Position numbers and translations under genes: made by a program. From positions 1 to 46,372 of the IMG/VR virus record IMGVR_UViG_3300025652_008385: a stretch of DNA of 46,372 nucleotides, one strand, 5' to 3'. The notes under the pieces were generated by a model. It had not been told where the DNA came from. It did no database searches and saw only the letters and a program-made list of their open reading frames with translations. Position 1 is the stretch's first letter; each line of letters opens with the position of its first letter. The stretch is from a virus. Shown here one piece after another: positions 1 through 46,372 of the stretch.

Positions 1-937
1 GAAGTTTTTCAAGCTGCTGTAGACCCATTGCAGCCTGCAAATCTAGTGGCTTAAGGTTGTAACCTATTTCATCGAAAACATAGCGGTGATCGTACACGGC
101 ATCTTTGAGGCCGGGCAACCAGTTTTTAAATCTGTTACCACACGCTGTTTCGCTTGTGACGTTGCCTGGTTTCATTGAGTTGCAGTAACAAGCGCGCCCC
201 CAGTCTCGGATACTAGCCAATGCCGTACGTGTCTTCTGACTGTTAGTTGCAATGAAACCTCCCTCTCCCATCGTCATATGGTGGGCTGGAAAGAAGGAGC
301 ATGTTGACATGTCTCCATAGGAGCCCAACTTCTTACCGTCGTAGTAAGACCCCAAAGCATCGCATGCATCTTCTAGAAATACCAAATCGTATTTTTCTAC
401 GAGAGCCATCAATCTGTCCATGTCAGGCGGGTTACCCAACACGTGTGCAAACATTATCCCCTTAATGTCAGGGTCGCTCTCAAGAGCTTCTTCTACTCTA
501 TCCAGGTCCAAGTTTACACTTGGAAGCTCAACGTCTACAAACACTGGTACAAGGTTGTTTTGTATAATAGGATTAATGGTTGTCGGAAAACAAACAACTG
601 GGGTAATAATCTTGTCTCCGTCCTTTAATTGTTTTGGGAATCGTCGCGATTTAGTAGCGGCTACCATCAGCAAGTTTGCCGATGAACCTGAGTTGGTCAA
701 GGATCCGTAGAGTTTTCCAAGCTTGGACGGAAATTTTAACTCAAACTCTCTTGCGTTCTTGCCAAAAATCATCCAACCATCTAGTATTTGACGTACAGCG
801 GCGATGTATTCTTTTTCATCAAAAACCGGGCCCGAGTATGCTACCCAGTCTTCACCGGGGGTCCATGTTTCACTTTCGTGCTTCTCGGAAATATAATCAG
901 ACACCAACTCTATAATTTGTTCCAACTTTTCAGACAT
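1..937 (-). CDS. rfbH: RfbH/E1-type CDP-4-keto-6-deoxyglucose-3-dehydrase, C-terminus cut by window edge
   Basis: DegT/DnrJ/EryC1 fold enzyme, here 312 residues before the window ends. The PLP lysine of ordinary sugar aminotransferases is replaced by His (about residue 209, in FPAHHMTMGEGG), the hallmark of the E1 dehydrase that removes the C3 hydroxyl in 3,6-dideoxyhexose synthesis. The [2Fe-2S] cysteines follow the E1 pattern: C182, then 57 residues, C240-x-C242, but 13 rather than 7 residues before C256. The start at 937 has AAGGAG eight bases upstream and overlaps the end of the upstream SDR gene by 28 bases. The partner genes rfbF, rfbG and E3 may lie beyond the left edge. Family assignment is strong; the exact sugar product is inferred. 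Confidence 0.85.
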   Translation of the reverse strand, partial: MSEKLEQIIELVSDYISEKHESETWTPGEDWVAYSGPVFDEKEYIAAVRQILDGWMIFGKNAREFELKFPSKLGKLYGSLTNSGSSANLLMVAATKSRRFPKQLKDGDKIITPVVCFPTTINPIIQNNLVPVFVDVELPSVNLDLDRVEEALESDPDIKGIMFAHVLGNPPDMDRLMALVEKYDLVFLEDACDALGSYYDGKKLGSYGDMSTCSFFPAHHMTMGEGGFIATNSQKTRTALASIRDWGRACYCNSMKPGNVTSETACGNRFKNWLPGLKDAVYDHRYVFDEIGYNLKPLDLQAAMGLQQLEKL

Positions 938-1761
938 TCTTTTACTCCTTTATTCAGACCCGTCAGGTCAATGTTTAGTGAATCGAGCACGTGTGCCTTA
1001 CCCGTATAGGATTTGCCCAATTCTTTCTGTTCTATTATAACCTGCGACTTTGCGTTTGTCAAATCTTTAATCACCTGTGCGTGTTCACTCAAGGTGTATT
1101 TCTCTGGGTAGCATAGGTTTATATCTCTCGGCAGACTCGTATCATGTTTTTCTATAATATGCTCGATTACTCGGCCTACGTCTTGAGCGTAAAAATAGTC
1201 CATATATTTGTCACATGTTATTAGCGCACTTTGATTTAGTTTGAAATTGTTATAACAAGAGCGAAACAATCTTTGCGGTTCTTCGTGTTGCCCAAAACAC
1301 CCAAATAAGCGTAAGTTATAAATATTACTATTCATTTTTGCTATTTTTCGGGCGATAATATTCTTAGATAATCCATAATAATCGGTAGGTAATGATGCAC
1401 TCACTGATTCTTCAGTCGCACAATCAATAGAGTTCATGCGATTAAACTCTGCACCGGATCCAAAATTGAACATTATTTTAAACTGATCAGAAAAATAACT
1501 CAAGTTTTTGAACATCAAGATATTATCGATAATGTCATCAACCGTCTGCGTATCTAATCGTTTGCCACCTTTTACCGCGGTATGTATGACAACGTCTACT
1601 ACATTGTTCTCAAAAAAACCCCTAACGCTCTCGTAATCGGTGACGTTAAGGGTAGTTCTGTCGGTTACAAGGAGTTTACAATCCAAGGCTGTGTTATTTA
1701 CAAAATAGTGCTTTAGCTCTTTCGCAAGAAACCCATTACCACCTGTTAATAAGATATTCAT
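910..1761 (-). CDS. NAD(P)-dependent SDR sugar epimerase/dehydratase/reductase
   Basis: Extended short-chain dehydrogenase of 283 residues. The N-terminus MNILLTGGNGFLAKEL carries the Rossmann GxxGFxA dinucleotide motif, and YYGLSKNIIARK near residue 127 is the catalytic YxxxK. The sequence resembles nucleotide-sugar 4-reductases and epimerases of O-antigen operons. Directly followed by the RfbH-type gene with overlap and preceded 20 bases upstream by the PanB-like gene. In this context it could reduce a 4-keto group of a CDP-dideoxy sugar, or the side-chain ketone of a branched sugar as YerF does; the substrate cannot be read from the sequence. Confidence 0.8.
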   Translation of the reverse strand: MNILLTGGNGFLAKELKHYFVNNTALDCKLLVTDRTTLNVTDYESVRGFFENNVVDVVIHTAVKGGKRLDTQTVDDIIDNILMFKNLSYFSDQFKIMFNFGSGAEFNRMNSIDCATEESVSASLPTDYYGLSKNIIARKIAKMNSNIYNLRLFGCFGQHEEPQRLFRSCYNNFKLNQSALITCDKYMDYFYAQDVGRVIEHIIEKHDTSLPRDINLCYPEKYTLSEHAQVIKDLTNAKSQVIIEQKELGKSYTGKAHVLDSLNIDLTGLNKGVKECLKSWNKL

Positions 1762-1781
1762 CTAGATGGTGCTCCGGGCTA

Positions 1782-2714
1782 TTACTTCTTAGTTACCGTG
1801 TTTGGTGTTGCACTATGGTTAGTGGGAAACCCTTGGTCTGTCTCATACAATACTTGATCGTGTTTCCAGTTGCCTCCGCCGAGAAGTCTCTCTAGCTCTT
1901 CTTCCTTGATGGCATAAAAGTTTTCTTCTGCTGGGAAGTTTCCAGACCGAACTTCGGCTGCATACTCCTTCAGGGCGTTCTGCATAATTTGGCCGGCTTC
2001 ACAATATCTTTTAACAAACTTAGATTTGAACTCCCAAAAGAGGCCCATTAAGTCATGGAAGATTACTAGTTGGCCGTCGACCTTATCTCCGGCGCCGATT
2101 CCATAGACCGGAATCTTGAGTTCTTTGGCGATGATTTCTGCGGATTCTCTTGGCATGCCTTCTAATAGTAAGAAAGAACAGCCAGCTTCTTGCAAGTCAA
2201 GAGCCTGTTTAAGAATAATCTCCGCTTGTTTTGCGGTCTTGCCTTGAACTCGATAACCTCCGAGCTTTGCCCTAGTGTGAGGAGTGAGACCCAAGTGACT
2301 CATTACCATAATGCCTGAATCCGCAATGGCCTTAATGCGTTCAGTCATAGCACCCTCAACCTTTACACAGTCCATGCCGGCAATAACAAAGCGGCCTGCA
2401 TTTCGCACCGCTTCTTCGTTGGATATTTGGTAAGACATATAAGGCATATCTCCGATTAAGAACGCATTCTTGGCGCCTTTGGAAACTGCCTCAGAGTGTC
2501 TAATCATATCGTCCATTGTCACCGGTATTGTGGTTTTGTAGCCTAGCGTGGTCATCCCTAATGAATCACCCACCAAAATACAGTCGACCCCAGCGCCATC
2601 GGAGATCCTGGCCTGTGGATAATCGTAGGCCGTTGTGATTACCGTTGGAATACCTTCTCTCTTTTGTCGACGTAATTTTAATACCGTGACCTTATTTTTA
2701 TCGTTTGCACTCAT
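1782..2714 (-). CDS. panB: PanB-like ketopantoate hydroxymethyltransferase
   Basis: 310 residues with the complete PanB signature: VGDSLG (metal-binding Asp about 50), IGDMPYMSY (Asp about 89), DCVKVEG (Lys about 118), HLGLTPHTRAKLGGYRVQGK, LEGMP (catalytic Glu about 185) and GIGAGDKVDGQ. PanB moves a hydroxymethyl group from methylene-tetrahydrofolate to 2-oxoisovalerate, giving ketopantoate for coenzyme A. It has a 40-50 residue C-terminal extension beyond the usual length of about 264. It sits between a TPP enzyme and a sugar SDR, directly abutting the TPP enzyme's stop, so the true substrate may instead be another 2-oxo acid or ketone used in the glycan pathway. Fold and chemistry are near certain, role uncertain. 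Confidence 0.9.
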   Translation of the reverse strand: MSANDKNKVTVLKLRRQKREGIPTVITTAYDYPQARISDGAGVDCILVGDSLGMTTLGYKTTIPVTMDDMIRHSEAVSKGAKNAFLIGDMPYMSYQISNEEAVRNAGRFVIAGMDCVKVEGAMTERIKAIADSGIMVMSHLGLTPHTRAKLGGYRVQGKTAKQAEIILKQALDLQEAGCSFLLLEGMPRESAEIIAKELKIPVYGIGAGDKVDGQLVIFHDLMGLFWEFKSKFVKRYCEAGQIMQNALKEYAAEVRSGNFPAEENFYAIKEEELERLLGGGNWKHDQVLYETDQGFPTNHSATPNTVTKK

Positions 2715-4499
2715 TTACTTCTCCTCTATTAAGCGTACTAACATATTAACACGTAATTCCTCTTCTGTCAAGAAAGGAAACATGTTTTCTAGTGGTTGGG
2801 ATACTAATTTTCCATTGTCTAGTTTTTTGGCAGCGATTGTAGGTAAAACCTTGTCCCACTTTTTGCACATAACCTCACAGATGACTGGCCCATCAAAGTC
2901 TATTATTTCTTGTATCCGTTCGTCAAGTTCCACATTGTTTGATATTGAAAAATACTTTATCCCGTAGGCATCGGCAATCTTTTGCGTGTCTGGGAATGAT
3001 ACTCCGCTATTCTTATCCGTACCCACAAAGCGATCTTCAAAGTATTTTCTCTGTGTCGTTCTGATTGACAGGTAACCATCGTTGTTCCACACAAATATCT
3101 TAACAGGCAAGTTGTATTGTACGATTGTTTGCAATTCTTGTATGTTTGTTTGAAAAGAACCGTCTCCCGTGATTCCCACTACGTGAGGGTGTTCCATTGC
3201 AAACGAAAGACCAACGCAAGCAGGTAATGTAAATCCCATTTCTGCTTGGGCTCCGGGTGTAATCAGGCGCTGACCTTCTTTAATCTGTAGTGCCTGGCAC
3301 GGAACGTAATATGCGGAGCCGGCGTCTCCCACTACAGCAGATATAGGCGGCAGCGCGTTCGACAACTTGTCCATAAAACGATATAAACTAATTCCTCCTT
3401 CATCATCTTTGTGTTCAGGGAGGAATACTGGCCATATAGACTTCCATTTTGAACAAGTATCAATCCACCGCTTTGGTGAGCGATATTCTGTTTCAAACTT
3501 CAGCATAAAGTCTTTGGCATCCATTTCCACAAACAAGTCAATTTTAATAGTATCTTTTTTATGCTCTTCCGGATCTATATCCACAACTGCGATATTGGCC
3601 CCTCTTGCAAAGTATTCATACTTGTAGCCGGTAGAGGGTACACTTAGTCTACAGCCAATCGACAATAAGAAATCAGAATTTTGCACTGCAAAGTTTGCTG
3701 CTCGATTGCCCTTAATGCCAATTCTGCCTATGTTCAATTCATGTTCCGATGGCAACAAATCGGCTGACAGAAAAGTGGTGACCACTGGGATGTTATGCTT
3801 TTCAGCGAACGTTTTTATTTCTTTTGATGCGCCGGCTAGCCTCACGCCATTTCCTGCTAAGATTACGGGTCGAGTGGCTCTTTCTAGCATTTCCCTAAGG
3901 TTGTTTAAATCGGGAGAAAGTGTCTTGTTGTCGGGAATATATCTTTTAAGCTCAGAGGGGTTTATAAAGGCTCCTTGAACGTCCAGCGGAACATCTATCC
4001 AGACAGGGCCGCGGCGGCCAGTAGAAGCCAGGTGAAAGGCCTTGTCGAGGTGATATGCGATGTCTTCCGGCGCATCAACCATAACTGCATACTTTGTGAT
4101 TGATTTAACTATTTCTACAATGTTTGCCTCTTGAACTCCGAACTGACGAATATTCGCAGTTGAACTAAAGCAAGTTTGGTCTTTGTTGACCTGACCTGAA
4201 ATAAATATACAGGGTAAGTTATCCTGCCATGCATCCAATAGACCGGTAACACAGTTTGTACTGCCACAACCTGTGGTTGGTATCACCACCGAAAACCCAT
4301 TAGTATACTTAGCATGTGCTACAGCAGCCATTGCACTCGCCTGTTCATGGTGATTGCAAACAGACAACAGCTTATCGTGCTTTTTTATTGAATCGTTTAG
4401 GAACATTGCACCGCCGCCAGTAAGAGTATAAACGTGTTCTACTCCTAATTGATGTATCCTTTCGGCAACATAATCTACTAATCTAATCTTTTCACTCAT
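2715..4499 (-). CDS. Acetolactate synthase-like TPP enzyme (YerE-like candidate)
   Basis: 594 residues with the three domains of the pyruvate-decarboxylating TPP family. The activating glutamate is in NHHEQASAMA near residue 52, the central domain lies around 200-330, and the TPP-binding motif GDGSFQTN...WNNDGY is near residues 447-476. Acetolactate synthases condense pyruvate with 2-oxo acids; the homologue YerE transfers an acetyl unit from pyruvate onto C4 of CDP-3,6-dideoxy-4-ketoglucose, made by RfbH-type enzymes. The RfbH-type gene and an SDR in the same operon support the YerE reading. A plain catabolic or anabolic acetolactate synthase is the alternative. Overlaps the split-transketolase gene by 4 bases (ATGA). 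Confidence 0.85.
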   Translation of the reverse strand: MSEKIRLVDYVAERIHQLGVEHVYTLTGGGAMFLNDSIKKHDKLLSVCNHHEQASAMAAVAHAKYTNGFSVVIPTTGCGSTNCVTGLLDAWQDNLPCIFISGQVNKDQTCFSSTANIRQFGVQEANIVEIVKSITKYAVMVDAPEDIAYHLDKAFHLASTGRRGPVWIDVPLDVQGAFINPSELKRYIPDNKTLSPDLNNLREMLERATRPVILAGNGVRLAGASKEIKTFAEKHNIPVVTTFLSADLLPSEHELNIGRIGIKGNRAANFAVQNSDFLLSIGCRLSVPSTGYKYEYFARGANIAVVDIDPEEHKKDTIKIDLFVEMDAKDFMLKFETEYRSPKRWIDTCSKWKSIWPVFLPEHKDDEGGISLYRFMDKLSNALPPISAVVGDAGSAYYVPCQALQIKEGQRLITPGAQAEMGFTLPACVGLSFAMEHPHVVGITGDGSFQTNIQELQTIVQYNLPVKIFVWNNDGYLSIRTTQRKYFEDRFVGTDKNSGVSFPDTQKIADAYGIKYFSISNNVELDERIQEIIDFDGPVICEVMCKKWDKVLPTIAAKKLDNGKLVSQPLENMFPFLTEEELRVNMLVRLIEEK

Positions 4500-4984
4500 C
4501 TTTTCACTTCTCTGACTAAATTCATATAAACTGGAGTAGTTTTATCGATGACATATCTAAAATCTGTAGACATTTCATCAAGAGTGTTTGGATGTAGGGT
4601 TTTAATGTTTTTGAAAATTTTCATAATCTGTTTATCTTCTTCGGCCCAATGAGAAAAACCGAAATGTCCATAGTCGCGATCCCTTCCACCGCCTATTAAT
4701 TTTACTGGCAGCTTTTCATGATCAACATAATTTCTTATAAATTCAAAGGGCCTATAAAGCACAAATGGAGTAATTGAATATACAACTGGAATCTTACCTT
4801 CTATGGCTAGTCCGCTGGCCATTCCCAACATCAATTGTTCAGATGAGCCAACATTGTAAAAGCGATCCTGATAGTCAATTCGGATCCTATCCCAAAGCCC
4901 ATATCCTAAATCACCAGTTAATAAATATATATCTTTATTTCTACCCATTTCTATATGCAGTTTTTCAGCAAAATCACGGCGCAT
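4496..4984 (-). CDS. Transketolase-like subunit, pyrimidine-binding domain
   Basis: 162 residues matching the central (PYR) domain of transketolase and DXS-type enzymes: LLTGDLGYG at about 22-30, the VGSSEQLMLGMASGLA segment with the conserved activating Glu near residue 49, and GGGRDRDYGHFGFSHWAEED. The third, C-terminal domain of full transketolases is essentially missing. It overlaps the stop of the N-terminal subunit gene by 11 bases, so the two are probably co-translated and assemble. Split transketolase pairs occur in bacteria and in sugar operons, where they transfer two-carbon units. The specific acceptor is unknown; a ketosugar is likely from context. Confidence 0.8.
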   Translation of the reverse strand: MRRDFAEKLHIEMGRNKDIYLLTGDLGYGLWDRIRIDYQDRFYNVGSSEQLMLGMASGLAIEGKIPVVYSITPFVLYRPFEFIRNYVDHEKLPVKLIGGGRDRDYGHFGFSHWAEEDKQIMKIFKNIKTLHPNTLDEMSTDFRYVIDKTTPVYMNLVREVKR

Positions 4985-5624
4985 TATTTAAAATCCTTTT
5001 TGCAAGAGCATAATCTTTTTTATCCATTACGTGATAATGTGCATTCAAACCTCGAAGGAATGGAAACACACCAACATCAGTATAAATAATATTAATATTT
5101 GGTAAAAATGCCTGTAATCGATTTACTAAATACCGTGTATCTACAGTATCATACGCGCAATACCCATTAACATTAACATATATTTTAATATTTTTGAGAT
5201 TGTTTTCGTAAATGTATTTAAGTGCTTCCCACACACTACCTTCATGACATTCGCCGTCACTAATTAAGCAATGTACCGTGCGATCAGGATTCGCCACTGC
5301 TCTGCCAACAGCGACAGTGATACCCATCCCTAAACTGCCCGTAGAACAGTGTAGATCGTCTTCCTCGCATCGATGAGGGTGTCCACCGTGTTTAAGAAAC
5401 AAACGAGAAGCATCATGATTTAAATACCTCTCTAATACAACATATAGTGCTAATGCGCAATGACCAGATGAAAGAATAAAAATATCATCTTCATGTTTGT
5501 TTTTAAATATATCATCAACGATTCCCACACTGGATAGATAACTGCCTAGGTGAGACAACTTATTGTCATATGCTATATCAATTATTCTTTCTATTAAATC
5601 TGCTCTTTCCACTTTTCCATCCAT
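4974..5624 (-). CDS. Transketolase-like subunit, TPP (PP) domain
   Basis: 216 residues of a transketolase N-terminal subunit: KLSHLGSYLSSVGIVDDIF, FILSSGHCALALYVVL, the GGHPHRCEEDDLHCSTGSLGMGI region typical of transketolase, and the cofactor motif SDGECHEGSVWEA ending at NVNGY near residue 150. The usual GDG triplet reads SDG, a substitution worth noting. The protein is shorter than typical N-terminal subunits of about 270 residues. It overlaps both neighbours, the glycosyltransferase upstream by 31 bases and the PYR-domain subunit downstream by 11. A two-subunit TPP enzyme donating glycolaldehyde to a sugar is the likely role. Confidence 0.82.
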   Translation of the reverse strand: MDGKVERADLIERIIDIAYDNKLSHLGSYLSSVGIVDDIFKNKHEDDIFILSSGHCALALYVVLERYLNHDASRLFLKHGGHPHRCEEDDLHCSTGSLGMGITVAVGRAVANPDRTVHCLISDGECHEGSVWEALKYIYENNLKNIKIYVNVNGYCAYDTVDTRYLVNRLQAFLPNINIIYTDVGVFPFLRGLNAHYHVMDKKDYALAKRILNNAP

Positions 5625-6328
5625 TTTTGCTTTATTAGCAAATCATATTTTGTTGTTTGTTTATGCATGCCCCAAGTTGCCTGATCTGAGTGCCATCGGT
5701 AATAATATCCGATCCACTTGGGATAAGGATATATGAAAATGCCGTTGTCTGCTATATTGAAATATAAATCATAATCTGCTGCGCCAGAGCAAGTTTCTGA
5801 GTCCCATCGTAATATACCACTATCATGAAGTTCTCTCTTGTATACGACTGTGGGTGTCGTCACTGGGCACTTTTCAAACAACATTTGTTTAAATTGGCCC
5901 AAGCTGTTATATGAGTGCTTTATTTCCTCTAAAGTTATGCCTTTGTCAGAATCGATTCCTATGAGGGGGCTTTGTAAAATCTTTATTTTGTCTGGGGCTT
6001 TCGATATTATCTTGACAATTTTCTCAATGTATTCGGGATCGATGTAGTCATCCGCGCCCAAGATGGTGAAATAATCACCATTACAAAGACTTAGGGCTTT
6101 TTCCACCGGCTCAGTCCAGCCGTAAGGATAAATATTAGGTACAGTCCCTATAATTATTTCCGGGTGGCGGCCATGGACTTCTTGGATTACTTTGTAACTG
6201 TTGTCACTGCTTTCATTATCAATTACAATGACTTGAATGCTCTTATATGTTTGTGATAAGGCACTCTTAATGCTTTTCTCTATCCACTTTTCTGCATTGT
6301 AGCACGGAATTATTATATCTATTTTCAT
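5594..6328 (-). CDS. Family 2 glycosyltransferase
   Basis: 244-residue GT-A fold protein. The N-terminus MKIDIIIPCYNAEKWIEKSI with SALSQTYKSIQVIVIDNESSDNS is the classic GT2 nucleotide-binding half, and ILGADDYIDPEYI near residue 92 supplies the DxD-type metal motif. It probably transfers an NDP-activated sugar to a glycan. It is the first gene after a well-formed promoter (6353-6380), so transcription of the sugar-nucleotide half of the operon can start here independently of the glycosyltransferases upstream. Confidence 0.88.
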   Translation of the reverse strand: MKIDIIIPCYNAEKWIEKSIKSALSQTYKSIQVIVIDNESSDNSYKVIQEVHGRHPEIIIGTVPNIYPYGWTEPVEKALSLCNGDYFTILGADDYIDPEYIEKIVKIISKAPDKIKILQSPLIGIDSDKGITLEEIKHSYNSLGQFKQMLFEKCPVTTPTVVYKRELHDSGILRWDSETCSGAADYDLYFNIADNGIFIYPYPKWIGYYYRWHSDQATWGMHKQTTKYDLLIKQKWMEKWKEQI

Positions 6329-6352
6329 TTTGTTGATACGGTGTGAACTATC

Positions 6353-6380
6353 ATTATATCACGTATTGGCTTTTTGTCAA
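6353..6380 (-). promoter_or_regulatory. Sigma70-type promoter before the GT2 gene
   Basis: On the minus strand TTGACA (6375-6380), a 16-base spacer, then TATAAT (6353-6358). Both hexamers match the consensus exactly. It lies in the 62-base gap between two glycosyltransferase genes and would drive the GT2, transketolase, TPP, PanB, SDR and RfbH genes. Confidence 0.8.
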
Positions 6381-6390
6381 GTAAACTGAC

Positions 6391-7296
6391 CTACAGGGCC
6401 ATAACCTGCTGTAACACTTTGGTGAGCCTGATCTTTGATTCATGTTCTGTGATATATCTTTTAAAGCCGGAGAGGGCGATTGCTTCTGCTATCTTAGGCT
6501 TAGAATTCAAAAACTTAATCTTATCTTCAAACTCCTTGTTGCTCTTAAATGTTATTATTTCTTTGTCAATCTCAAAAAAATGCTCTATCCCTGGGTGGTG
6601 CTCAGTCAGTAGGAGTGCCTTGCCCGCGGGGATCTCAAACATCCTTTGTTTCATTTGTGTCTTCTTTTGCGGATCATTTTCATTAATGCTTAAGTTAATT
6701 GCTATTTTGCTTCTTGCGTGTGTTAAATACATCTCTTCTTGCGAAATATTAGAAAAAATGTCAATTGGCAGATCTTCGTGCTGTTCAAAGAAGTTCTTCC
6801 GCAGGCCATTCAAGGCGCCAATAAAAGATACCTCTATGTCTTTATCTTGGTAGCTTAACTTTGGGTACAAACTTATGTTGGAATGCCAGGTACCCAAAAC
6901 AATATTGCTATATCCGGCTCTTTCATATCTCCTCACATAATCCGGTTCAGGTGTTGAACATACATTGAAATATACGCATGCTTTTCTAGAGAAGCTGTGG
7001 TATCTCCAAGTATCATCACAAAACCAATTGAATGTTCTTGTGCGGCCGCTGTCCGTCTCTTGTTTTATTTGGTCCCATGGCTCCCAAGGGGCAATATTTA
7101 AATCGCCGGTTAACATACAAAATATTAAATCTGGCTTTAGGGTTTCCACTACCTTCTTAAAATCTTTTTCAACCGGGTCTACTGTGTCAAAAAAATAGAC
7201 ATCATGACCCATTTCAAGCAATGGCATATAAAAATACCACCATCCGCCGTCGAGGTGGCCTCTATATGTCTTGTTTGTTACAAGGATTATTTTCAT
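6391..7296 (-). CDS. CgeB-like GT-B glycosyltransferase
   Basis: 301 residues. The C-terminal half has the Glyco_trans_1_2/CgeB signature: IEVSFIGALNGLRKNFF near residue 155, KQRMFEIPAGKALLLTE near 220 and a following Glu-rich helix, the donor-binding part of a GT-B fold. The N-terminus MKIILVTNKTYRGHLDGGWWYF is the first Rossmann-like half. CgeB-type transferases are frequent in marine phage surface-sugar clusters. Overlaps the next upstream gene by 4 bases. Donor and acceptor unknown. Confidence 0.75.
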   Translation of the reverse strand: MKIILVTNKTYRGHLDGGWWYFYMPLLEMGHDVYFFDTVDPVEKDFKKVVETLKPDLIFCMLTGDLNIAPWEPWDQIKQETDSGRTRTFNWFCDDTWRYHSFSRKACVYFNVCSTPEPDYVRRYERAGYSNIVLGTWHSNISLYPKLSYQDKDIEVSFIGALNGLRKNFFEQHEDLPIDIFSNISQEEMYLTHARSKIAINLSINENDPQKKTQMKQRMFEIPAGKALLLTEHHPGIEHFFEIDKEIITFKSNKEFEDKIKFLNSKPKIAEAIALSGFKRYITEHESKIRLTKVLQQVMAL

Positions 7297-8249
7297 AAGT
7301 CAAGAAATGTCTGGGCTCGATTAATATAGCAATGATTTTTCAAAATGTTTTCTCGATTAACTTCTTTTATGTTGTCAAATTCGCTTTCTGGAAGTGAAAG
7401 AATTTCTTTGGCAATAGTGACCATTTCAGAAGGCTCAAGGGTTGTTCGGACACTAGGGAATATATCGTTTAACTGTTTAACTGTATCTGAAATCATTAGG
7501 CCGTTAAGTCCAAGCGACTTATAGGTTCTCTCGTTGGTATCAGTACCGAGTGTTCTTTGATATGCGTCGTGTACATTAATTGTCATCTTACTGTTCGCCA
7601 GCAGATCACATTCCTGCTGGTGAGAAAGGTTTTTATTTATGAAGAATCCGCACTTCAAGCCAGAGTCTTTAAACGCAGCAAAGGTTTTCATCATTATCTT
7701 TCTTTTTTCATCAAACCCGTTGTCAGCCCAACCTCCCACAAAACTAATGTCAAACTGTTTGTATTTTTCTACTTCAGTGGGCGTATAGCCTATTGAGTCA
7801 AAGGCCAATGGTACTGTATTTATTTTATCTTCCCATCGAGGATAGAAATCATATGCACCCGCATCCGCAAAAGTCCATGGATATACGTTATCCATTTGTT
7901 TTATCATGCTGCTTAATTGTATATTCAGACATGTCGTAAAGTTTGGGTGCTGGGCCCATGGTTCAGGGTATCTGCTTGGTTGTACAAACAAAAACGTCTT
8001 CGTGCTATTTGCTATAAGATCAATCGACCTAATACCGGGTGCATCGTGCATCAACTGTGCATCATACTCCGTTAGCATGACCATGTATTCTTCGCCGGGC
8101 GCCGGCTGTGGTTCCGGAAGAATATATTTAGGGTAAGCTGACGTGTCACACTTGATTACTTCAAATCCAAGAGAAGCCCAGGCTTTCTGGTATCCTTGGT
8201 AAATCCATTTTCCAGCGTGTTTTTCAAAATCAGATATATAAATTTTCAT
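7293..8249 (-). CDS. CgeB-like glycosyltransferase
   Basis: 318 residues, organised like its downstream neighbour. FDISFVGGWADNGFDEKRK near residue 165, INVHDAYQRTLGTDTNERTYKSLGLNGLMISD near 225 and a C-terminal region resembling the CgeB donor-binding site. The conserved arginine-glutamate pair of this family is in NERTYKSL. Overlaps both neighbours by 4 bases, so it belongs to the same transcript. Probably a paralogue of the 6391-7296 gene with diverged specificity. Confidence 0.68.
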   Translation of the reverse strand: MKIYISDFEKHAGKWIYQGYQKAWASLGFEVIKCDTSAYPKYILPEPQPAPGEEYMVMLTEYDAQLMHDAPGIRSIDLIANSTKTFLFVQPSRYPEPWAQHPNFTTCLNIQLSSMIKQMDNVYPWTFADAGAYDFYPRWEDKINTVPLAFDSIGYTPTEVEKYKQFDISFVGGWADNGFDEKRKIMMKTFAAFKDSGLKCGFFINKNLSHQQECDLLANSKMTINVHDAYQRTLGTDTNERTYKSLGLNGLMISDTVKQLNDIFPSVRTTLEPSEMVTIAKEILSLPESEFDNIKEVNRENILKNHCYINRAQTFLDL

Positions 8250-9082
8250 GACAACTCCTCCAAAACTACGTCTTTTATCATTTTTCTTTTTACGCGCATA
8301 TATTCAATCAGATCTTTGCCTTTTAACTCATACCAAGGCTCTCGGGTTGCTCCAATCATTTTATTAACGATGACGCTCATTCCCATCATTCTTGCTTCAA
8401 CTACAACTCGTGAGAGTGTTTCCGGGGTTTTTGGTAAGAATAATAAAGTTTTGTTTTCACTCAACTGATCTAAAAAAGACTCATAATTTTTACTAGAAAC
8501 CAATTTATACGGCATTTTTTTATGTTTACAATACATAATAGCCTCACGGGTATTTTTATGTATAATGTTTGATTGCATAATTGAGCAACACTCAGACTTC
8601 GGCTTTTCAGCCATTGCTTTCATTAAGTCAAGTGAGCGCAGTGACCAAAGATTACCGCTTAAATTAATCAGATTATCAAGCTCAGTGTTCATTTTTATTA
8701 TTTCTAAATGAAACTGTGATTGACACAGAACGGCCCGGGCTTTTTTATACAGTTCTATATTGACTATTTCTTCTTTTGGTGCTTTAAATCCCGGATATTC
8801 ACCCGGGTTTCTTGTATTCAAATATTTATGATCGTGTTCGTATATAATATATGTTGTGTCACAAATCTTATTCCTGAGGACAGGTTTTAGATTCGCGAAG
8901 TTTGCAATGATAAACTTCGATTCTATGTGTCTGTCAATAAACTCTGGTGTAACTTTATGGCTATTAATTTTCAATACATCGTAGCCATCTTGTGCCAACA
9001 TCTTAAGCAATTCTTCGTTATTTAGTTCGCCGCCGCCAAGCACTTGTTCCGCAAAAGCGTCGGCTATGAATACTATTTTCAT
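8246..9082 (-). CDS. GT4-like glycosyltransferase
   Basis: 278 residues. The N-terminal GGGELNNEELLKMLAQDGYDVLKIN is the acceptor-side glycine-rich loop of GT4 enzymes, and LPKTPETLSRVVVEARMMGMSVIVN near residue 215 is the family's E-x7-E-type donor site, partly degenerate. Slightly shorter than most GT4 proteins. Follows the upstream transferase after 8 bases. Substrate unknown. Confidence 0.72.
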   Translation of the reverse strand: MKIVFIADAFAEQVLGGGELNNEELLKMLAQDGYDVLKINSHKVTPEFIDRHIESKFIIANFANLKPVLRNKICDTTYIIYEHDHKYLNTRNPGEYPGFKAPKEEIVNIELYKKARAVLCQSQFHLEIIKMNTELDNLINLSGNLWSLRSLDLMKAMAEKPKSECCSIMQSNIIHKNTREAIMYCKHKKMPYKLVSSKNYESFLDQLSENKTLLFLPKTPETLSRVVVEARMMGMSVIVNKMIGATREPWYELKGKDLIEYMRVKRKMIKDVVLEELS

Positions 9083-9090
9083 CTAACTCA

Positions 9091-10338
9091 CTACTCTATT
9101 TCTTCAAGTCCTAAATTGTCTAGCCAGTTTTCAACATCAAAATCGTCTTCAGTTATACCCATTGCATTTATAAAATCTTTATACAAACTTTTTTCACTAA
9201 ACCTTTCTCTTAATTGTTTAGCATATTCTTGAGCATCTTTGCTTTGATTGTCTTTGATGTCGTTAAGACATGCGCGCATCTGCTTTTGCGCTGATTCTTT
9301 TCGGGGATATGCCCACATTGAATCTTTAATCAAAACACCATCCCACACTACATTGTCAGGAATGGGTTGAATATCAAAAGATACATTATAAAAATATTCT
9401 TTTCTAGATTTATCGCAAAGAAAATCTAACTGGCCGGACCAACCGGTGGCTACGACAGGAATACCCATATATGCTGCTTCAAAAAGAGGAAGACCAAAGC
9501 CTTCACCATGAGTAAACGAAACTGCAGCTACAACCTTGGGATGGAGATAGATCTCATGCATTTCTTTATCCGTCATATCACCGTGCAAAAGATACACTTT
9601 GCATTTTCTGTCCGGATATGTCGATAGGATATTCAACAAACGGCCATGGCAGACCTCTTTGTCAACTAAACTATTTTTAGCATAATTTGTTTTGACTATC
9701 AGGCCCACGTCTTCATCATTGAAAAACTCTTCCACGAACCAGGCCACTGTATTGTCAAGGTTCTTTCGGGGGCCCATCTGCGCGACACATACAAAGTTCT
9801 TCTCCGTTGTCAAATCAAGCGCTAATGGTTTCATATCCTCATATTCTTTTACAGGATAATTTACTGCTGCGATTGGGGAAGTTGTTCTAAGAGTAAACTG
9901 TTCGCCAGTCTCTTCGTAGTGTGCTTCATAGCTAGTGCCTTCGTATACATCGCGAGAGTGCGTTGAAACAACGATTACTCGATCCATCTGATTTGCTTCA
10001 TGAATCCACTCATGAGAAACCCTCGTTGTCTCTATTCCAGCGGTATAGCCGATATTGACACCAGCGAGATTTTCAAACTCATTTGGTATTGTAACCTGTA
10101 CTGAGTAATCAAATTTGCCTTGGTGCTGGGTGTAGTGAATGGTTTTTTCAATAATTTGATCAATCCATGTACGCTCTTCTGTGATATCACTTAGCCAGCT
10201 AGTCCCTCCCCATTGTATGGGGTTGATATAGATGTCAAACATGTCTTCCCTGCTGCGTAATGCCCGCAGTGCAAATCGAGCTTGTTCGCCATAGCCGGAG
10301 CGCGTTAATACGGGGCCCCTTAATAATACTTTTTTCAT
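9091..10338 (-). CDS. GT4 glycosyltransferase
   Basis: 415 residues from the preferred start. N-terminus MKKVLLRGPVLTRSGYGEQAR (GT4 glycine loop), VCVAQMGPRKNLDNTV mid-protein and the donor motif GEGFGLPLFEAAYMGIPVVATGWSG with both conserved glutamates. An in-frame start 24 bases further upstream exists, but GGAGG sits seven bases before the ATG at 10338, and that ATG overlaps the stop codon of the preceding gene (TAATG), so 10338 is preferred. Likely adds a sugar to a lipid-linked or protein-linked glycan. Confidence 0.87.
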   Translation of the reverse strand: MKKVLLRGPVLTRSGYGEQARFALRALRSREDMFDIYINPIQWGGTSWLSDITEERTWIDQIIEKTIHYTQHQGKFDYSVQVTIPNEFENLAGVNIGYTAGIETTRVSHEWIHEANQMDRVIVVSTHSRDVYEGTSYEAHYEETGEQFTLRTTSPIAAVNYPVKEYEDMKPLALDLTTEKNFVCVAQMGPRKNLDNTVAWFVEEFFNDEDVGLIVKTNYAKNSLVDKEVCHGRLLNILSTYPDRKCKVYLLHGDMTDKEMHEIYLHPKVVAAVSFTHGEGFGLPLFEAAYMGIPVVATGWSGQLDFLCDKSRKEYFYNVSFDIQPIPDNVVWDGVLIKDSMWAYPRKESAQKQMRACLNDIKDNQSKDAQEYAKQLRERFSEKSLYKDFINAMGITEDDFDVENWLDNLGLEEIE

Positions 10339-11624
10339 TATAAAACCTCCATTAGATTCCAACGTTCATAATTTTTTCTTGTTTCCCAGGAGCCATTTTC
10401 TTCGATAACTTCGTCAATAAGGCTCGTCCAGTTCTTTTCGTAATCCTCAAAGTTATAGTTGTTCTTAACATGCTGCAAGCCCATCTCTGCCATTTTTTTG
10501 TATTTAGGTCCAGATAGCGCAAGAGCCTTTTTCATAACCTTGTTAAAGTCTTCTTGTGATATACGATCTTCATAGATGTAAGGCACTTGGAGCGAACCAA
10601 TAATTGCCTTACTGCACGGCTGTATCCCCCAGCCAAACCAATTTTTACCGTCTGTTACCTGCTCCTGTAGACCGCCTGTCATATTGACTATGATTGGAGT
10701 ACCACAACTAAGTGATTCCAAAGTCGACAAGCCAAAGCCCTCTGCATCGCTAATGCCGATAGTAAAATCAGATGCACCATACATTGCGGCTAAGCCCTCG
10801 GGGGCTACCTTGTTAGAAGAAATCAAAACTTGTCCGTCTGCAACACCCAGATGCTCAATTATGTGTGGTAAGTCCTGGCCGTGTGGGTCTCTAGGGTCTG
10901 TATGCATCAGAAGTACGGCCTTATCATGACCCACCTCATCTAAGAGTTCCTTAAACCACCAAATAAGTGTGCCGCTTTGCTTTCTTCTAGCGTTGCGGCT
11001 GTTCCAAAAGAATATCTTCTTCTTAGGGTTATCAAATTTTTCTTTTGAAGCGGCAAGAATATTTTCTCTTATTTTTGTAACTTCAATCTTTTCTTCAGAA
11101 GTTACCGAAGGTTTAAAAATACTTGGGTTAACGGCGTGTGGCATATAAGAAGACTTGACCTGCGGTGCTACCTCTTTAACAATCTCATGCGTTACTTTTG
11201 AAATGCACGCAACATGGTCATTAGACCGATACCATTTTCCATTAAAGTATGGCGCGGGAAAGTTATCCCACACATGGTAATATACCATCGGCAAGTTTGC
11301 GCGGACCTCATTTTCAATCTCCCACAACCATTCGTAAAAACGAGGATCGGTCATAAACCAAAGCAAGTCTGGCTTTTCTTTCTGTAGTACCGATCTAATA
11401 ATCTCATGATTACCATACCCATCGACAGGGTAGATTGTCCAGTCTGTACCATATGGTTCTACGTTGACGGCATTGTAGTCAGCGTGCTTCATGGCGCCGC
11501 CTAGGCAGACAAACTTGTATCTTTGTGTCTTGAGGAGGGCCTCAATCATGTATTTTGTTTGAGTACCAACACCAGAAGGTGAAAGTGGGTGGTCAGCAAT
11601 AACCAAAATCTTTTTCTTTTGCAT
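10338..11624 (-). CDS. GT4 glycosyltransferase, first gene of the transferase block
   Basis: 428 residues with a GT-B fold: KKILVIADHPLSPSGVGTQTKYM at the start, IFFWNSRNARRKQSGTLI at the interdomain hinge and DAEGFGLSTLESLSCGTPIIVNMTGG as donor site with both conserved glutamates. It resembles the neighbouring 9091-10338 protein in layout, suggesting an old duplication. It follows the Cas4-like nuclease gene by 14 bases, so it is probably read from the promoter at 12431-12459. Confidence 0.87.
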   Translation of the reverse strand: MQKKKILVIADHPLSPSGVGTQTKYMIEALLKTQRYKFVCLGGAMKHADYNAVNVEPYGTDWTIYPVDGYGNHEIIRSVLQKEKPDLLWFMTDPRFYEWLWEIENEVRANLPMVYYHVWDNFPAPYFNGKWYRSNDHVACISKVTHEIVKEVAPQVKSSYMPHAVNPSIFKPSVTSEEKIEVTKIRENILAASKEKFDNPKKKIFFWNSRNARRKQSGTLIWWFKELLDEVGHDKAVLLMHTDPRDPHGQDLPHIIEHLGVADGQVLISSNKVAPEGLAAMYGASDFTIGISDAEGFGLSTLESLSCGTPIIVNMTGGLQEQVTDGKNWFGWGIQPCSKAIIGSLQVPYIYEDRISQEDFNKVMKKALALSGPKYKKMAEMGLQHVKNNYNFEDYEKNWTSLIDEVIEENGSWETRKNYERWNLMEVL

Positions 11625-11638
11625 ATTTTTATATTTCC

Positions 11639-12409
11639 TTAGGGACAGTGTTCTGTCTTATAAAATTTGCAACCATAACCGCCGGTGCAAGAGAGGCGGT
11701 TTTTAATATGGCGCTTATTTTTTATATTGTACAACGCTGTGTTCAAAAGTTTAAGGGCATTTTCAGTTTTTCTCGGGCCGCTGGTAACTCTGAAGAATTC
11801 TACATTCTCTTTTTTGGCGGTTCTCTTAAGAAGTGCGAAGTGTGTTTCAACATTTTTTGGGTCTATGTCCATCTTTTGGCAAAAATAGTTTTTATATAGT
11901 GTGAGTTGATATGCAATGATTGGGTCACTTCTTTTTTTCATATCCCAACCCCAAGAACATGTTTTCCAATCAAAAATATGTACTTTACCATCAGGGGTAG
12001 TGACCACTGCGTCGATATAGCCCTTGAACTGGTATTCTTCTTCTCCCACGATTGGTTCAAAGAGAGGCAATTCCACTGCTAATACTTCATACTCTTCGAA
12101 GTATTGATTGAGCGCGGACTCTATCTCTGGAATAATTCGCTTACCTTGACCGAACATGTCAACAACTAGTTTTTTGTTTATTTCTATGTCCTCATCAAGA
12201 TCAGATATATTCTTCTTTAATTCTTGAACAAAGAATTCTTCATTAATCTCTTCTTGCAAAAGTGTTTTTTCGCAAACAGAGTGCATCGCAGTACCAAACG
12301 CTGTATACTCGTTGCCTTTGAAACCGTCAATCTTGTCAACTCGTGTTAACTTGTGATAAAATGGACAGAATTTCCAATCTTTTAATTCAGAATATGATAT
12401 ATGTGGCAT
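11639..12409 (-). CDS. Cas4/RecB-like PD-(D/E)XK nuclease with Fe-S cysteines
   Basis: 256 residues. Nuclease core: GTAMHSVCE (His43), GYIDAVV (Asp133), HIFDWKT (Asp147, Lys149) and YQLTLY (Gln168). Four cysteines, C15 near the N-terminus and C241, C247, C255 at the C-terminus, are placed as in Cas4 and AddB-type 4Fe-4S nucleases. Such stand-alone enzymes are common in large phages and act in DNA end processing or recombination. There is no CRISPR array or other cas gene here. Preceded by a strong promoter containing a palindrome. Confidence 0.87.
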   Translation of the reverse strand: MPHISYSELKDWKFCPFYHKLTRVDKIDGFKGNEYTAFGTAMHSVCEKTLLQEEINEEFFVQELKKNISDLDEDIEINKKLVVDMFGQGKRIIPEIESALNQYFEEYEVLAVELPLFEPIVGEEEYQFKGYIDAVVTTPDGKVHIFDWKTCSWGWDMKKRSDPIIAYQLTLYKNYFCQKMDIDPKNVETHFALLKRTAKKENVEFFRVTSGPRKTENALKLLNTALYNIKNKRHIKNRLSCTGGYGCKFYKTEHCP

Positions 12410-12430
12410 ATGTGCTCCTATTGCTTTTAT

Positions 12431-12459
12431 ATTATAACCTGTTGCAGGTTATATGTCAA
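12431..12459 (-). promoter_or_regulatory. Promoter with embedded operator-like palindrome
   Basis: Minus strand TTGACA (12454-12459), 17-base spacer, TATAAT (12431-12436), all consensus, 20 bases before the Cas4-like gene. A perfect inverted repeat, TATAACCTG and CAGGTTATA with a 3-base loop, occupies 12433-12453, covering the spacer and most of the -10 box. A repressor bound here would block the promoter, so this is a candidate operator. Confidence 0.82.
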
Positions 12460-13141
12460 GTTCAATAGGGTTCTGCATCTTTATTAGTTTCTGATATAGG
12501 GCCGGGCTGACCTTTTCCATGAAGGCGTGTTCTGACTCTACAAAGAACTCAGTAAATCCTGTGGCAAAGTACTCCCTTAACGAGGTGGCAGCATAGGGAC
12601 TTAGAAATAGGCCCTGGACAAACACAGATAGCTTATCGTATCCTATTTTTTCATATAAAAACATGTCGAATTCTTCGTTGTATTCAGTGTCCGTAAAGAA
12701 TGCCTTTGGTGCCCGGTAACCAGACTTCCACAAGATATCGTGAAGATGTACACGCTTGCGTAAAAACTCATCTTTTATCTTATCATCTGCATATATCTGG
12801 TACCCGTAGGGATTTTCTAGAGAGTGGGATATTTCGTGGACAATATCGTCAAACAAATCTTTCTCATCTTCTTGAAGGTGTGAGATATAAAGAGCGTTGT
12901 CATTATAAAAGGCATTTATCGAACGTTCTTCAAACTCATCAAACCAACCAAATATAATCATCTCTACTTCACTTAAAAGATGATGAGGTATTGTATTTTC
13001 TACTTGATTGATGACTTTTTCAACATCAACATTTTCAACCGGATGTTGAAAAAAGACATGGAGGCCAGTTGGGGTGTAAAAATCCACAGTTTTATTCTTC
13101 AGATTGTTCTGTTTTTCTATTATATAATGTTTCAGCATCAT
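12449..13141 (-). CDS. HExxH zinc metallopeptidase-like protein
   Basis: 230 residues. VHEISHSLE gives H102-E103-x2-H106, and a second glutamate-rich helix, REYFATGFTEFF near residue 205, could provide the third zinc ligand as in gluzincins. No signal peptide, so cytoplasmic or virion-associated. The start overlaps the previous gene by 50 bases; AGGGG lies seven bases upstream, so the overlap is accepted. Its 3' end contains the palindromic promoter of the next gene. The target protein is unknown. Confidence 0.7.
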   Translation of the reverse strand: MMLKHYIIEKQNNLKNKTVDFYTPTGLHVFFQHPVENVDVEKVINQVENTIPHHLLSEVEMIIFGWFDEFEERSINAFYNDNALYISHLQEDEKDLFDDIVHEISHSLENPYGYQIYADDKIKDEFLRKRVHLHDILWKSGYRAPKAFFTDTEYNEEFDMFLYEKIGYDKLSVFVQGLFLSPYAATSLREYFATGFTEFFVESEHAFMEKVSPALYQKLIKMQNPIELDI

Positions 13142-13388
13142 CTAACCCCTGTTTATATCCAAGAAGAAAGTTTTCTTCTGCAAGCGGATACATAAATTCT
13201 GGGAAGTCCATTGCCATGACTTCTGCAATCATGTTAACTGTGACCTCTTCTTTGTCAAATTTCTTGCCGGCGAATTCGACAAGGTAATCTTTTAGTTCGG
13301 AATCCTTTTCTACTATCATAGATAGCATAGGATTTGTGTGCAGTTGCTCTTCAGTTTGTGCTACCGCACTTGGTTTTTTTTCAGACAT
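13092..13388 (-). CDS. Unknown 98-residue phage protein
   Basis: Starts at the ATG at 13388, which has GGAG seven bases upstream; a longer in-frame reading would run through the IscA gene. Sequence MSEKKPSAVAQTEEQLHTNP, then an acidic helical region with LSMIVEKDSELKDYLVEFAGKK. No family recognised. It follows the iscA-like gene by 16 bases and overlaps the metallopeptidase gene, so it is co-transcribed with the Fe-S trio. Confidence 0.65.
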   Translation of the reverse strand: MSEKKPSAVAQTEEQLHTNPMLSMIVEKDSELKDYLVEFAGKKFDKEEVTVNMIAEVMAMDFPEFMYPLAEENFLLGYKQGLDDAETLYNRKTEQSEE

Positions 13389-13404
13389 TTTAACTCCTAT
13401 TTTT

Positions 13405-13728
13405 TTAAAATGATATTGATTCGCCACATCCACAAGAACGTGACGCTTTGGGCGCATTGAATACAAGGCCCGATTTTAGTAAGTCTTCTTCGTAGTCAAT
13501 TTCCATTCCTACTAAGAATAAGTAAGATTTTACATCAATGCAAATTTTGACATCTCCAAACTCAAATATTTTATCTTTTTCGTCTGGTTCATTGACAAAA
13601 TCATAATGATACTTAAAGCCAGAACAGCCGCCACCTTGGAGGCCCACTCTTAGATAGCAATCCGGTGTCTGACGTTTTACCATCAGGGACTTTATCTTTG
13701 TTTCTGCTTTTTCTGTTATTGTAATCAT
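13405..13728 (-). CDS. iscA: A-type Fe-S carrier (IscA/ErpA family)
   Basis: 107 residues, the usual length of A-type carriers. The three cluster cysteines are present: C35 in GGGCSGF and C99, C101 in the C-terminal SCGCGESISF. The family receives a cluster from IscU-type scaffolds and hands it to apo-proteins. It sits one base after the Nfu-like gene, forming iscU-nfu-iscA. Client proteins in this window could be the RfbH-type dehydrase, the radical SAM enzyme and the Cas4-like nuclease. Confidence 0.9.
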   Translation of the reverse strand: MITITEKAETKIKSLMVKRQTPDCYLRVGLQGGGCSGFKYHYDFVNEPDEKDKIFEFGDVKICIDVKSYLFLVGMEIDYEEDLLKSGLVFNAPKASRSCGCGESISF

Positions 13729-13729
13729 C

Positions 13730-13993
13730 TTATTTCATGTATGGATCGTTGCCAGCGGCGTGATCTGTAATATCTTCGACACTTTCTATCTGAGGGAACT
13801 TATCTTTTATTAGATTTGTGGCGGCGTTCTTTATTGTGTCTTTGGCAGATGAACACCCTTGGCATCCGCCGCTCAGCTTTATCTTTAGGGTATTATCTTC
13901 TGTAACCTCTACTATCAATAGATGTCCGTCGTGCATTGCCAATGCAGGATTAATATCTTCGTCAATAAAATCTTGTATCTCTGTTACTGTCAT
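13730..13993 (-). CDS. nfu: Nfu-type Fe-S carrier (NifU C-terminal domain)
   Basis: 87 residues consisting of the NifU C-terminal domain only. GGCQGCSSA gives the cluster-binding C44-x2-C47. It carries or transfers [4Fe-4S] clusters. Its start overlaps the IscU stop by 4 bases (ATGA), so translation is coupled. Confidence 0.9.
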   Translation of the reverse strand: MTVTEIQDFIDEDINPALAMHDGHLLIVEVTEDNTLKIKLSGGCQGCSSAKDTIKNAATNLIKDKFPQIESVEDITDHAAGNDPYMK

Positions 13994-14376
13994 AACTCAT
14001 CCTTTTTTTCTTTCCAGTTGTTAATGGCTGCCTTCACAGCGTCTTCTGCCAAAACTGAACAATGGATCTTCACCGGTGGTAGCGATAACTCTTGCGCGAT
14101 GTCAGCATTTGTTATTTCCATAGCCTCACCAATTGTGAGACCTTCAACCAAAGTTGTTATGTAAGAACTTGATGCTATAGCTGAGCCACAACCAAACGTT
14201 TTAAACTTTGCTTCTTCTATTATACCATCGTCGCTTATTCTAAGTTGCAATTTCATAACATCTCCACATGCTGGGGCACCAACCATTCCGGTACCGACCT
14301 CTGGGTCATTCTTATCCAGACTGCCGACGTTACGGGGGTTTTCCATATGATCTATTACTTTTTCTGAATACGACAC
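13990..14376 (-). CDS. iscU: IscU-type Fe-S scaffold
   Basis: 128 residues. Scaffold cysteines C37 (APACGDVM, with Asp39), C63 (FGCGSAIASSS) and C106 (HCSVLAEDA) are at the positions of bacterial IscU. The LPPVK chaperone motif is intact as LPPVKIHCS, so HscA-type chaperones of the host could act on it. The start is GTG at 14376 with GGAG eight bases upstream. No cysteine desulfurase gene is nearby; sulfur would have to come from the host enzyme. Confidence 0.93.
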   Translation of the reverse strand: MSYSEKVIDHMENPRNVGSLDKNDPEVGTGMVGAPACGDVMKLQLRISDDGIIEEAKFKTFGCGSAIASSSYITTLVEGLTIGEAMEITNADIAQELSLPPVKIHCSVLAEDAVKAAINNWKEKKDEL

Positions 14377-14405
14377 AGTATTCTCCGGTTTACCCTATTA
14401 AATAG

Positions 14406-14434
14406 AATATAACACGAGACTATCACTTTGTAAA
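14406..14434 (-). promoter_or_regulatory. Sigma70-type promoter of the Fe-S operon
   Basis: Minus strand TTTACA (14429-14434), 17-base spacer, TATATT (14406-14411), about 30 bases before the iscU start and directly after the phoH stop. One mismatch per hexamer. Confidence 0.65.
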
Positions 14435-14444
14435 TTTGTTTTAT

Positions 14445-15779
14445 CTACAGAACTTTTGATGCCAGGGTTGCTAATTCAGAGCGCTCACCCTTTCTAAACG
14501 TAACATGTCCAGCGATTGGGAACTCTTTAAACTTCTCCACAGCATGTGCAAGGCCATTGGATGTTTCGTTTACATATACGTTGTCGATTTGTTCGATATC
14601 GCCAGTCAGTACAATTTTCGTCCCTTCTCCAATTCGTGTAATAATTGTTTTTATTTCATGTTTTGTTAAGTTTTGAGCTTCATCAATAACAATAAAGGCG
14701 TTTGCAATGGAGCGCCCACGAATATAAGTTAAGGCTTCCAATTCAATCTTACCTTTTTCCATGTACATCTCAAGTGAAGTTCTATCGCCCATCAAAAACT
14801 TAAGATTGTCTTGAATTGGCATCAGCCATGGGAGCATCTTTTCCTCCATAGTGCCCGGCAGAAATCCAATGTCTTTGCCGAGAGGTTGAACTGGCCTGGA
14901 TACAATAAGACGTGAGTAGTGGTTATTCTCGGTTCGCAATCCAATAGTCTGTTGTAAGCCGGCTGCGATTGCCATGAGTGTCTTTCCTGATCCTGCGCGA
15001 CCAATCAAAGAAACAATCTTAATGTTAGGATCCAACAGCATATCGATTGCGAATGCTTGTTCTTTGTTCCTTGCGTCTATGTTCCAATCGGGGATACTCT
15101 TATGGATTACCTTCTGCAATGGAGTGAAGTGGTCTTTAAAGCGTGCTAATGCAGATTTCTTCTCGTTAGCATTAGATACCATCATAACATATTGATTTGG
15201 ACACCACACATATTCTGTTTCATCTTCTGAGATGTATATTTCTTCTCCGGAGTAATACCGATCGATTACCTGTTCATCTACTGCGTGAATTACAAACCCT
15301 GTATATAACTCTTCCGAAGACTTTACTGCTTTTTCGGAAATGTAATCCTCAGCATCAAGACCTATGGAGTCGCAAATAACTCGCATATTGATATCGCGAC
15401 TGACAACACTAGTTTTCTTTCTTTCGTATACAGACTGAATTGATTTCGCTGTGGCTATGATAGTGTGGTCAGGGAGCCGAATATCAAGATCAGGTGGAAA
15501 TATTATATCCTTAAGATCGCTATATGAGACGACTTTAAGTATCCCCAAGCCTTTATCTATTCTAACGCCTTTCTGAAGAGAACCTTTAGCTCTAAACTCG
15601 TCCATGAAACGAATAAACTGTCGCGCGTTAGAACCAACCGAATCTTGCCGTTTCTTGTGCCCGTCAACTTCTTCCAAGACTTTCAGTGGAAGAAATATAT
15701 CATGATTGTCAAACTTAAATATCGCGTTAGCATCAGTTAGTAATACGCTGGTGTCGAGAACATAATTTTTTTTAGCCAT
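14445..15779 (-). CDS. phoH: PIN-PhoH fusion ATPase/RNase (PhoH2/YlaK type)
   Basis: 444 residues. The N-terminal PIN nuclease domain has acidic residues at D9 (LDTSVLL), about D104 (LPDHTI) and D129 (SRDINM). The PhoH ATPase follows: Walker A GRAGSGKT at about 260-267, SRPVQPLGKDIGFLPG, and Walker B AFIVIDEAQN near 350 followed by LTGDIEQID. PhoH2 proteins unwind and cleave RNA; phoH is very common in marine phages. It follows uvdE after 37 bases and is likely co-transcribed. Confidence 0.92.
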   Translation of the reverse strand: MAKKNYVLDTSVLLTDANAIFKFDNHDIFLPLKVLEEVDGHKKRQDSVGSNARQFIRFMDEFRAKGSLQKGVRIDKGLGILKVVSYSDLKDIIFPPDLDIRLPDHTIIATAKSIQSVYERKKTSVVSRDINMRVICDSIGLDAEDYISEKAVKSSEELYTGFVIHAVDEQVIDRYYSGEEIYISEDETEYVWCPNQYVMMVSNANEKKSALARFKDHFTPLQKVIHKSIPDWNIDARNKEQAFAIDMLLDPNIKIVSLIGRAGSGKTLMAIAAGLQQTIGLRTENNHYSRLIVSRPVQPLGKDIGFLPGTMEEKMLPWLMPIQDNLKFLMGDRTSLEMYMEKGKIELEALTYIRGRSIANAFIVIDEAQNLTKHEIKTIITRIGEGTKIVLTGDIEQIDNVYVNETSNGLAHAVEKFKEFPIAGHVTFRKGERSELATLASKVL

Positions 15780-15816
15780 TTTACCCCTATGGTGTCAGAG
15801 TAAATAGTCAATACGT

Positions 15817-16749
15817 TTACTTTGCCGCCAAAGTCTGTAGATTCTGACGATATTTTAAGAGCGCCAACTCTTTGTGCTTGGCTTCAATCATAATATCGAA
15901 TTTGTGGCCATAGTCATTAAGAGTATTGTATACGAGGTCAGAATGTGCTTGTGGTTTGATCTTGGGATTGCCGTGTTCAAGCGAGCGAGACTCTGCGTAA
16001 TGGACAACAGGCTTGACATCTCCCCACGTAGATAGAGCTAGCTCAAGTGCTTCTTGTTCTGACTGACCGCCGGGATGAAGCATGTGGTGGTGATAGTCAA
16101 ATACAATCGGAATACCGATGCGCTTGTAAACACCGTCATACAACTCCTTGGTAGAGTACAACGAAGCTTTGTCATCGTTCTCGACAGTAAGGCGTGAGCG
16201 CACATTGTCAGGTAAACGTTCGAAGTTGCGACAGAAGTTGTCGAGAGCGAACGGCTTGTCGCCGTAGGCAGCACCGACATGAATATTGAGCTTGGCGTAC
16301 GGAGTGCGAGGCAAACCGATAAGGTCGAATAAGTCACCGTGAACCGACAAATCAGTCTTGGTGAGTTGATATACACGCTCCTTGGGTGATGCTAGCTTGT
16401 TAAACGGCCCAGGATGCGATGTGAGACGCATTCCGTGCTTGCGGGCAAAGTTGCCCGCCCTCAGGGCCGCGGCGTGTATAGCGCCGAAATTAGGCATGTC
16501 TACAAGGTCATACTCGGAAGCCCAAGGAACAATATTGGAAGAAAGCCGATAAAAGTAAATATCGTTGGCAAGATTCCACTCAAGAATAGTGTGCAAATCG
16601 CGCAGATTTTGCAGAGCAAGCTCGGAAGCGTACTCAATACCGCGATCATGATATGTACGTTTGATCATAGTGCGGTTAGTTGTGATGCGCTGCGACTTTG
16701 GCAGCGTGGAAAAGCCTTGGTTGATACAGGCGTAGCCTAAATGGTTCAT
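15817..16749 (-). CDS. uvdE: UV damage endonuclease UvdE/UVDE
   Basis: 310 residues of the UVDE TIM-barrel family. N-terminus MNHLGYACINQGF with RITTNRTMIK, then MRLTSHPGPFNKLASP, KLNIHVGAAYGDK, LTVENDD, FDYHHHMLHPGG and VHYAES carry the metal-binding His, Glu and Asp residues. It nicks DNA 5' of UV photoproducts. The ATG at 16749 with GGAGGG upstream is chosen; the in-frame ATG at 16797 lies inside the promoter (-10 at 16777-16782). Confidence 0.92.
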   Translation of the reverse strand: MNHLGYACINQGFSTLPKSQRITTNRTMIKRTYHDRGIEYASELALQNLRDLHTILEWNLANDIYFYRLSSNIVPWASEYDLVDMPNFGAIHAAALRAGNFARKHGMRLTSHPGPFNKLASPKERVYQLTKTDLSVHGDLFDLIGLPRTPYAKLNIHVGAAYGDKPFALDNFCRNFERLPDNVRSRLTVENDDKASLYSTKELYDGVYKRIGIPIVFDYHHHMLHPGGQSEQEALELALSTWGDVKPVVHYAESRSLEHGNPKIKPQAHSDLVYNTLNDYGHKFDIMIEAKHKELALLKYRQNLQTLAAK

Positions 16750-16776
16750 GTTATACCCTCCTACAAGTACATATAT

Positions 16777-16805
16777 ATTATAACCGGTGAAGACCAAGCT
16801 GTCAA
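16777..16805 (-). promoter_or_regulatory. Consensus promoter of uvdE-phoH
   Basis: Minus strand TTGACA (16800-16805), 17-base spacer, TATAAT (16777-16782), both exact consensus, with GGAGGG and the uvdE ATG following. The -35 box overlaps the stop codon of the 16802-17056 gene. Confidence 0.85.
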
Positions 16806-17056
16806 CACCTTTTAATGATTTGCCAATCGGCTACAAAAACCATTGGTTTGGAGCCCTTTTCATATGGTACCCCGTGCTTACGCAGTTTATCAACTTCTTT
16901 TTTAAGAGTTATTTGAGCATCCCAGCCGTCAACTCCGAGCTTAAGTTCAGATTGCAAGGCAATATATCTTTTTCTTAAAGTTACACAAACATTTTTGCCT
17001 GTGAAAGATTTAACAAGTACTTTATCGTTTTTCTGATAAGATGTTTTCGACTTCAT
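16802..17056 (-). CDS. Unknown small basic protein
   Basis: 84 residues. QKNDKVLVKSFTGKNVCVTLRKRYI at the start and PMVFVADWQIIKRC at the end flank a helical middle. The pattern of a short strand, turn and hydrophobic strands recalls the small barrel-like proteins further right in the window, but similarity is too weak to assign. Its start overlaps the end of the small membrane-protein gene by 35 bases. Confidence 0.55.
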   Translation of the reverse strand: MKSKTSYQKNDKVLVKSFTGKNVCVTLRKRYIALQSELKLGVDGWDAQITLKKEVDKLRKHGVPYEKGSKPMVFVADWQIIKRC

Positions 17057-17153
17057 ATATTTTATCTACTGTTTTTTCAGTTGCTTTAGGTAATAACAGC
17101 ACTCGAAAACAGAAAAATGCAGCTAGAAACATTGCTATGGCTAGTACTGTCAT
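17022..17153 (-). CDS. Possible 43-residue membrane protein
   Basis: From the ATG at 17153: MTVLAIAMFLAAFFCFRVLL, one transmembrane segment, then a charged tail ending in KIYEVENILSEKR. Longer readings would run into the tRNA-Gly gene and are not believed. No clear ribosome binding site, so the start is uncertain. Confidence 0.45.
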   Translation of the reverse strand: MTVLAIAMFLAAFFCFRVLLLPKATEKTVDKIYEVENILSEKR

Positions 17154-17216
17154 TTCTGCCGCTATTTCAAGTTTTCTATTAAGGCCCACAATAGTATATA
17201 TGGGCAGAATATAAAA

Positions 17217-17291
<75 letters not shown>

Positions 17292-17294
17292 AAA

Positions 17295-17370
17295 TGGCTG
17301 GGGCGACTGGACTTGAACCAATAACCTCCGGATTAACAGTCCGGCGTTCTGCCAATTGAACTACACCCCA
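17295..17370 (-). tRNA. tRNA-Asn (GTT), first copy
   Basis: Minus strand. Acceptor TGGGGTG with CGCCCCA, anticodon stem CCGGA/TCCGG around CTGTTAA (anticodon GTT), T-loop TTCAAGT, discriminator G, encoded CCA. The U1-A72 pair at the end of the acceptor stem is unusual for tRNA-Asn but also seen in the second copy. Confidence 0.93.
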
Positions 17371-17419
17371 TTAGTGCGGCTTTCAACATATAGGCAAGCC
17401 GCCAACCTTTTGCTTATCT

Positions 17420-17893
17420 CTAAGCCTCTATGGTCAAAGTCCCGTTGTCGGTCTTTACTGAAACTTCCCAGCTTCCCAGATAGGGGCTGTGTTCAATGAT
17501 GTCTGAAAGTGGAACTTTTACGTTAGCGCTTAATGTACAAAAGCCTCTTTTATGGTCGTACTTTTCAGTTGATGACTCAATAAAATCATACTCATAGAAG
17601 TTTTCTTCAAGCACATCCGCCAGAAAAGTTGCAAAATCACCGTCGCGCTCGTAACCATCAAGAAGATCGTCAGCGCGAAGTTGTTCAATGATGCTGCCTC
17701 CATACTGTTGTGAAACACGAAGGCCGCGGGTTGCTATGAGGTCGGCAAAAGTGCTGACTACATCTGTTTCCGATAAAGCGTCTTCAACTTCCGTTTCGTT
17801 ATGAACGAAAACGTCCGTGCCTTCGCTATAGGTTAGATTCACTACCGTATCCGGTGATAGATTGAGTGATTGTAGTTTTTGAATAATTGACAT
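17420..17893 (-). CDS. Unknown 157-residue protein between tRNA genes
   Basis: Acidic soluble protein starting MSIIQKLQSLNLSPDTVVNL, with FATFLADVLEENFYEYDFIE in the middle and a C-terminal region ending SWEVSVKTDNGTLTIEA. GGAG lies nine bases upstream of the ATG. No known family recognised. Flanked on both sides by tRNA-Asn genes, so transcript processing there should release this mRNA. Confidence 0.75.
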   Translation of the reverse strand: MSIIQKLQSLNLSPDTVVNLTYSEGTDVFVHNETEVEDALSETDVVSTFADLIATRGLRVSQQYGGSIIEQLRADDLLDGYERDGDFATFLADVLEENFYEYDFIESSTEKYDHKRGFCTLSANVKVPLSDIIEHSPYLGSWEVSVKTDNGTLTIEA

Positions 17894-17918
17894 TTTTTCT
17901 CCTTTTAGTTAGTCAAGA

Positions 17919-17995
17919 TGGCTGCCCCTCGCAGACTTGAACTGCGGACCCTCTGATTAACAGTCAGATGCTCTAACCAACTGAGCTAAGGGGCA
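17919..17995 (-). tRNA. tRNA-Asn (GTT), second copy
   Basis: Minus strand. Acceptor TGCCCCT with AGGGGCA, D-arm AGCTCAGTTGGTTAGAGC, anticodon stem TCTGA/TCAGA around CTGTTAA (anticodon GTT), T-arm CGCAG-TTCAAGT-CTGCG, discriminator G, encoded CCA. It differs from the first copy in nearly every stem, so it is a separate acquisition rather than a recent duplication. Confidence 0.93.
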
Positions 17996-17999
17996 ATTG

Positions 18000-18254
18000 T
18001 TACTTTTCAATCCAAACAACAATATTATTGTTGCTTGATATTATATCTTTAACATTATTTTCATCGATTGTCAATGGTAATACGCATTTATTTTTTATTT
18101 TTACCGCAACAAGAGTTTTATCAGAAGCAACCCATGGCAATAGTTCATAAAAACAATTTTGTTTTATTATTCCTCTGTTGGTGCCAGCATAATAAAAGTT
18201 GTTATGGCCTTTTTCTGAAAAATAACATATTATTGCCTCTTCATTACGTATCAT
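18000..18254 (-). CDS. Unknown 84-residue protein
   Basis: Starts MIRNEEAIICYFSEKGHNNF and is rich in Asn, Lys and Ile, ending NNIVVWIEK. No family recognised. Overlaps the end of the HNH gene by 11 bases and ends five bases before the tRNA-Asn gene, so it is part of the same transcript. Confidence 0.6.
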   Translation of the reverse strand: MIRNEEAIICYFSEKGHNNFYYAGTNRGIIKQNCFYELLPWVASDKTLVAVKIKNKCVLPLTIDENNVKDIISSNNNIVVWIEK

Positions 18255-18777
18255 TCTTTTTATCCCACAAGTAATCTGTCCAAAGATTGCTTATTTCTTC
18301 TTTGCCAATAGTTCTAAGCACACTGGTTTTGGGCCTGAATGGTTCTCTTATTAATTTCATTCCAGCCTGGGTAGGTGTTCTGGCGCCTTTTTTTTGATTA
18401 CATCTTTTGCATGCAGCGACCAAGTTGATCCAGCTATCTTTTCCGCCTTTACTTTTTGGTATTACATGATCAATGGTCAAAGAATCACTTTCGAAATCTT
18501 TAGCACAGTATTGACATTTATTATCATCTCTCCAGATTATATTATTACGCCTGCAAGTCATAGTTTTAAACTTGAATTTAACGTACCTTGTTAACACAAT
18601 GACTGCCGGCAGCTTAAATGTTTCCGATATTGATCTTATTTCTTGTGTATGATTTTCTATCGCGTATGCTTTGCCTATTAAGCACAATACCAAAGCTTCA
18701 GTAGCCTCCACAATTTCAAGAGGTCTATAAGAAGAATCTAGTTTTAAAGTTTTAGTATTTGATATTACCGGGTCCAA
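18244..18777 (-). CDS. HNH endonuclease
   Basis: 177 residues. The C-terminal part has the HNH/McrA signature: CQYCAKDF, DHVIPKSKGG, NLVAACKRCNQKK near residues 85-130, with both Cys pairs and the catalytic His. The N-terminal region LKLDSSYRPLEIVEATEAL is shared by a common class of phage and bacterial HNH nucleases. The start appears to be TTG at 18777, within a leader defined by the promoter at 18798-18826. Could be a homing nuclease or a packaging-related nick enzyme. Confidence 0.9.
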   Translation of the reverse strand: MDPVISNTKTLKLDSSYRPLEIVEATEALVLCLIGKAYAIENHTQEIRSISETFKLPAVIVLTRYVKFKFKTMTCRRNNIIWRDDNKCQYCAKDFESDSLTIDHVIPKSKGGKDSWINLVAACKRCNQKKGARTPTQAGMKLIREPFRPKTSVLRTIGKEEISNLWTDYLWDKKNDT

Positions 18778-18797
18778 GACTAAAAATCCTATTACTG

Positions 18798-18826
18798 AAT
18801 TTAACTAGTTCTGTTACGTTTGTCAA
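18798..18826 (-). promoter_or_regulatory. Sigma70-type promoter of the HNH-tRNA transcript
   Basis: Minus strand TTGACA (18821-18826), 17-base spacer, TAAATT (18798-18803), about 20 bases upstream of the HNH start. It would drive HNH, the 84-residue gene, tRNA-Asn, the 157-residue gene and the two further tRNAs. Confidence 0.7.
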
Positions 18827-18833
18827 GCATTGA

Positions 18834-19313
18834 CTATCGATTAGAGTGTTTAATACTCGCCCTTTGTTGTGCAGTTTGCTCATTTTTTTGTTCTTTTCGG
18901 AATCGATTAACAAGGGTTGAAGAGGCATCTGCCTTATAATCACCCCCGACACCCCACAGGAGTTCTACTCCCATTTCCTCACAAACTGATTGCTCTGGAG
19001 TATTAGTTTTTCCACGATCGCCGCCATTGGCAAAGTAGTCTGGTTTATGTCGGCGAATGGCCTCACACACAGTACCATCAGTATCATCCACTGAATCAAC
19101 TACAATGACCCCCTTAATCGCACTAAGAATTTCGGAACGCTTTTCAAACTCCATAAAAACAAAACCTTTCTTTCTGTGTAACCAGTTATCGGAGTTTGCC
19201 ACCACAATGACGTCGCCGTGCTGTGCTGCATCTCTAATCATTCGAATATGTCCAACATGTACTGGATCAAATCCTCCGGACACCATAACTGTTTTTTTCT
19301 TTTCTTTATTCAT
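18834..19313 (-). CDS. Nucleotidylyltransferase (RfaE-C/TagD-like)
   Basis: 159 residues. VSGGFDPVHVGHIRMIRDAA contains the (H/V)xGH nucleotide motif of the cytidylyltransferase superfamily and YFANGGDRG the second signature; the closest match is the adenylyltransferase domain of heptose synthesis (HldE C-terminal) or glycerol-phosphate cytidylyltransferases. It would activate a sugar-phosphate or polyol-phosphate. The gene follows the phosphomannomutase-like gene by 12 bases, suggesting successive steps. Confidence 0.83.
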   Translation of the reverse strand: MNKEKKKTVMVSGGFDPVHVGHIRMIRDAAQHGDVIVVANSDNWLHRKKGFVFMEFEKRSEILSAIKGVIVVDSVDDTDGTVCEAIRRHKPDYFANGGDRGKTNTPEQSVCEEMGVELLWGVGGDYKADASSTLVNRFRKEQKNEQTAQQRASIKHSNR

Positions 19314-19325
19314 TTTATTATCTCC

Positions 19326-20117
19326 TTAAAGTAAATCTCTTAAAATATAAAAATCTATTATTTCTAATGTTTCTGCAGGACCGCTAGTTTCAAACGCGCG
19401 GCCAGTATGCGCCAAGTGTGTGAATATCTCATAATCATTACCATTTGGATAACAGCGATCTCCTACAAACCAAAAATTCCAGTCTGGATTATCAAAATGC
19501 CTCAGCGCAAATGTTTTATCCCAGCCGGTTGGATAAATATCAAAAGAAGTGTCACCGCCCAGTTTTACTGTTACGCCAATATCATTTTTTTCAATATCGT
19601 TTTTTAACTTTTTAATGTAGGTGCCTCTAAGATTATCTTCATTATCTATTTTTTCAAAAAAAGCGCGCTGCTTTTGATTGGCACTCCGGCCAATGGGGCA
19701 CCAATTGATCATTGAAAATCTATTATTGATAAAATTTCCAGTCAAAGGTATTTCGTACTGGTGTGCTATATCATCTTGCATTTCACACAACAATTTCATT
19801 AAAATATGCATTTTTTCTGTAGTTATGCACTCTTCCATATTTTCTTTTGAGAGTTGATTAAAAATTATCTCCTCATCGCCTTCTGTTATTAGGTACTCCG
19901 TACCGTTACAGGGGAGCAGGTGGCAGTTTCTTTTGATTATAGGGTCATTAAGGGCCGGCCAAAGTTGTTCTTTAATGTACTCTAAGCCACTGCCAGTTAG
20001 GAACCCAATTTCAGCATGTCGGGCCAGAGCCCTTAATGCTTTAAGCATTTTTGTTTTTATCGGCCGGCGCGACTCAGTAAGTGTTCCGTCGACATCAAAT
20101 AAGACTAAATTATTCAT
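19326..20117 (-). CDS. HAD-family phosphomannomutase-like enzyme (eukaryotic PMM type)
   Basis: 263 residues. LVLFDVDGTLTESRRPI is HAD motif I with both catalytic aspartates; HLLPCNGTEYL, the cap region with FINNRFSMINWCPIGRSA, and FWFVGDRCYPNGNDYEIF (motif IV) match the alpha-phosphomannomutase family. It converts mannose-6-phosphate to mannose-1-phosphate. A well-placed GGAG lies upstream of the ATG at 20117. With the adjacent nucleotidylyltransferase it could make an activated sugar for the glycosyltransferases downstream. Confidence 0.88.
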   Translation of the reverse strand: MNNLVLFDVDGTLTESRRPIKTKMLKALRALARHAEIGFLTGSGLEYIKEQLWPALNDPIIKRNCHLLPCNGTEYLITEGDEEIIFNQLSKENMEECITTEKMHILMKLLCEMQDDIAHQYEIPLTGNFINNRFSMINWCPIGRSANQKQRAFFEKIDNEDNLRGTYIKKLKNDIEKNDIGVTVKLGGDTSFDIYPTGWDKTFALRHFDNPDWNFWFVGDRCYPNGNDYEIFTHLAHTGRAFETSGPAETLEIIDFYILRDLL

Positions 20118-20170
20118 TTTTTACTCCAAAGTTATACTAGCGTTCTTTCTTTCTGAGTATAACACAATTT

Positions 20171-20380
20171 CTATTCTTCTTTTAAGGAGAATAAAGACTC
20201 TTCTTTGACAGATTTGAATTTACCAGTTTTTTCAACATATATTCTATAATCATAAAAATCGTTTTGTTCGCAAATACTTAAAACAACTGCACGTTGGCCA
20301 TAATTGCTTTGCATATTGTCCATAGGAAACGGATCATATACCACCCATTCGTCAACTTTGTATTTTCTTGGCTTTACCAC
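20171..20380 (-). CDS. Small protein, possible SH3-like barrel
   Basis: 69 residues: YKVDEWVVYDPFPMDN, then RAVVLSICEQNDFYDYRIYVE, then a short charged tail. The succession of a K-V-D-x-W-V-V strand, a hydrophobic V-V-L strand and a polar strand resembles the VGDLV family of the right arm. Start overlaps the YiiX-like gene by 29 bases. Function unknown. Confidence 0.6.
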   Translation of the reverse strand: MVKPRKYKVDEWVVYDPFPMDNMQSNYGQRAVVLSICEQNDFYDYRIYVEKTGKFKSVKEESLFSLKEE

Positions 20381-20840
20381 TGTTCACTTTCTCGACAATG
20401 TTATGTAGAACGCCCGGGGATAAATCCGCTCTGTCATAGATTTTAATAATCTTCCAATCAATAACGCATGCAATTCTAAGAGCGTACGCTATCCACTCGC
20501 TGCAGTACCATTTCCCTTTTCTTTTTATGTGGAAAGGGAGAAATTGAGAAAGAAGCATGCCCACCCAATCATAACCACATCCTTCTGTTTCTTTAAAAAA
20601 ATCTAATATTGTCTGTAATTGTTCACTGTCGACGTCTAAAGATACGAAGTCCCATTCTAAATGATTTACCAATAATTTTTTTTTGCTTTCTATTTTAGAA
20701 TTGTAAAGAGGGCTGATGCTAATCCAAGTTTTGTCCGGAAGTATTAATTCTGCATGACTGTACTTACTTTTAGTCCACCATCTTATGATGTTGTGGAGCC
20801 GGCCTCCCTTACCTTTATAAAATGCTATCGATATCTTCAT
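20352..20840 (-). CDS. YiiX/YebB-like permuted papain-fold hydrolase
   Basis: 162 residues. YSHAELILPD supplies the active-site His (H29) and KWYCSEWIAYAL the nucleophilic Cys (C113), in the inverted His-before-Cys order of the permuted NlpC/P60 group. Members cleave peptide or amide bonds, often in peptidoglycan or lipid-linked substrates. No signal peptide. It may serve lysis or entry, or modify a host protein. Confidence 0.75.
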   Translation of the reverse strand: MKISIAFYKGKGGRLHNIIRWWTKSKYSHAELILPDKTWISISPLYNSKIESKKKLLVNHLEWDFVSLDVDSEQLQTILDFFKETEGCGYDWVGMLLSQFLPFHIKRKGKWYCSEWIAYALRIACVIDWKIIKIYDRADLSPGVLHNIVEKVNSGKAKKIQS

Positions 20841-20853
20841 ATAAGTATTTATT

Positions 20854-21057
20854 TTACTTTTTGTTTTTTATATGATCGTTCATGTAATTAATGTTATTTC
20901 TTTTTTCAAAAACGGTCTTTTCTACTTCTTCAGTTTCAAGATCATACTTTTCTTTAATATCCCACAAAGCAATCTCTAGATTGTCTTTGAAATCAAATGT
21001 AGGTTTTATGGTATCTTTAATACTCTCTTTTTTTCTAAACCAGTCAAATATAAACAT
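20854..21057 (-). CDS. Unknown 67-residue protein after tmRNA
   Basis: Starts MFIFDWFRKKESIKDTIKPT at 21057 with AAGGA before the ATG, 15 bases after the tmRNA 3' end. A longer in-frame reading would pass through the tmRNA and is rejected. Mostly charged and helical. No family recognised. Confidence 0.6.
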   Translation of the reverse strand: MFIFDWFRKKESIKDTIKPTFDFKDNLEIALWDIKEKYDLETEEVEKTVFEKRNNINYMNDHIKNKK

Positions 21058-21071
21058 ATTTTTCCTTTGTA

Positions 21072-21407
21072 TGGTGGAGACGGCGGGAGTCGAACCCGCG
21101 TCCAGAATAAGTCCAATTGTAGTCATTCACAAGCATATCAGCTTTTATATCCCCTAACTGAATGGGTAGACGGCTATATTCCAAGGCTTACCGTCTTGTT
21201 ACCTTAGATGGTTTGATTTTTACAACTTATCTGTTGTTTTGATTAGATTGGAAAGAAGGTTCTAATCGACCTCCCGATTAAGCCGCTAAGCGGACAGATT
21301 CGAAGTGGTTATTGTTATTAGCAATTATTGTTTTTGAACGATTAAGGTTGTATCTTACCTGCTTGCACTATTTTTCTTTCTTACTCTGTCGAAGCCATGG
21401 CATCCCC
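21072..21407 (-). ncRNA. ssrA: Transfer-messenger RNA (tmRNA)
   Basis: 336 bases on the minus strand. The 5' end GGGGATG pairs with the 3' end CGTCTCC, followed by discriminator A and an encoded CCA. The T-arm GCGGG-TTCGACT-CCCGC and the 5' segment with the GGCTTCGACA core match alanine-type tmRNA. The reading frame at 21278-21322 begins with GCT and encodes ANNNNHFESVRLAA before TAA; the -LAA end is the degradation signal recognised by ClpXP-type proteases. A tmRNA on a phage genome is unusual and may replace or compete with that of the host. Confidence 0.95.
21278..21322 (-). other. tmRNA tag-peptide reading frame
   Basis: Resume codon GCT at 21320-21322, fourteen codons, stop TAA at 21278-21280, giving ANNNNHFESVRLAA. 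The hydrophobic Leu-Ala-Ala terminus matches other tmRNA tags; the four-Asn run followed by His-Phe-Glu-Ser-Val-Arg is distinctive. Confidence 0.88.
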
Positions 21408-21617
21408 TTTTTTCCTTTGTTTCTTTATTATAACTCCAACTGGAGTGTGGTTTTCACTATCAAGCCATATGGTAATTTCTGTTTTGCTTTTGTGTTTCTC
21501 TGTACTTGCAAAATTAATATTCTTGGTTGCAGCGCGCATTGCTGCAGACTCAGATGAGTGCTTGCTGATTAAGTCACCCATAATATAATGACCATTCCAC
21601 TTGTATACTCTCCACAT
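21381..21617 (-). CDS. Unknown 78-residue protein overlapping the tmRNA 5' end
   Basis: Starts MWRVYKWNGHYIMGDLISKH, then an Ala-rich helix and a basic C-terminus ending KKGDAMASTE. Its last nine codons, stop included, overlap the tmRNA acceptor stem and TTCGACA core. The start overlaps the stop of the TlpA-like gene by one base. Function unknown. 5' processing of the tmRNA would destroy this mRNA's 3' end. Confidence 0.65.
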   Translation of the reverse strand: MWRVYKWNGHYIMGDLISKHSSESAAMRAATKNINFASTEKHKSKTEITIWLDSENHTPVGVIIKKQRKKGDAMASTE

Positions 21618-22195
21618 TATAATATTTCCTCGATAGTTTGTTTGACGTATTCTTCGCTATACCCTGAATGTCCTAGATATATCAAACCATCACGATCTAG
21701 ATAAATATAGGTAGGGAATGCTCCTATAGCATAACCATTAATTCCCTGACTGTCAAACATCATTTCTCGCGAGCCTTGAAGCACTGGAGCAGAAGTAATA
21801 TTGTGAGTATCAGCCCACTCTTCAACATCAGTGCTGGTTGCTGGTATACCCGCTTCATATCCATCAATCAATATGGTGGCCACTACAACTTCACCATTGT
21901 ATTCATCTTGCAAAGATTGTGTCTTGTAGCCGGCGGCTTGGCACGGTGGACACCAACTGGTACTAAAATCTAATACTACCACCTTATCTTCTTGTTTATA
22001 TAGCTGCCAAACTTCACTATTTTGATCAAGCAGTACGATGTTGCATGCTTTTTCACCAATTGCTTCTTGGCTACAGTCATCATCTACAGAAATACCCAGC
22101 GGAGGTACCTCTTCTTCTATAAGTTCGGGATCGATATCATGGTCTCCCACTTTTAACTCAGGGCTGCATGCCAAGAGAAGTAATAAATATATCAT
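21617..22195 (-). CDS. TlpA/ResA-like thioredoxin-fold lipoprotein
   Basis: 192 residues from the start at 22195. The N-terminus MIYLLLLLACSPELK is a short lipoprotein signal with Cys10 at the lipobox. The thioredoxin fold has LDFSTSWCPPCQAAG (active-site CPPC) and the cis-Pro region GAFPTYIYLDRDG. It would act as a thiol-disulfide oxidoreductase anchored in the periplasm. Starting at 22195 avoids overlap with the gene upstream. Its style, with an Asp/Glu-rich linker, resembles bacterial secreted proteins, so it may have been acquired from a host. Confidence 0.83.
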   Translation of the reverse strand: MIYLLLLLACSPELKVGDHDIDPELIEEEVPPLGISVDDDCSQEAIGEKACNIVLLDQNSEVWQLYKQEDKVVVLDFSTSWCPPCQAAGYKTQSLQDEYNGEVVVATILIDGYEAGIPATSTDVEEWADTHNITSAPVLQGSREMMFDSQGINGYAIGAFPTYIYLDRDGLIYLGHSGYSEEYVKQTIEEIL

Positions 22196-22202
22196 TTTGG
22201 TG

Positions 22203-22571
22203 TTACCTTGTTTTTGAATTATCGAAGAAATCATTAATTTGAAACTTCTTACTTATATTTAGAAATTCTAAATACGTTAATCCCAAAAATCTGGCCGCAT
22301 CTATCTTTGAGTTGGTAGCTGAAATAGCAAATTTGAGAGAAGCCTCCTTGATTATATTAGGTAAACCTCTCCAGATATCAAATCCATATAACCTATTATT
22401 AAGGTGCCTGGATGCTAATTCAAACTTAACTGCTATTAGATCTTCAAGTGTTAGGCTGTTAATTGATACTAGAACTTGATCATTTAATTTATTTTGTTCT
22501 TTAAGTAATTTTATAATACTTTTAGATCTAGTTGTGATATTCTTTGTTTGTTCTTTCATTAATTCTATCAC
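22203..22571 (-). CDS. Putative DNA-binding protein with C-terminal helix-turn-helix
   Basis: 122 residues. LTLEDLIAVKFELASRHLNNRLYGFDIW is followed by LKFAISATNSKIDAARFLGLTYLEFLNISKKF, whose last 25 residues look like a Fis-type HTH (AARFLGLTYLEF). Proteins of this plan recur in marine phage genomes, from memory. The start may be GTG 22571 or the ATG four codons later; neither has a clear ribosome site. Preceded by a strong promoter. Confidence 0.65.
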   Translation of the reverse strand: MIELMKEQTKNITTRSKSIIKLLKEQNKLNDQVLVSINSLTLEDLIAVKFELASRHLNNRLYGFDIWRGLPNIIKEASLKFAISATNSKIDAARFLGLTYLEFLNISKKFQINDFFDNSKTR

Positions 22572-22594
22572 ACTATCAAGCAGAACACATTGTC

Positions 22595-22623
22595 AGTATA
22601 AGCAATAACTCAGATCTTGTCAA
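22595..22623 (-). promoter_or_regulatory. Sigma70-type promoter
   Basis: Minus strand TTGACA (22618-22623), 17-base spacer, TATACT (22595-22600), about 24 bases before the 22203-22571 gene. A further TTGACT lies 13 bases upstream. It would drive the HTH gene, the TlpA-like gene and the tmRNA. Confidence 0.75.
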
Positions 22624-22645
22624 GTAAAAAAGTCAAAGTTTTTTA

Positions 22646-22885
22646 TTAAATGCCTTTCGACGAAAGGTAATCTTTAACATACGTTTCGATTGCTTCAGCC
22701 ATGCCAGTAGCATTTTGTAGTGCCGAATTCTGCGCTTCAGTGATCTTCGCTGTTTTTTTGGCCTCAGTTTCCATCCCAGGTTTGTCTTCACCTACCTCTA
22801 TGGGCTTAAGTTGATCCTCAATTTCAATATCGGTGCTGCCATTAGCTTTTCTAATATTTTCTATTAGGTCGTCTAATAAACTCAT
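22646..22885 (-). CDS. Unknown acidic 79-residue protein
   Basis: MSLLDDLIENIRKANGSTDIEI, then a central acidic stretch and a C-terminal helix AIETYVKDYLSSKGI. The pattern of a short N-terminal helix, disordered acidic middle and C-terminal helix resembles phage structural accessory proteins. No family recognised. Overlaps the next gene by one base. Confidence 0.6.
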   Translation of the reverse strand: MSLLDDLIENIRKANGSTDIEIEDQLKPIEVGEDKPGMETEAKKTAKITEAQNSALQNATGMAEAIETYVKDYLSSKGI

Positions 22886-23649
22886 TATAACTCCAGTTCA
22901 ATATCTTCTTCGTCAGGATCACCGCCCTGACTTCGCTTGGCCATGTCGTAAGCCTGATTTGTGGGCTCTTCGACTTGGTTTGCCAGTTCTTCTTCAAACT
23001 TCTCAAAGTAAAGTTTTAAATTTGCGATAAGGTAATCATAAAACAGTTCTTGATCTTCAGGGTCCGACAGCAATTCATAAGAATCAAGAATAGAAGTTTC
23101 AATTTTCTTGTAACTTTGATAAGCCATGTTCCGGCCGGTTTCATCGCCTTCAACACCGGTACCGAATCCGTCAAGAGGATCTTCTTCTTCAGGCTCTTCG
23201 GATGCTTTTTCTGCATCAGTCCTAATATCAATAAACTTATCGTCTGGCTCATCACCGCCAACATTAATCTCTATCTCTTCTATTGAATCCGCGAAATCCT
23301 CAGCGGCCTCACCAGCTTGATTATTTATTCTTGCAGGTGTCAGAGAATTATCAACAGCATTCAATACATGCGCGCGATAAGACTGTCTTTGATCAGAATT
23401 TGTTGTCAAAGACTTGTAATCTGTCTCAATAATTGGTATAATCTTCTTAAGGAGTTCTTCTAAAACGTTGATACCGGTCGATTTATTAGGAGCAGGATCT
23501 ACATCTGGAGTTTGACCTTCACTTAATTCTAGGTCCATCATCTGTTGGATGACAACTCTTAAATCATTTTCTTCATTTAGCTTTTTTTGCTTGACGTGTC
23601 TTATCAAACGTCTTATGTTCTCTCTGAGAACTTTCTCTTCTTGGTTCAT
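22885..23649 (-). CDS. Unknown acidic phage protein with N-terminal IRRLIR helix
   Basis: 254 residues. The basic helix VLRENIRRLIRHVKQKKLNEE at 7-27 is followed by an Asp/Glu-rich, partly disordered middle (EEPEEEDPLDGFGTGVEGDE) and a helical C-terminal region. A start helix of this kind is shared with other proteins here (KIIREELEAVI at 34.6 kb, RLRAIIVEEI at 38.3 kb). May be a head-core or internal virion protein; no direct evidence. Confidence 0.6.
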   Translation of the reverse strand: MNQEEKVLRENIRRLIRHVKQKKLNEENDLRVVIQQMMDLELSEGQTPDVDPAPNKSTGINVLEELLKKIIPIIETDYKSLTTNSDQRQSYRAHVLNAVDNSLTPARINNQAGEAAEDFADSIEEIEINVGGDEPDDKFIDIRTDAEKASEEPEEEDPLDGFGTGVEGDETGRNMAYQSYKKIETSILDSYELLSDPEDQELFYDYLIANLKLYFEKFEEELANQVEEPTNQAYDMAKRSQGGDPDEEDIELEL

Positions 23650-25778
23650 TATACAATGCCTCTTTCACTAATTAGTCTTAAAACCTCATCAACGATATTT
23701 AAATCAATATTTTCTTGCCTGATAATTGTGTCTTGCTGCGCTTTCTTACGCTTTTTACCCGACGTAAATCCCAAAGGGCCCGAGAACCCTCCCACGGCAC
23801 CACCACCCATAGCGGATGTTTCTTCTACAGCACCGATACCAAGTATGCCTAATGCAGCGTCGACATTTTCTCCGCCAACAAAGTCTTCTAACATTTTACG
23901 AGCTACATCGTTCTTAGTGGCCTCTACCAATACGAATCTAAAATCACTAGCGTGGAATTGGCCGGGATCTTTTCCCTTCTTAACGCTTGGCATATTGTTA
24001 TATAAGTCGGAGCCTTTTTCAGCCTCCACTGCTAATAACTTCATATATCCCCCAGAGTGTTGCGATGGTTCAACCGCGGTTTCTTCTGGATTCAATAATT
24101 CAACTCCATCTTTAACATATTGGGCTGCGCTCAACCACCTCTTCCAATCGTCATCTTTAGTGCTAGCACCTAATATAACTTTGTCACCTGTATTCAAGGG
24201 CCCTTTATCTCCGATAAAATCATATGCTGCAGTTACAGGGGAAGCATGGTCTTTTGAGGCCTCAATTCGAACATTAGATAAGCCGGCAGCAAGCGTTTGC
24301 CATATCTTGAGAGAGTCGTCAGAGGTTATCTCTGTTCCATCCGGCAAATATCTACCTTGTTTGGTTGGTTTAGATATAATAACAACGACCTCATCAGCGT
24401 TACTGGCATACTTCCGCACCATGTCTAGGTGCCCTTTGTGAGGCGGCTTAAATGCACCCGGAACGACGGCAACAGTTTTAGGATAATCAGCGTCCACTAC
24501 CGGATCATCTGATTCATCGTCTACAATATTTAATTCTATTTCCTCTTCATCTTCAGTCATCCCAGAACGTCTTGCTCTACCAATGATTTGATTGGCCATG
24601 GCAAAAGCACCAGTAAGTTTATAAATTTTATCTGAGCCTGGTGGATATTCGAATACAACACCTTCCATAGAAGACGCCACGTTTTCAATATTTCCAAGCT
24701 TAGCCAGTTGAACATCAATAAGTTCACCCATTTTCTCATCACCAGATGCCTGAAGATTTTTAAGATAAGCAATCGATTGTTCCAGTTCCGCTCTCATACG
24801 AGCAACCTCTTGGTCATTGTCACTGACAAAGTAACTCTTTACTCCGCGAAGTACTTCGATGGCAAAATCACTAATAGCAATTTCAAGAGGCTTCAAGACT
24901 CCAGCGATATACTTTCGAGATTTAGTTTTAGAACCAAGATTTGAAACTGTAGCCTGTAATTCTTTCGGGAGGCCTTTTTTAAGACCAACCACATTAATTC
25001 CACGTTCTTTAGCCTCTTCGGGCTGCAACATTAGCAGAACCAACTTGTCTGTGACGTCGGGGGGTAAACCTACTTGCTCGCCATAGCCTCTAACTACTTG
25101 TTCGATATAGCCGCCCAAGGTGGCATCCATACCAACAGGTGCCGCGAACGATTCAATCTTCGCTGTTACGTCTTCTAACGCAGAGCCATCGGCGATGTTT
25201 TTGAGAGCAACGAGTTTCGGACCATTTACAGCCCACTCTTCTTCTCCAACCTTTTCGGAAGCTCCATCAATAAGGTTATCTAATTTAATAAATTTCTGTT
25301 TAGTAATCTGCCTCATTTCTGGGGTCTCTTCTTCATCTCCAAAATATTGAAGCCCATGTAATACAATGTTGGGCGAAGAGTATAAAATGATATTAGGATT
25401 ACTAGGGTACATTATCTCCATGTTAACGTACCTCTGGCCGTTTGCAAAGATAGCCTCTAGGTCTTCAGGGCTAAGCTTGCGTAAAGCCGCTGAGACGGCC
25501 TTAAAACCGTTTGTAAAGGCATTCTCTGCTGGATGTCCGGCCCACTTACTGATATACTCATCAGTTGTCATTCCACCTTTTTTGACATCTCCACTGTTTC
25601 TGGCGGTCCTAATCTCTCCAGACTCGTCAACAGTTAAAAACAGGTTTTGACCGTCGACCTTTTCAGTAGCGTTATCAATTTCTGCATTTGCAACTTTACC
25701 AAGGATACTGATAATCTCGTTAAAGGTTAAATCAGTATCCTCAGATAAGTGCGCCATATGTCCAGCTACACCGCCCAT
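23649..25778 (-). CDS. Fusion: ligase-like KxDG domain plus NMNAT-like nucleotidyltransferase
   Basis: 709 residues. The N-terminal part contains ATEKVDGQNLFLTVDESG near residue 37, matching motif I (KxDG) of the ATP-dependent nucleic-acid ligase fold, with TARNSGDVKKGG and VNMEIMYPSNPNIILY as candidate later motifs. The middle is helical. From about residue 440, TVAVVPGAFKPPHKGHLDMVRKYA is the HxGH motif of NadM-type nucleotidyltransferases, with VVVIISKPTKQGRYL following. The C-terminal 60 residues look disordered. Both activities are inferred from motifs; RNA repair or nucleotide-cofactor metabolism is conceivable. Confidence 0.68.
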   Translation of the reverse strand: MGGVAGHMAHLSEDTDLTFNEIISILGKVANAEIDNATEKVDGQNLFLTVDESGEIRTARNSGDVKKGGMTTDEYISKWAGHPAENAFTNGFKAVSAALRKLSPEDLEAIFANGQRYVNMEIMYPSNPNIILYSSPNIVLHGLQYFGDEEETPEMRQITKQKFIKLDNLIDGASEKVGEEEWAVNGPKLVALKNIADGSALEDVTAKIESFAAPVGMDATLGGYIEQVVRGYGEQVGLPPDVTDKLVLLMLQPEEAKERGINVVGLKKGLPKELQATVSNLGSKTKSRKYIAGVLKPLEIAISDFAIEVLRGVKSYFVSDNDQEVARMRAELEQSIAYLKNLQASGDEKMGELIDVQLAKLGNIENVASSMEGVVFEYPPGSDKIYKLTGAFAMANQIIGRARRSGMTEDEEEIELNIVDDESDDPVVDADYPKTVAVVPGAFKPPHKGHLDMVRKYASNADEVVVIISKPTKQGRYLPDGTEITSDDSLKIWQTLAAGLSNVRIEASKDHASPVTAAYDFIGDKGPLNTGDKVILGASTKDDDWKRWLSAAQYVKDGVELLNPEETAVEPSQHSGGYMKLLAVEAEKGSDLYNNMPSVKKGKDPGQFHASDFRFVLVEATKNDVARKMLEDFVGGENVDAALGILGIGAVEETSAMGGGAVGGFSGPLGFTSGKKRKKAQQDTIIRQENIDLNIVDEVLRLISERGIV

Positions 25779-26029
25779 TATTCAGTGTCCTTGGATTCTT
25801 CTATTATATTTAATTTTTCCTGTAGAACAGACATATCATTTTCCATTCTACGTGCAAATCTTTTGACTTCACGTAGATGAGTCTTCGCAAGTTGAAGTCT
25901 TCTCTTTTCAGTGATAGTTCTTGGTTTAAGATTGGAAATTATTTCCTGGAGACCTTGAATATAGGTAAAGATGTTTTTTTCATCAAGACTTTCATTAAGA
26001 AAATCGCTCCATTGTGAATTTAATGACAT
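25778..26029 (-). CDS. Small coiled-coil protein with N-terminal WxxFLNES
   Basis: 83 residues. NSQWSDFLNESLDEKNIFTY at the start, then a predicted long helix with heptads (QLAKTHLREVKRFARRMEND). The N-terminal W-x-x-F-L-N-E-S resembles the cleavable capsid-targeting peptide of T4 internal proteins (FIxE) and is shared with the 30312-30890 protein. Overlaps the start of the fusion gene by one base. Function unknown. Confidence 0.6.
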   Translation of the reverse strand: MSLNSQWSDFLNESLDEKNIFTYIQGLQEIISNLKPRTITEKRRLQLAKTHLREVKRFARRMENDMSVLQEKLNIIEESKDTE

Positions 26030-26127
26030 GTGTTGTTCCTTTGTAAAATATTGTAGTAATAAAAGTTTTTTAACAAAGCGCGATTGCGATTTCTTAAGTT
26101 CAATTTTTATACTTACCGGTCATTGGT

Positions 26128-27102
26128 TTAGCCTCTAAGGTGCTTGCGAAGCATTTTGGCAATTGCCTCTTGAAGGTGTTCAACTGCTTCATTTTTATCA
26201 GCAGCAGCATCCTTCATTGACTCTTCCTTGTCTCCATCTTTGTCGACATCAAGAAAATCAGGCTTTTCACCTTCTTCTTGAACTTCAGCTTCGTTTACAT
26301 CAGCTTTATCGCCCGGCTTTTCGCCACGCTCGCCGCCATCTTCGGTATCCTTTAATTTATCACCTTTCTTGGTCGTATCATCTTTTTCGCCCTTGTGGGT
26401 TTTAGATTTGTCACCTTTATTGCCACCATAATCGGCTTCTTCGTGAACTCGGTCAGCATGCATTCTATCACGGCCGGCATCTTTTTCTTCGTTACCAGTC
26501 CGCGCTGCAGCGCCGCCCTCTTCTTGTACTTCTGCATCAGCGGATTCGTCGACGTCAGCAATTTCTTCCTGAACCTCACCGGTACCGTTGAACTCATTAA
26601 ACTCTTGCAGAGTGTTGAATTTAAATCCCCACGCCTCTGCTAATAAGCCTCTCATCTCTTTGTTTTTCCAATCTTTTGTAGACATCTTTTTATCTCCTTT
26701 TTGTAGATGTTCGTATTTGATAGTATATTTTACACTATCTTCCCAGTCTCTGAAGCACATGTTTCCTTTTTCATATGCTTCACGCTCCATTTCCCGAAGG
26801 TGCTCATCATTCTGGGCATATCCTTCTTCCATTTCGTCGATATTGTTAAAATCACCACGACAATTTTGTGTGTGATGTACCAACTCATGTGATAAAGAGC
26901 GCATAATATCTTTTGGATGCCTGTTGGTGATGTATAATGTAACTGAACTCTCTTGTGGATCATAGAACGCAGTGCGCCCCAGAGGATTACCAGCATTTGA
27001 TGCATCTTTCTTTAGGAACAATCTAGGAGGATTTTTAAATCCCATTCTTTTTTGTGCGAAAGGCATAAAATCCTTGACGAGTGATTCAATAGTGTCGATC
27101 AT
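26128..27102 (-). CDS. HExxH metallopeptidase with long acidic/basic tail
   Basis: 324 residues. The N-terminal 130 residues form a zincin-like domain: SLSHELVHHTQN (H72-E73-x2-H76), with MEREAYEKGN as possible third ligand helix. From about residue 170 the protein is low-complexity, rich in Glu, Asp, Lys and Gly. Near the end PDFLDVDKDGDKEESMKDAA contains a D-x-D-x-D-G-D loop like a calcium-binding EF-hand, a phrase common in phage proteins. Similar enzymes accompany head genes in marine T4-like phages. Could mature virion proteins or itself. Confidence 0.7.
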   Translation of the reverse strand: MIDTIESLVKDFMPFAQKRMGFKNPPRLFLKKDASNAGNPLGRTAFYDPQESSVTLYITNRHPKDIMRSLSHELVHHTQNCRGDFNNIDEMEEGYAQNDEHLREMEREAYEKGNMCFRDWEDSVKYTIKYEHLQKGDKKMSTKDWKNKEMRGLLAEAWGFKFNTLQEFNEFNGTGEVQEEIADVDESADAEVQEEGGAAARTGNEEKDAGRDRMHADRVHEEADYGGNKGDKSKTHKGEKDDTTKKGDKLKDTEDGGERGEKPGDKADVNEAEVQEEGEKPDFLDVDKDGDKEESMKDAAADKNEAVEHLQEAIAKMLRKHLRG

Positions 27103-27172
27103 TGATAAACATCCAAGTAAAATATATTGTAATTAGTTTTTATTTCTGTTAATGGTGGGTTAAACCGTAAAT

Positions 27173-27424
27173 CTATAGTTTATTAACCAATTTAAGTGTT
27201 AAAGTGAAGAATTCTAACTCTACATGTTGCTCATTAATTGGCTTTACTTTTGACACCGAAACTACTCGGTTTGCTTTGATTTGGTTTTCAACACTTAGTA
27301 GTATACCATACTGTGGGATCCAGTCGCTATGCTTTTCACTCCAAGTAGTCCACTCAACAATATCTCCAACTTCAAAAACCTCACCCGACAACTCTCCAAA
27401 CTTTTTTTTATCACTTATAGTCAT
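27173..27424 (-). CDS. VGDIV-type small barrel-like protein
   Basis: 83 residues from the ATG at 27424 (MTISDKKKFGEL), which overlaps the stop of the 27411-27578 gene. FEVGDIVEWTTWSEKH, QYGILLSVENQIK and VVSVSKVKPI match the scaffold of the small-protein family abundant at 37-45 kb. A longer reading upstream is in conflict with the other gene. Function unknown. Confidence 0.6.
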   Translation of the reverse strand: MTISDKKKFGELSGEVFEVGDIVEWTTWSEKHSDWIPQYGILLSVENQIKANRVVSVSKVKPINEQHVELEFFTLTLKLVNKL

Positions 27425-27578
27425 AATAGCGTACGACCCAAGAGCACACCCCTTTTTTGAGAAAAAGACTAGCTGCTTCTTGCGCGTCTTTTTCGTCATG
27501 AAATGGCCCCACATCCGAAATCTTACCATTCGACGGGTTATGTTTGCGCACAATAAATGTCTTCTTTTTGCCTTCCAC
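27411..27578 (-). CDS. Unknown 55-residue protein (short gene)
   Basis: GTG start at 27578. TFIVRKHNPSNGKISDVGPF is followed by HDEKDAQEAASLFLKKGVCS and ends WVVRYYDYK. The amphipathic pattern and balanced composition favour real coding over the alternative frame in the same bases. An in-frame TAG lies just upstream, so no longer version exists. No ribosome binding site visible, which lowers confidence. Confidence 0.6.
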   Translation of the reverse strand: MEGKKKTFIVRKHNPSNGKISDVGPFHDEKDAQEAASLFLKKGVCSWVVRYYDYK

Positions 27579-27606
27579 ACCATATATAGGCTATTTTTTA
27601 AATTTC

Positions 27607-27759
27607 TTAAAACAAATGGGAAGTGTTTTCGGTATTGTTGACGACCAATAAGGTAAGCAACGATATAGCGGTCATTTCAAAGCCGAAAAAATTATACACA
27701 AACAAAGCCGCCACTAAAGATAACAACGTTTTCCAAAATTTATTGAACCTAAAAAGCAT
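27607..27759 (-). CDS. 50-residue membrane protein (short gene)
   Basis: MLFRFNKFWKTLLSLVAALF begins one transmembrane helix, a second hydrophobic stretch follows (AISLLTLLVV), and the protein ends NTENTSHLF. The ATG at 27759 overlaps the upstream gene's stop (TGATG) and has GGAG eleven bases before it. Too short for standard calling. Might be a holin-like or host membrane-acting peptide; no family match. Confidence 0.68.
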   Translation of the reverse strand: MLFRFNKFWKTLLSLVAALFVYNFFGFEMTAISLLTLLVVNNTENTSHLF

Positions 27760-28127
27760 CAGTCAAACTCCGTACAAATTAATTCGTCAACATCAATTTC
27801 TACTAGTTTACCACAACTTGTGTAAATTAAAACCCTATTTAAATGGCTAGGGGTGTCGTCAAGCATATATACCTTTTGGTTTCGTTCTATTTTAATGTAT
27901 GCCCGTGTGCCGTATTCGTAACAATATAGGATTCCCGGGCCAACTATGCCATATTCAGGTAAAAGAATATCGTCTTCATCAGTCATACCTTTTATCTGTC
28001 TCATAATCTGAGCAGCAGTTTGTTTTATCAATTCGAGATCACGCGCCATTAAAGTAACTAGGTTGCCATCTACTTGTTTTTTTTCTATTCGCTGGACCGG
28101 GTACAATATTGTAGTATTATTGCTCAT
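27759..28127 (-). CDS. Unknown 122-residue protein
   Basis: MSNNTTILYPVQRIEKKQVD, a helical middle (MARDLELIKQTAAQIMRQIKG) and a beta-rich C-terminal half with YEYGTRAYIKIERNQKVYML. No family recognised. Co-transcribed with the membrane protein after it and the coiled-coil protein before it. Confidence 0.65.
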   Translation of the reverse strand: MSNNTTILYPVQRIEKKQVDGNLVTLMARDLELIKQTAAQIMRQIKGMTDEDDILLPEYGIVGPGILYCYEYGTRAYIKIERNQKVYMLDDTPSHLNRVLIYTSCGKLVEIDVDELICTEFD

Positions 28128-28138
28128 GTAACAAAAAA

Positions 28139-28468
28139 TTAAAATATTTCTAAGGCAATTGCCATGGCAATTCCCATAAATGCCTGCACTACCATAAAGG
28201 CGGTTATGGCTTTTGTCTTAAACTCTTTGAGTTCTTCAACTTCTTCAAATTTAACCTTCATTTGACTTGGCGAGGCCACTTCATCAACTTTTTCTTTCCA
28301 AGCCTTAAGCTCATGTACTCTGTCTTCTTTGGCTTTAAGTTCAGTTAGTTGGCTTTTAACATCCTGTAGCTCGTCTCGCAAACTTTCAATTCCGCCGGCT
28401 AGTGTCTCAAGTTGCTGCAAGACTAGTTTTGAATATGTCTCCCAGCTTTCATTGGGTGTGGCATTCAT
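28139..28468 (-). CDS. Coiled-coil protein with C-terminal membrane anchor
   Basis: 109 residues. A long heptad region (LETLAGGIESLRDELQDVKS, QLTELKAKEDRVHELKAWKE) precedes VDEVASPSQMKVKFEEVEEL and a C-terminal hydrophobic segment (AFMVVQAFMGIAMAIALEIF). The plan is like that of many phage membrane-tethered coiled coils of unknown role, close to lysis or membrane-remodelling genes. Confidence 0.7.
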   Translation of the reverse strand: MNATPNESWETYSKLVLQQLETLAGGIESLRDELQDVKSQLTELKAKEDRVHELKAWKEKVDEVASPSQMKVKFEEVEELKEFKTKAITAFMVVQAFMGIAMAIALEIF

Positions 28469-28510
28469 ATCGTATGTTCCTCCGCTCTATATAAATAGGA
28501 AAAAAACTAC

Positions 28511-30229
28511 TTACTGGCCAACAATATTAAGCAGATTTTCTGTCTTTTGTTTTTTAGCCGGCGGAATATATTCGTCGGTGGCCTCAACCCTCTGGCTTTC
28601 CCAACGCTCAAGAATTTCAGTATCTTTTGAAATCTGTTCGTTGTAAGCTTCTATAAAATTCTTTTTGTCTTCGATAGCCATCTGGTCTACAAAATTTCTT
28701 GTTAGCTTTACATCCAACAACTTAGCAATCTTGTATAATTCTTGTTTTCTTTCATCCTCTGAGCCGTTAAAATAACTGTTTATAATCTCGGGGATCATAT
28801 TTTCTTCCTGCATAGCCTTAAGTACCATGTTCGCAATCTCGTACATTCCAAATTTAAAAGCATATTTTATAATAGAAGGTAAAAGCTTCTTTTGTTGCAA
28901 AAAGAGGTTTGGATCATTAATTCGATTGAGGGAAATAGCATCTCGTATCTGCTCCTTCCAAACTAATAATTGTTCATAACTGTGTTCACATTCATAATGT
29001 GGTACCTCACCACTAGTTAACCAGTAGTCGTCATCCAGTAGGCCATACCCAGGTATTTCTAGCGACCGGGCCTTAGCAATTGTATATACCTCAGCACCGG
29101 GATAAATCATTGCAACGCCGATTTCATCGTAATAGAGATAGTTGTTAAACTGCATTTCCATCACAAAGTCAATTGTTTCGTCGACTGTTTCTTGAGTTTC
29201 TCCGGGCAGCCCAACAATGAGAAATGCTGTCGTTTTAATCTTGCTCTCAGCGAAAAGCGATGTTGCGTATCTGATATGATCTTTGGTAATACCTTTCTTC
29301 ATATCGTCTATAATTGCTTGAGCGCCGGATTCCAAACCAAACAACACATGATTAAATCCAGCCTGTTCCATTAATTGAATTAACTCTCTCGATACGGGCC
29401 TAAATCTAGCGCTACAAGTGAAGTTGGTTTTAATACCTCTCTTGATAATCTCTCTACAAAGGGCCATCGTGCTCTTTTTATTGATCATAAAGGCATCGTC
29501 ATGCAACCATATAGTTTCAACGGTTGGACAGATTCTAAGAATTTCTTCGATCTCATCGCAAACATTTTCAGCAGTACGAAAACGTACCTTCCGAAGTGAA
29601 ATATGATCGAGAACACAGAAGTTACATTTAAATGGGCACCCGCGGCTTGTTAGAAGATTGGCCATCTTTTTGCCTTCCCAGAGAAAGATATCATGTTTAG
29701 GAAATTCAAGCGTATCTAAATCATCGATTAGCTCTCTCTCGTCAGTTTTAATGATTTCTTCACCATTGTTAAAAGCAATTCCTTGTACTTCAGAGATGTC
29801 CTTACCTTGCTCGAAACAATCTAATAACTCATGAAAAGTTATTTCCCCTTCACCGACAACAATTACTGTATTCGTATACTTCTTTAACATGTTCTTCCAC
29901 ATAACCGTTGGATGCATGCCGCCGAGTACGATTTTAATATTAGGATGATTCTCAGTTAGATATTCGATCATTCTATAAGAACTAGTTCTACTGAACGTCA
30001 TTATAGAGATACCGACTACATCCGGGTTAAACTTTTCAATCTCAGATTTAATTTTGTCAAAACAAATATCACTATTAACGTTGTTTAGAAAGTGTGTTTC
30101 AACTTCGTGATCTGAGTGCTTCTCCAGGTAGGAGTGCAGGTAAGCTAAACCGAGGGGATAGTGGCTATCCGGAGAATCTTCTGTTCTGCTTGTGTCTTCT
30201 ATGCTGGTGCAAGTTAATAATACTTTCAT
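28511..30229 (-). CDS. B12-binding-type radical SAM enzyme
   Basis: 572 residues. The N-terminal Rossmann half (HYPLGLAYLHSYLEKHSDHE, VVGISIMTFSRTSS, VLGGMHPT, VVGEGE) is the cobalamin-binding-like domain. The radical SAM core has SRGCPFKCNFCVLD (C198, C202, C205), then HDDAFMINK, FGLESGAQAIIDDMKKGI and IVGLPGETQETVDE. The C-terminal region is a helical extension. Related enzymes methylate or rearrange unactivated carbons in lipids, antibiotics and cofactors. Its cluster could be loaded by the phage Fe-S proteins. Confidence 0.9.
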   Translation of the reverse strand: MKVLLTCTSIEDTSRTEDSPDSHYPLGLAYLHSYLEKHSDHEVETHFLNNVNSDICFDKIKSEIEKFNPDVVGISIMTFSRTSSYRMIEYLTENHPNIKIVLGGMHPTVMWKNMLKKYTNTVIVVGEGEITFHELLDCFEQGKDISEVQGIAFNNGEEIIKTDERELIDDLDTLEFPKHDIFLWEGKKMANLLTSRGCPFKCNFCVLDHISLRKVRFRTAENVCDEIEEILRICPTVETIWLHDDAFMINKKSTMALCREIIKRGIKTNFTCSARFRPVSRELIQLMEQAGFNHVLFGLESGAQAIIDDMKKGITKDHIRYATSLFAESKIKTTAFLIVGLPGETQETVDETIDFVMEMQFNNYLYYDEIGVAMIYPGAEVYTIAKARSLEIPGYGLLDDDYWLTSGEVPHYECEHSYEQLLVWKEQIRDAISLNRINDPNLFLQQKKLLPSIIKYAFKFGMYEIANMVLKAMQEENMIPEIINSYFNGSEDERKQELYKIAKLLDVKLTRNFVDQMAIEDKKNFIEAYNEQISKDTEILERWESQRVEATDEYIPPAKKQKTENLLNIVGQ

Positions 30230-30278
30230 TTTTTTGTCCTTGTTAATAAGAAATGTTCGTTACTGTATAGTATATCAT

Positions 30279-30300
30279 ATGTTTTTGGTTTTAAAAACAT
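30279..30300. repeat. Inverted repeat upstream of the radical SAM gene
   Basis: ATGTTTTT and AAAAACAT with a six-base loop, in the 82-base gap between the HAD gene and the radical SAM gene. No U-tract, so it is more likely an operator or weak hairpin than a terminator. A TATACT box (30269-30274) follows on the minus strand without a good -35. Confidence 0.4.
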
Positions 30301-30311
30301 AATTAGACACT

Positions 30312-30890
30312 TTAGTTAGTATTCTCTGCAATATCATTTGCGTATTTGACTTTTCTGGCTCTAATTTTAATCTCTGGATACCGACGAGCCAAGGCTTCAA
30401 CGGCATCAACGTTTTTGCCAGAGTCATCAAAAAACAAAACGTCTGTTGCACCGTTTTCGATTCGGTTGGCTATCCATGCAGCTTTATCAGCAGGATCTGA
30501 ACTGCCTAAAAGCTCAAACGTAATTTTTGAAGTGTCTAGGCCTATGCTTTCAAGATAATCACGTATTGGGCCTTCTGCTTCTCTTGCCCGGGCTGTCAGG
30601 ATGGCAATTTCTCTGCCTTCAGTCCCGGCATTGAGTGTATTGCGAACAATATTTGTGATTTGTTTAATTTCTCTCGGATTGATCACCTCATCAAACTCAG
30701 AAAAATTGTATTCATAGTCTGGGTTAACTTTGTGGGTAGCATACTCTGTCGGCGTCATCGTAATCTTCTCGCCAGTGTCAGTTGTAATATAAATGTTAGA
30801 ATCTGATTTCGCAATTGTGTCGTCAAAGTCAAACACACGGAGTTTTGATTCGTTTATGTACTCTCGCCAATTTTCAAGTAGGAGTTTCAT
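30312..30890 (-). CDS. HAD-family phosphatase/nucleotidase with CTS-like leader
   Basis: 192 residues. LRVFDFDDTIAKSD is HAD motif I (D21, D23); ILTARAREAEGPIRDYLES is motif II; DVLFFDDSGKNVDAV is motif IV. Substrate unknown. The first 15 residues, LLENWREYINESK, are not part of the HAD fold and resemble the capsid-targeting peptide of T4 internal proteins, suggesting packaging into the head. Confidence 0.78.
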   Translation of the reverse strand: MKLLLENWREYINESKLRVFDFDDTIAKSDSNIYITTDTGEKITMTPTEYATHKVNPDYEYNFSEFDEVINPREIKQITNIVRNTLNAGTEGREIAILTARAREAEGPIRDYLESIGLDTSKITFELLGSSDPADKAAWIANRIENGATDVLFFDDSGKNVDAVEALARRYPEIKIRARKVKYANDIAENTN

Positions 30891-31132
30891 TTTACTTCTT
30901 GCACAGATTTATCCATTTCATCGTCGAAGTCTGTGCGTAGCTTAATCATAGGGTTAAATTTTGCATGTCTTCTATCAAGAACAAGCGAGCCCTGCGGCTT
31001 TACTAACTCGCCCTCAATCTCAACGCCTTCGAAATCAATTTCGGTTCGTTGTTTATAAACGACTTTAGGTTCTTCCTCTTTCTCATCCGCATACGCAGTG
31101 CCGGAGAGTAGAAGGATTATTATATACTTCAT
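30887..31132 (-). CDS. Small exported protein with signal peptide
   Basis: 81 residues. MKYIIILLLSGTAYADEKEE is a signal peptide with cleavage after AYA. The mature part contains RTEIDFEGVEIEGELVKPQG and KFNPMIKLRTDF. From memory this resembles small periplasmic proteins of deltaproteobacteria, linked there to gliding-motility clusters; I cannot confirm this. Overlaps the HAD start by 4 bases. Confidence 0.6.
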   Translation of the reverse strand: MKYIIILLLSGTAYADEKEEEPKVVYKQRTEIDFEGVEIEGELVKPQGSLVLDRRHAKFNPMIKLRTDFDDEMDKSVQEVK

Positions 31133-31160
31133 TTTATGTATTCCTCATCAAATAAATAGT

Positions 31161-31403
31161 CTAGTTATCGTATGTCTCATCAGTTTTATCACCAATAAGC
31201 GTTTTGGCCCGAAGCATATCTTGGGGGTCCACTTCTTTAAGAATGACGCTACCTGTTTTTGGTTCGAAATACATGCCGATTAAATCTCCCTTGGAGACAT
31301 TCGCTATTTCTTCTTCGGTTAACACTATTTTTCCGCCATTCTTTTTTACCAGAATAGTAAGAAGACTAAACAAATAATCTGGATCTTGGAGATATTTACT
31401 CAT
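31161..31403 (-). CDS. Unknown 80-residue protein
   Basis: Starts MSKYLQDPDYLFSLLTILVK at 31403; the ATG overlaps the stop of the large upstream gene (ATGA) with AGGA before it. Contains GGKIVLTEEEIANVSKGDLI and a beta-hairpin-like GMYFEPKTGSVILKEV. No family recognised. Confidence 0.65.
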   Translation of the reverse strand: MSKYLQDPDYLFSLLTILVKKNGGKIVLTEEEIANVSKGDLIGMYFEPKTGSVILKEVDPQDMLRAKTLIGDKTDETYDN

Positions 31404-33865
31404 TTTCCTAGGAACCCTTTCCACGTTTTAACTATGCTTTCGTTTGTTTGCATATGTGATGGCTGACGAGCATTCACAAACTGAGCTAACACTCTGTTGA
31501 ATACCACGTTAAGGTTGTCTTCGTCGTCCATAGAGCCCTCTACAAGCTCTTGGAACAATCCAGTCATAATATCGGGCTCATCAGCATTTATCGAGAATAT
31601 AGCGGTAAATTTAGCCTCTCCAGCGTGTTCTACAGTCGTAGCATTCATCTGTAGATAATATTCAGTGTTCTCTTCTTTTCTTGGCGCTTCTAAAAGCTGT
31701 TTTCTCAACTCAATTCTAAAGTCGCGAGAATCAAGAATCTGCATAAGCACTTCCATGCCTAATCCTAAATCTTCTGGATCGTAATAGTGAGAGTATCTTG
31801 CAGTGGATTCATATGACTCGTCATAATCGCCGTCAGTCTCAACATCCCACTCGTAAGATGAGATCTCACCATCTTCAATTTCCCGGGCCAGATTAATGTA
31901 AGCTCCGCCTTCCATTTGTCCTTCGCGCTTGAAGTACTCTGTAAGAATTGCTTCCCAAGTATCGCGGGCATCATCGATCTTAGTATCAATATTTTGCCCA
32001 GCGTCATTAAGTTCGGATGACATGGCCATATACCGCCCACCATAAATTTCAGGATGCTCAAAGTTAATAGGAATAGATAAGTGTATTTCTTCGCGGATCC
32101 TGCGGATTGTGGGGGTATCGTGTTTCGAAGGCACAAATATATCACCATAGCCGTTTCTTTCATTTAATTCGTCAACAGAATTCCACACAACTTCTTCTGC
32201 ATTGCTCGGCAACCTTTTCCACTCATCAATTGGCCATCTAGCAACAAATTGAGCACTAGGCATGATATAAACACTATCAGCGCCGTCTTCGCGCACTTCA
32301 TAATCAATAAATGTCTGGGCATATCTTTCCATCCAATAATTTGTCACATCTTCACATTCGCCTTCCGTCGCTCGTTTGATATCACCGATTAAATTTGCAT
32401 CGAGATTTTGTTCAGTTTCTTTGTTCTGGCGCATCGCACCTGCCATATCTGAAGTATCAATATTTAAGAGTTTGGAAAGAAGTTTAGCTCTACCTGCAGC
32501 ATTAGCAGTATCTTCATAAGAACCACCAAAAATCATGAATTTGCTTAAATCAATCTTATCACCCTCTTTAGGCATGTTTTGGATGACTTCTTCTTGGCTT
32601 GATCTTGCCCAGTCAGTAACTTGATTGGCTAAACCGGGAATATCGGCACCATAAACGCGAGTTTCAGGCATTCCAACGTCTTGCCCGTCATCCCAGCGCT
32701 TTGGAGGCTCATCACCTTCATAATATCTAACGTGACGGATGCGCGCACGTGAAATTGGATTGATATCACCAACATCATAGCGTTTATCATCATAAAATAT
32801 CTCGCCTTCTTGTATTTCTTGCTCGGCGCTGTCTATATTACTTGTATTAGTGGCGCTCAGAAGCTCTTCTGTCTCTACCACGTATGCTACGGCTCCGTGA
32901 CCTTGAGCCTCGGCCACAGCGCATTTATAGTACGATTGATAGGCACTTGCACGGCTAGCAGGAGAGTGGCAAGAGGTAATCTCGTCAAAATCGCTCATTC
33001 TGAGCACATCTATCGGATGTCGAGTAATAATAATGGAAAATTTGTCATTATCGATGTTATTTATCTCTTTTTTGATATATCCGGCGTTCTTTTTCCAATA
33101 TTCGCCATATTGAGTGGCTAAATCGGTTAAATCGTAACCTGCAGGCCCAGCGACACCCGGATTTACAATATATAAGTAAATTTGAGTAGATATTCGGTTG
33201 TAATCTTCAAATTCTTTTTCATCAAGCGCCTCACGCTTCATATATTTTGTTAGATAGCGCTCGTTTCGCTCTTTCCACCATTTTAGGTTTCTAGGGTCCT
33301 CACCATACTTGTCTAATGCCTTTTTTGAAAATTTACCCTTATAATCAAATATTTTTTGATGCAAAACTTGTCTTCTGTTCGCTAAATCTGCGACTTTTCC
33401 GAAGAATTTGCCGATTTTCATCTGAATTTTCTTGGTTTTCTTCTTGTCGGGCTGATCACCCAAAGTATTGAAGATCTCACTGGCTGTACGTATATCTCGC
33501 TCGGCAAACACCATACCCTTCTCCCAATCTACGTCATATTCTTGAGATCTGAAGAATTCTGCGAACTTTCCAAGCTCTGTAGAAGGATCAATGGTCGGAA
33601 ATGGTATAACGGCGCGCATTTTACCACTGAAAAGGTCATTTAGAGGTAAATTGGCCGGATCTAGGTCGTCCAGTACGTCTTCAAGCACCCGCATCTCGTC
33701 TTCGGTGACTTCTCGGAGGACTTTTTCACTAACCGGAACACAATTTGGCACATTTTTGCCGCTTTTCTTCTTCATTCCCGCCTGTTTGTACCCGTCCCAA
33801 CACTTTTCCTGCAAAATATCCAGAAGATTCGCTGTTTTTAACAGGATTTGCTCATCATTTAGCAT
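31400..33865 (-). CDS. Large unknown phage protein (821 residues)
   Basis: N-terminal CWDGYKQAGMKKKSGKNVPNCV (residues 22-43) is a cysteine-bearing motif I recall from many marine T4-like phage proteins. Mid-protein IITRHPIDVLRMSDFDEITS, followed by CHSPASRASAYQSYYKCAVA and EAQGHGAVAYVVE, is a second conserved stretch with His and Cys residues. The C-terminal third is acidic. Possibly a virion or nucleoid-associated protein. The ATG at 33865, preceded by GGAAAG, is preferred over 33889 because the latter lies deeper in the zinc-ribbon gene. Confidence 0.7.
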   Translation of the reverse strand: MLNDEQILLKTANLLDILQEKCWDGYKQAGMKKKSGKNVPNCVPVSEKVLREVTEDEMRVLEDVLDDLDPANLPLNDLFSGKMRAVIPFPTIDPSTELGKFAEFFRSQEYDVDWEKGMVFAERDIRTASEIFNTLGDQPDKKKTKKIQMKIGKFFGKVADLANRRQVLHQKIFDYKGKFSKKALDKYGEDPRNLKWWKERNERYLTKYMKREALDEKEFEDYNRISTQIYLYIVNPGVAGPAGYDLTDLATQYGEYWKKNAGYIKKEINNIDNDKFSIIITRHPIDVLRMSDFDEITSCHSPASRASAYQSYYKCAVAEAQGHGAVAYVVETEELLSATNTSNIDSAEQEIQEGEIFYDDKRYDVGDINPISRARIRHVRYYEGDEPPKRWDDGQDVGMPETRVYGADIPGLANQVTDWARSSQEEVIQNMPKEGDKIDLSKFMIFGGSYEDTANAAGRAKLLSKLLNIDTSDMAGAMRQNKETEQNLDANLIGDIKRATEGECEDVTNYWMERYAQTFIDYEVREDGADSVYIMPSAQFVARWPIDEWKRLPSNAEEVVWNSVDELNERNGYGDIFVPSKHDTPTIRRIREEIHLSIPINFEHPEIYGGRYMAMSSELNDAGQNIDTKIDDARDTWEAILTEYFKREGQMEGGAYINLAREIEDGEISSYEWDVETDGDYDESYESTARYSHYYDPEDLGLGMEVLMQILDSRDFRIELRKQLLEAPRKEENTEYYLQMNATTVEHAGEAKFTAIFSINADEPDIMTGLFQELVEGSMDDEDNLNVVFNRVLAQFVNARQPSHMQTNESIVKTWKGFLGK

Positions 33866-33956
33866 TAGCTTTCCATTCACAATAGTCACACGACATTTCG
33901 TCGGTTAAAGGCATGCCACAATTGGGACATTTCTTAGATTTTACCATAGATAACAT
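33855..33956 (-). CDS. 33-residue zinc-ribbon protein (short gene)
   Basis: MVKSKKCPNCGMPLTDEMS is followed by CDYCEWKANAK, two CxxC knuckles 13 residues apart that can bind one zinc. The ATG at 33956 is preceded by AAGGA nine bases upstream. It lies between two longer genes and slightly overlaps the start of the large unknown gene. May mediate protein or nucleic-acid contact. Confidence 0.65.
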   Translation of the reverse strand: MLSMVKSKKCPNCGMPLTDEMSCDYCEWKANAK

Positions 33957-33961
33957 GTTTT

Positions 33962-34918
33962 TTATTCCTTCATTGATTTTGAGCCGCGGCATTTCCACTT
34001 TTTACGGGATAATGCGTTAGCACATGGGGGATTTTTACACTTTTTAATCTTCGCGGAGCGTGCACAGTACGCATCACCCTTAGCTGTACCGGGTCTGATG
34101 CGGTCTCCGCCACCTTTTGCTTGTCCTTTTTGCCCAAATGAGCGACATTTGCCGTCTACACGCTTAGCAAAGCGTTTTCCTTTGGAGGGTTTACAAGGTT
34201 TTTTAGCTTTTTCAGCTAAAACTTGAACCAATTCGTCTTCAATCATCATTCGTAAAGACTCTTTCTTAGAATTACCCCAGTTTTCGGCTCCAGCCTTGCG
34301 ACATTGAACCAACCTACCAGATGCATAGGCAGAAGGCCACTCTTTTGAGTTCGCTTTTACTTTGTGGTAGCATGCGTCTTTTTCGCCTTCTTCTTCATCA
34401 AGAGTTTTAAGGTCAGTATTTTCTTGCACACCATATGTTTTACAAGGATCTTGGCCACAGCCACAGTTCTTTTTGCCCTCTTTTAACTCATCATCGTCTG
34501 TCTCGTCAAGAATCTTCTGTATTCTGGCAGCTTGACTGGCATGCATCTTTGACGCGCCCTCAAGTTCTCCTACGATTGTCTTGAGTTCTTCTTCGTGTTC
34601 TTTCGAGTGGGACTCGGCTATAACAGCTTCTAACTCTTCACGGATAATCTTCTCTAAATTCATGTACAATTCCTCATTTTTAAATCCTTTGCAAGCACTT
34701 GGGGTAGGTCTACATCGTGGTTTTTTTGATCTTGTCTCACCGTCAGAGCGCCCACACGCTTTACATTTACCATCACGACAAGTATTACAGTCAATCCAAC
34801 CACTTTTTTTGCCAGGGGCGCCCTTGCGTTTAAACCAATCACCCAAATTCTTCTCTGAACTTGGTTTTTTAGTTAATTTGCGTTTCTTTTCGTCCAGTGG
34901 ACCATACAAATCATTCAT
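33962..34918 (-). CDS. Cysteine-rich basic phage protein
   Basis: 318 residues in three parts. N-terminal GAPGKKSGWIDCNTCRDGK then CKACGRSDGE and RCRPTPSACK is a cysteine-rich lysine/glycine segment recurrent in T4-like marine phages, from memory. The central part starts YMNLEKIIREELEAVIAES and has an acidic helix. The C-terminal part (GDAYCARSAKIKKCKNPP, NALSRKKWKCRGSKS) is another recurrent cysteine block. It could be a head-internal or DNA-associated protein; function unknown. Confidence 0.68.
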   Translation of the reverse strand: MNDLYGPLDEKKRKLTKKPSSEKNLGDWFKRKGAPGKKSGWIDCNTCRDGKCKACGRSDGETRSKKPRCRPTPSACKGFKNEELYMNLEKIIREELEAVIAESHSKEHEEELKTIVGELEGASKMHASQAARIQKILDETDDDELKEGKKNCGCGQDPCKTYGVQENTDLKTLDEEEGEKDACYHKVKANSKEWPSAYASGRLVQCRKAGAENWGNSKKESLRMMIEDELVQVLAEKAKKPCKPSKGKRFAKRVDGKCRSFGQKGQAKGGGDRIRPGTAKGDAYCARSAKIKKCKNPPCANALSRKKWKCRGSKSMKE

Positions 34919-35357
34919 TTTTAGACATTTCCAAAGCTTTCTCCAATAAATAGATCGGTATTTCGCTATTAGCTATGTCTTTTATCTCTTCAATTGTCGC
35001 CCACATGTAACTATCGTGTTCAATTTCGCCTGTAATCGGATTAGGGATACTAACATTTACCTCACCCCTCCACCTGTTTGCTAAAAAATAATATTTCTGT
35101 GGCTTGGGTTCACCTAGGTATATTAAATCTTCCACAAAACACTCTAAGTTGGTCTCTTCTTTTAGTTCTCTAATCGCTCCTGACTCAACACTACGGTCTT
35201 TTTCGTCTATATGGCCCCCAGGTATGGTCCATTGCCCACCCCGTTTATCAATATTCGACCGTCGAATGATTAAAAATCTATTTTTATCAATACAGATAAC
35301 AATTCCAGCATCCCGCTCCCTGTTTGAGGCAGTATATGTATCCCATTTCGAAGTCAT
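34911..35357 (-). CDS. Nudix hydrolase
   Basis: 148 residues. GGQWTIPGGHIDEKDRSVES followed by GAIRELKEETNL is the Nudix box with an extra residue in its first half; the metal-binding glutamates of RELKEET are present. GIVICIDKNRFLIIRRSN is the typical first strand. Cleaves a nucleoside diphosphate linked to another moiety. The ATG at 35357 overlaps the preceding stop codon (ATGA) and is preferred over an upstream in-frame ATG. Confidence 0.88.
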   Translation of the reverse strand: MTSKWDTYTASNRERDAGIVICIDKNRFLIIRRSNIDKRGGQWTIPGGHIDEKDRSVESGAIRELKEETNLECFVEDLIYLGEPKPQKYYFLANRWRGEVNVSIPNPITGEIEHDSYMWATIEEIKDIANSEIPIYLLEKALEMSKNE

Positions 35358-36106
35358 CTGCAGGCTTTTGGTAGTCTTGAGGGGAATTTTGATACCATGC
35401 TGCATGCATTTTTAAGCACCACTCTCATCGAAACACGTTGAATTGGAACAACCCATACTAAATTTTCTTGAACTTGCATTCCTGGATAATATTCGACGTC
35501 AACACCATATAAAATGCCTACGATTTCTCCACTTGGAGAGTAAACCACAGAGCCGGAACAGCCGAACCATCCGTAAGTGTTCAATATGATTTGTAGCCCT
35601 ACCCCCTGTTTATCTTCATAACCAGCGACGGTACCACCGAAAGTCATAAGCTGATGGCTAGAAGGGTATCCAGAATAAGTGATATCAGTACCCACCTCCG
35701 CAATTCGTACTTGGGGATCCCATTTCATGGGAGTGATTGTTGTAAATTTCTTTTCTATCAACAGCACAGCCATATCCGCATCGGCGTCGGACCATACCAA
35801 AGTGGCTAAACGGTTTTCACTTCCTTTCAATACTTGATATTTGGTTCCGCGGACACCATCACTAACATGCTGAGCCGTAAAAATAAAATACATGTCCTTA
35901 TATTGTATATAAGAGCCGCTTCCGTGCCCGCCACCTGGTGTCATAACTCTGACAGAGGCATCTCGGACTCTTTTTTGAATCATACTCATGGCAGAGTTAA
36001 TCTGCTCAATCGGCATCGGTATTATGGCATCAGAGTCTGTGCTGGCACTTGCACTAATATTAAAATTTAACAAAAATGCCGCTATTAAAAGTAGAAACCT
36101 CATCAT
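35354..36106 (-). CDS. Exported trypsin-like serine protease
   Basis: 250 residues. MMRFLLLIAAFLLNFNISAS is a signal peptide. The chymotrypsin-fold triad is visible: TAQHVSDG (His), DADMAVLLIE (Asp) and GWFGCSGSVVYSPSG (Ser in GCSGS). No PDZ domain. It would act in the periplasm or outside the cell. GGAGGG lies before the ATG at 36106. Its neighbours are a Nudix enzyme and a VWA protein; targets unknown. Confidence 0.85.
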   Translation of the reverse strand: MMRFLLLIAAFLLNFNISASASTDSDAIIPMPIEQINSAMSMIQKRVRDASVRVMTPGGGHGSGSYIQYKDMYFIFTAQHVSDGVRGTKYQVLKGSENRLATLVWSDADADMAVLLIEKKFTTITPMKWDPQVRIAEVGTDITYSGYPSSHQLMTFGGTVAGYEDKQGVGLQIILNTYGWFGCSGSVVYSPSGEIVGILYGVDVEYYPGMQVQENLVWVVPIQRVSMRVVLKNACSMVSKFPSRLPKACR

Positions 36107-36126
36107 TATCCCTCCAAGGATTAAAT

Positions 36127-37134
36127 TCAACTACCTGTATCTGTCTCGATATATCTATAGCCAACCTCAACTAGTTGTCCGGTAGTTGGAATAACTGTAA
36201 AGTTAACTGTGTTGTCGGTAGCAGAATACGTCCACCCGTAGGCGCTCAAGGAACCGTCTATAAAGACTCTGATTGAGTCGACTACAGGGGCGTGAGTTAA
36301 ACCAATACTTTCATAAGGTTCAATTGAGTGAGTAGCATCGGTGACACCTGGCGACCAATCGTCATCACATATATCGATGACAACTCCGCCAAGCATCGAT
36401 GTAGCCTCCATGTATCTATCACCAACATCAATTGGATTTGGTGCTATCGTACACATGGAAGCGCCTGCAGGCTGATTAACAATACTGGCCATGAATACGG
36501 CGCCACCACGTTGCATGGAATACCAACTCAAGAAATCTGATACAACTGGATACTCAACGTAACTTTGCTCTTCTTCGTCTGAGACAAAGACGACTAGCAA
36601 TCCAGCATCGGGCCGCATCCATGTTAGAGAATAGGGATTATGCATAATGTATTCATAGACTGAATTAAATCCTTCCTCCCACGGCCCCATAGGTAAAGTG
36701 TTGAGCATGCTTTCCGCATCCGCTATGTCATCACCGGGAACCAAAGGAAACTCTGTACTTGCAATTGAGTCTGTTGGATCAGCACTTATAATTACTAATC
36801 TCCAATCAGATGCTGGTAGCGCTAACATCATTGCTTCAATACCGGCGAGCAATGCGTCGTCGAATCGATTCATAGAACCAGATTTATCGATAACCCATAA
36901 GATATCAATTCCATCGATGGTGCCAACTTGGGTAAAAGAATCTACCCAAACATCACCATTCTCCGCCGGCACTTCTACTTCAACATACACCGGAACCTCA
37001 ACTTCTTGGATTACCGTTACCGGATCAGAGGGTACTTCAACATAGACAGTCTCTGTTTCTCCGGGCTTTATAATGGCGTAGTCGGGTTGCAGGCAGGCTA
37101 TAGCGCACAACATCATAAGTAAAAACGTCTTCAT
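36127..37134 (-). CDS. Exported VWA-domain protein, possible lipoprotein
   Basis: 335 residues. MKTFLLMMLCAIACLQPDYA is a signal sequence; Cys14 could be lipidated although the lipobox (AIAC) is poor. A Val/Pro/Glu-rich stalk (EVPVYVEVEVP) leads into a von Willebrand A domain whose MIDAS starts IDILWVIDKSGSMNRF; a later DEEEQSYVEYP is an acidic site. It probably binds a protein or surface ligand through a metal. Its style is bacterial rather than phage-like. Confidence 0.8.
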   Translation of the reverse strand: MKTFLLMMLCAIACLQPDYAIIKPGETETVYVEVPSDPVTVIQEVEVPVYVEVEVPAENGDVWVDSFTQVGTIDGIDILWVIDKSGSMNRFDDALLAGIEAMMLALPASDWRLVIISADPTDSIASTEFPLVPGDDIADAESMLNTLPMGPWEEGFNSVYEYIMHNPYSLTWMRPDAGLLVVFVSDEEEQSYVEYPVVSDFLSWYSMQRGGAVFMASIVNQPAGASMCTIAPNPIDVGDRYMEATSMLGGVVIDICDDDWSPGVTDATHSIEPYESIGLTHAPVVDSIRVFIDGSLSAYGWTYSATDNTVNFTVIPTTGQLVEVGYRYIETDTGS

Positions 37135-37272
37135 TACAAGGATAAATATACGCCAAGATTTATTTCAGCCATAAATAACATTATTTTGCACCCGGGGCAC
37201 CCCCAATGCGGCCAACGTAAAGTCGAAATTTTTTTTATTTTTCTTTTCTACTTTTCCCTAAAATTTTTCCTC

Positions 37273-37548
37273 TTATTCAGGGTCATTCGTTCTAAATAAA
37301 TCATACAAACCGACCACAATCGATATCTTAAGGCCTTCTTCTTCCATTTGTATAGCAACAGGCGCATAACTATCATAGCCGGTCTCCTTGGTCCAGTGGA
37401 TGGTCCAGAAATACACATCATCGTCTTCTATACTAATGCGCCGAACATGGTCGACCAAGATTCCGACATTGCCACAGCCAGTATCGACGATTAAATCGCC
37501 AATAGTTAACTTCATTTGTTCACATTCTTCGCGTAGAGTGTTTGCCAT
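37273..37548 (-). CDS. VGDLV-family small protein
   Basis: 91 residues (or 80 from the ATG at 37515). LTIGDLIVDTGCGNVGILVD, an acidic turn, then YFWTIHWTKETGYDS match the family scaffold: strand with [IV]GDL[IV], Gly-Ile-Leu/Ile strand, and a strand ending in W. No catalytic residues evident. Seven bases after the next family member (37555-37797), so the two are co-transcribed. Confidence 0.65.
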   Translation of the reverse strand: MANTLREECEQMKLTIGDLIVDTGCGNVGILVDHVRRISIEDDDVYFWTIHWTKETGYDSYAPVAIQMEEEGLKISIVVGLYDLFRTNDPE

Positions 37549-37554
37549 GCATCT

Positions 37555-37797
37555 CTAAGTATCACTAAGGATGATTATAATGTCCGCTTTAATCAGATTA
37601 ATCAAGCCCGATTCGGATATGCGTTCCATGCCAGGCCTTGACCACACGATTTCCCAGATCCATACTTTGAAGTGGCCGTGGGTACCGTGCACGTATGACG
37701 GATAGTACATTCCCTCATAGGACCAGAATCGTCGAATGAGTATACCAATAGATTTGGTATCGACGTCATACAAGAATATACCGGGCTTAAGGTCCAC
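37555..37797 (-). CDS. Small protein related to the VGDLV family
   Basis: 80 residues with GTG start: MDLKPGIFLYDVDTKSIGIL, an insert with GTHGHFKVW, then WIWEIVWSRPGMERISES. The order of a Gly-containing first strand, GIL strand and W-rich strand follows the family although the VGDLV box has diverged to KPGIFLY. Confidence 0.55.
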   Translation of the reverse strand: MDLKPGIFLYDVDTKSIGILIRRFWSYEGMYYPSYVHGTHGHFKVWIWEIVWSRPGMERISESGLINLIKADIIIILSDT

Positions 37798-37813
37798 ACC
37801 TTAACTAGGCGGC

Positions 37814-38062
37814 TTATAGTTTTAACCAGCCCGGGCGACGATTAGCGCAATCCTTAATCACTTGGCCAGGTTCTTTCGCGGCCGCGGTGCACTGGGTTAC
37901 TGGGGCATATACGGTATTCACGTCGACAGTGTCACCCACCTTTACCAGATCCTGTGTGGTAATAGAGGTCATCTTGTCTCGCGCTTTTAGCTTTTCAGTA
38001 TCAGCGGTACTCACAGCAGTAATGCCCAATAAGAGCATGCCTATTATATTTGCTTTAATCAT
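37814..38062 (-). CDS. Small secreted protein
   Basis: 82 residues. MIKANIIGMLLLGITAVSTA is a signal peptide. The mature part has two cysteines, TQCTAAAKEPG and IKDCANRR, which could form a disulfide in the periplasm. No family recognised. Confidence 0.62.
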   Translation of the reverse strand: MIKANIIGMLLLGITAVSTADTEKLKARDKMTSITTQDLVKVGDTVDVNTVYAPVTQCTAAAKEPGQVIKDCANRRPGWLKL

Positions 38063-38105
38063 TTAGGTTAACCTTTTCACTCAGTGAGTGTTTAAATAGT
38101 GTACT

Positions 38106-38351
38106 CTATACTTTAATACGGTCTATTATGTATGGATGGTGAACCGACATATCTTTGTATAGCTTCTTCAAGATTTTCTTGGATATATCGCCGATATCGT
38201 CCTTGATACCTTTCGACTTGATCGCTTTTGCTACTTCGTCCTCTACCATCGCCTTTAGTTCTTTCTTAATCATGCGCTCGATCTCATTACGATCGGATTT
38301 AGTTATCTCTTCGACGATTATTGCGCGCAATCTTTGTTTACTGATTTTCAT
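38106..38351 (-). CDS. Unknown 81-residue helical protein
   Basis: MKISKQRLRAIIVEEITKSD with an amphipathic N-terminal helix, then ERMIKKELKAMVEDEVAKAI and a Lys-rich C-terminal helix. The start resembles the IRRLIR/IIREEL helices of other proteins in the window, common in large phages. Function unknown. Confidence 0.6.
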   Translation of the reverse strand: MKISKQRLRAIIVEEITKSDRNEIERMIKKELKAMVEDEVAKAIKSKGIKDDIGDISKKILKKLYKDMSVHHPYIIDRIKV

Positions 38352-38380
38352 GGTTTAATTTCTACCTGCTGTAATTAGGT

Positions 38381-38680
38381 TCATTTTCCGGAAGATGCCA
38401 ATTTTAGATGCGTTCTTGGGATTGTCTGTATAATTCCTACGCGTAGCCACATTATACGGTACACTATCGGCCTTGTACGGGATGCTAACGACTTTAAATG
38501 ACGTCGAACGTCGTTAAGGTCTCCCTCAAAGTTAACGTCTACCTCCAATATAATACCGAAGTCTCCATAATCGATTGGGTATATAATGTGTATGTGCGGC
38601 GTTGGGTTAAACGGGGTGTACTGCACCAAGTCCCCAACCTGCAAATCATTATCGACACATAGCGCCTCAACTTTTCTCAT
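38381..38680 (-). CDS. VGDLV-family small protein
   Basis: 99 residues. LQVGDLVQYTPFNPTPH is the defining strand, GDFGIILEVDVNFEG the second, IVYRIMWLRVG the W strand, and IPRTHLKLA the end strand. The longest free-standing member, with an extra helical insert. Function unknown. Confidence 0.65.
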   Translation of the reverse strand: MRKVEALCVDNDLQVGDLVQYTPFNPTPHIHIIYPIDYGDFGIILEVDVNFEGDLNDVRRHLKSLASRTRPIVYRIMWLRVGIIQTIPRTHLKLASSGK

Positions 38681-38707
38681 GTAATATATATGCGCCGTGT
38701 GCTTAAA

Positions 38708-38947
38708 TTAAAACGTATACTTTCTCATCTTTGATATTGTGTGTACCCATATCCTTTCCTTTACTCCGTCATGTGGGTACCTAACCCAATAGATGCGCAT
38801 CATGTTCATGGAAGGGTACACTTCGTCGTCGTCCTTGTCATACAAGTCAATGATGATGGCTATGCCCCCGTGGCATGCGCATGTGACCAAGTCTCCAACC
38901 TTGAACGGATGCTCGGGTGCGTGCTTGAATAAATCGCTATAGCTCAC
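38708..38947 (-). CDS. VGDLV-family small protein
   Basis: 79 residues with GTG start. PFKVGDLVTCACHGGIAIII is the first half, then an Asp-rich loop (LYDKDDDEVYPS) and MMRIYWVRYPHDGVKERIW. It is the last gene before the non-coding stretch at 38948-39258 and could be read from promoter elements there. Confidence 0.65.
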   Translation of the reverse strand: MSYSDLFKHAPEHPFKVGDLVTCACHGGIAIIIDLYDKDDDEVYPSMNMMRIYWVRYPHDGVKERIWVHTISKMRKYTF

Positions 38948-39258
38948 GTCTTAACTATGCTGGTGGCTATATTCTCCGGGTTTATATTTGGGAAATTTTT
39001 GGGCGCGATCGAAAAGGTGCTTAGCCGGCATGTCAGGCATATGTCAAGTAATGGCACATACATCCCGGGGAGGGGGGTAGGGGGGTGGTCCCTCCTGTCA
39101 AGTACTTGTCAAATCATTTGTCAGGTTTGTTTGCATATATATGACACACGCAGTCTTTAATCACACTACTGTATACGTATAAGATGATAGGCGTATAGCA
39201 TGCAAGAATAGTTCCCTTTGTAAGTATCTTTTTTAGTAGTAGTCTCGCGGACATTCTA
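38948..39258 (-). other. Non-coding stretch with TGACA repeats and a C-rich run
   Basis: No supported gene. On the minus strand it holds two clusters of TGACA elements: CTGACA, TTGACA and TTGACA at about 39100-39123, and TTGACA then CTGACA 11 bases apart at about 39029-39045. A tract of C runs (39066-39086) follows the first cluster. Good -10 boxes at the right distance are not evident, so this may be a degenerate or differently used version of the promoter modules seen to the right. Confidence 0.5.
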
Positions 39259-39615
39259 TCAGGCTTCTGCAATCTCTGACGATACAAACAGTTCTGTATT
39301 ATTCATATAGTTAATACTTCTTATTGTCTCGGCATTCATCTGTAGCCATCGCGCACCTGCCGCAGTTACTTGCACACGTCTGCCGAAGTCGCTGACAGTC
39401 TCACCGTTCTCTATCAATCCATATAGGATAAGCATATCAATCGCTGCTGTGGCATCGGCCGCAAACATATCGCACTTGAGTGCTAGCTCTTCTACTGACC
39501 AGTCTGTGAATGTTGGTAGCCAGCCTTCAATATAGTTTAATATACTTATCTCGGCCTTATCTAACTTAACGCTGATGCTGCCGTCAGCAATTGTAAATAT
39601 TGTGTTAGAATCCAT
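39259..39615 (-). CDS. Winged-helix DNA-binding protein candidate
   Basis: 118 residues from the ATG at 39615 (GGAAGG upstream). ISILNYIEGWLPTFTDWSVE, ELALKCDMFAADATAAIDML and ILYGLIENGETVSDFGRRVQ form the helix-helix-helix-wing order of a winged HTH, with VTAAGARWLQ as following strand and helix. Two palindromes lie directly upstream (39635-39650 and 39672-39687), which suits autoregulation. Could regulate the small-gene array. Confidence 0.65.
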   Translation of the reverse strand: MDSNTIFTIADGSISVKLDKAEISILNYIEGWLPTFTDWSVEELALKCDMFAADATAAIDMLILYGLIENGETVSDFGRRVQVTAAGARWLQMNAETIRSINYMNNTELFVSSEIAEA

Positions 39616-39634
39616 ATATAGTGTGTCCTTCCTT

Positions 39635-39650
39635 AGATCCACCGGGATCT
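39635..39650. repeat. Inverted repeat AGATCC-N4-GGATCT
   Basis: Perfect six-base arms around a four-base centre, 20 bases before the winged-helix gene. Candidate operator. Confidence 0.5.
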
Positions 39651-39671
39651 GTTAAAGATTTGACTAGGCAG

Positions 39672-39687
39672 ACACTACCGGTAGTGT
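39672..39687. repeat. Perfect palindrome ACACTACC/GGTAGTGT
   Basis: 16-base palindrome without spacer between the stop of the 28-residue peptide gene and the winged-helix gene. Operator candidate; too short and lacking a U-tract for a terminator. Confidence 0.5.
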
Positions 39688-39700
39688 GTCGTATGTAGTG

Positions 39701-39787
39701 TCATACCGCCATAAGCAGGTAAAGCATGGCCGTCCACATGACAGCGCCAATCGCATCGTATACTTTCATCTCGGTTGTGTAGGTCAT
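39701..39787 (-). CDS. 28-residue membrane peptide with its own promoter
   Basis: MTYTTEMKVYDAIGAVMWTA begins a single hydrophobic helix, and the peptide ends MLYLLMAV. The ATG is preceded by GGAAGGAG and a consensus tripartite promoter (39812-39866), so a translated peptide is likely. A longer in-frame reading would run through the promoter. May act on the host membrane. Confidence 0.72.
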   Translation of the reverse strand: MTYTTEMKVYDAIGAVMWTAMLYLLMAV

Positions 39788-39811
39788 TGTCTTTCTCCTT
39801 CCTATGCTTAT

Positions 39812-39866
39812 AATATAGCACGATGGGGTGTGGTTGTCAAGCTGTCGCATGTCAAATAAATGTGAG
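39812..39866 (-). promoter_or_regulatory. Tripartite TGAC promoter module
   Basis: Minus strand: CTCACA (39861-39866), 11 bases on TTGACA (39850-39855), 15 bases on TTGACA (39835-39840) as -35, 17-base spacer, TATATT (39812-39817). The distal element is the most diverged of the eight modules. Drives the 28-residue membrane peptide. Confidence 0.8.
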
Positions 39867-40089
39867 GGGCGTAAGTGGTTGGAATCGTTGGTGATACACG
39901 GTGTTGTAAGTCCTTGGATACATTGAGGATTGCTGTCACATGCACTCACACCTTGACAAATGGCGATAGAGTGACTATGTACTAAGATCCAACCACATAC
40001 AGAACACATTTAACAACACAATATAATACATTCAATCACACTCTCCCACATTACTAAGCAATTGTCTGACACCATAAGCCCCTTTATAC
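39867..40089. other. Gene-free stretch upstream of a promoter module
   Basis: Between the promoter module at 39812-39866 and the VGDLV gene ending at 40090. I see no convincing gene, hairpin or promoter on either strand; a plus-strand TTGACA has no acceptable -10. Confidence 0.4.
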
Positions 40090-40266
40090 CTATACTACCA
40101 CTTTACTATACAATCCTTCTACTACAGGTACAGCTATTAACTGTAAACACTTAAGAGAGTTATTATATACTGTATAGTTATTCTCATCCTTATCCACTAC
40201 AATACATACAGCTTTGGGTTTAGATGATACTTGTTTTCTTTTTACTAACTCTCCAGCCTTAAACAT
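40090..40266 (-). CDS. VGDLV-family small protein (short gene)
   Basis: 58 residues. MFKAGELVKRKQVSSKPKAV is the first strand, CIVVDKDENNYTVYNN the hairpin, LQLIAVPVVEGLYSKVVV the end. GGAG is ten bases before the ATG, which overlaps the stop of the preceding gene by eight bases. The plan matches the other members, with AGELV in place of VGDLV. Confidence 0.68.
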   Translation of the reverse strand: MFKAGELVKRKQVSSKPKAVCIVVDKDENNYTVYNNSLKCLQLIAVPVVEGLYSKVVV

Positions 40267-40567
40267 TCTTGCTCTCCAGTTCTTCGGCTTGTTCAGTCAT
40301 CTTGGCCAAGTCGGAGGCCGTTAGCTTTCTTTCTTTATGCCTCTTGTTCTGTTCTCGGATCAGTTTATTGTATCGCTTCTTTTCGTACTTGTTGACGTGC
40401 AGGTTTTCTATTCCTATCGCTCTCATCTTCTGGGCCATTCTTCTTACATTGGCTTCGGAGCAACCGGCTGCATCACATCGAGAGTCGGCGCGTGTCAGCA
40501 CTACCTCTTTGAAGTCAAGGCGGCCGTCAATCATCTTTAGAATTGTCTGGGATACATAATGTTTCAT
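40259..40567 (-). CDS. Unknown basic 102-residue protein
   Basis: MKHYVSQTILKMIDGRLDFK, a CDAAGCSEANVRRMAQKMRA segment that looks like a helix-turn-helix, and a very basic helix (KYEKKRYNKLIREQNKRHKE). Could bind nucleic acid. No ribosome binding site is obvious. Function unknown. Confidence 0.6.
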   Translation of the reverse strand: MKHYVSQTILKMIDGRLDFKEVVLTRADSRCDAAGCSEANVRRMAQKMRAIGIENLHVNKYEKKRYNKLIREQNKRHKERKLTASDLAKMTEQAEELESKNV

Positions 40568-40587
40568 AATAAATGGAGAGTCTTTAT

Positions 40588-40653
40588 TTAGGGTCGCGCT
40601 CTACTCGACTTAGTTGCTCTGGCTTCTATATTTATAAGGCTGGCGGCTCTCAT
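40588..40653 (-). CDS. Possible 21-residue peptide
   Basis: MRAASLINIEARATKSSRAR-P, starting one base after the stop of the preceding shifted frame. Weak ribosome site. Kept only as a possibility. Confidence 0.25.
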   Translation of the reverse strand: MRAASLINIEARATKSSRARP

Positions 40654-40654
40654 G

Positions 40655-40814
40655 TTATTCCAGCAGGTTTATCATGAGGGTGGCTAATCCTCTTATAGCC
40701 GTTACTGTAGGATCTTCATTATCTTTAACCTCAAAGGTTAGGGTTGGACATCTTACTCTGCGACATATACAAGCCCGTCGCAGCACTCGGCACTATGGAG
40801 TTGGGGGTTTTCAT
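40655..40814 (-). pseudogene. Two overlapping frames joined at CTT TGA: frameshifted gene or programmed shift
   Basis: Frame 0 starts MKTPNSIVPSAATGLYMSQS at 40814 and stops at CTT-TGA (40731-40736). The +1 frame continues directly with EVKDNEDPTVTAIRGLATLM and ends INLLE (stop 40655-40657), which looks more protein-like than frame 0. CTT TGA is the slip site of release-factor-2 genes, but no upstream Shine-Dalgarno stimulator is seen. A perfect hairpin, TAACCT and AGGTTA with a three-base loop (40726-40740), spans the site. Could also be a sequencing error or non-coding. Confidence 0.35.
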
Positions 40815-40862
40815 TTTCTTTACTTTACCTCTCGCGCTTTGCGCTTTACGGGTTAGGTGTGA

Positions 40863-40952
40863 TTATAGGATAGCTTCGCCGATTGCGATACCAAGCCCAA
40901 AGGCAAGGAGCAAGAGCGGACTAAAAAAGAGGATACCAAGGTAATCGTTCAT
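40863..40952 (-). CDS. 29-residue membrane peptide (short gene)
   Basis: MNDYLGILFFSPLLLLAFGL and GIAIGEAIL, one transmembrane helix. The ATG directly follows the upstream stop (TAAATG), with GAAGG eight bases before it. Co-transcribed with the 40953-41333 gene from the module at 41362. Confidence 0.6.
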   Translation of the reverse strand: MNDYLGILFFSPLLLLAFGLGIAIGEAIL

Positions 40953-41333
40953 TTAGATGCCTTCACCAGCAGCGAGCGCAGCAAGATCAGCCTTCTCTTC
41001 ATCGCTAAGGTGTTCCTTGGCTTTGTTGCGGAGGCTGGCCGCGCTCATCTTGGTGGGTACTTTATACTCACCGTTGCAGCCATCAGCAAAGCCTTGTGCG
41101 CCTTCCTGCGTCGGGTAGTCGATGATCGCTTGCTTGCCCTGAGTTGTGGAGTTGCGGAAGACGCGCCACATTTTAGGACCAACTTGCTCGACGGTCCAGC
41201 CGGTGAGTTGCTTCCGCGTTGGCGGTGCTGGCTGTGGCTTGTACGCTTTCTTGCGTGAAGACCCGATCTCAATGTTACAGATCATTGGGTTAGGTTTGAA
41301 GGTCAGGCTGTCGTTTGTTTTTGCTTGAGGCAT
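40953..41333 (-). CDS. Unknown 126-residue protein
   Basis: The N-terminal 45 residues are Pro/Lys-rich (KKAYKPQPAPPTRKQL). GWTVEQVGPKMWRVFRNSTT then IIDYPTQEGAQGFADG form a small alpha/beta unit, and the C-terminus is helical (AKEHLSDEEKADLAALAAGE). No family recognised. GGAG before the ATG and a promoter module upstream support it. Confidence 0.72.
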   Translation of the reverse strand: MPQAKTNDSLTFKPNPMICNIEIGSSRKKAYKPQPAPPTRKQLTGWTVEQVGPKMWRVFRNSTTQGKQAIIDYPTQEGAQGFADGCNGEYKVPTKMSAASLRNKAKEHLSDEEKADLAALAAGEGI

Positions 41334-41361
41334 TGATATATCTCCTTACTTGATATACTAT

Positions 41362-41416
41362 ATTATACACTAAAAATGGGGGAAAGTCAACAACAAAGTT
41401 GTCAAGAGAATGTCAG
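41362..41416 (-). promoter_or_regulatory. Tripartite TGAC promoter module
   Basis: Minus strand: CTGACA (41411-41416), TTGACA (41400-41405), TTGACT as -35 (41385-41390), 17-base spacer, TATAAT (41362-41367). Steps of 11 and 15 bases. Drives the 40953-41333 gene and probably the 29-residue peptide. Confidence 0.85.
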
Positions 41417-41419
41417 GGA

Positions 41420-41602
41420 CTAGTCAACAGACTCGACACAGCACGTGCTTTCATCACCTACATTTTCGATAATGTCACCGTTCCAATCCTCATCCTCTTC
41501 GATCTCTTCAACAAGTTGCTGCTGAAACTCAATCAGGCGATCGAGCAGTTCCGAAGCATCGGCGTTGCGGGCGGTAATATCAAAAGTCAGTCGGTATGTC
41601 AT
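41420..41602 (-). CDS. Unknown acidic 60-residue protein
   Basis: MTYRLTFDITARNADASELL, a helix (DRLIEFQQQLVEEIEED) and an acidic tail ending STCCVESVD. AAGGA before the ATG. Sole gene of its promoter module; its stop lies four bases before the distal element of the next module. Function unknown; acidic DNA-mimic or inhibitor roles are possible but unsupported. Confidence 0.7.
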   Translation of the reverse strand: MTYRLTFDITARNADASELLDRLIEFQQQLVEEIEEDEDWNGDIIENVGDESTCCVESVD

Positions 41603-41629
41603 AGTGTTCTTTCCTTGTTTGGTATAACC

Positions 41630-41684
41630 ATTATACCAGAAATAGAGGGCTAAGTCAACAACTAAGTTGTCAAGAGAATGTCAG
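41630..41684 (-). promoter_or_regulatory. Tripartite TGAC promoter module
   Basis: Minus strand: CTGACA (41679-41684), TTGACA (41668-41673), TTGACT as -35 (41653-41658), 17-base spacer, TATAAT (41630-41635). The distal element supplies the stop codon of the 41681-41905 gene. Confidence 0.85.
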
Positions 41685-41905
41685 TCGTTGCAGCATGGTG
41701 GATGCCCCCAGTTTGCCACTTGCCAGTCGCTAATGCTACCGGAGTAATGGAGCGCATCAACGAAGTTGCTCCAAGCCTCGGAGCGGGCAACGGTGTCAGG
41801 GTGGCCCATGAGTTGCTCGCCCTCTTGGAACATTGGAAGGATAAGATCAATAAACTGCTCGCGGGCAGTCTCCCAAAGAGTAACGGTGTCGAGTTGTGAA
41901 GCCAT
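41681..41905 (-). CDS. Unknown 74-residue protein
   Basis: MASQLDTVTLWETAREQFID, then LILPMFQEGEQLMGHPDTVA, then a Trp-rich C-terminus (SDWQVANWGHPPCCND). GGAG nine bases upstream. Its TGA is part of the CTGACA of the downstream promoter module. No family recognised. Confidence 0.72.
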   Translation of the reverse strand: MASQLDTVTLWETAREQFIDLILPMFQEGEQLMGHPDTVARSEAWSNFVDALHYSGSISDWQVANWGHPPCCND

Positions 41906-41933
41906 AGAATAATCTCCTTCTTTCTATACATAT

Positions 41934-41988
41934 AATATAACATAGCGGAGGGGTAAAAGCAAGGAAGATCGTGTCAGGGAAATGTCAA
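41934..41988 (-). promoter_or_regulatory. Tripartite TGAC promoter module
   Basis: Minus strand: TTGACA (41983-41988), CTGACA (41972-41977), TTGCTT as -35 (41957-41962), 17-base spacer, TATATT (41934-41939), then ATGTATAGAAAGAAGGAG. Here the -35 box is the weak one. The distal element contains the stop codon of the 41985-42161 gene. Confidence 0.83.
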
Positions 41989-42161
41989 GAGATCACCGTC
42001 AAGTTTCGTTCACTAACGATCTCAGTTTTACCGTCTGCCCACAGGATCGACCACCACACGGTTTTCCACTTGGCTTTCTCGGCATTTTCGACAACAATAC
42101 CCAAACCAGCGCGTTCGTGTGGAAGACCGCGCCTATACTTTACCAGATCACCCGCTCTCAT
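41985..42161 (-). CDS. VGDLV-family small protein (short gene)
   Basis: 58 residues: MRAGDLVKYRRGLPHERAGL, GIVVENAEKAKWKTVW, WSILWADGKTEIVSERNL. All family landmarks are present: AGDLV, G-I-V-V, W-x-x-[IL]-[LF]-W-A-D-G-K and a final polar strand. ATG overlaps the stop of the upstream gene (ATGA). Last gene of a three-gene operon. Confidence 0.75.
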   Translation of the reverse strand: MRAGDLVKYRRGLPHERAGLGIVVENAEKAKWKTVWWSILWADGKTEIVSERNLTVIS

Positions 42162-42649
42162 TCTGCCACCTCAAGATCACGTTCTGGGAATGTCGGGTAT
42201 CCGAATCTTTTACTGTTTGAGTTGTCGCCGACCCAAGCGATGCGAGCAAACCCGCAGCCGCCTTCTGCCATCACAAGCCCAACCTTGCCGGCGTAGCCTT
42301 GACGGGTTGCGCGCTTGTTGGTTTTACCTCTCACCAGTTGACCAACCTTAAACTTTGGTGGCTTCGGAAGTAGAGCCTCGATCATCTGGCTCGCGTTGTC
42401 ACGGAATGAGCCAGCAAAATAGTCAGACTGCATATCCGAGTAGTCATCACCGCGGCGAACGTGGAAGTTACAGGCGTCAGCCTCAAGTTGAGCAGCCGTA
42501 TCGCTTGCCATCGCTCCGTTGGCCAAGAATGAACCAACGTAACCGTTATGCTGGAAGGCCCAGCGCGTTCCGTTATACTCTACATCAATATCAATACCTT
42601 GCTTCTTGAAGTGAGTTTTGATCTTCTTGATTACTGCTTTAACTTTCAT
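42158..42649 (-). CDS. Two-part protein with C-terminal VGDLV-family domain
   Basis: 163 residues from the ATG at 42649, which overlaps the stop of the preceding gene. The N-terminal 95 residues (MKVKAVIKKIKTHFKKQGID, WAFQHNGYVGSFLANG, ACNFHVRRGDDYSDMQ) are a separate domain of unknown type. From about residue 98, KFKVGQLVRGKTNKRATRQG, KVGLVMAEGG, FARIAWVGDNSN is a family barrel. The only member fused to another domain. Confidence 0.72.
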   Translation of the reverse strand: MKVKAVIKKIKTHFKKQGIDIDVEYNGTRWAFQHNGYVGSFLANGAMASDTAAQLEADACNFHVRRGDDYSDMQSDYFAGSFRDNASQMIEALLPKPPKFKVGQLVRGKTNKRATRQGYAGKVGLVMAEGGCGFARIAWVGDNSNSKRFGYPTFPERDLEVAE

Positions 42650-42819
42650 GCTACCACCTTCAAGTCTACGACTGAGCAAAATCCGCTCTTTTGAGTTGAA
42701 GCCCAGAACACACGGGCAATCTTGCCGTCTGCCATTAGGCTGAGAACCAATCCAAGATTTGAGTTGTTATACCCTTGGATAAATCCCACGTTTGTTACCA
42801 TGCTTCCGACTTCAATCAT
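42646..42819 (-). CDS. VGDLV-family small protein (short gene)
   Basis: 57 residues: MIEVGSMVTNVGFIQGYNNS, LGLVLSLMADGKIARVFWAS, GFCSVVDLKVVA. EVGSMV takes the place of VGDLV; the G-L-V-L strand and the ARVFW strand follow. Excellent GGAGAG site and the module at 42845 make expression likely. First gene of a three-gene operon made entirely of family members. Confidence 0.72.
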   Translation of the reverse strand: MIEVGSMVTNVGFIQGYNNSNLGLVLSLMADGKIARVFWASTQKSGFCSVVDLKVVA

Positions 42820-42844
42820 AGATTTCTCTCCTTTCTATATATAT

Positions 42845-42898
42845 AATATAACCCGCTGAGAGGTAAATGCAAGGCTATTTGTGTCAAGGGAATGTCAG
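42845..42898 (-). promoter_or_regulatory. Tripartite TGAC promoter module
   Basis: Minus strand: CTGACA (42893-42898), TTGACA (42882-42887), TTGCAT as -35 (42867-42872), 16-base spacer, TATATT (42845-42850), followed by ATATATATAGAAAGGAG. The distal element provides the TGA stop of the 42895-43068 gene. Confidence 0.85.
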
Positions 42899-43068
42899 TA
42901 AACGAGTTGAATGTGTTCTTTTCTTATAGTCTCGCGCTTCCCGTCAGCGGCCCACTCGACGATCCAATAGTCCGTTGCAAATGCAGATCCGATAATGATC
43001 CCGACCGGTCCCCAGCCTTTACTTGGCGCGCCATAGTGTGATCTTCGGACCAAGTTACCGACTTTCAT
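42895..43068 (-). CDS. VGDLV-family small protein
   Basis: 57 residues: MKVGNLVRRSHYGAPSKGWG, PVGIIIGSAFATDYWIVEWA, ADGKRETIRKEHIQLVY. Archetypal member. The ATG at 43068 with GGTGAG just upstream is preferred to an earlier in-frame ATG lying inside the preceding gene. Last gene of its operon; stop codon is within the next promoter module. Confidence 0.78.
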   Translation of the reverse strand: MKVGNLVRRSHYGAPSKGWGPVGIIIGSAFATDYWIVEWAADGKRETIRKEHIQLVY

Positions 43069-43072
43069 GCGC

Positions 43073-43453
43073 TCACCAATTTTTAGGGTCATTGGCGTCC
43101 CATACATCGTGTGTCTGAGTCTTTGAGAGGCGTTCGTCCTTTACTTTCAAGTTAAAGCTCCGGCGTGCTGCTGCTCGGCTATGCATTTTTGCCTGCTCTC
43201 GCGCGTCCATTCCGCGCTTAACAAAATCGTCCTCCGCTACCATAAATGTCGTTGGTGCGGCCCAACCGTCATCACGGCGATGCAGTTGTTCAAGAAGATC
43301 ATCGGAAAGCTCTCCAAGCTCTTGGAGTAGATCAGCAGTCGAGCCGGTTACATCGTGGCGACGTTTGACGGTTTCCATATTGGTGCTGATACATTCGTGA
43401 AGCAGATCGATTTCTCGCTCTGTTAAATTGATTGTTAATACTTTGTCAGACAT
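43073..43453 (-). CDS. Unknown 126-residue protein
   Basis: MSDKVLTINLTEREIDLLHE, then a helical middle (DLLQELGELSDDLLEQLHRR) and a basic C-terminal region (AREQAKMHSRAAARRSFNLK). GGAG ten bases before the ATG. Looks like an all-helical protein; no family recognised. Confidence 0.72.
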   Translation of the reverse strand: MSDKVLTINLTEREIDLLHECISTNMETVKRRHDVTGSTADLLQELGELSDDLLEQLHRRDDGWAAPTTFMVAEDDFVKRGMDAREQAKMHSRAAARRSFNLKVKDERLSKTQTHDVWDANDPKNW

Positions 43454-43567
43454 TTATACTCCACATGTGCAGTTGGCCCATTGAAAGGCGAGGAAGATAA
43501 GACCAGACCAGCAGGTCAGATCAGCGATAATAAGAGCGGCCATCATGCCGTTGCGGTTTTGAAACAT
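43454..43567 (-). CDS. 37-residue membrane peptide (short gene)
   Basis: MFQNRNGMMAALIIADLTCW, SGLIFLAFQWANCTCGV: one transmembrane helix and a cysteine-containing tail. GGAG and the module at 43593 lie directly upstream; the stop abuts the next gene's ATG (TAAATG). Probably a host-membrane-acting early peptide; unproven. Confidence 0.7.
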   Translation of the reverse strand: MFQNRNGMMAALIIADLTCWSGLIFLAFQWANCTCGV

Positions 43568-43592
43568 TTTGTTTTCTCCTTTCTATACATAT

Positions 43593-43647
43593 AATATAAC
43601 GCCGAAAGCGGTGATAGTCAAGGTTTAAGTTGTCAAGGACTTGTCAA
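43593..43647 (-). promoter_or_regulatory. Tripartite TGAC promoter module
   Basis: Minus strand: TTGACA (43642-43647), TTGACA (43631-43636), TTGACT as -35 (43616-43621), 17-base spacer, TATATT (43593-43598). The two distal elements are translated, coding the last residues (VDKSLTT) of the 43625-43825 protein. Confidence 0.85.
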
Positions 43648-43825
43648 CGACTGATAGGTGCTGACTACATTCGGTTAGTGGCTCTGGTTCGTTCGTCCAC
43701 AAAACTTTAACGTCACGATTGCCGGTAAACTTTCCAGTCTCAATAATCAGACCAATGTGGACAGATTGACCCTTGCTCCATCGCGGACGTTGATACCAAT
43801 ATGTAACCAGATCACCGACTTGCAT
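43625..43825 (-). CDS. VGDLV-family small protein
   Basis: 66 residues: MQVGDLVTYWYQRPRWSKGQ, SVHIGLIIETGKFTGNRDVK, VLWTNEPEPLTECSQHLSVV. The ATG overlaps the stop region of the SWIM gene; longer readings would lie entirely within that gene. Last gene of its operon. The C-terminal VDKSLTT is encoded by promoter elements. Confidence 0.77.
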   Translation of the reverse strand: MQVGDLVTYWYQRPRWSKGQSVHIGLIIETGKFTGNRDVKVLWTNEPEPLTECSQHLSVVDKSLTT

Positions 43826-44129
43826 TTTTCTGAGCCTCAACATGTTTGCATTTACGTCGCCAACCGAAACCGGGGCAAGAGCATGTCCACGTGCCTCCGT
43901 TGTCGCTAACGGTGTAAGTGTTCCCGCGACTGCCTTGAACCTCATAGGAGACAACGCCAGCCGGTTGTAGGGGTGCTTCGCGCTGCTCCACGATCATATA
44001 CTTGCCAACTTCGTCCAAAGTCAGAGTATCGGGTACCTCCACCCAATGTTGACCAGACACAGCCCACTTTTGACCAGCGCGGTCAGTGTACAGCATTGGA
44101 TTCATGCTAACGACAATGGGTAGATCCAT
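43812..44129 (-). CDS. SWIM zinc-finger protein
   Basis: 105 residues. The C-terminal GTWTCSCPGFGWRRKCKHVE is a SWIM motif, CxC-(n)-CxH, binding one zinc and typically mediating DNA or protein contact. The N-terminal part includes GQKWAVSGQHWVEVPDTL and a short beta unit (YEVQGSRGNTYTVSDNG). GAGG nine bases before the ATG. Could be a host-takeover regulator; target unknown. Confidence 0.83.
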   Translation of the reverse strand: MDLPIVVSMNPMLYTDRAGQKWAVSGQHWVEVPDTLTLDEVGKYMIVEQREAPLQPAGVVSYEVQGSRGNTYTVSDNGGTWTCSCPGFGWRRKCKHVEAQKNASR

Positions 44130-44130
44130 T

Positions 44131-44325
44131 CTATGCCTCTGCGGGTACGAGTGTGGCCACGCTCAAGGTGGTATAGGTTTCGACTTCTATCGGAGTAATT
44201 GCCGGATCGTCAATCGTTGCCTGCATCATCAGGGCTGTGATAATCTGCTCACATCCGAAGGTTGTGCGCTCCAGAGGAGTTAGGCGAGAGTCGTCTTGAG
44301 TACGAAAAAGTGGAATGGATTGCAT
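44131..44325 (-). CDS. Unknown 64-residue protein
   Basis: MQSIPLFRTQDDSRLTPLER, then TFGCEQIITALMMQATIDDP and an acidic, Thr-rich C-terminus. GGAG upstream, promoter module at 44351. The order TPLERxxFxxEQII recalls a small helical bundle. No family recognised. Confidence 0.7.
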   Translation of the reverse strand: MQSIPLFRTQDDSRLTPLERTTFGCEQIITALMMQATIDDPAITPIEVETYTTLSVATLVPAEA

Positions 44326-44350
44326 AGATTTTTCTCCTTTCTATACATAT

Positions 44351-44404
44351 AATATAACCCCCTGACACCAAACGTCAAGGAAGATTTTGTTAAGAGGATG
44401 TCAG
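44351..44404 (-). promoter_or_regulatory. Tripartite TGAC promoter module
   Basis: Minus strand: CTGACA (44399-44404), TTAACA (44388-44393), TTGACG as -35 (44373-44378), 16-base spacer, TATATT (44351-44356), then ATGTATAGAAAGGAG. The middle element contains the TAA stop of the 44390-44593 gene. Confidence 0.85.
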
Positions 44405-44593
44405 GTGTTCTATGAACATCTCATGGAACTTTAAGCGGACCTCAGTGCCAAGAAAAACAATTGTATATGCCTTGGTGTAGGATTTTGAAGTCTCACCTAT
44501 CTCTATCACCATACCAGTGCGATGTACAGGAAGGCCGGCCTGATGTGTCCCATCTTTGATCTTTATAAGATCCCCAACCTTAAACTTTGGCAT
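44390..44593 (-). CDS. VGDLV-family small protein
   Basis: 67 residues from the ATG at 44593 that overlaps the preceding stop (TGATG): MPKFKVGDLIKIKDGTHQAG, HRTGMVIEIGETSKSYTKAY, TIVFLGTEVRLKFHEMFIEH. Complete scaffold with VGDLI, G-M-V-I and the final helix-like end. Terminal LTSS is encoded by the promoter elements. Confidence 0.78.
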   Translation of the reverse strand: MPKFKVGDLIKIKDGTHQAGLPVHRTGMVIEIGETSKSYTKAYTIVFLGTEVRLKFHEMFIEHLTSS

Positions 44594-44919
44594 CAGAAGG
44601 GCTTGCTCTCGCTCATTGGTGAACACTCCCACACCAACGGATTCATGATCACCGGGTTGCCAGTTGCGTACTTGGCGAGGTTCACATGACAAGAAGTTGT
44701 CATAGAATGAAAGCCTTTGGCTGGTGCGGTGAAGTCGGCGATGACGTAAACTCCTGCCGGGGTCCGCTCTCCGATCTTTAAGTCATAGCTATATAGCTCG
44801 GCGCTTCCATTTGGATACGATACACTACTCAAAGAATACCTGTGATTACGCGCACTTAGGCCATTCTGCCATGCTTTGATGACACCATCGTTATCTAGTC
44901 TTGGTCCTGTGATTAGCAT
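44593..44919 (-). CDS. Unknown 108-residue protein
   Basis: MLITGPRLDNDGVIKAWQNG, SARNHRYSLSSVSYPNGSAE, LYSYDLKIGERTPAGVYVIA, then SCHVNLAKYATGNPVIMN. Beta-rich, possibly a small barrel. AGGA before the ATG. It follows the DUF2201-type gene by 7 bases. Confidence 0.72.
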   Translation of the reverse strand: MLITGPRLDNDGVIKAWQNGLSARNHRYSLSSVSYPNGSAELYSYDLKIGERTPAGVYVIADFTAPAKGFHSMTTSCHVNLAKYATGNPVIMNPLVWECSPMSESKPF

Positions 44920-44926
44920 TTAATTC

Positions 44927-46165
44927 CTATGCGTCAATGGCGACGATTCGCTCGTTAGTAGAGAAGTAGGGGCGCGCTGCATAGTTCTTAGTCGTCATCC
45001 ACATACGTTGGCACTTAGAAGGCACCGGCTTCGGGGCCATCAAATCAGTCAAGACGATGTGACCGTCAAAGTCGCGCTCATTCACATACTTGGTTGGAGC
45101 GTTGAAGCACGTACCACCAGTCAAGACGCGCTCTGTTTTCTTGGTTTGGCCTTTCTTCCAAGTGTATACCTTATCTTTGGCTACCTCGGTGTCGAAGGGG
45201 ACAACTGTGAACTCTGCAATCTCAGCTAACTTGTTAAGCTCGGAGAAAAACGCGGCAAGCATCCCATCATCAACTGATCCAGACTGGTCGATAGAGATGG
45301 CGATCTTGGCTTGGCGACGGACACGCTTGCCCGGATGCATCCGAGGGTAACGCTTGTTAAGACGGCGCGGTGTACTGCGCTTATCGGCGCGCTGGCTTGT
45401 TTTGACGAAGTATCGAAGAACTTTACGCCAGTCAACCTTAGTTTGAATACGTTCAAGAATATCCTGACGCATGGACGAGGATACTGTTCCCCAGTTGCGT
45501 GACTTCTCGGCTTCTTCTGCTGCCTTCTTAATTGCATCCTTCATGCGCTCGCTAGCAATCTCTTGAGTTGTACCGCTGACTTCACCGAATCCCTCATGAT
45601 CATCAAGCGAATCCATGTCACCAAAGGGATCACCAGAACCCTGCTCACCGGATCCGTCGCCTTCCTGTTCTTTCTGATCTTCTCCCATCTTCTTGAGTGC
45701 TTCAAGGTACCACTCGTATGACTTGAACGAAGGGAGATCCTTAAAGATACCTTCGCCCGGAATACAAGCCTTCATAGCCTCCTTGCCAATGACCGGTCCG
45801 GGGTTGGACTCACCCGGCAACATATTGGAAATGTGGCAGTTGATCGACAGGTCCATAGCAATGTTGTCGATGCGCTTGAGGCCATCAGCAGGCTTACGGC
45901 CGGTCACATGCTCAAAGATTAGGTGGTAAAACTCATGCATCAACACGCCCTGCTTGTGATTGTCTTCAAGCTGCTCAAAGAACTCAGGATTGTACATAAG
46001 TTCAAACTGAGCAGTCTCAGGGTTGACGCGCACACCGGCAGTCGGGATAGCAGTTGTAGCGATCTTATCAATCCGGCGCGAGAGCGCGGCGAAGAACGGC
46101 TCGCGCATAAGCAGGCGAGCGGTGTGCATGTTGAGATTGAAGGGCTTTTTGGTATCGTCAGTCAT
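44927..46165 (-). CDS. VWA-like metallopeptidase (DUF2201 type)
   Basis: 412 residues. The N-terminal domain has VLMHEFYHLIFEHVTG (H77-E78-x2-H81), a putative zinc peptidase core. A linker rich in Gly, Asp and Ser follows (residues 160-195). The C-terminal part contains KIAISIDQSGSVDDGMLAAF, a VWA-like MIDAS, and HIVLTDLMAPKP. In bacteria such proteins are paired with MoxR-type AAA ATPases; a partner may lie beyond the right edge. It is the largest product of the small-gene region, first gene of its operon. Confidence 0.87.
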   Translation of the reverse strand: MTDDTKKPFNLNMHTARLLMREPFFAALSRRIDKIATTAIPTAGVRVNPETAQFELMYNPEFFEQLEDNHKQGVLMHEFYHLIFEHVTGRKPADGLKRIDNIAMDLSINCHISNMLPGESNPGPVIGKEAMKACIPGEGIFKDLPSFKSYEWYLEALKKMGEDQKEQEGDGSGEQGSGDPFGDMDSLDDHEGFGEVSGTTQEIASERMKDAIKKAAEEAEKSRNWGTVSSSMRQDILERIQTKVDWRKVLRYFVKTSQRADKRSTPRRLNKRYPRMHPGKRVRRQAKIAISIDQSGSVDDGMLAAFFSELNKLAEIAEFTVVPFDTEVAKDKVYTWKKGQTKKTERVLTGGTCFNAPTKYVNERDFDGHIVLTDLMAPKPVPSKCQRMWMTTKNYAARPYFSTNERIVAIDA

Positions 46166-46186
46166 TGTTCTTTTCCTTACTCTTAT

Positions 46187-46240
46187 AATATAACGTGTTG
46201 GCGCGACTTAGCAAGCGATATTGTGTCAAGCAAATGTCAA
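46187..46240 (-). promoter_or_regulatory. Tripartite TGAC promoter module
   Basis: Minus strand: TTGACA (46235-46240), TTGACA (46224-46229), TTGCTA as -35 (46209-46214), 16-base spacer, TATATT (46187-46192). The distal element contains the stop codon of the partial gene at 46237. Confidence 0.83.
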
Positions 46241-46372
46241 GGAAGTTTATACAAGGCTCTAAGTTTAACCTCATCCAGCCAGCCCTGTTGGCCATCAACG
46301 TGTAGCTTGAACTCCATGCGCTTGTTCACCAGATCACCATACTTGGCGCGCGCAGTTTCCGCGCTAGCGAGT
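46237..46372 (-). CDS. Partial unknown protein, N-terminus beyond window
   Basis: The last 44 residues, ending KYGDLVNKRMEFKLHVDGQQ, GWLDEVKLRALYKLP. YGDLV followed by a hydrophobic strand is reminiscent of the VGDLV family, but too little is visible. The stop codon is the TGA of a TTGACA element. Confidence 0.55.
   Translation of the reverse strand, partial: LASAETARAKYGDLVNKRMEFKLHVDGQQGWLDEVKLRALYKLP

Follow-up and report, generated by a model that had tools for sequence, protein, structure and literature searches.

The analyzed window, 46,372 nucleotides long, is part of the ~190-kb genome of a marine phage of the T4 superfamily ("far-T4"-like). Its minus strand carries, between positions 39812 and 46240, eight tripartite sites, all of them at the positions given in a preliminary description of this DNA. 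Module 1 (46187..46240) consists of TTGACA boxes at 46240-46235 and 46229-46224, the -35 element TTGCTA (46214-46209) and, after 16 bp, the -10 element TATATT (46192-46187). It is predicted to drive the gene for a 412-aa metallopeptidase/VWA protein (44927..46165, minus strand), and the promoter is also present at 17 orthologues. The window copy of this protein belongs to PHROG 1314, its homologue in the related genome G001 is composed of DUF2201_N and DUF2201, and in relatives the gene is adjoined by a MoxR-type AAA gene.

The remaining modules, likewise on the minus strand, precede mostly short genes. Module 2 (44351..44404) combines CTGACA (44404-44399) and TTAACA (44393-44388) with TTGACG (44378-44373) and, 16 bp further, TATATT (44356-44351); it is followed by an ORF of 64 aa starting at 44325. 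In module 3 (43593..43647), two TTGACA boxes (43647-43642 and 43636-43631) precede TTGACT (43621-43616), a 17-bp spacer and TATATT (43598-43593), with a short ORF starting at 43567. Module 4 (42845..42898) includes CTGACA (42898-42893), TTGACA (42887-42882), TTGCAT (42872-42867) and, at 16 bp, TATATT (42850-42845), and its 57-aa ORF starts at 42819. Module 5 (41934..41988), upstream of an ORF starting at 41905, has TTGACA (41988-41983), CTGACA (41977-41972), TTGCTT (41962-41957) and, at 17 bp, TATATT (41939-41934). The next two modules both have CTGACA, TTGACA, TTGACT, a 17-bp spacer and TATAAT: module 6 (41630..41684; elements at 41684-41679, 41673-41668, 41658-41653 and 41635-41630) lies above a 60-aa ORF starting at 41602, and module 7 (41362..41427; elements at 41416-41411, 41405-41400, 41390-41385 and 41367-41362) lies above a 126-aa ORF starting at 41333 and has an additional TTGACT box at 41427, 11 bp upstream of the pair. 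Module 8 (39812..39866) contains CTCACA (39866-39861), TTGACA (39855-39850), TTGACA as the -35 (39840-39835) and, at 17 bp, TATATT (39817-39812), and a short ORF starts at 39787. On its downstream side, this block is bordered by a non-coding element (38960..39150, minus strand), kept in 10 of 10 aligned records, in which two exact TGACA-N6-TGACA pairs (39111 and 39046) with no -10 flank a C-tract (ACCCCCCTACCCCCC) and GGATGTATGTG.

Across the eight sites, the first box is TTGACA, CTGACA or CTCACA, and the second, 11 bp away, is TTGACA, CTGACA or TTAACA. The -35, located 15 bp from the second box, varies among TTGACA, TTGACT, TTGACG, TTGCAT, TTGCTT and TTGCTA, while the -10, at a spacing of 16 or 17 bp, is TATATT in six sites and TATAAT in two. 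The modules were also said to be usually followed by ATGTATAGAAAGGAG; a close match was seen at three of the eight sites and a loose one at five. A regular expression made from the described pattern matched eight times on the minus strand of the window and never on the plus strand, and its expected count in 60 first-order Markov simulations was 0. Exact TGACA-N6-TGACA pairs show the same bias (8 minus and 0 plus, with 0.08 expected per strand). The eight modules and the eight exact pairs are different sets that overlap in six modules; two modules have one-mismatch pairs (44403 and 39865), and the exact pairs at 39111 and 39046 stand without a promoter. A chance origin of the sites is ruled out by the simulations and by the two anchoring procedures described below.

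Two discrete classes of phage promoters

We picked promoters without regard to their upstream sequence and scored each for the tandem pair. With the blind anchor TTGAC-N17/18-TATAWT in ten records, TGACA boxes at offsets -26 and -15 matched 9-10 of 10 positions in 56 of 167 promoters and six or fewer in 110, with almost no intermediates. The same split (77 of 204 promoters versus background) was obtained when only the -10 and the Shine-Dalgarno sequence served as the anchor. The promoters thus fall into two groups, here termed class I (with the pair) and class II, in agreement with the proposal of a separate class and with the observation that promoters elsewhere have no paired upstream boxes. 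In a pooled set of 776 promoters, which was fetched partly by the pair pattern itself, TGACA occurs at offset -25 in 368 and at offset -14 in 390, and almost nowhere else.

The geometry of class I is rigid. In the pooled set, the boxes of the 347 class I promoters are spaced by 11 and never by 10 or 12; among IMG/VR stretches, a spacing of 11 was found in at least 120, compared with 13 each for spacings of 10 and 12. The step from the second box to the -35 is 15 bp and rarely 14. The consensus consists of two half-sites of 11 bp each, C-Y-TGACA-T-T-Y-N followed by C-T-TGACA-A-C-T-T. The boxes lie at about -61 and -50, and the pair spans -61 to -45. A -35 is retained about 10 bp further downstream, and the 9 bp separating it from the box are A/T-leaning. 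Class II promoters have A-tract UP elements in place of the TGACA pair.

The core of class I promoters carries sigma70-type sequence elements, namely a -35 and a TATAAT-like -10 at 16-18 bp. Its -35 is degenerate: of the 56 class I promoters, 12 have A as the sixth base, compared with 85 of the 110 class II promoters (p = 5e-12), and a perfect TTGACA occurs in 37 of the 347. The extended -10 (TGn) is present in 62% of class I and 31% of class II promoters. As had been suggested, the upstream copies outlast the decaying -35, since 25 of 64 perfect-pair promoters, anchored only on the -10 and Shine-Dalgarno sequence in ten records, have a -35 with at least two mismatches. Near-consensus boxes at an exact 11-bp spacing look protein-bound rather than like spare -35 elements. 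Based on this kept sequence and spacing, the existence of promoterless pairs and the absence of pairs at other promoters, we consider the upstream copies a putative protein-binding site.

Distribution in related phages and bacterial genomes

The preliminary description had made its proposal depend on conservation of the upstream elements in related genomes, and this conservation was found. Its array in the window is present as described, but that view proved too narrow, as the class extends over the whole lineage and is limited to a single block of the genome. In each related genome, about 4-15 module copies lie within one such block of small genes. All of them are on the strand that is transcribed, and no opposite-strand modules were found in these relatives. 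The block ORFs are small in six of seven genomes, with medians of 73-95 aa versus about 183-209 aa outside, and the block probably comprises genes for host-cell takeover. In the DnaE tree, the module-positive phages form one group (support 93/94), with DnaE identities to G001 of about 70-86%; the TerL tree did not recover them as one group. Comparison of MCP and TerL revealed no close cultured relative. The nearest matches were an uncultured phage and two named ones, Flavobacterium phage immuto and Microcystis phage Mel-JY01, both of which lack the pair and show less than 50% in MCP/TerL.

A scan of 257 billion bases from bacterial and archaeal genomes found the strict full module in two stretches, one of which is the phage itself. 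In Marinimicrobia, to which the host link is a single binned contig, the relaxed module was found in 0 of 198 genomes and the pair CTTGACA-N4-CTTGACA in 0 of 119, besides the one genome with the binned phage contig. Our literature search found no earlier description of this promoter class.

The proposed activator box and its reader

We favor, at about even confidence, the interpretation that the eight sites belong to a lineage-specific sigma70-type phage promoter class with an activator box and a lineage-specific, probably phage-encoded reader. This protein would bind as a tandem dimer, occupying the two half-sites from the same side of the helix. Through alpha-CTD or sigma region 4, it may then recruit host RNA polymerase to a core promoter whose -35 is degenerate and whose -10 is often extended. 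The small-gene block, which resembles an early host-takeover region, would then be switched on together. We infer activation over repression from the position of the box (-61 to -45) and the weak -35s alone.

Among the candidates compared, no phage gene of DNA-binding appearance tracks the module. Sigma region 4 reads TTGACA, which made a sigma-region-4-like protein an attractive reader; however, three module-positive genomes lack this protein, and two module-free genomes have it. A ribbon-helix-helix-like protein of 109 aa (AlphaFold2 pLDDT 84; best Foldseek match CopG, with a non-significant E = 2.2; one family member matching NikA-like at 1e-4) was rejected as it occurs in nearly all long records, including module-free ones. 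The conserved zinc-knuckle protein and the 208-aa protein of the block also have relatives in module-free genomes, a SWIM-finger protein (43812-44129 in the window) is found in nine records only, and a MerR/excisionase-like ORF in one record (L219) is not conserved. No recognised transcription factor was among the families listed for the 146 proteins of the related genome G018 (Pfam) or for 63 of these (PHROG), one list giving the best 25 of 59 families.

A different reader, which we consider rather unlikely, is a host winged-helix regulator of the OmpR/PhoB/CtrA type that the phage would borrow to transcribe its early genes, possibly with a link to nutrient state. The two head-to-tail 11-nt repeats with seven conserved and four loose positions correspond to the definition of the PHO box (PMC4415409), the opposite strand reads TGTCA, the core sequence of the E. 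coli box CTGTCAT, and a takeover-like block suggests immediate-early use. Such borrowing is known for CtrA in alphaproteobacterial phages (PMC9437464) and for PhoB in cyanophages (PMC10976474). A reader of the OmpR type would have to come from the host, because none of 14 phage records contained the Trans_reg_C domain (PF00486), which was detected in 12 of 14 control genomes; a phage-encoded reader of this type was rejected on that basis. However, a box that belongs to a host regulon would be expected in host genomes, and the two strict matches in 257 billion bases and the Marinimicrobia scans speak against this. Furthermore, the flanking bases of the box differ from those of known PHO boxes, and its orientation is reversed relative to E. 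coli promoters.

It is improbable, in our assessment, that the pair serves a phage repressor or roadblock as its operator and so shuts the block off later in infection, in the manner of the stoperators of mycobacteriophage L5. The sites are indeed numerous, asymmetric, in one orientation to transcription and in some cases away from promoters, as in L5 (PMC9283540), and the 7-mer TGTCAAG is the end of the L5 site GGTGGMTGTCAAG (PMC3029335). Operators, however, usually overlap the core promoter, while this box stops short of the -35; the weaker -35 of boxed promoters is what activation predicts; the sites are almost all at promoters rather than genome-wide; and there is no hint of lysogeny in this T4-superfamily phage. 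Quite improbable, too, is an explanation with no dedicated protein, in which RNA polymerase itself contacts the TTGACA copies, either in the fashion of alpha-CTD at UP elements or as spare targets of sigma region 4. The resemblance of TTGACA to a -35, the location of the boxes where alpha-CTD binds and the A/T-leaning gap agree with it. In contrast, a fixed TGACA sequence that recurs in a 7+4 pattern does not resemble A-tract UP elements, pairs exist without a promoter, and the 15 bp from the second box to the -35 is no multiple of a helical turn.

The promoterless pairs allow an extension of the activator interpretation, which we regard as speculative: one phage-encoded activator, different from all described families and as old as the lineage, might both run the takeover block and bind the non-coding element with its G-quadruplex-capable C/G-tract, a possible replication origin. 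If so, one protein would couple early transcription to the start of replication.

To our knowledge, hardly anything has been described about regulation in marine phages of the far-T4-like type. A 2015 survey did not detect T4 transcription-control genes and considered that transcription patterns may differ (PMC4360716). Class I gives a widespread lineage of uncultured phages a promoter grammar that is concrete and can be searched for, and it marks genes that probably act first in infection, narrowing early-transcription control to the question of which protein binds CYTGACA-N4-CTTGACA. In addition, the 347 promoters of the pooled set constitute a rigid and well-sampled natural dataset for an activator box that would compensate for a poor -35.

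Comparison with known promoter systems

The tandem-box class matches the OmpR/PhoB-type architecture of 2 x 11 bp (7+4). With the boxes of this family (PhoB, B. subtilis PhoP, CtrA TTAA-N7-TTAA), it shares head-to-tail half-sites with an 11-bp period and 7+4 pattern (direct 11-nt repeats of seven conserved and four loose positions in the PHO box; PMC4415409), in front of a promoter of the sigma70 type whose -35 is poor. In contrast to them, class I retains a separate -35 located 15 bp downstream, the flanks differ (the TGTCA core of the E. coli half-site CTGTCAT is present on the other strand of the phage box), no such regulator was found in the phage, and the box is absent from the scanned bacterial genomes. 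Phage promoters that borrow CtrA or PhoB (LPEG phages, cyanophages) also have 11-bp-period repeats upstream of phage genes and sites clustered in a non-coding gap, but their boxes match the host regulon; for the class I box no host regulon was found, and its geometry is far more rigid.

T4 middle promoters (MotA box, sigma appropriation) similarly combine a phage-specific box with a host-type -10 in a class common to many genes. The MotA box replaces the -35 and lies 12 +/- 1 bp from the -10 (PMC2988021), whereas class I has a double box of unrelated sequence upstream of a kept -35 and no box centred at -30 in its place. T4 early promoters (UP/-35/TGn/-10) are likewise many, often one per small gene, and mostly have an extended -10; their near-consensus -35 with an A/T-rich UP element and TGn differs from the defined TGACA pair, degenerate -35 and partial TGn of class I. 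Finally, the operators and stoperators of L5 are asymmetric, oriented and repeated sites that have TGTCAAG in common with the phage box. The L5 sites are single 13-bp GGTGGMTGTCAAG sequences bound by a monomeric repressor at promoters and in short intergenic spaces genome-wide, whereas those of class I are paired, tied to promoters within one block and have no GGTGG in their consensus.

Promoter modules in the window and related phages

The window is a 46-kb fragment within IMG/VR. Relatives of its metallopeptidase/VWA gene (44927..46165, minus strand, under module 1; VWA gene below) are found on viral contigs, the longest of 192 kb, and the near-complete relative G001 (187 kb) encodes a T4-type major capsid protein, a large terminase and a DNA polymerase of the PolIII-alpha (DnaE) type. 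The nearest cultured phages, Flavobacterium phage immuto and Microcystis phage Mel-JY01, share less than 50% identity in capsid protein and terminase, and a search of both found no box pair. The lineage is far-T4-like, without a close cultured member. The window also carries a phage-encoded tmRNA (21072-21407; tag ANNNNHFESVRLAA) and three tRNAs (17217-17995).

The regular expression from the preliminary description, which had reported eight modules at 39812-46240, returned exactly these coordinates, with eight matches on the minus strand, none on the plus strand and none in simulated DNA (first-order Markov, same composition). At all eight sites box 2 starts 11 bp after box 1 and the -35 hexamer 15 bp after box 2, followed by a 16- or 17-bp spacer, a -10 hexamer (TATATT in six, TATAAT in two), a Shine-Dalgarno sequence and a start codon. 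Two more exact box pairs, at 39111 and 39046, have no -10.

Lack of conservation of the upstream elements in relatives, named beforehand as the result that would count against them, was looked for in thirty retrieved relatives of the VWA gene and was not borne out. At 73-88% identity, the module is kept at or near the same upstream place despite variable spacer and surrounding sequence; at 62% identity or less, mostly an ordinary promoter takes its place, with the exception of record L035. The module-free records L030 and L031 have, in front of the VWA gene, an inverted repeat (TTGTCAAG-N-CTTGACAA) that overlaps the likely -35. The variant group of G013 (L027) has 11/14 geometry, and GATAAT as the -10 in most promoters.

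In whole records, the modules are confined to one strand and one block (30.6-37.8 kb plus 45.7 kb in G001, 95.0-107.5 kb in G017, 83.9-101.6 kb in G018, 185.0-196.6 kb in G019, 152.8-165.7 kb in G023), and none was found on the opposite strand in seven module-positive records. Six of these seven have small ORFs in the block (median 73-95 aa, versus 183-209 aa outside); the exception, G015, has a block spanning the contig ends. The module-positive phages form one group in the DnaE tree (support 93/94), while the less resolved TerL tree requires two changes for the module distribution. Because of the many small ORFs, the frequent promoters and the MoxR-type/VWA gene pair, the gene content suggests an early takeover block, whose genes would be expressed early.

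An expanded family of small paralogues, starting like M-K-V-G-D-L-V with the pattern GxVxxxxx...VxW and probably SH3-like, occurs at 37273-45000 in the window and 26952-46195 in G001. A simple motif count finds as many as ten or so in a genome, many of them inside the module block.

Two promoter classes

The modules had been proposed to form a separate promoter class, and two anchorings blind to the boxes bear this out with discrete two-box scores. Among 167 promoters from ten records anchored on TTGAC-N17/18-TATAWT, the score (out of 10) was 9-10 in 56, 7 in one and 6 or less in 110. Anchoring on the -10 and Shine-Dalgarno sequence alone gave 204 promoters, with 9-10 in 77, 8 in none, 7 in one and 6 or less in the rest. 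In a pooled set of 776 promoters, whose proportions are biased by contigs fetched with the pair pattern, 368 have TGACA at -25 and 390 have it at -14 (offsets counted from the -35), and the motif is almost absent elsewhere. Pairs spaced by 11 bp occur in at least 120 IMG/VR stretches, compared with 13 each for the same pattern at 12 and 10 bp. Since the step from box 2 to the -35 is 15 in 334 pooled promoters and 14 in 13, the pair is a rigid unit whose distance from the core promoter can change by one base.

The box consensus is CYTGACA-TTYN-CTTGACA-ACTT, each 11-bp repeat comprising seven well-kept and four looser bases. The pair lies at about -61 and -50 (promoter positions), before a -35 that is weaker in promoters with the pair (class I) than in those without it (class II): its sixth base is A in 12/56 versus 85/110 (p = 5e-12). 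As had been claimed, the upstream copies hold while the -35 decays, with two or more -35 mismatches in 25 of the 64 perfect-pair promoters under the second anchoring. An extended -10 (TGn) is present in 62% of class I and 31% of class II promoters. The latter sit elsewhere in the genomes, with TTGACA behind A/T-rich sequence.

A linked non-coding element

All ten records aligned contain a conserved non-coding element of about 200 bp that borders the block on its downstream side (window 38960-39150, minus strand; G001 28700-29100; G006 10100-10450; G009 6650-7000; G017 94350-94700; G018 83200-83560). Its consensus includes ACCCCCCTACCCCC, GAATGTATGTC, TTGACATA..CCTGACAGGCCGGCTAAG and TTTTCGATACCGC, with the motif GGCCGGCTAAG...TTTTCGATACCGC, and it holds C-tracts and TGACA box pairs lacking a -10; G018 has such pairs facing either way. 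Its complementary G-tracts could form a quadruplex, and a replication origin would be a guess at its role. In the module-free record G005, non-coding regions at 175400-175900 and 6400-6700 carry several ACTTTACATAACT copies interspersed with TGACA pairs of either orientation, which may be this relative's own counterpart of the element.

Candidate binding protein and mode of action

The main proposal of the preliminary description, that the upstream copies are bound by a protein rather than being spare -35 boxes, is well supported. Direct contact with the polymerase is a rival reading of the pair; a protein is favoured over it because the same box occurs in the non-coding element. As for its action, the placement of both boxes on one helical face at about -61/-50, together with a degenerate -35 and an often extended -10, is an activator-type layout, from which we infer activation, with repression as a rival. 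An activator bound to the pair would recruit sigma70 polymerase.

Borrowing of a host regulator is a further rival, and phages are known to borrow host OmpR/PhoB-type regulators (PMC9437464; PMC10976474). A search of 14 phage records for the PF00486 domain gave no match. Among 84,980 bacterial and archaeal species (one genome each), the strict module matched twice: one match is this very phage, present as a binned contig in a Neomarinimicrobiota MAG, and the second does not look like phage and could be a chance hit. Beyond the MAG with the phage contig, none of 198 Marinimicrobia genomes had the relaxed module and none of 119 had the pair alone, both being confined to that contig. Given this near-absence from cellular genomes, the TGACA box looks phage-specific. 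The same MAG has a second tmRNA hit (332 bp) on a different contig.

No phage gene tracking the module was found among the candidates compared: the sigma-region-4-like, RHH-like, zinc-knuckle, 208-aa and SWIM proteins all lack a clean match to the module distribution. A protein of 79-87 aa, consisting only of a sigma70 region 4.2-like helix-turn-helix after a Cys-rich N-terminus, is encoded at 63736-63987 in G001 and also in G002, G010, G015, G017, G018, G019 and G022; an RHH-like protein adjoins it and has a C-terminus ending like IFDIIEKEHPEL.

The TGACA pair shares its architecture with the OmpR/PhoB-type box (PMC4415409), and the promoters described here are a new form of a kind of phage promoter class already known.
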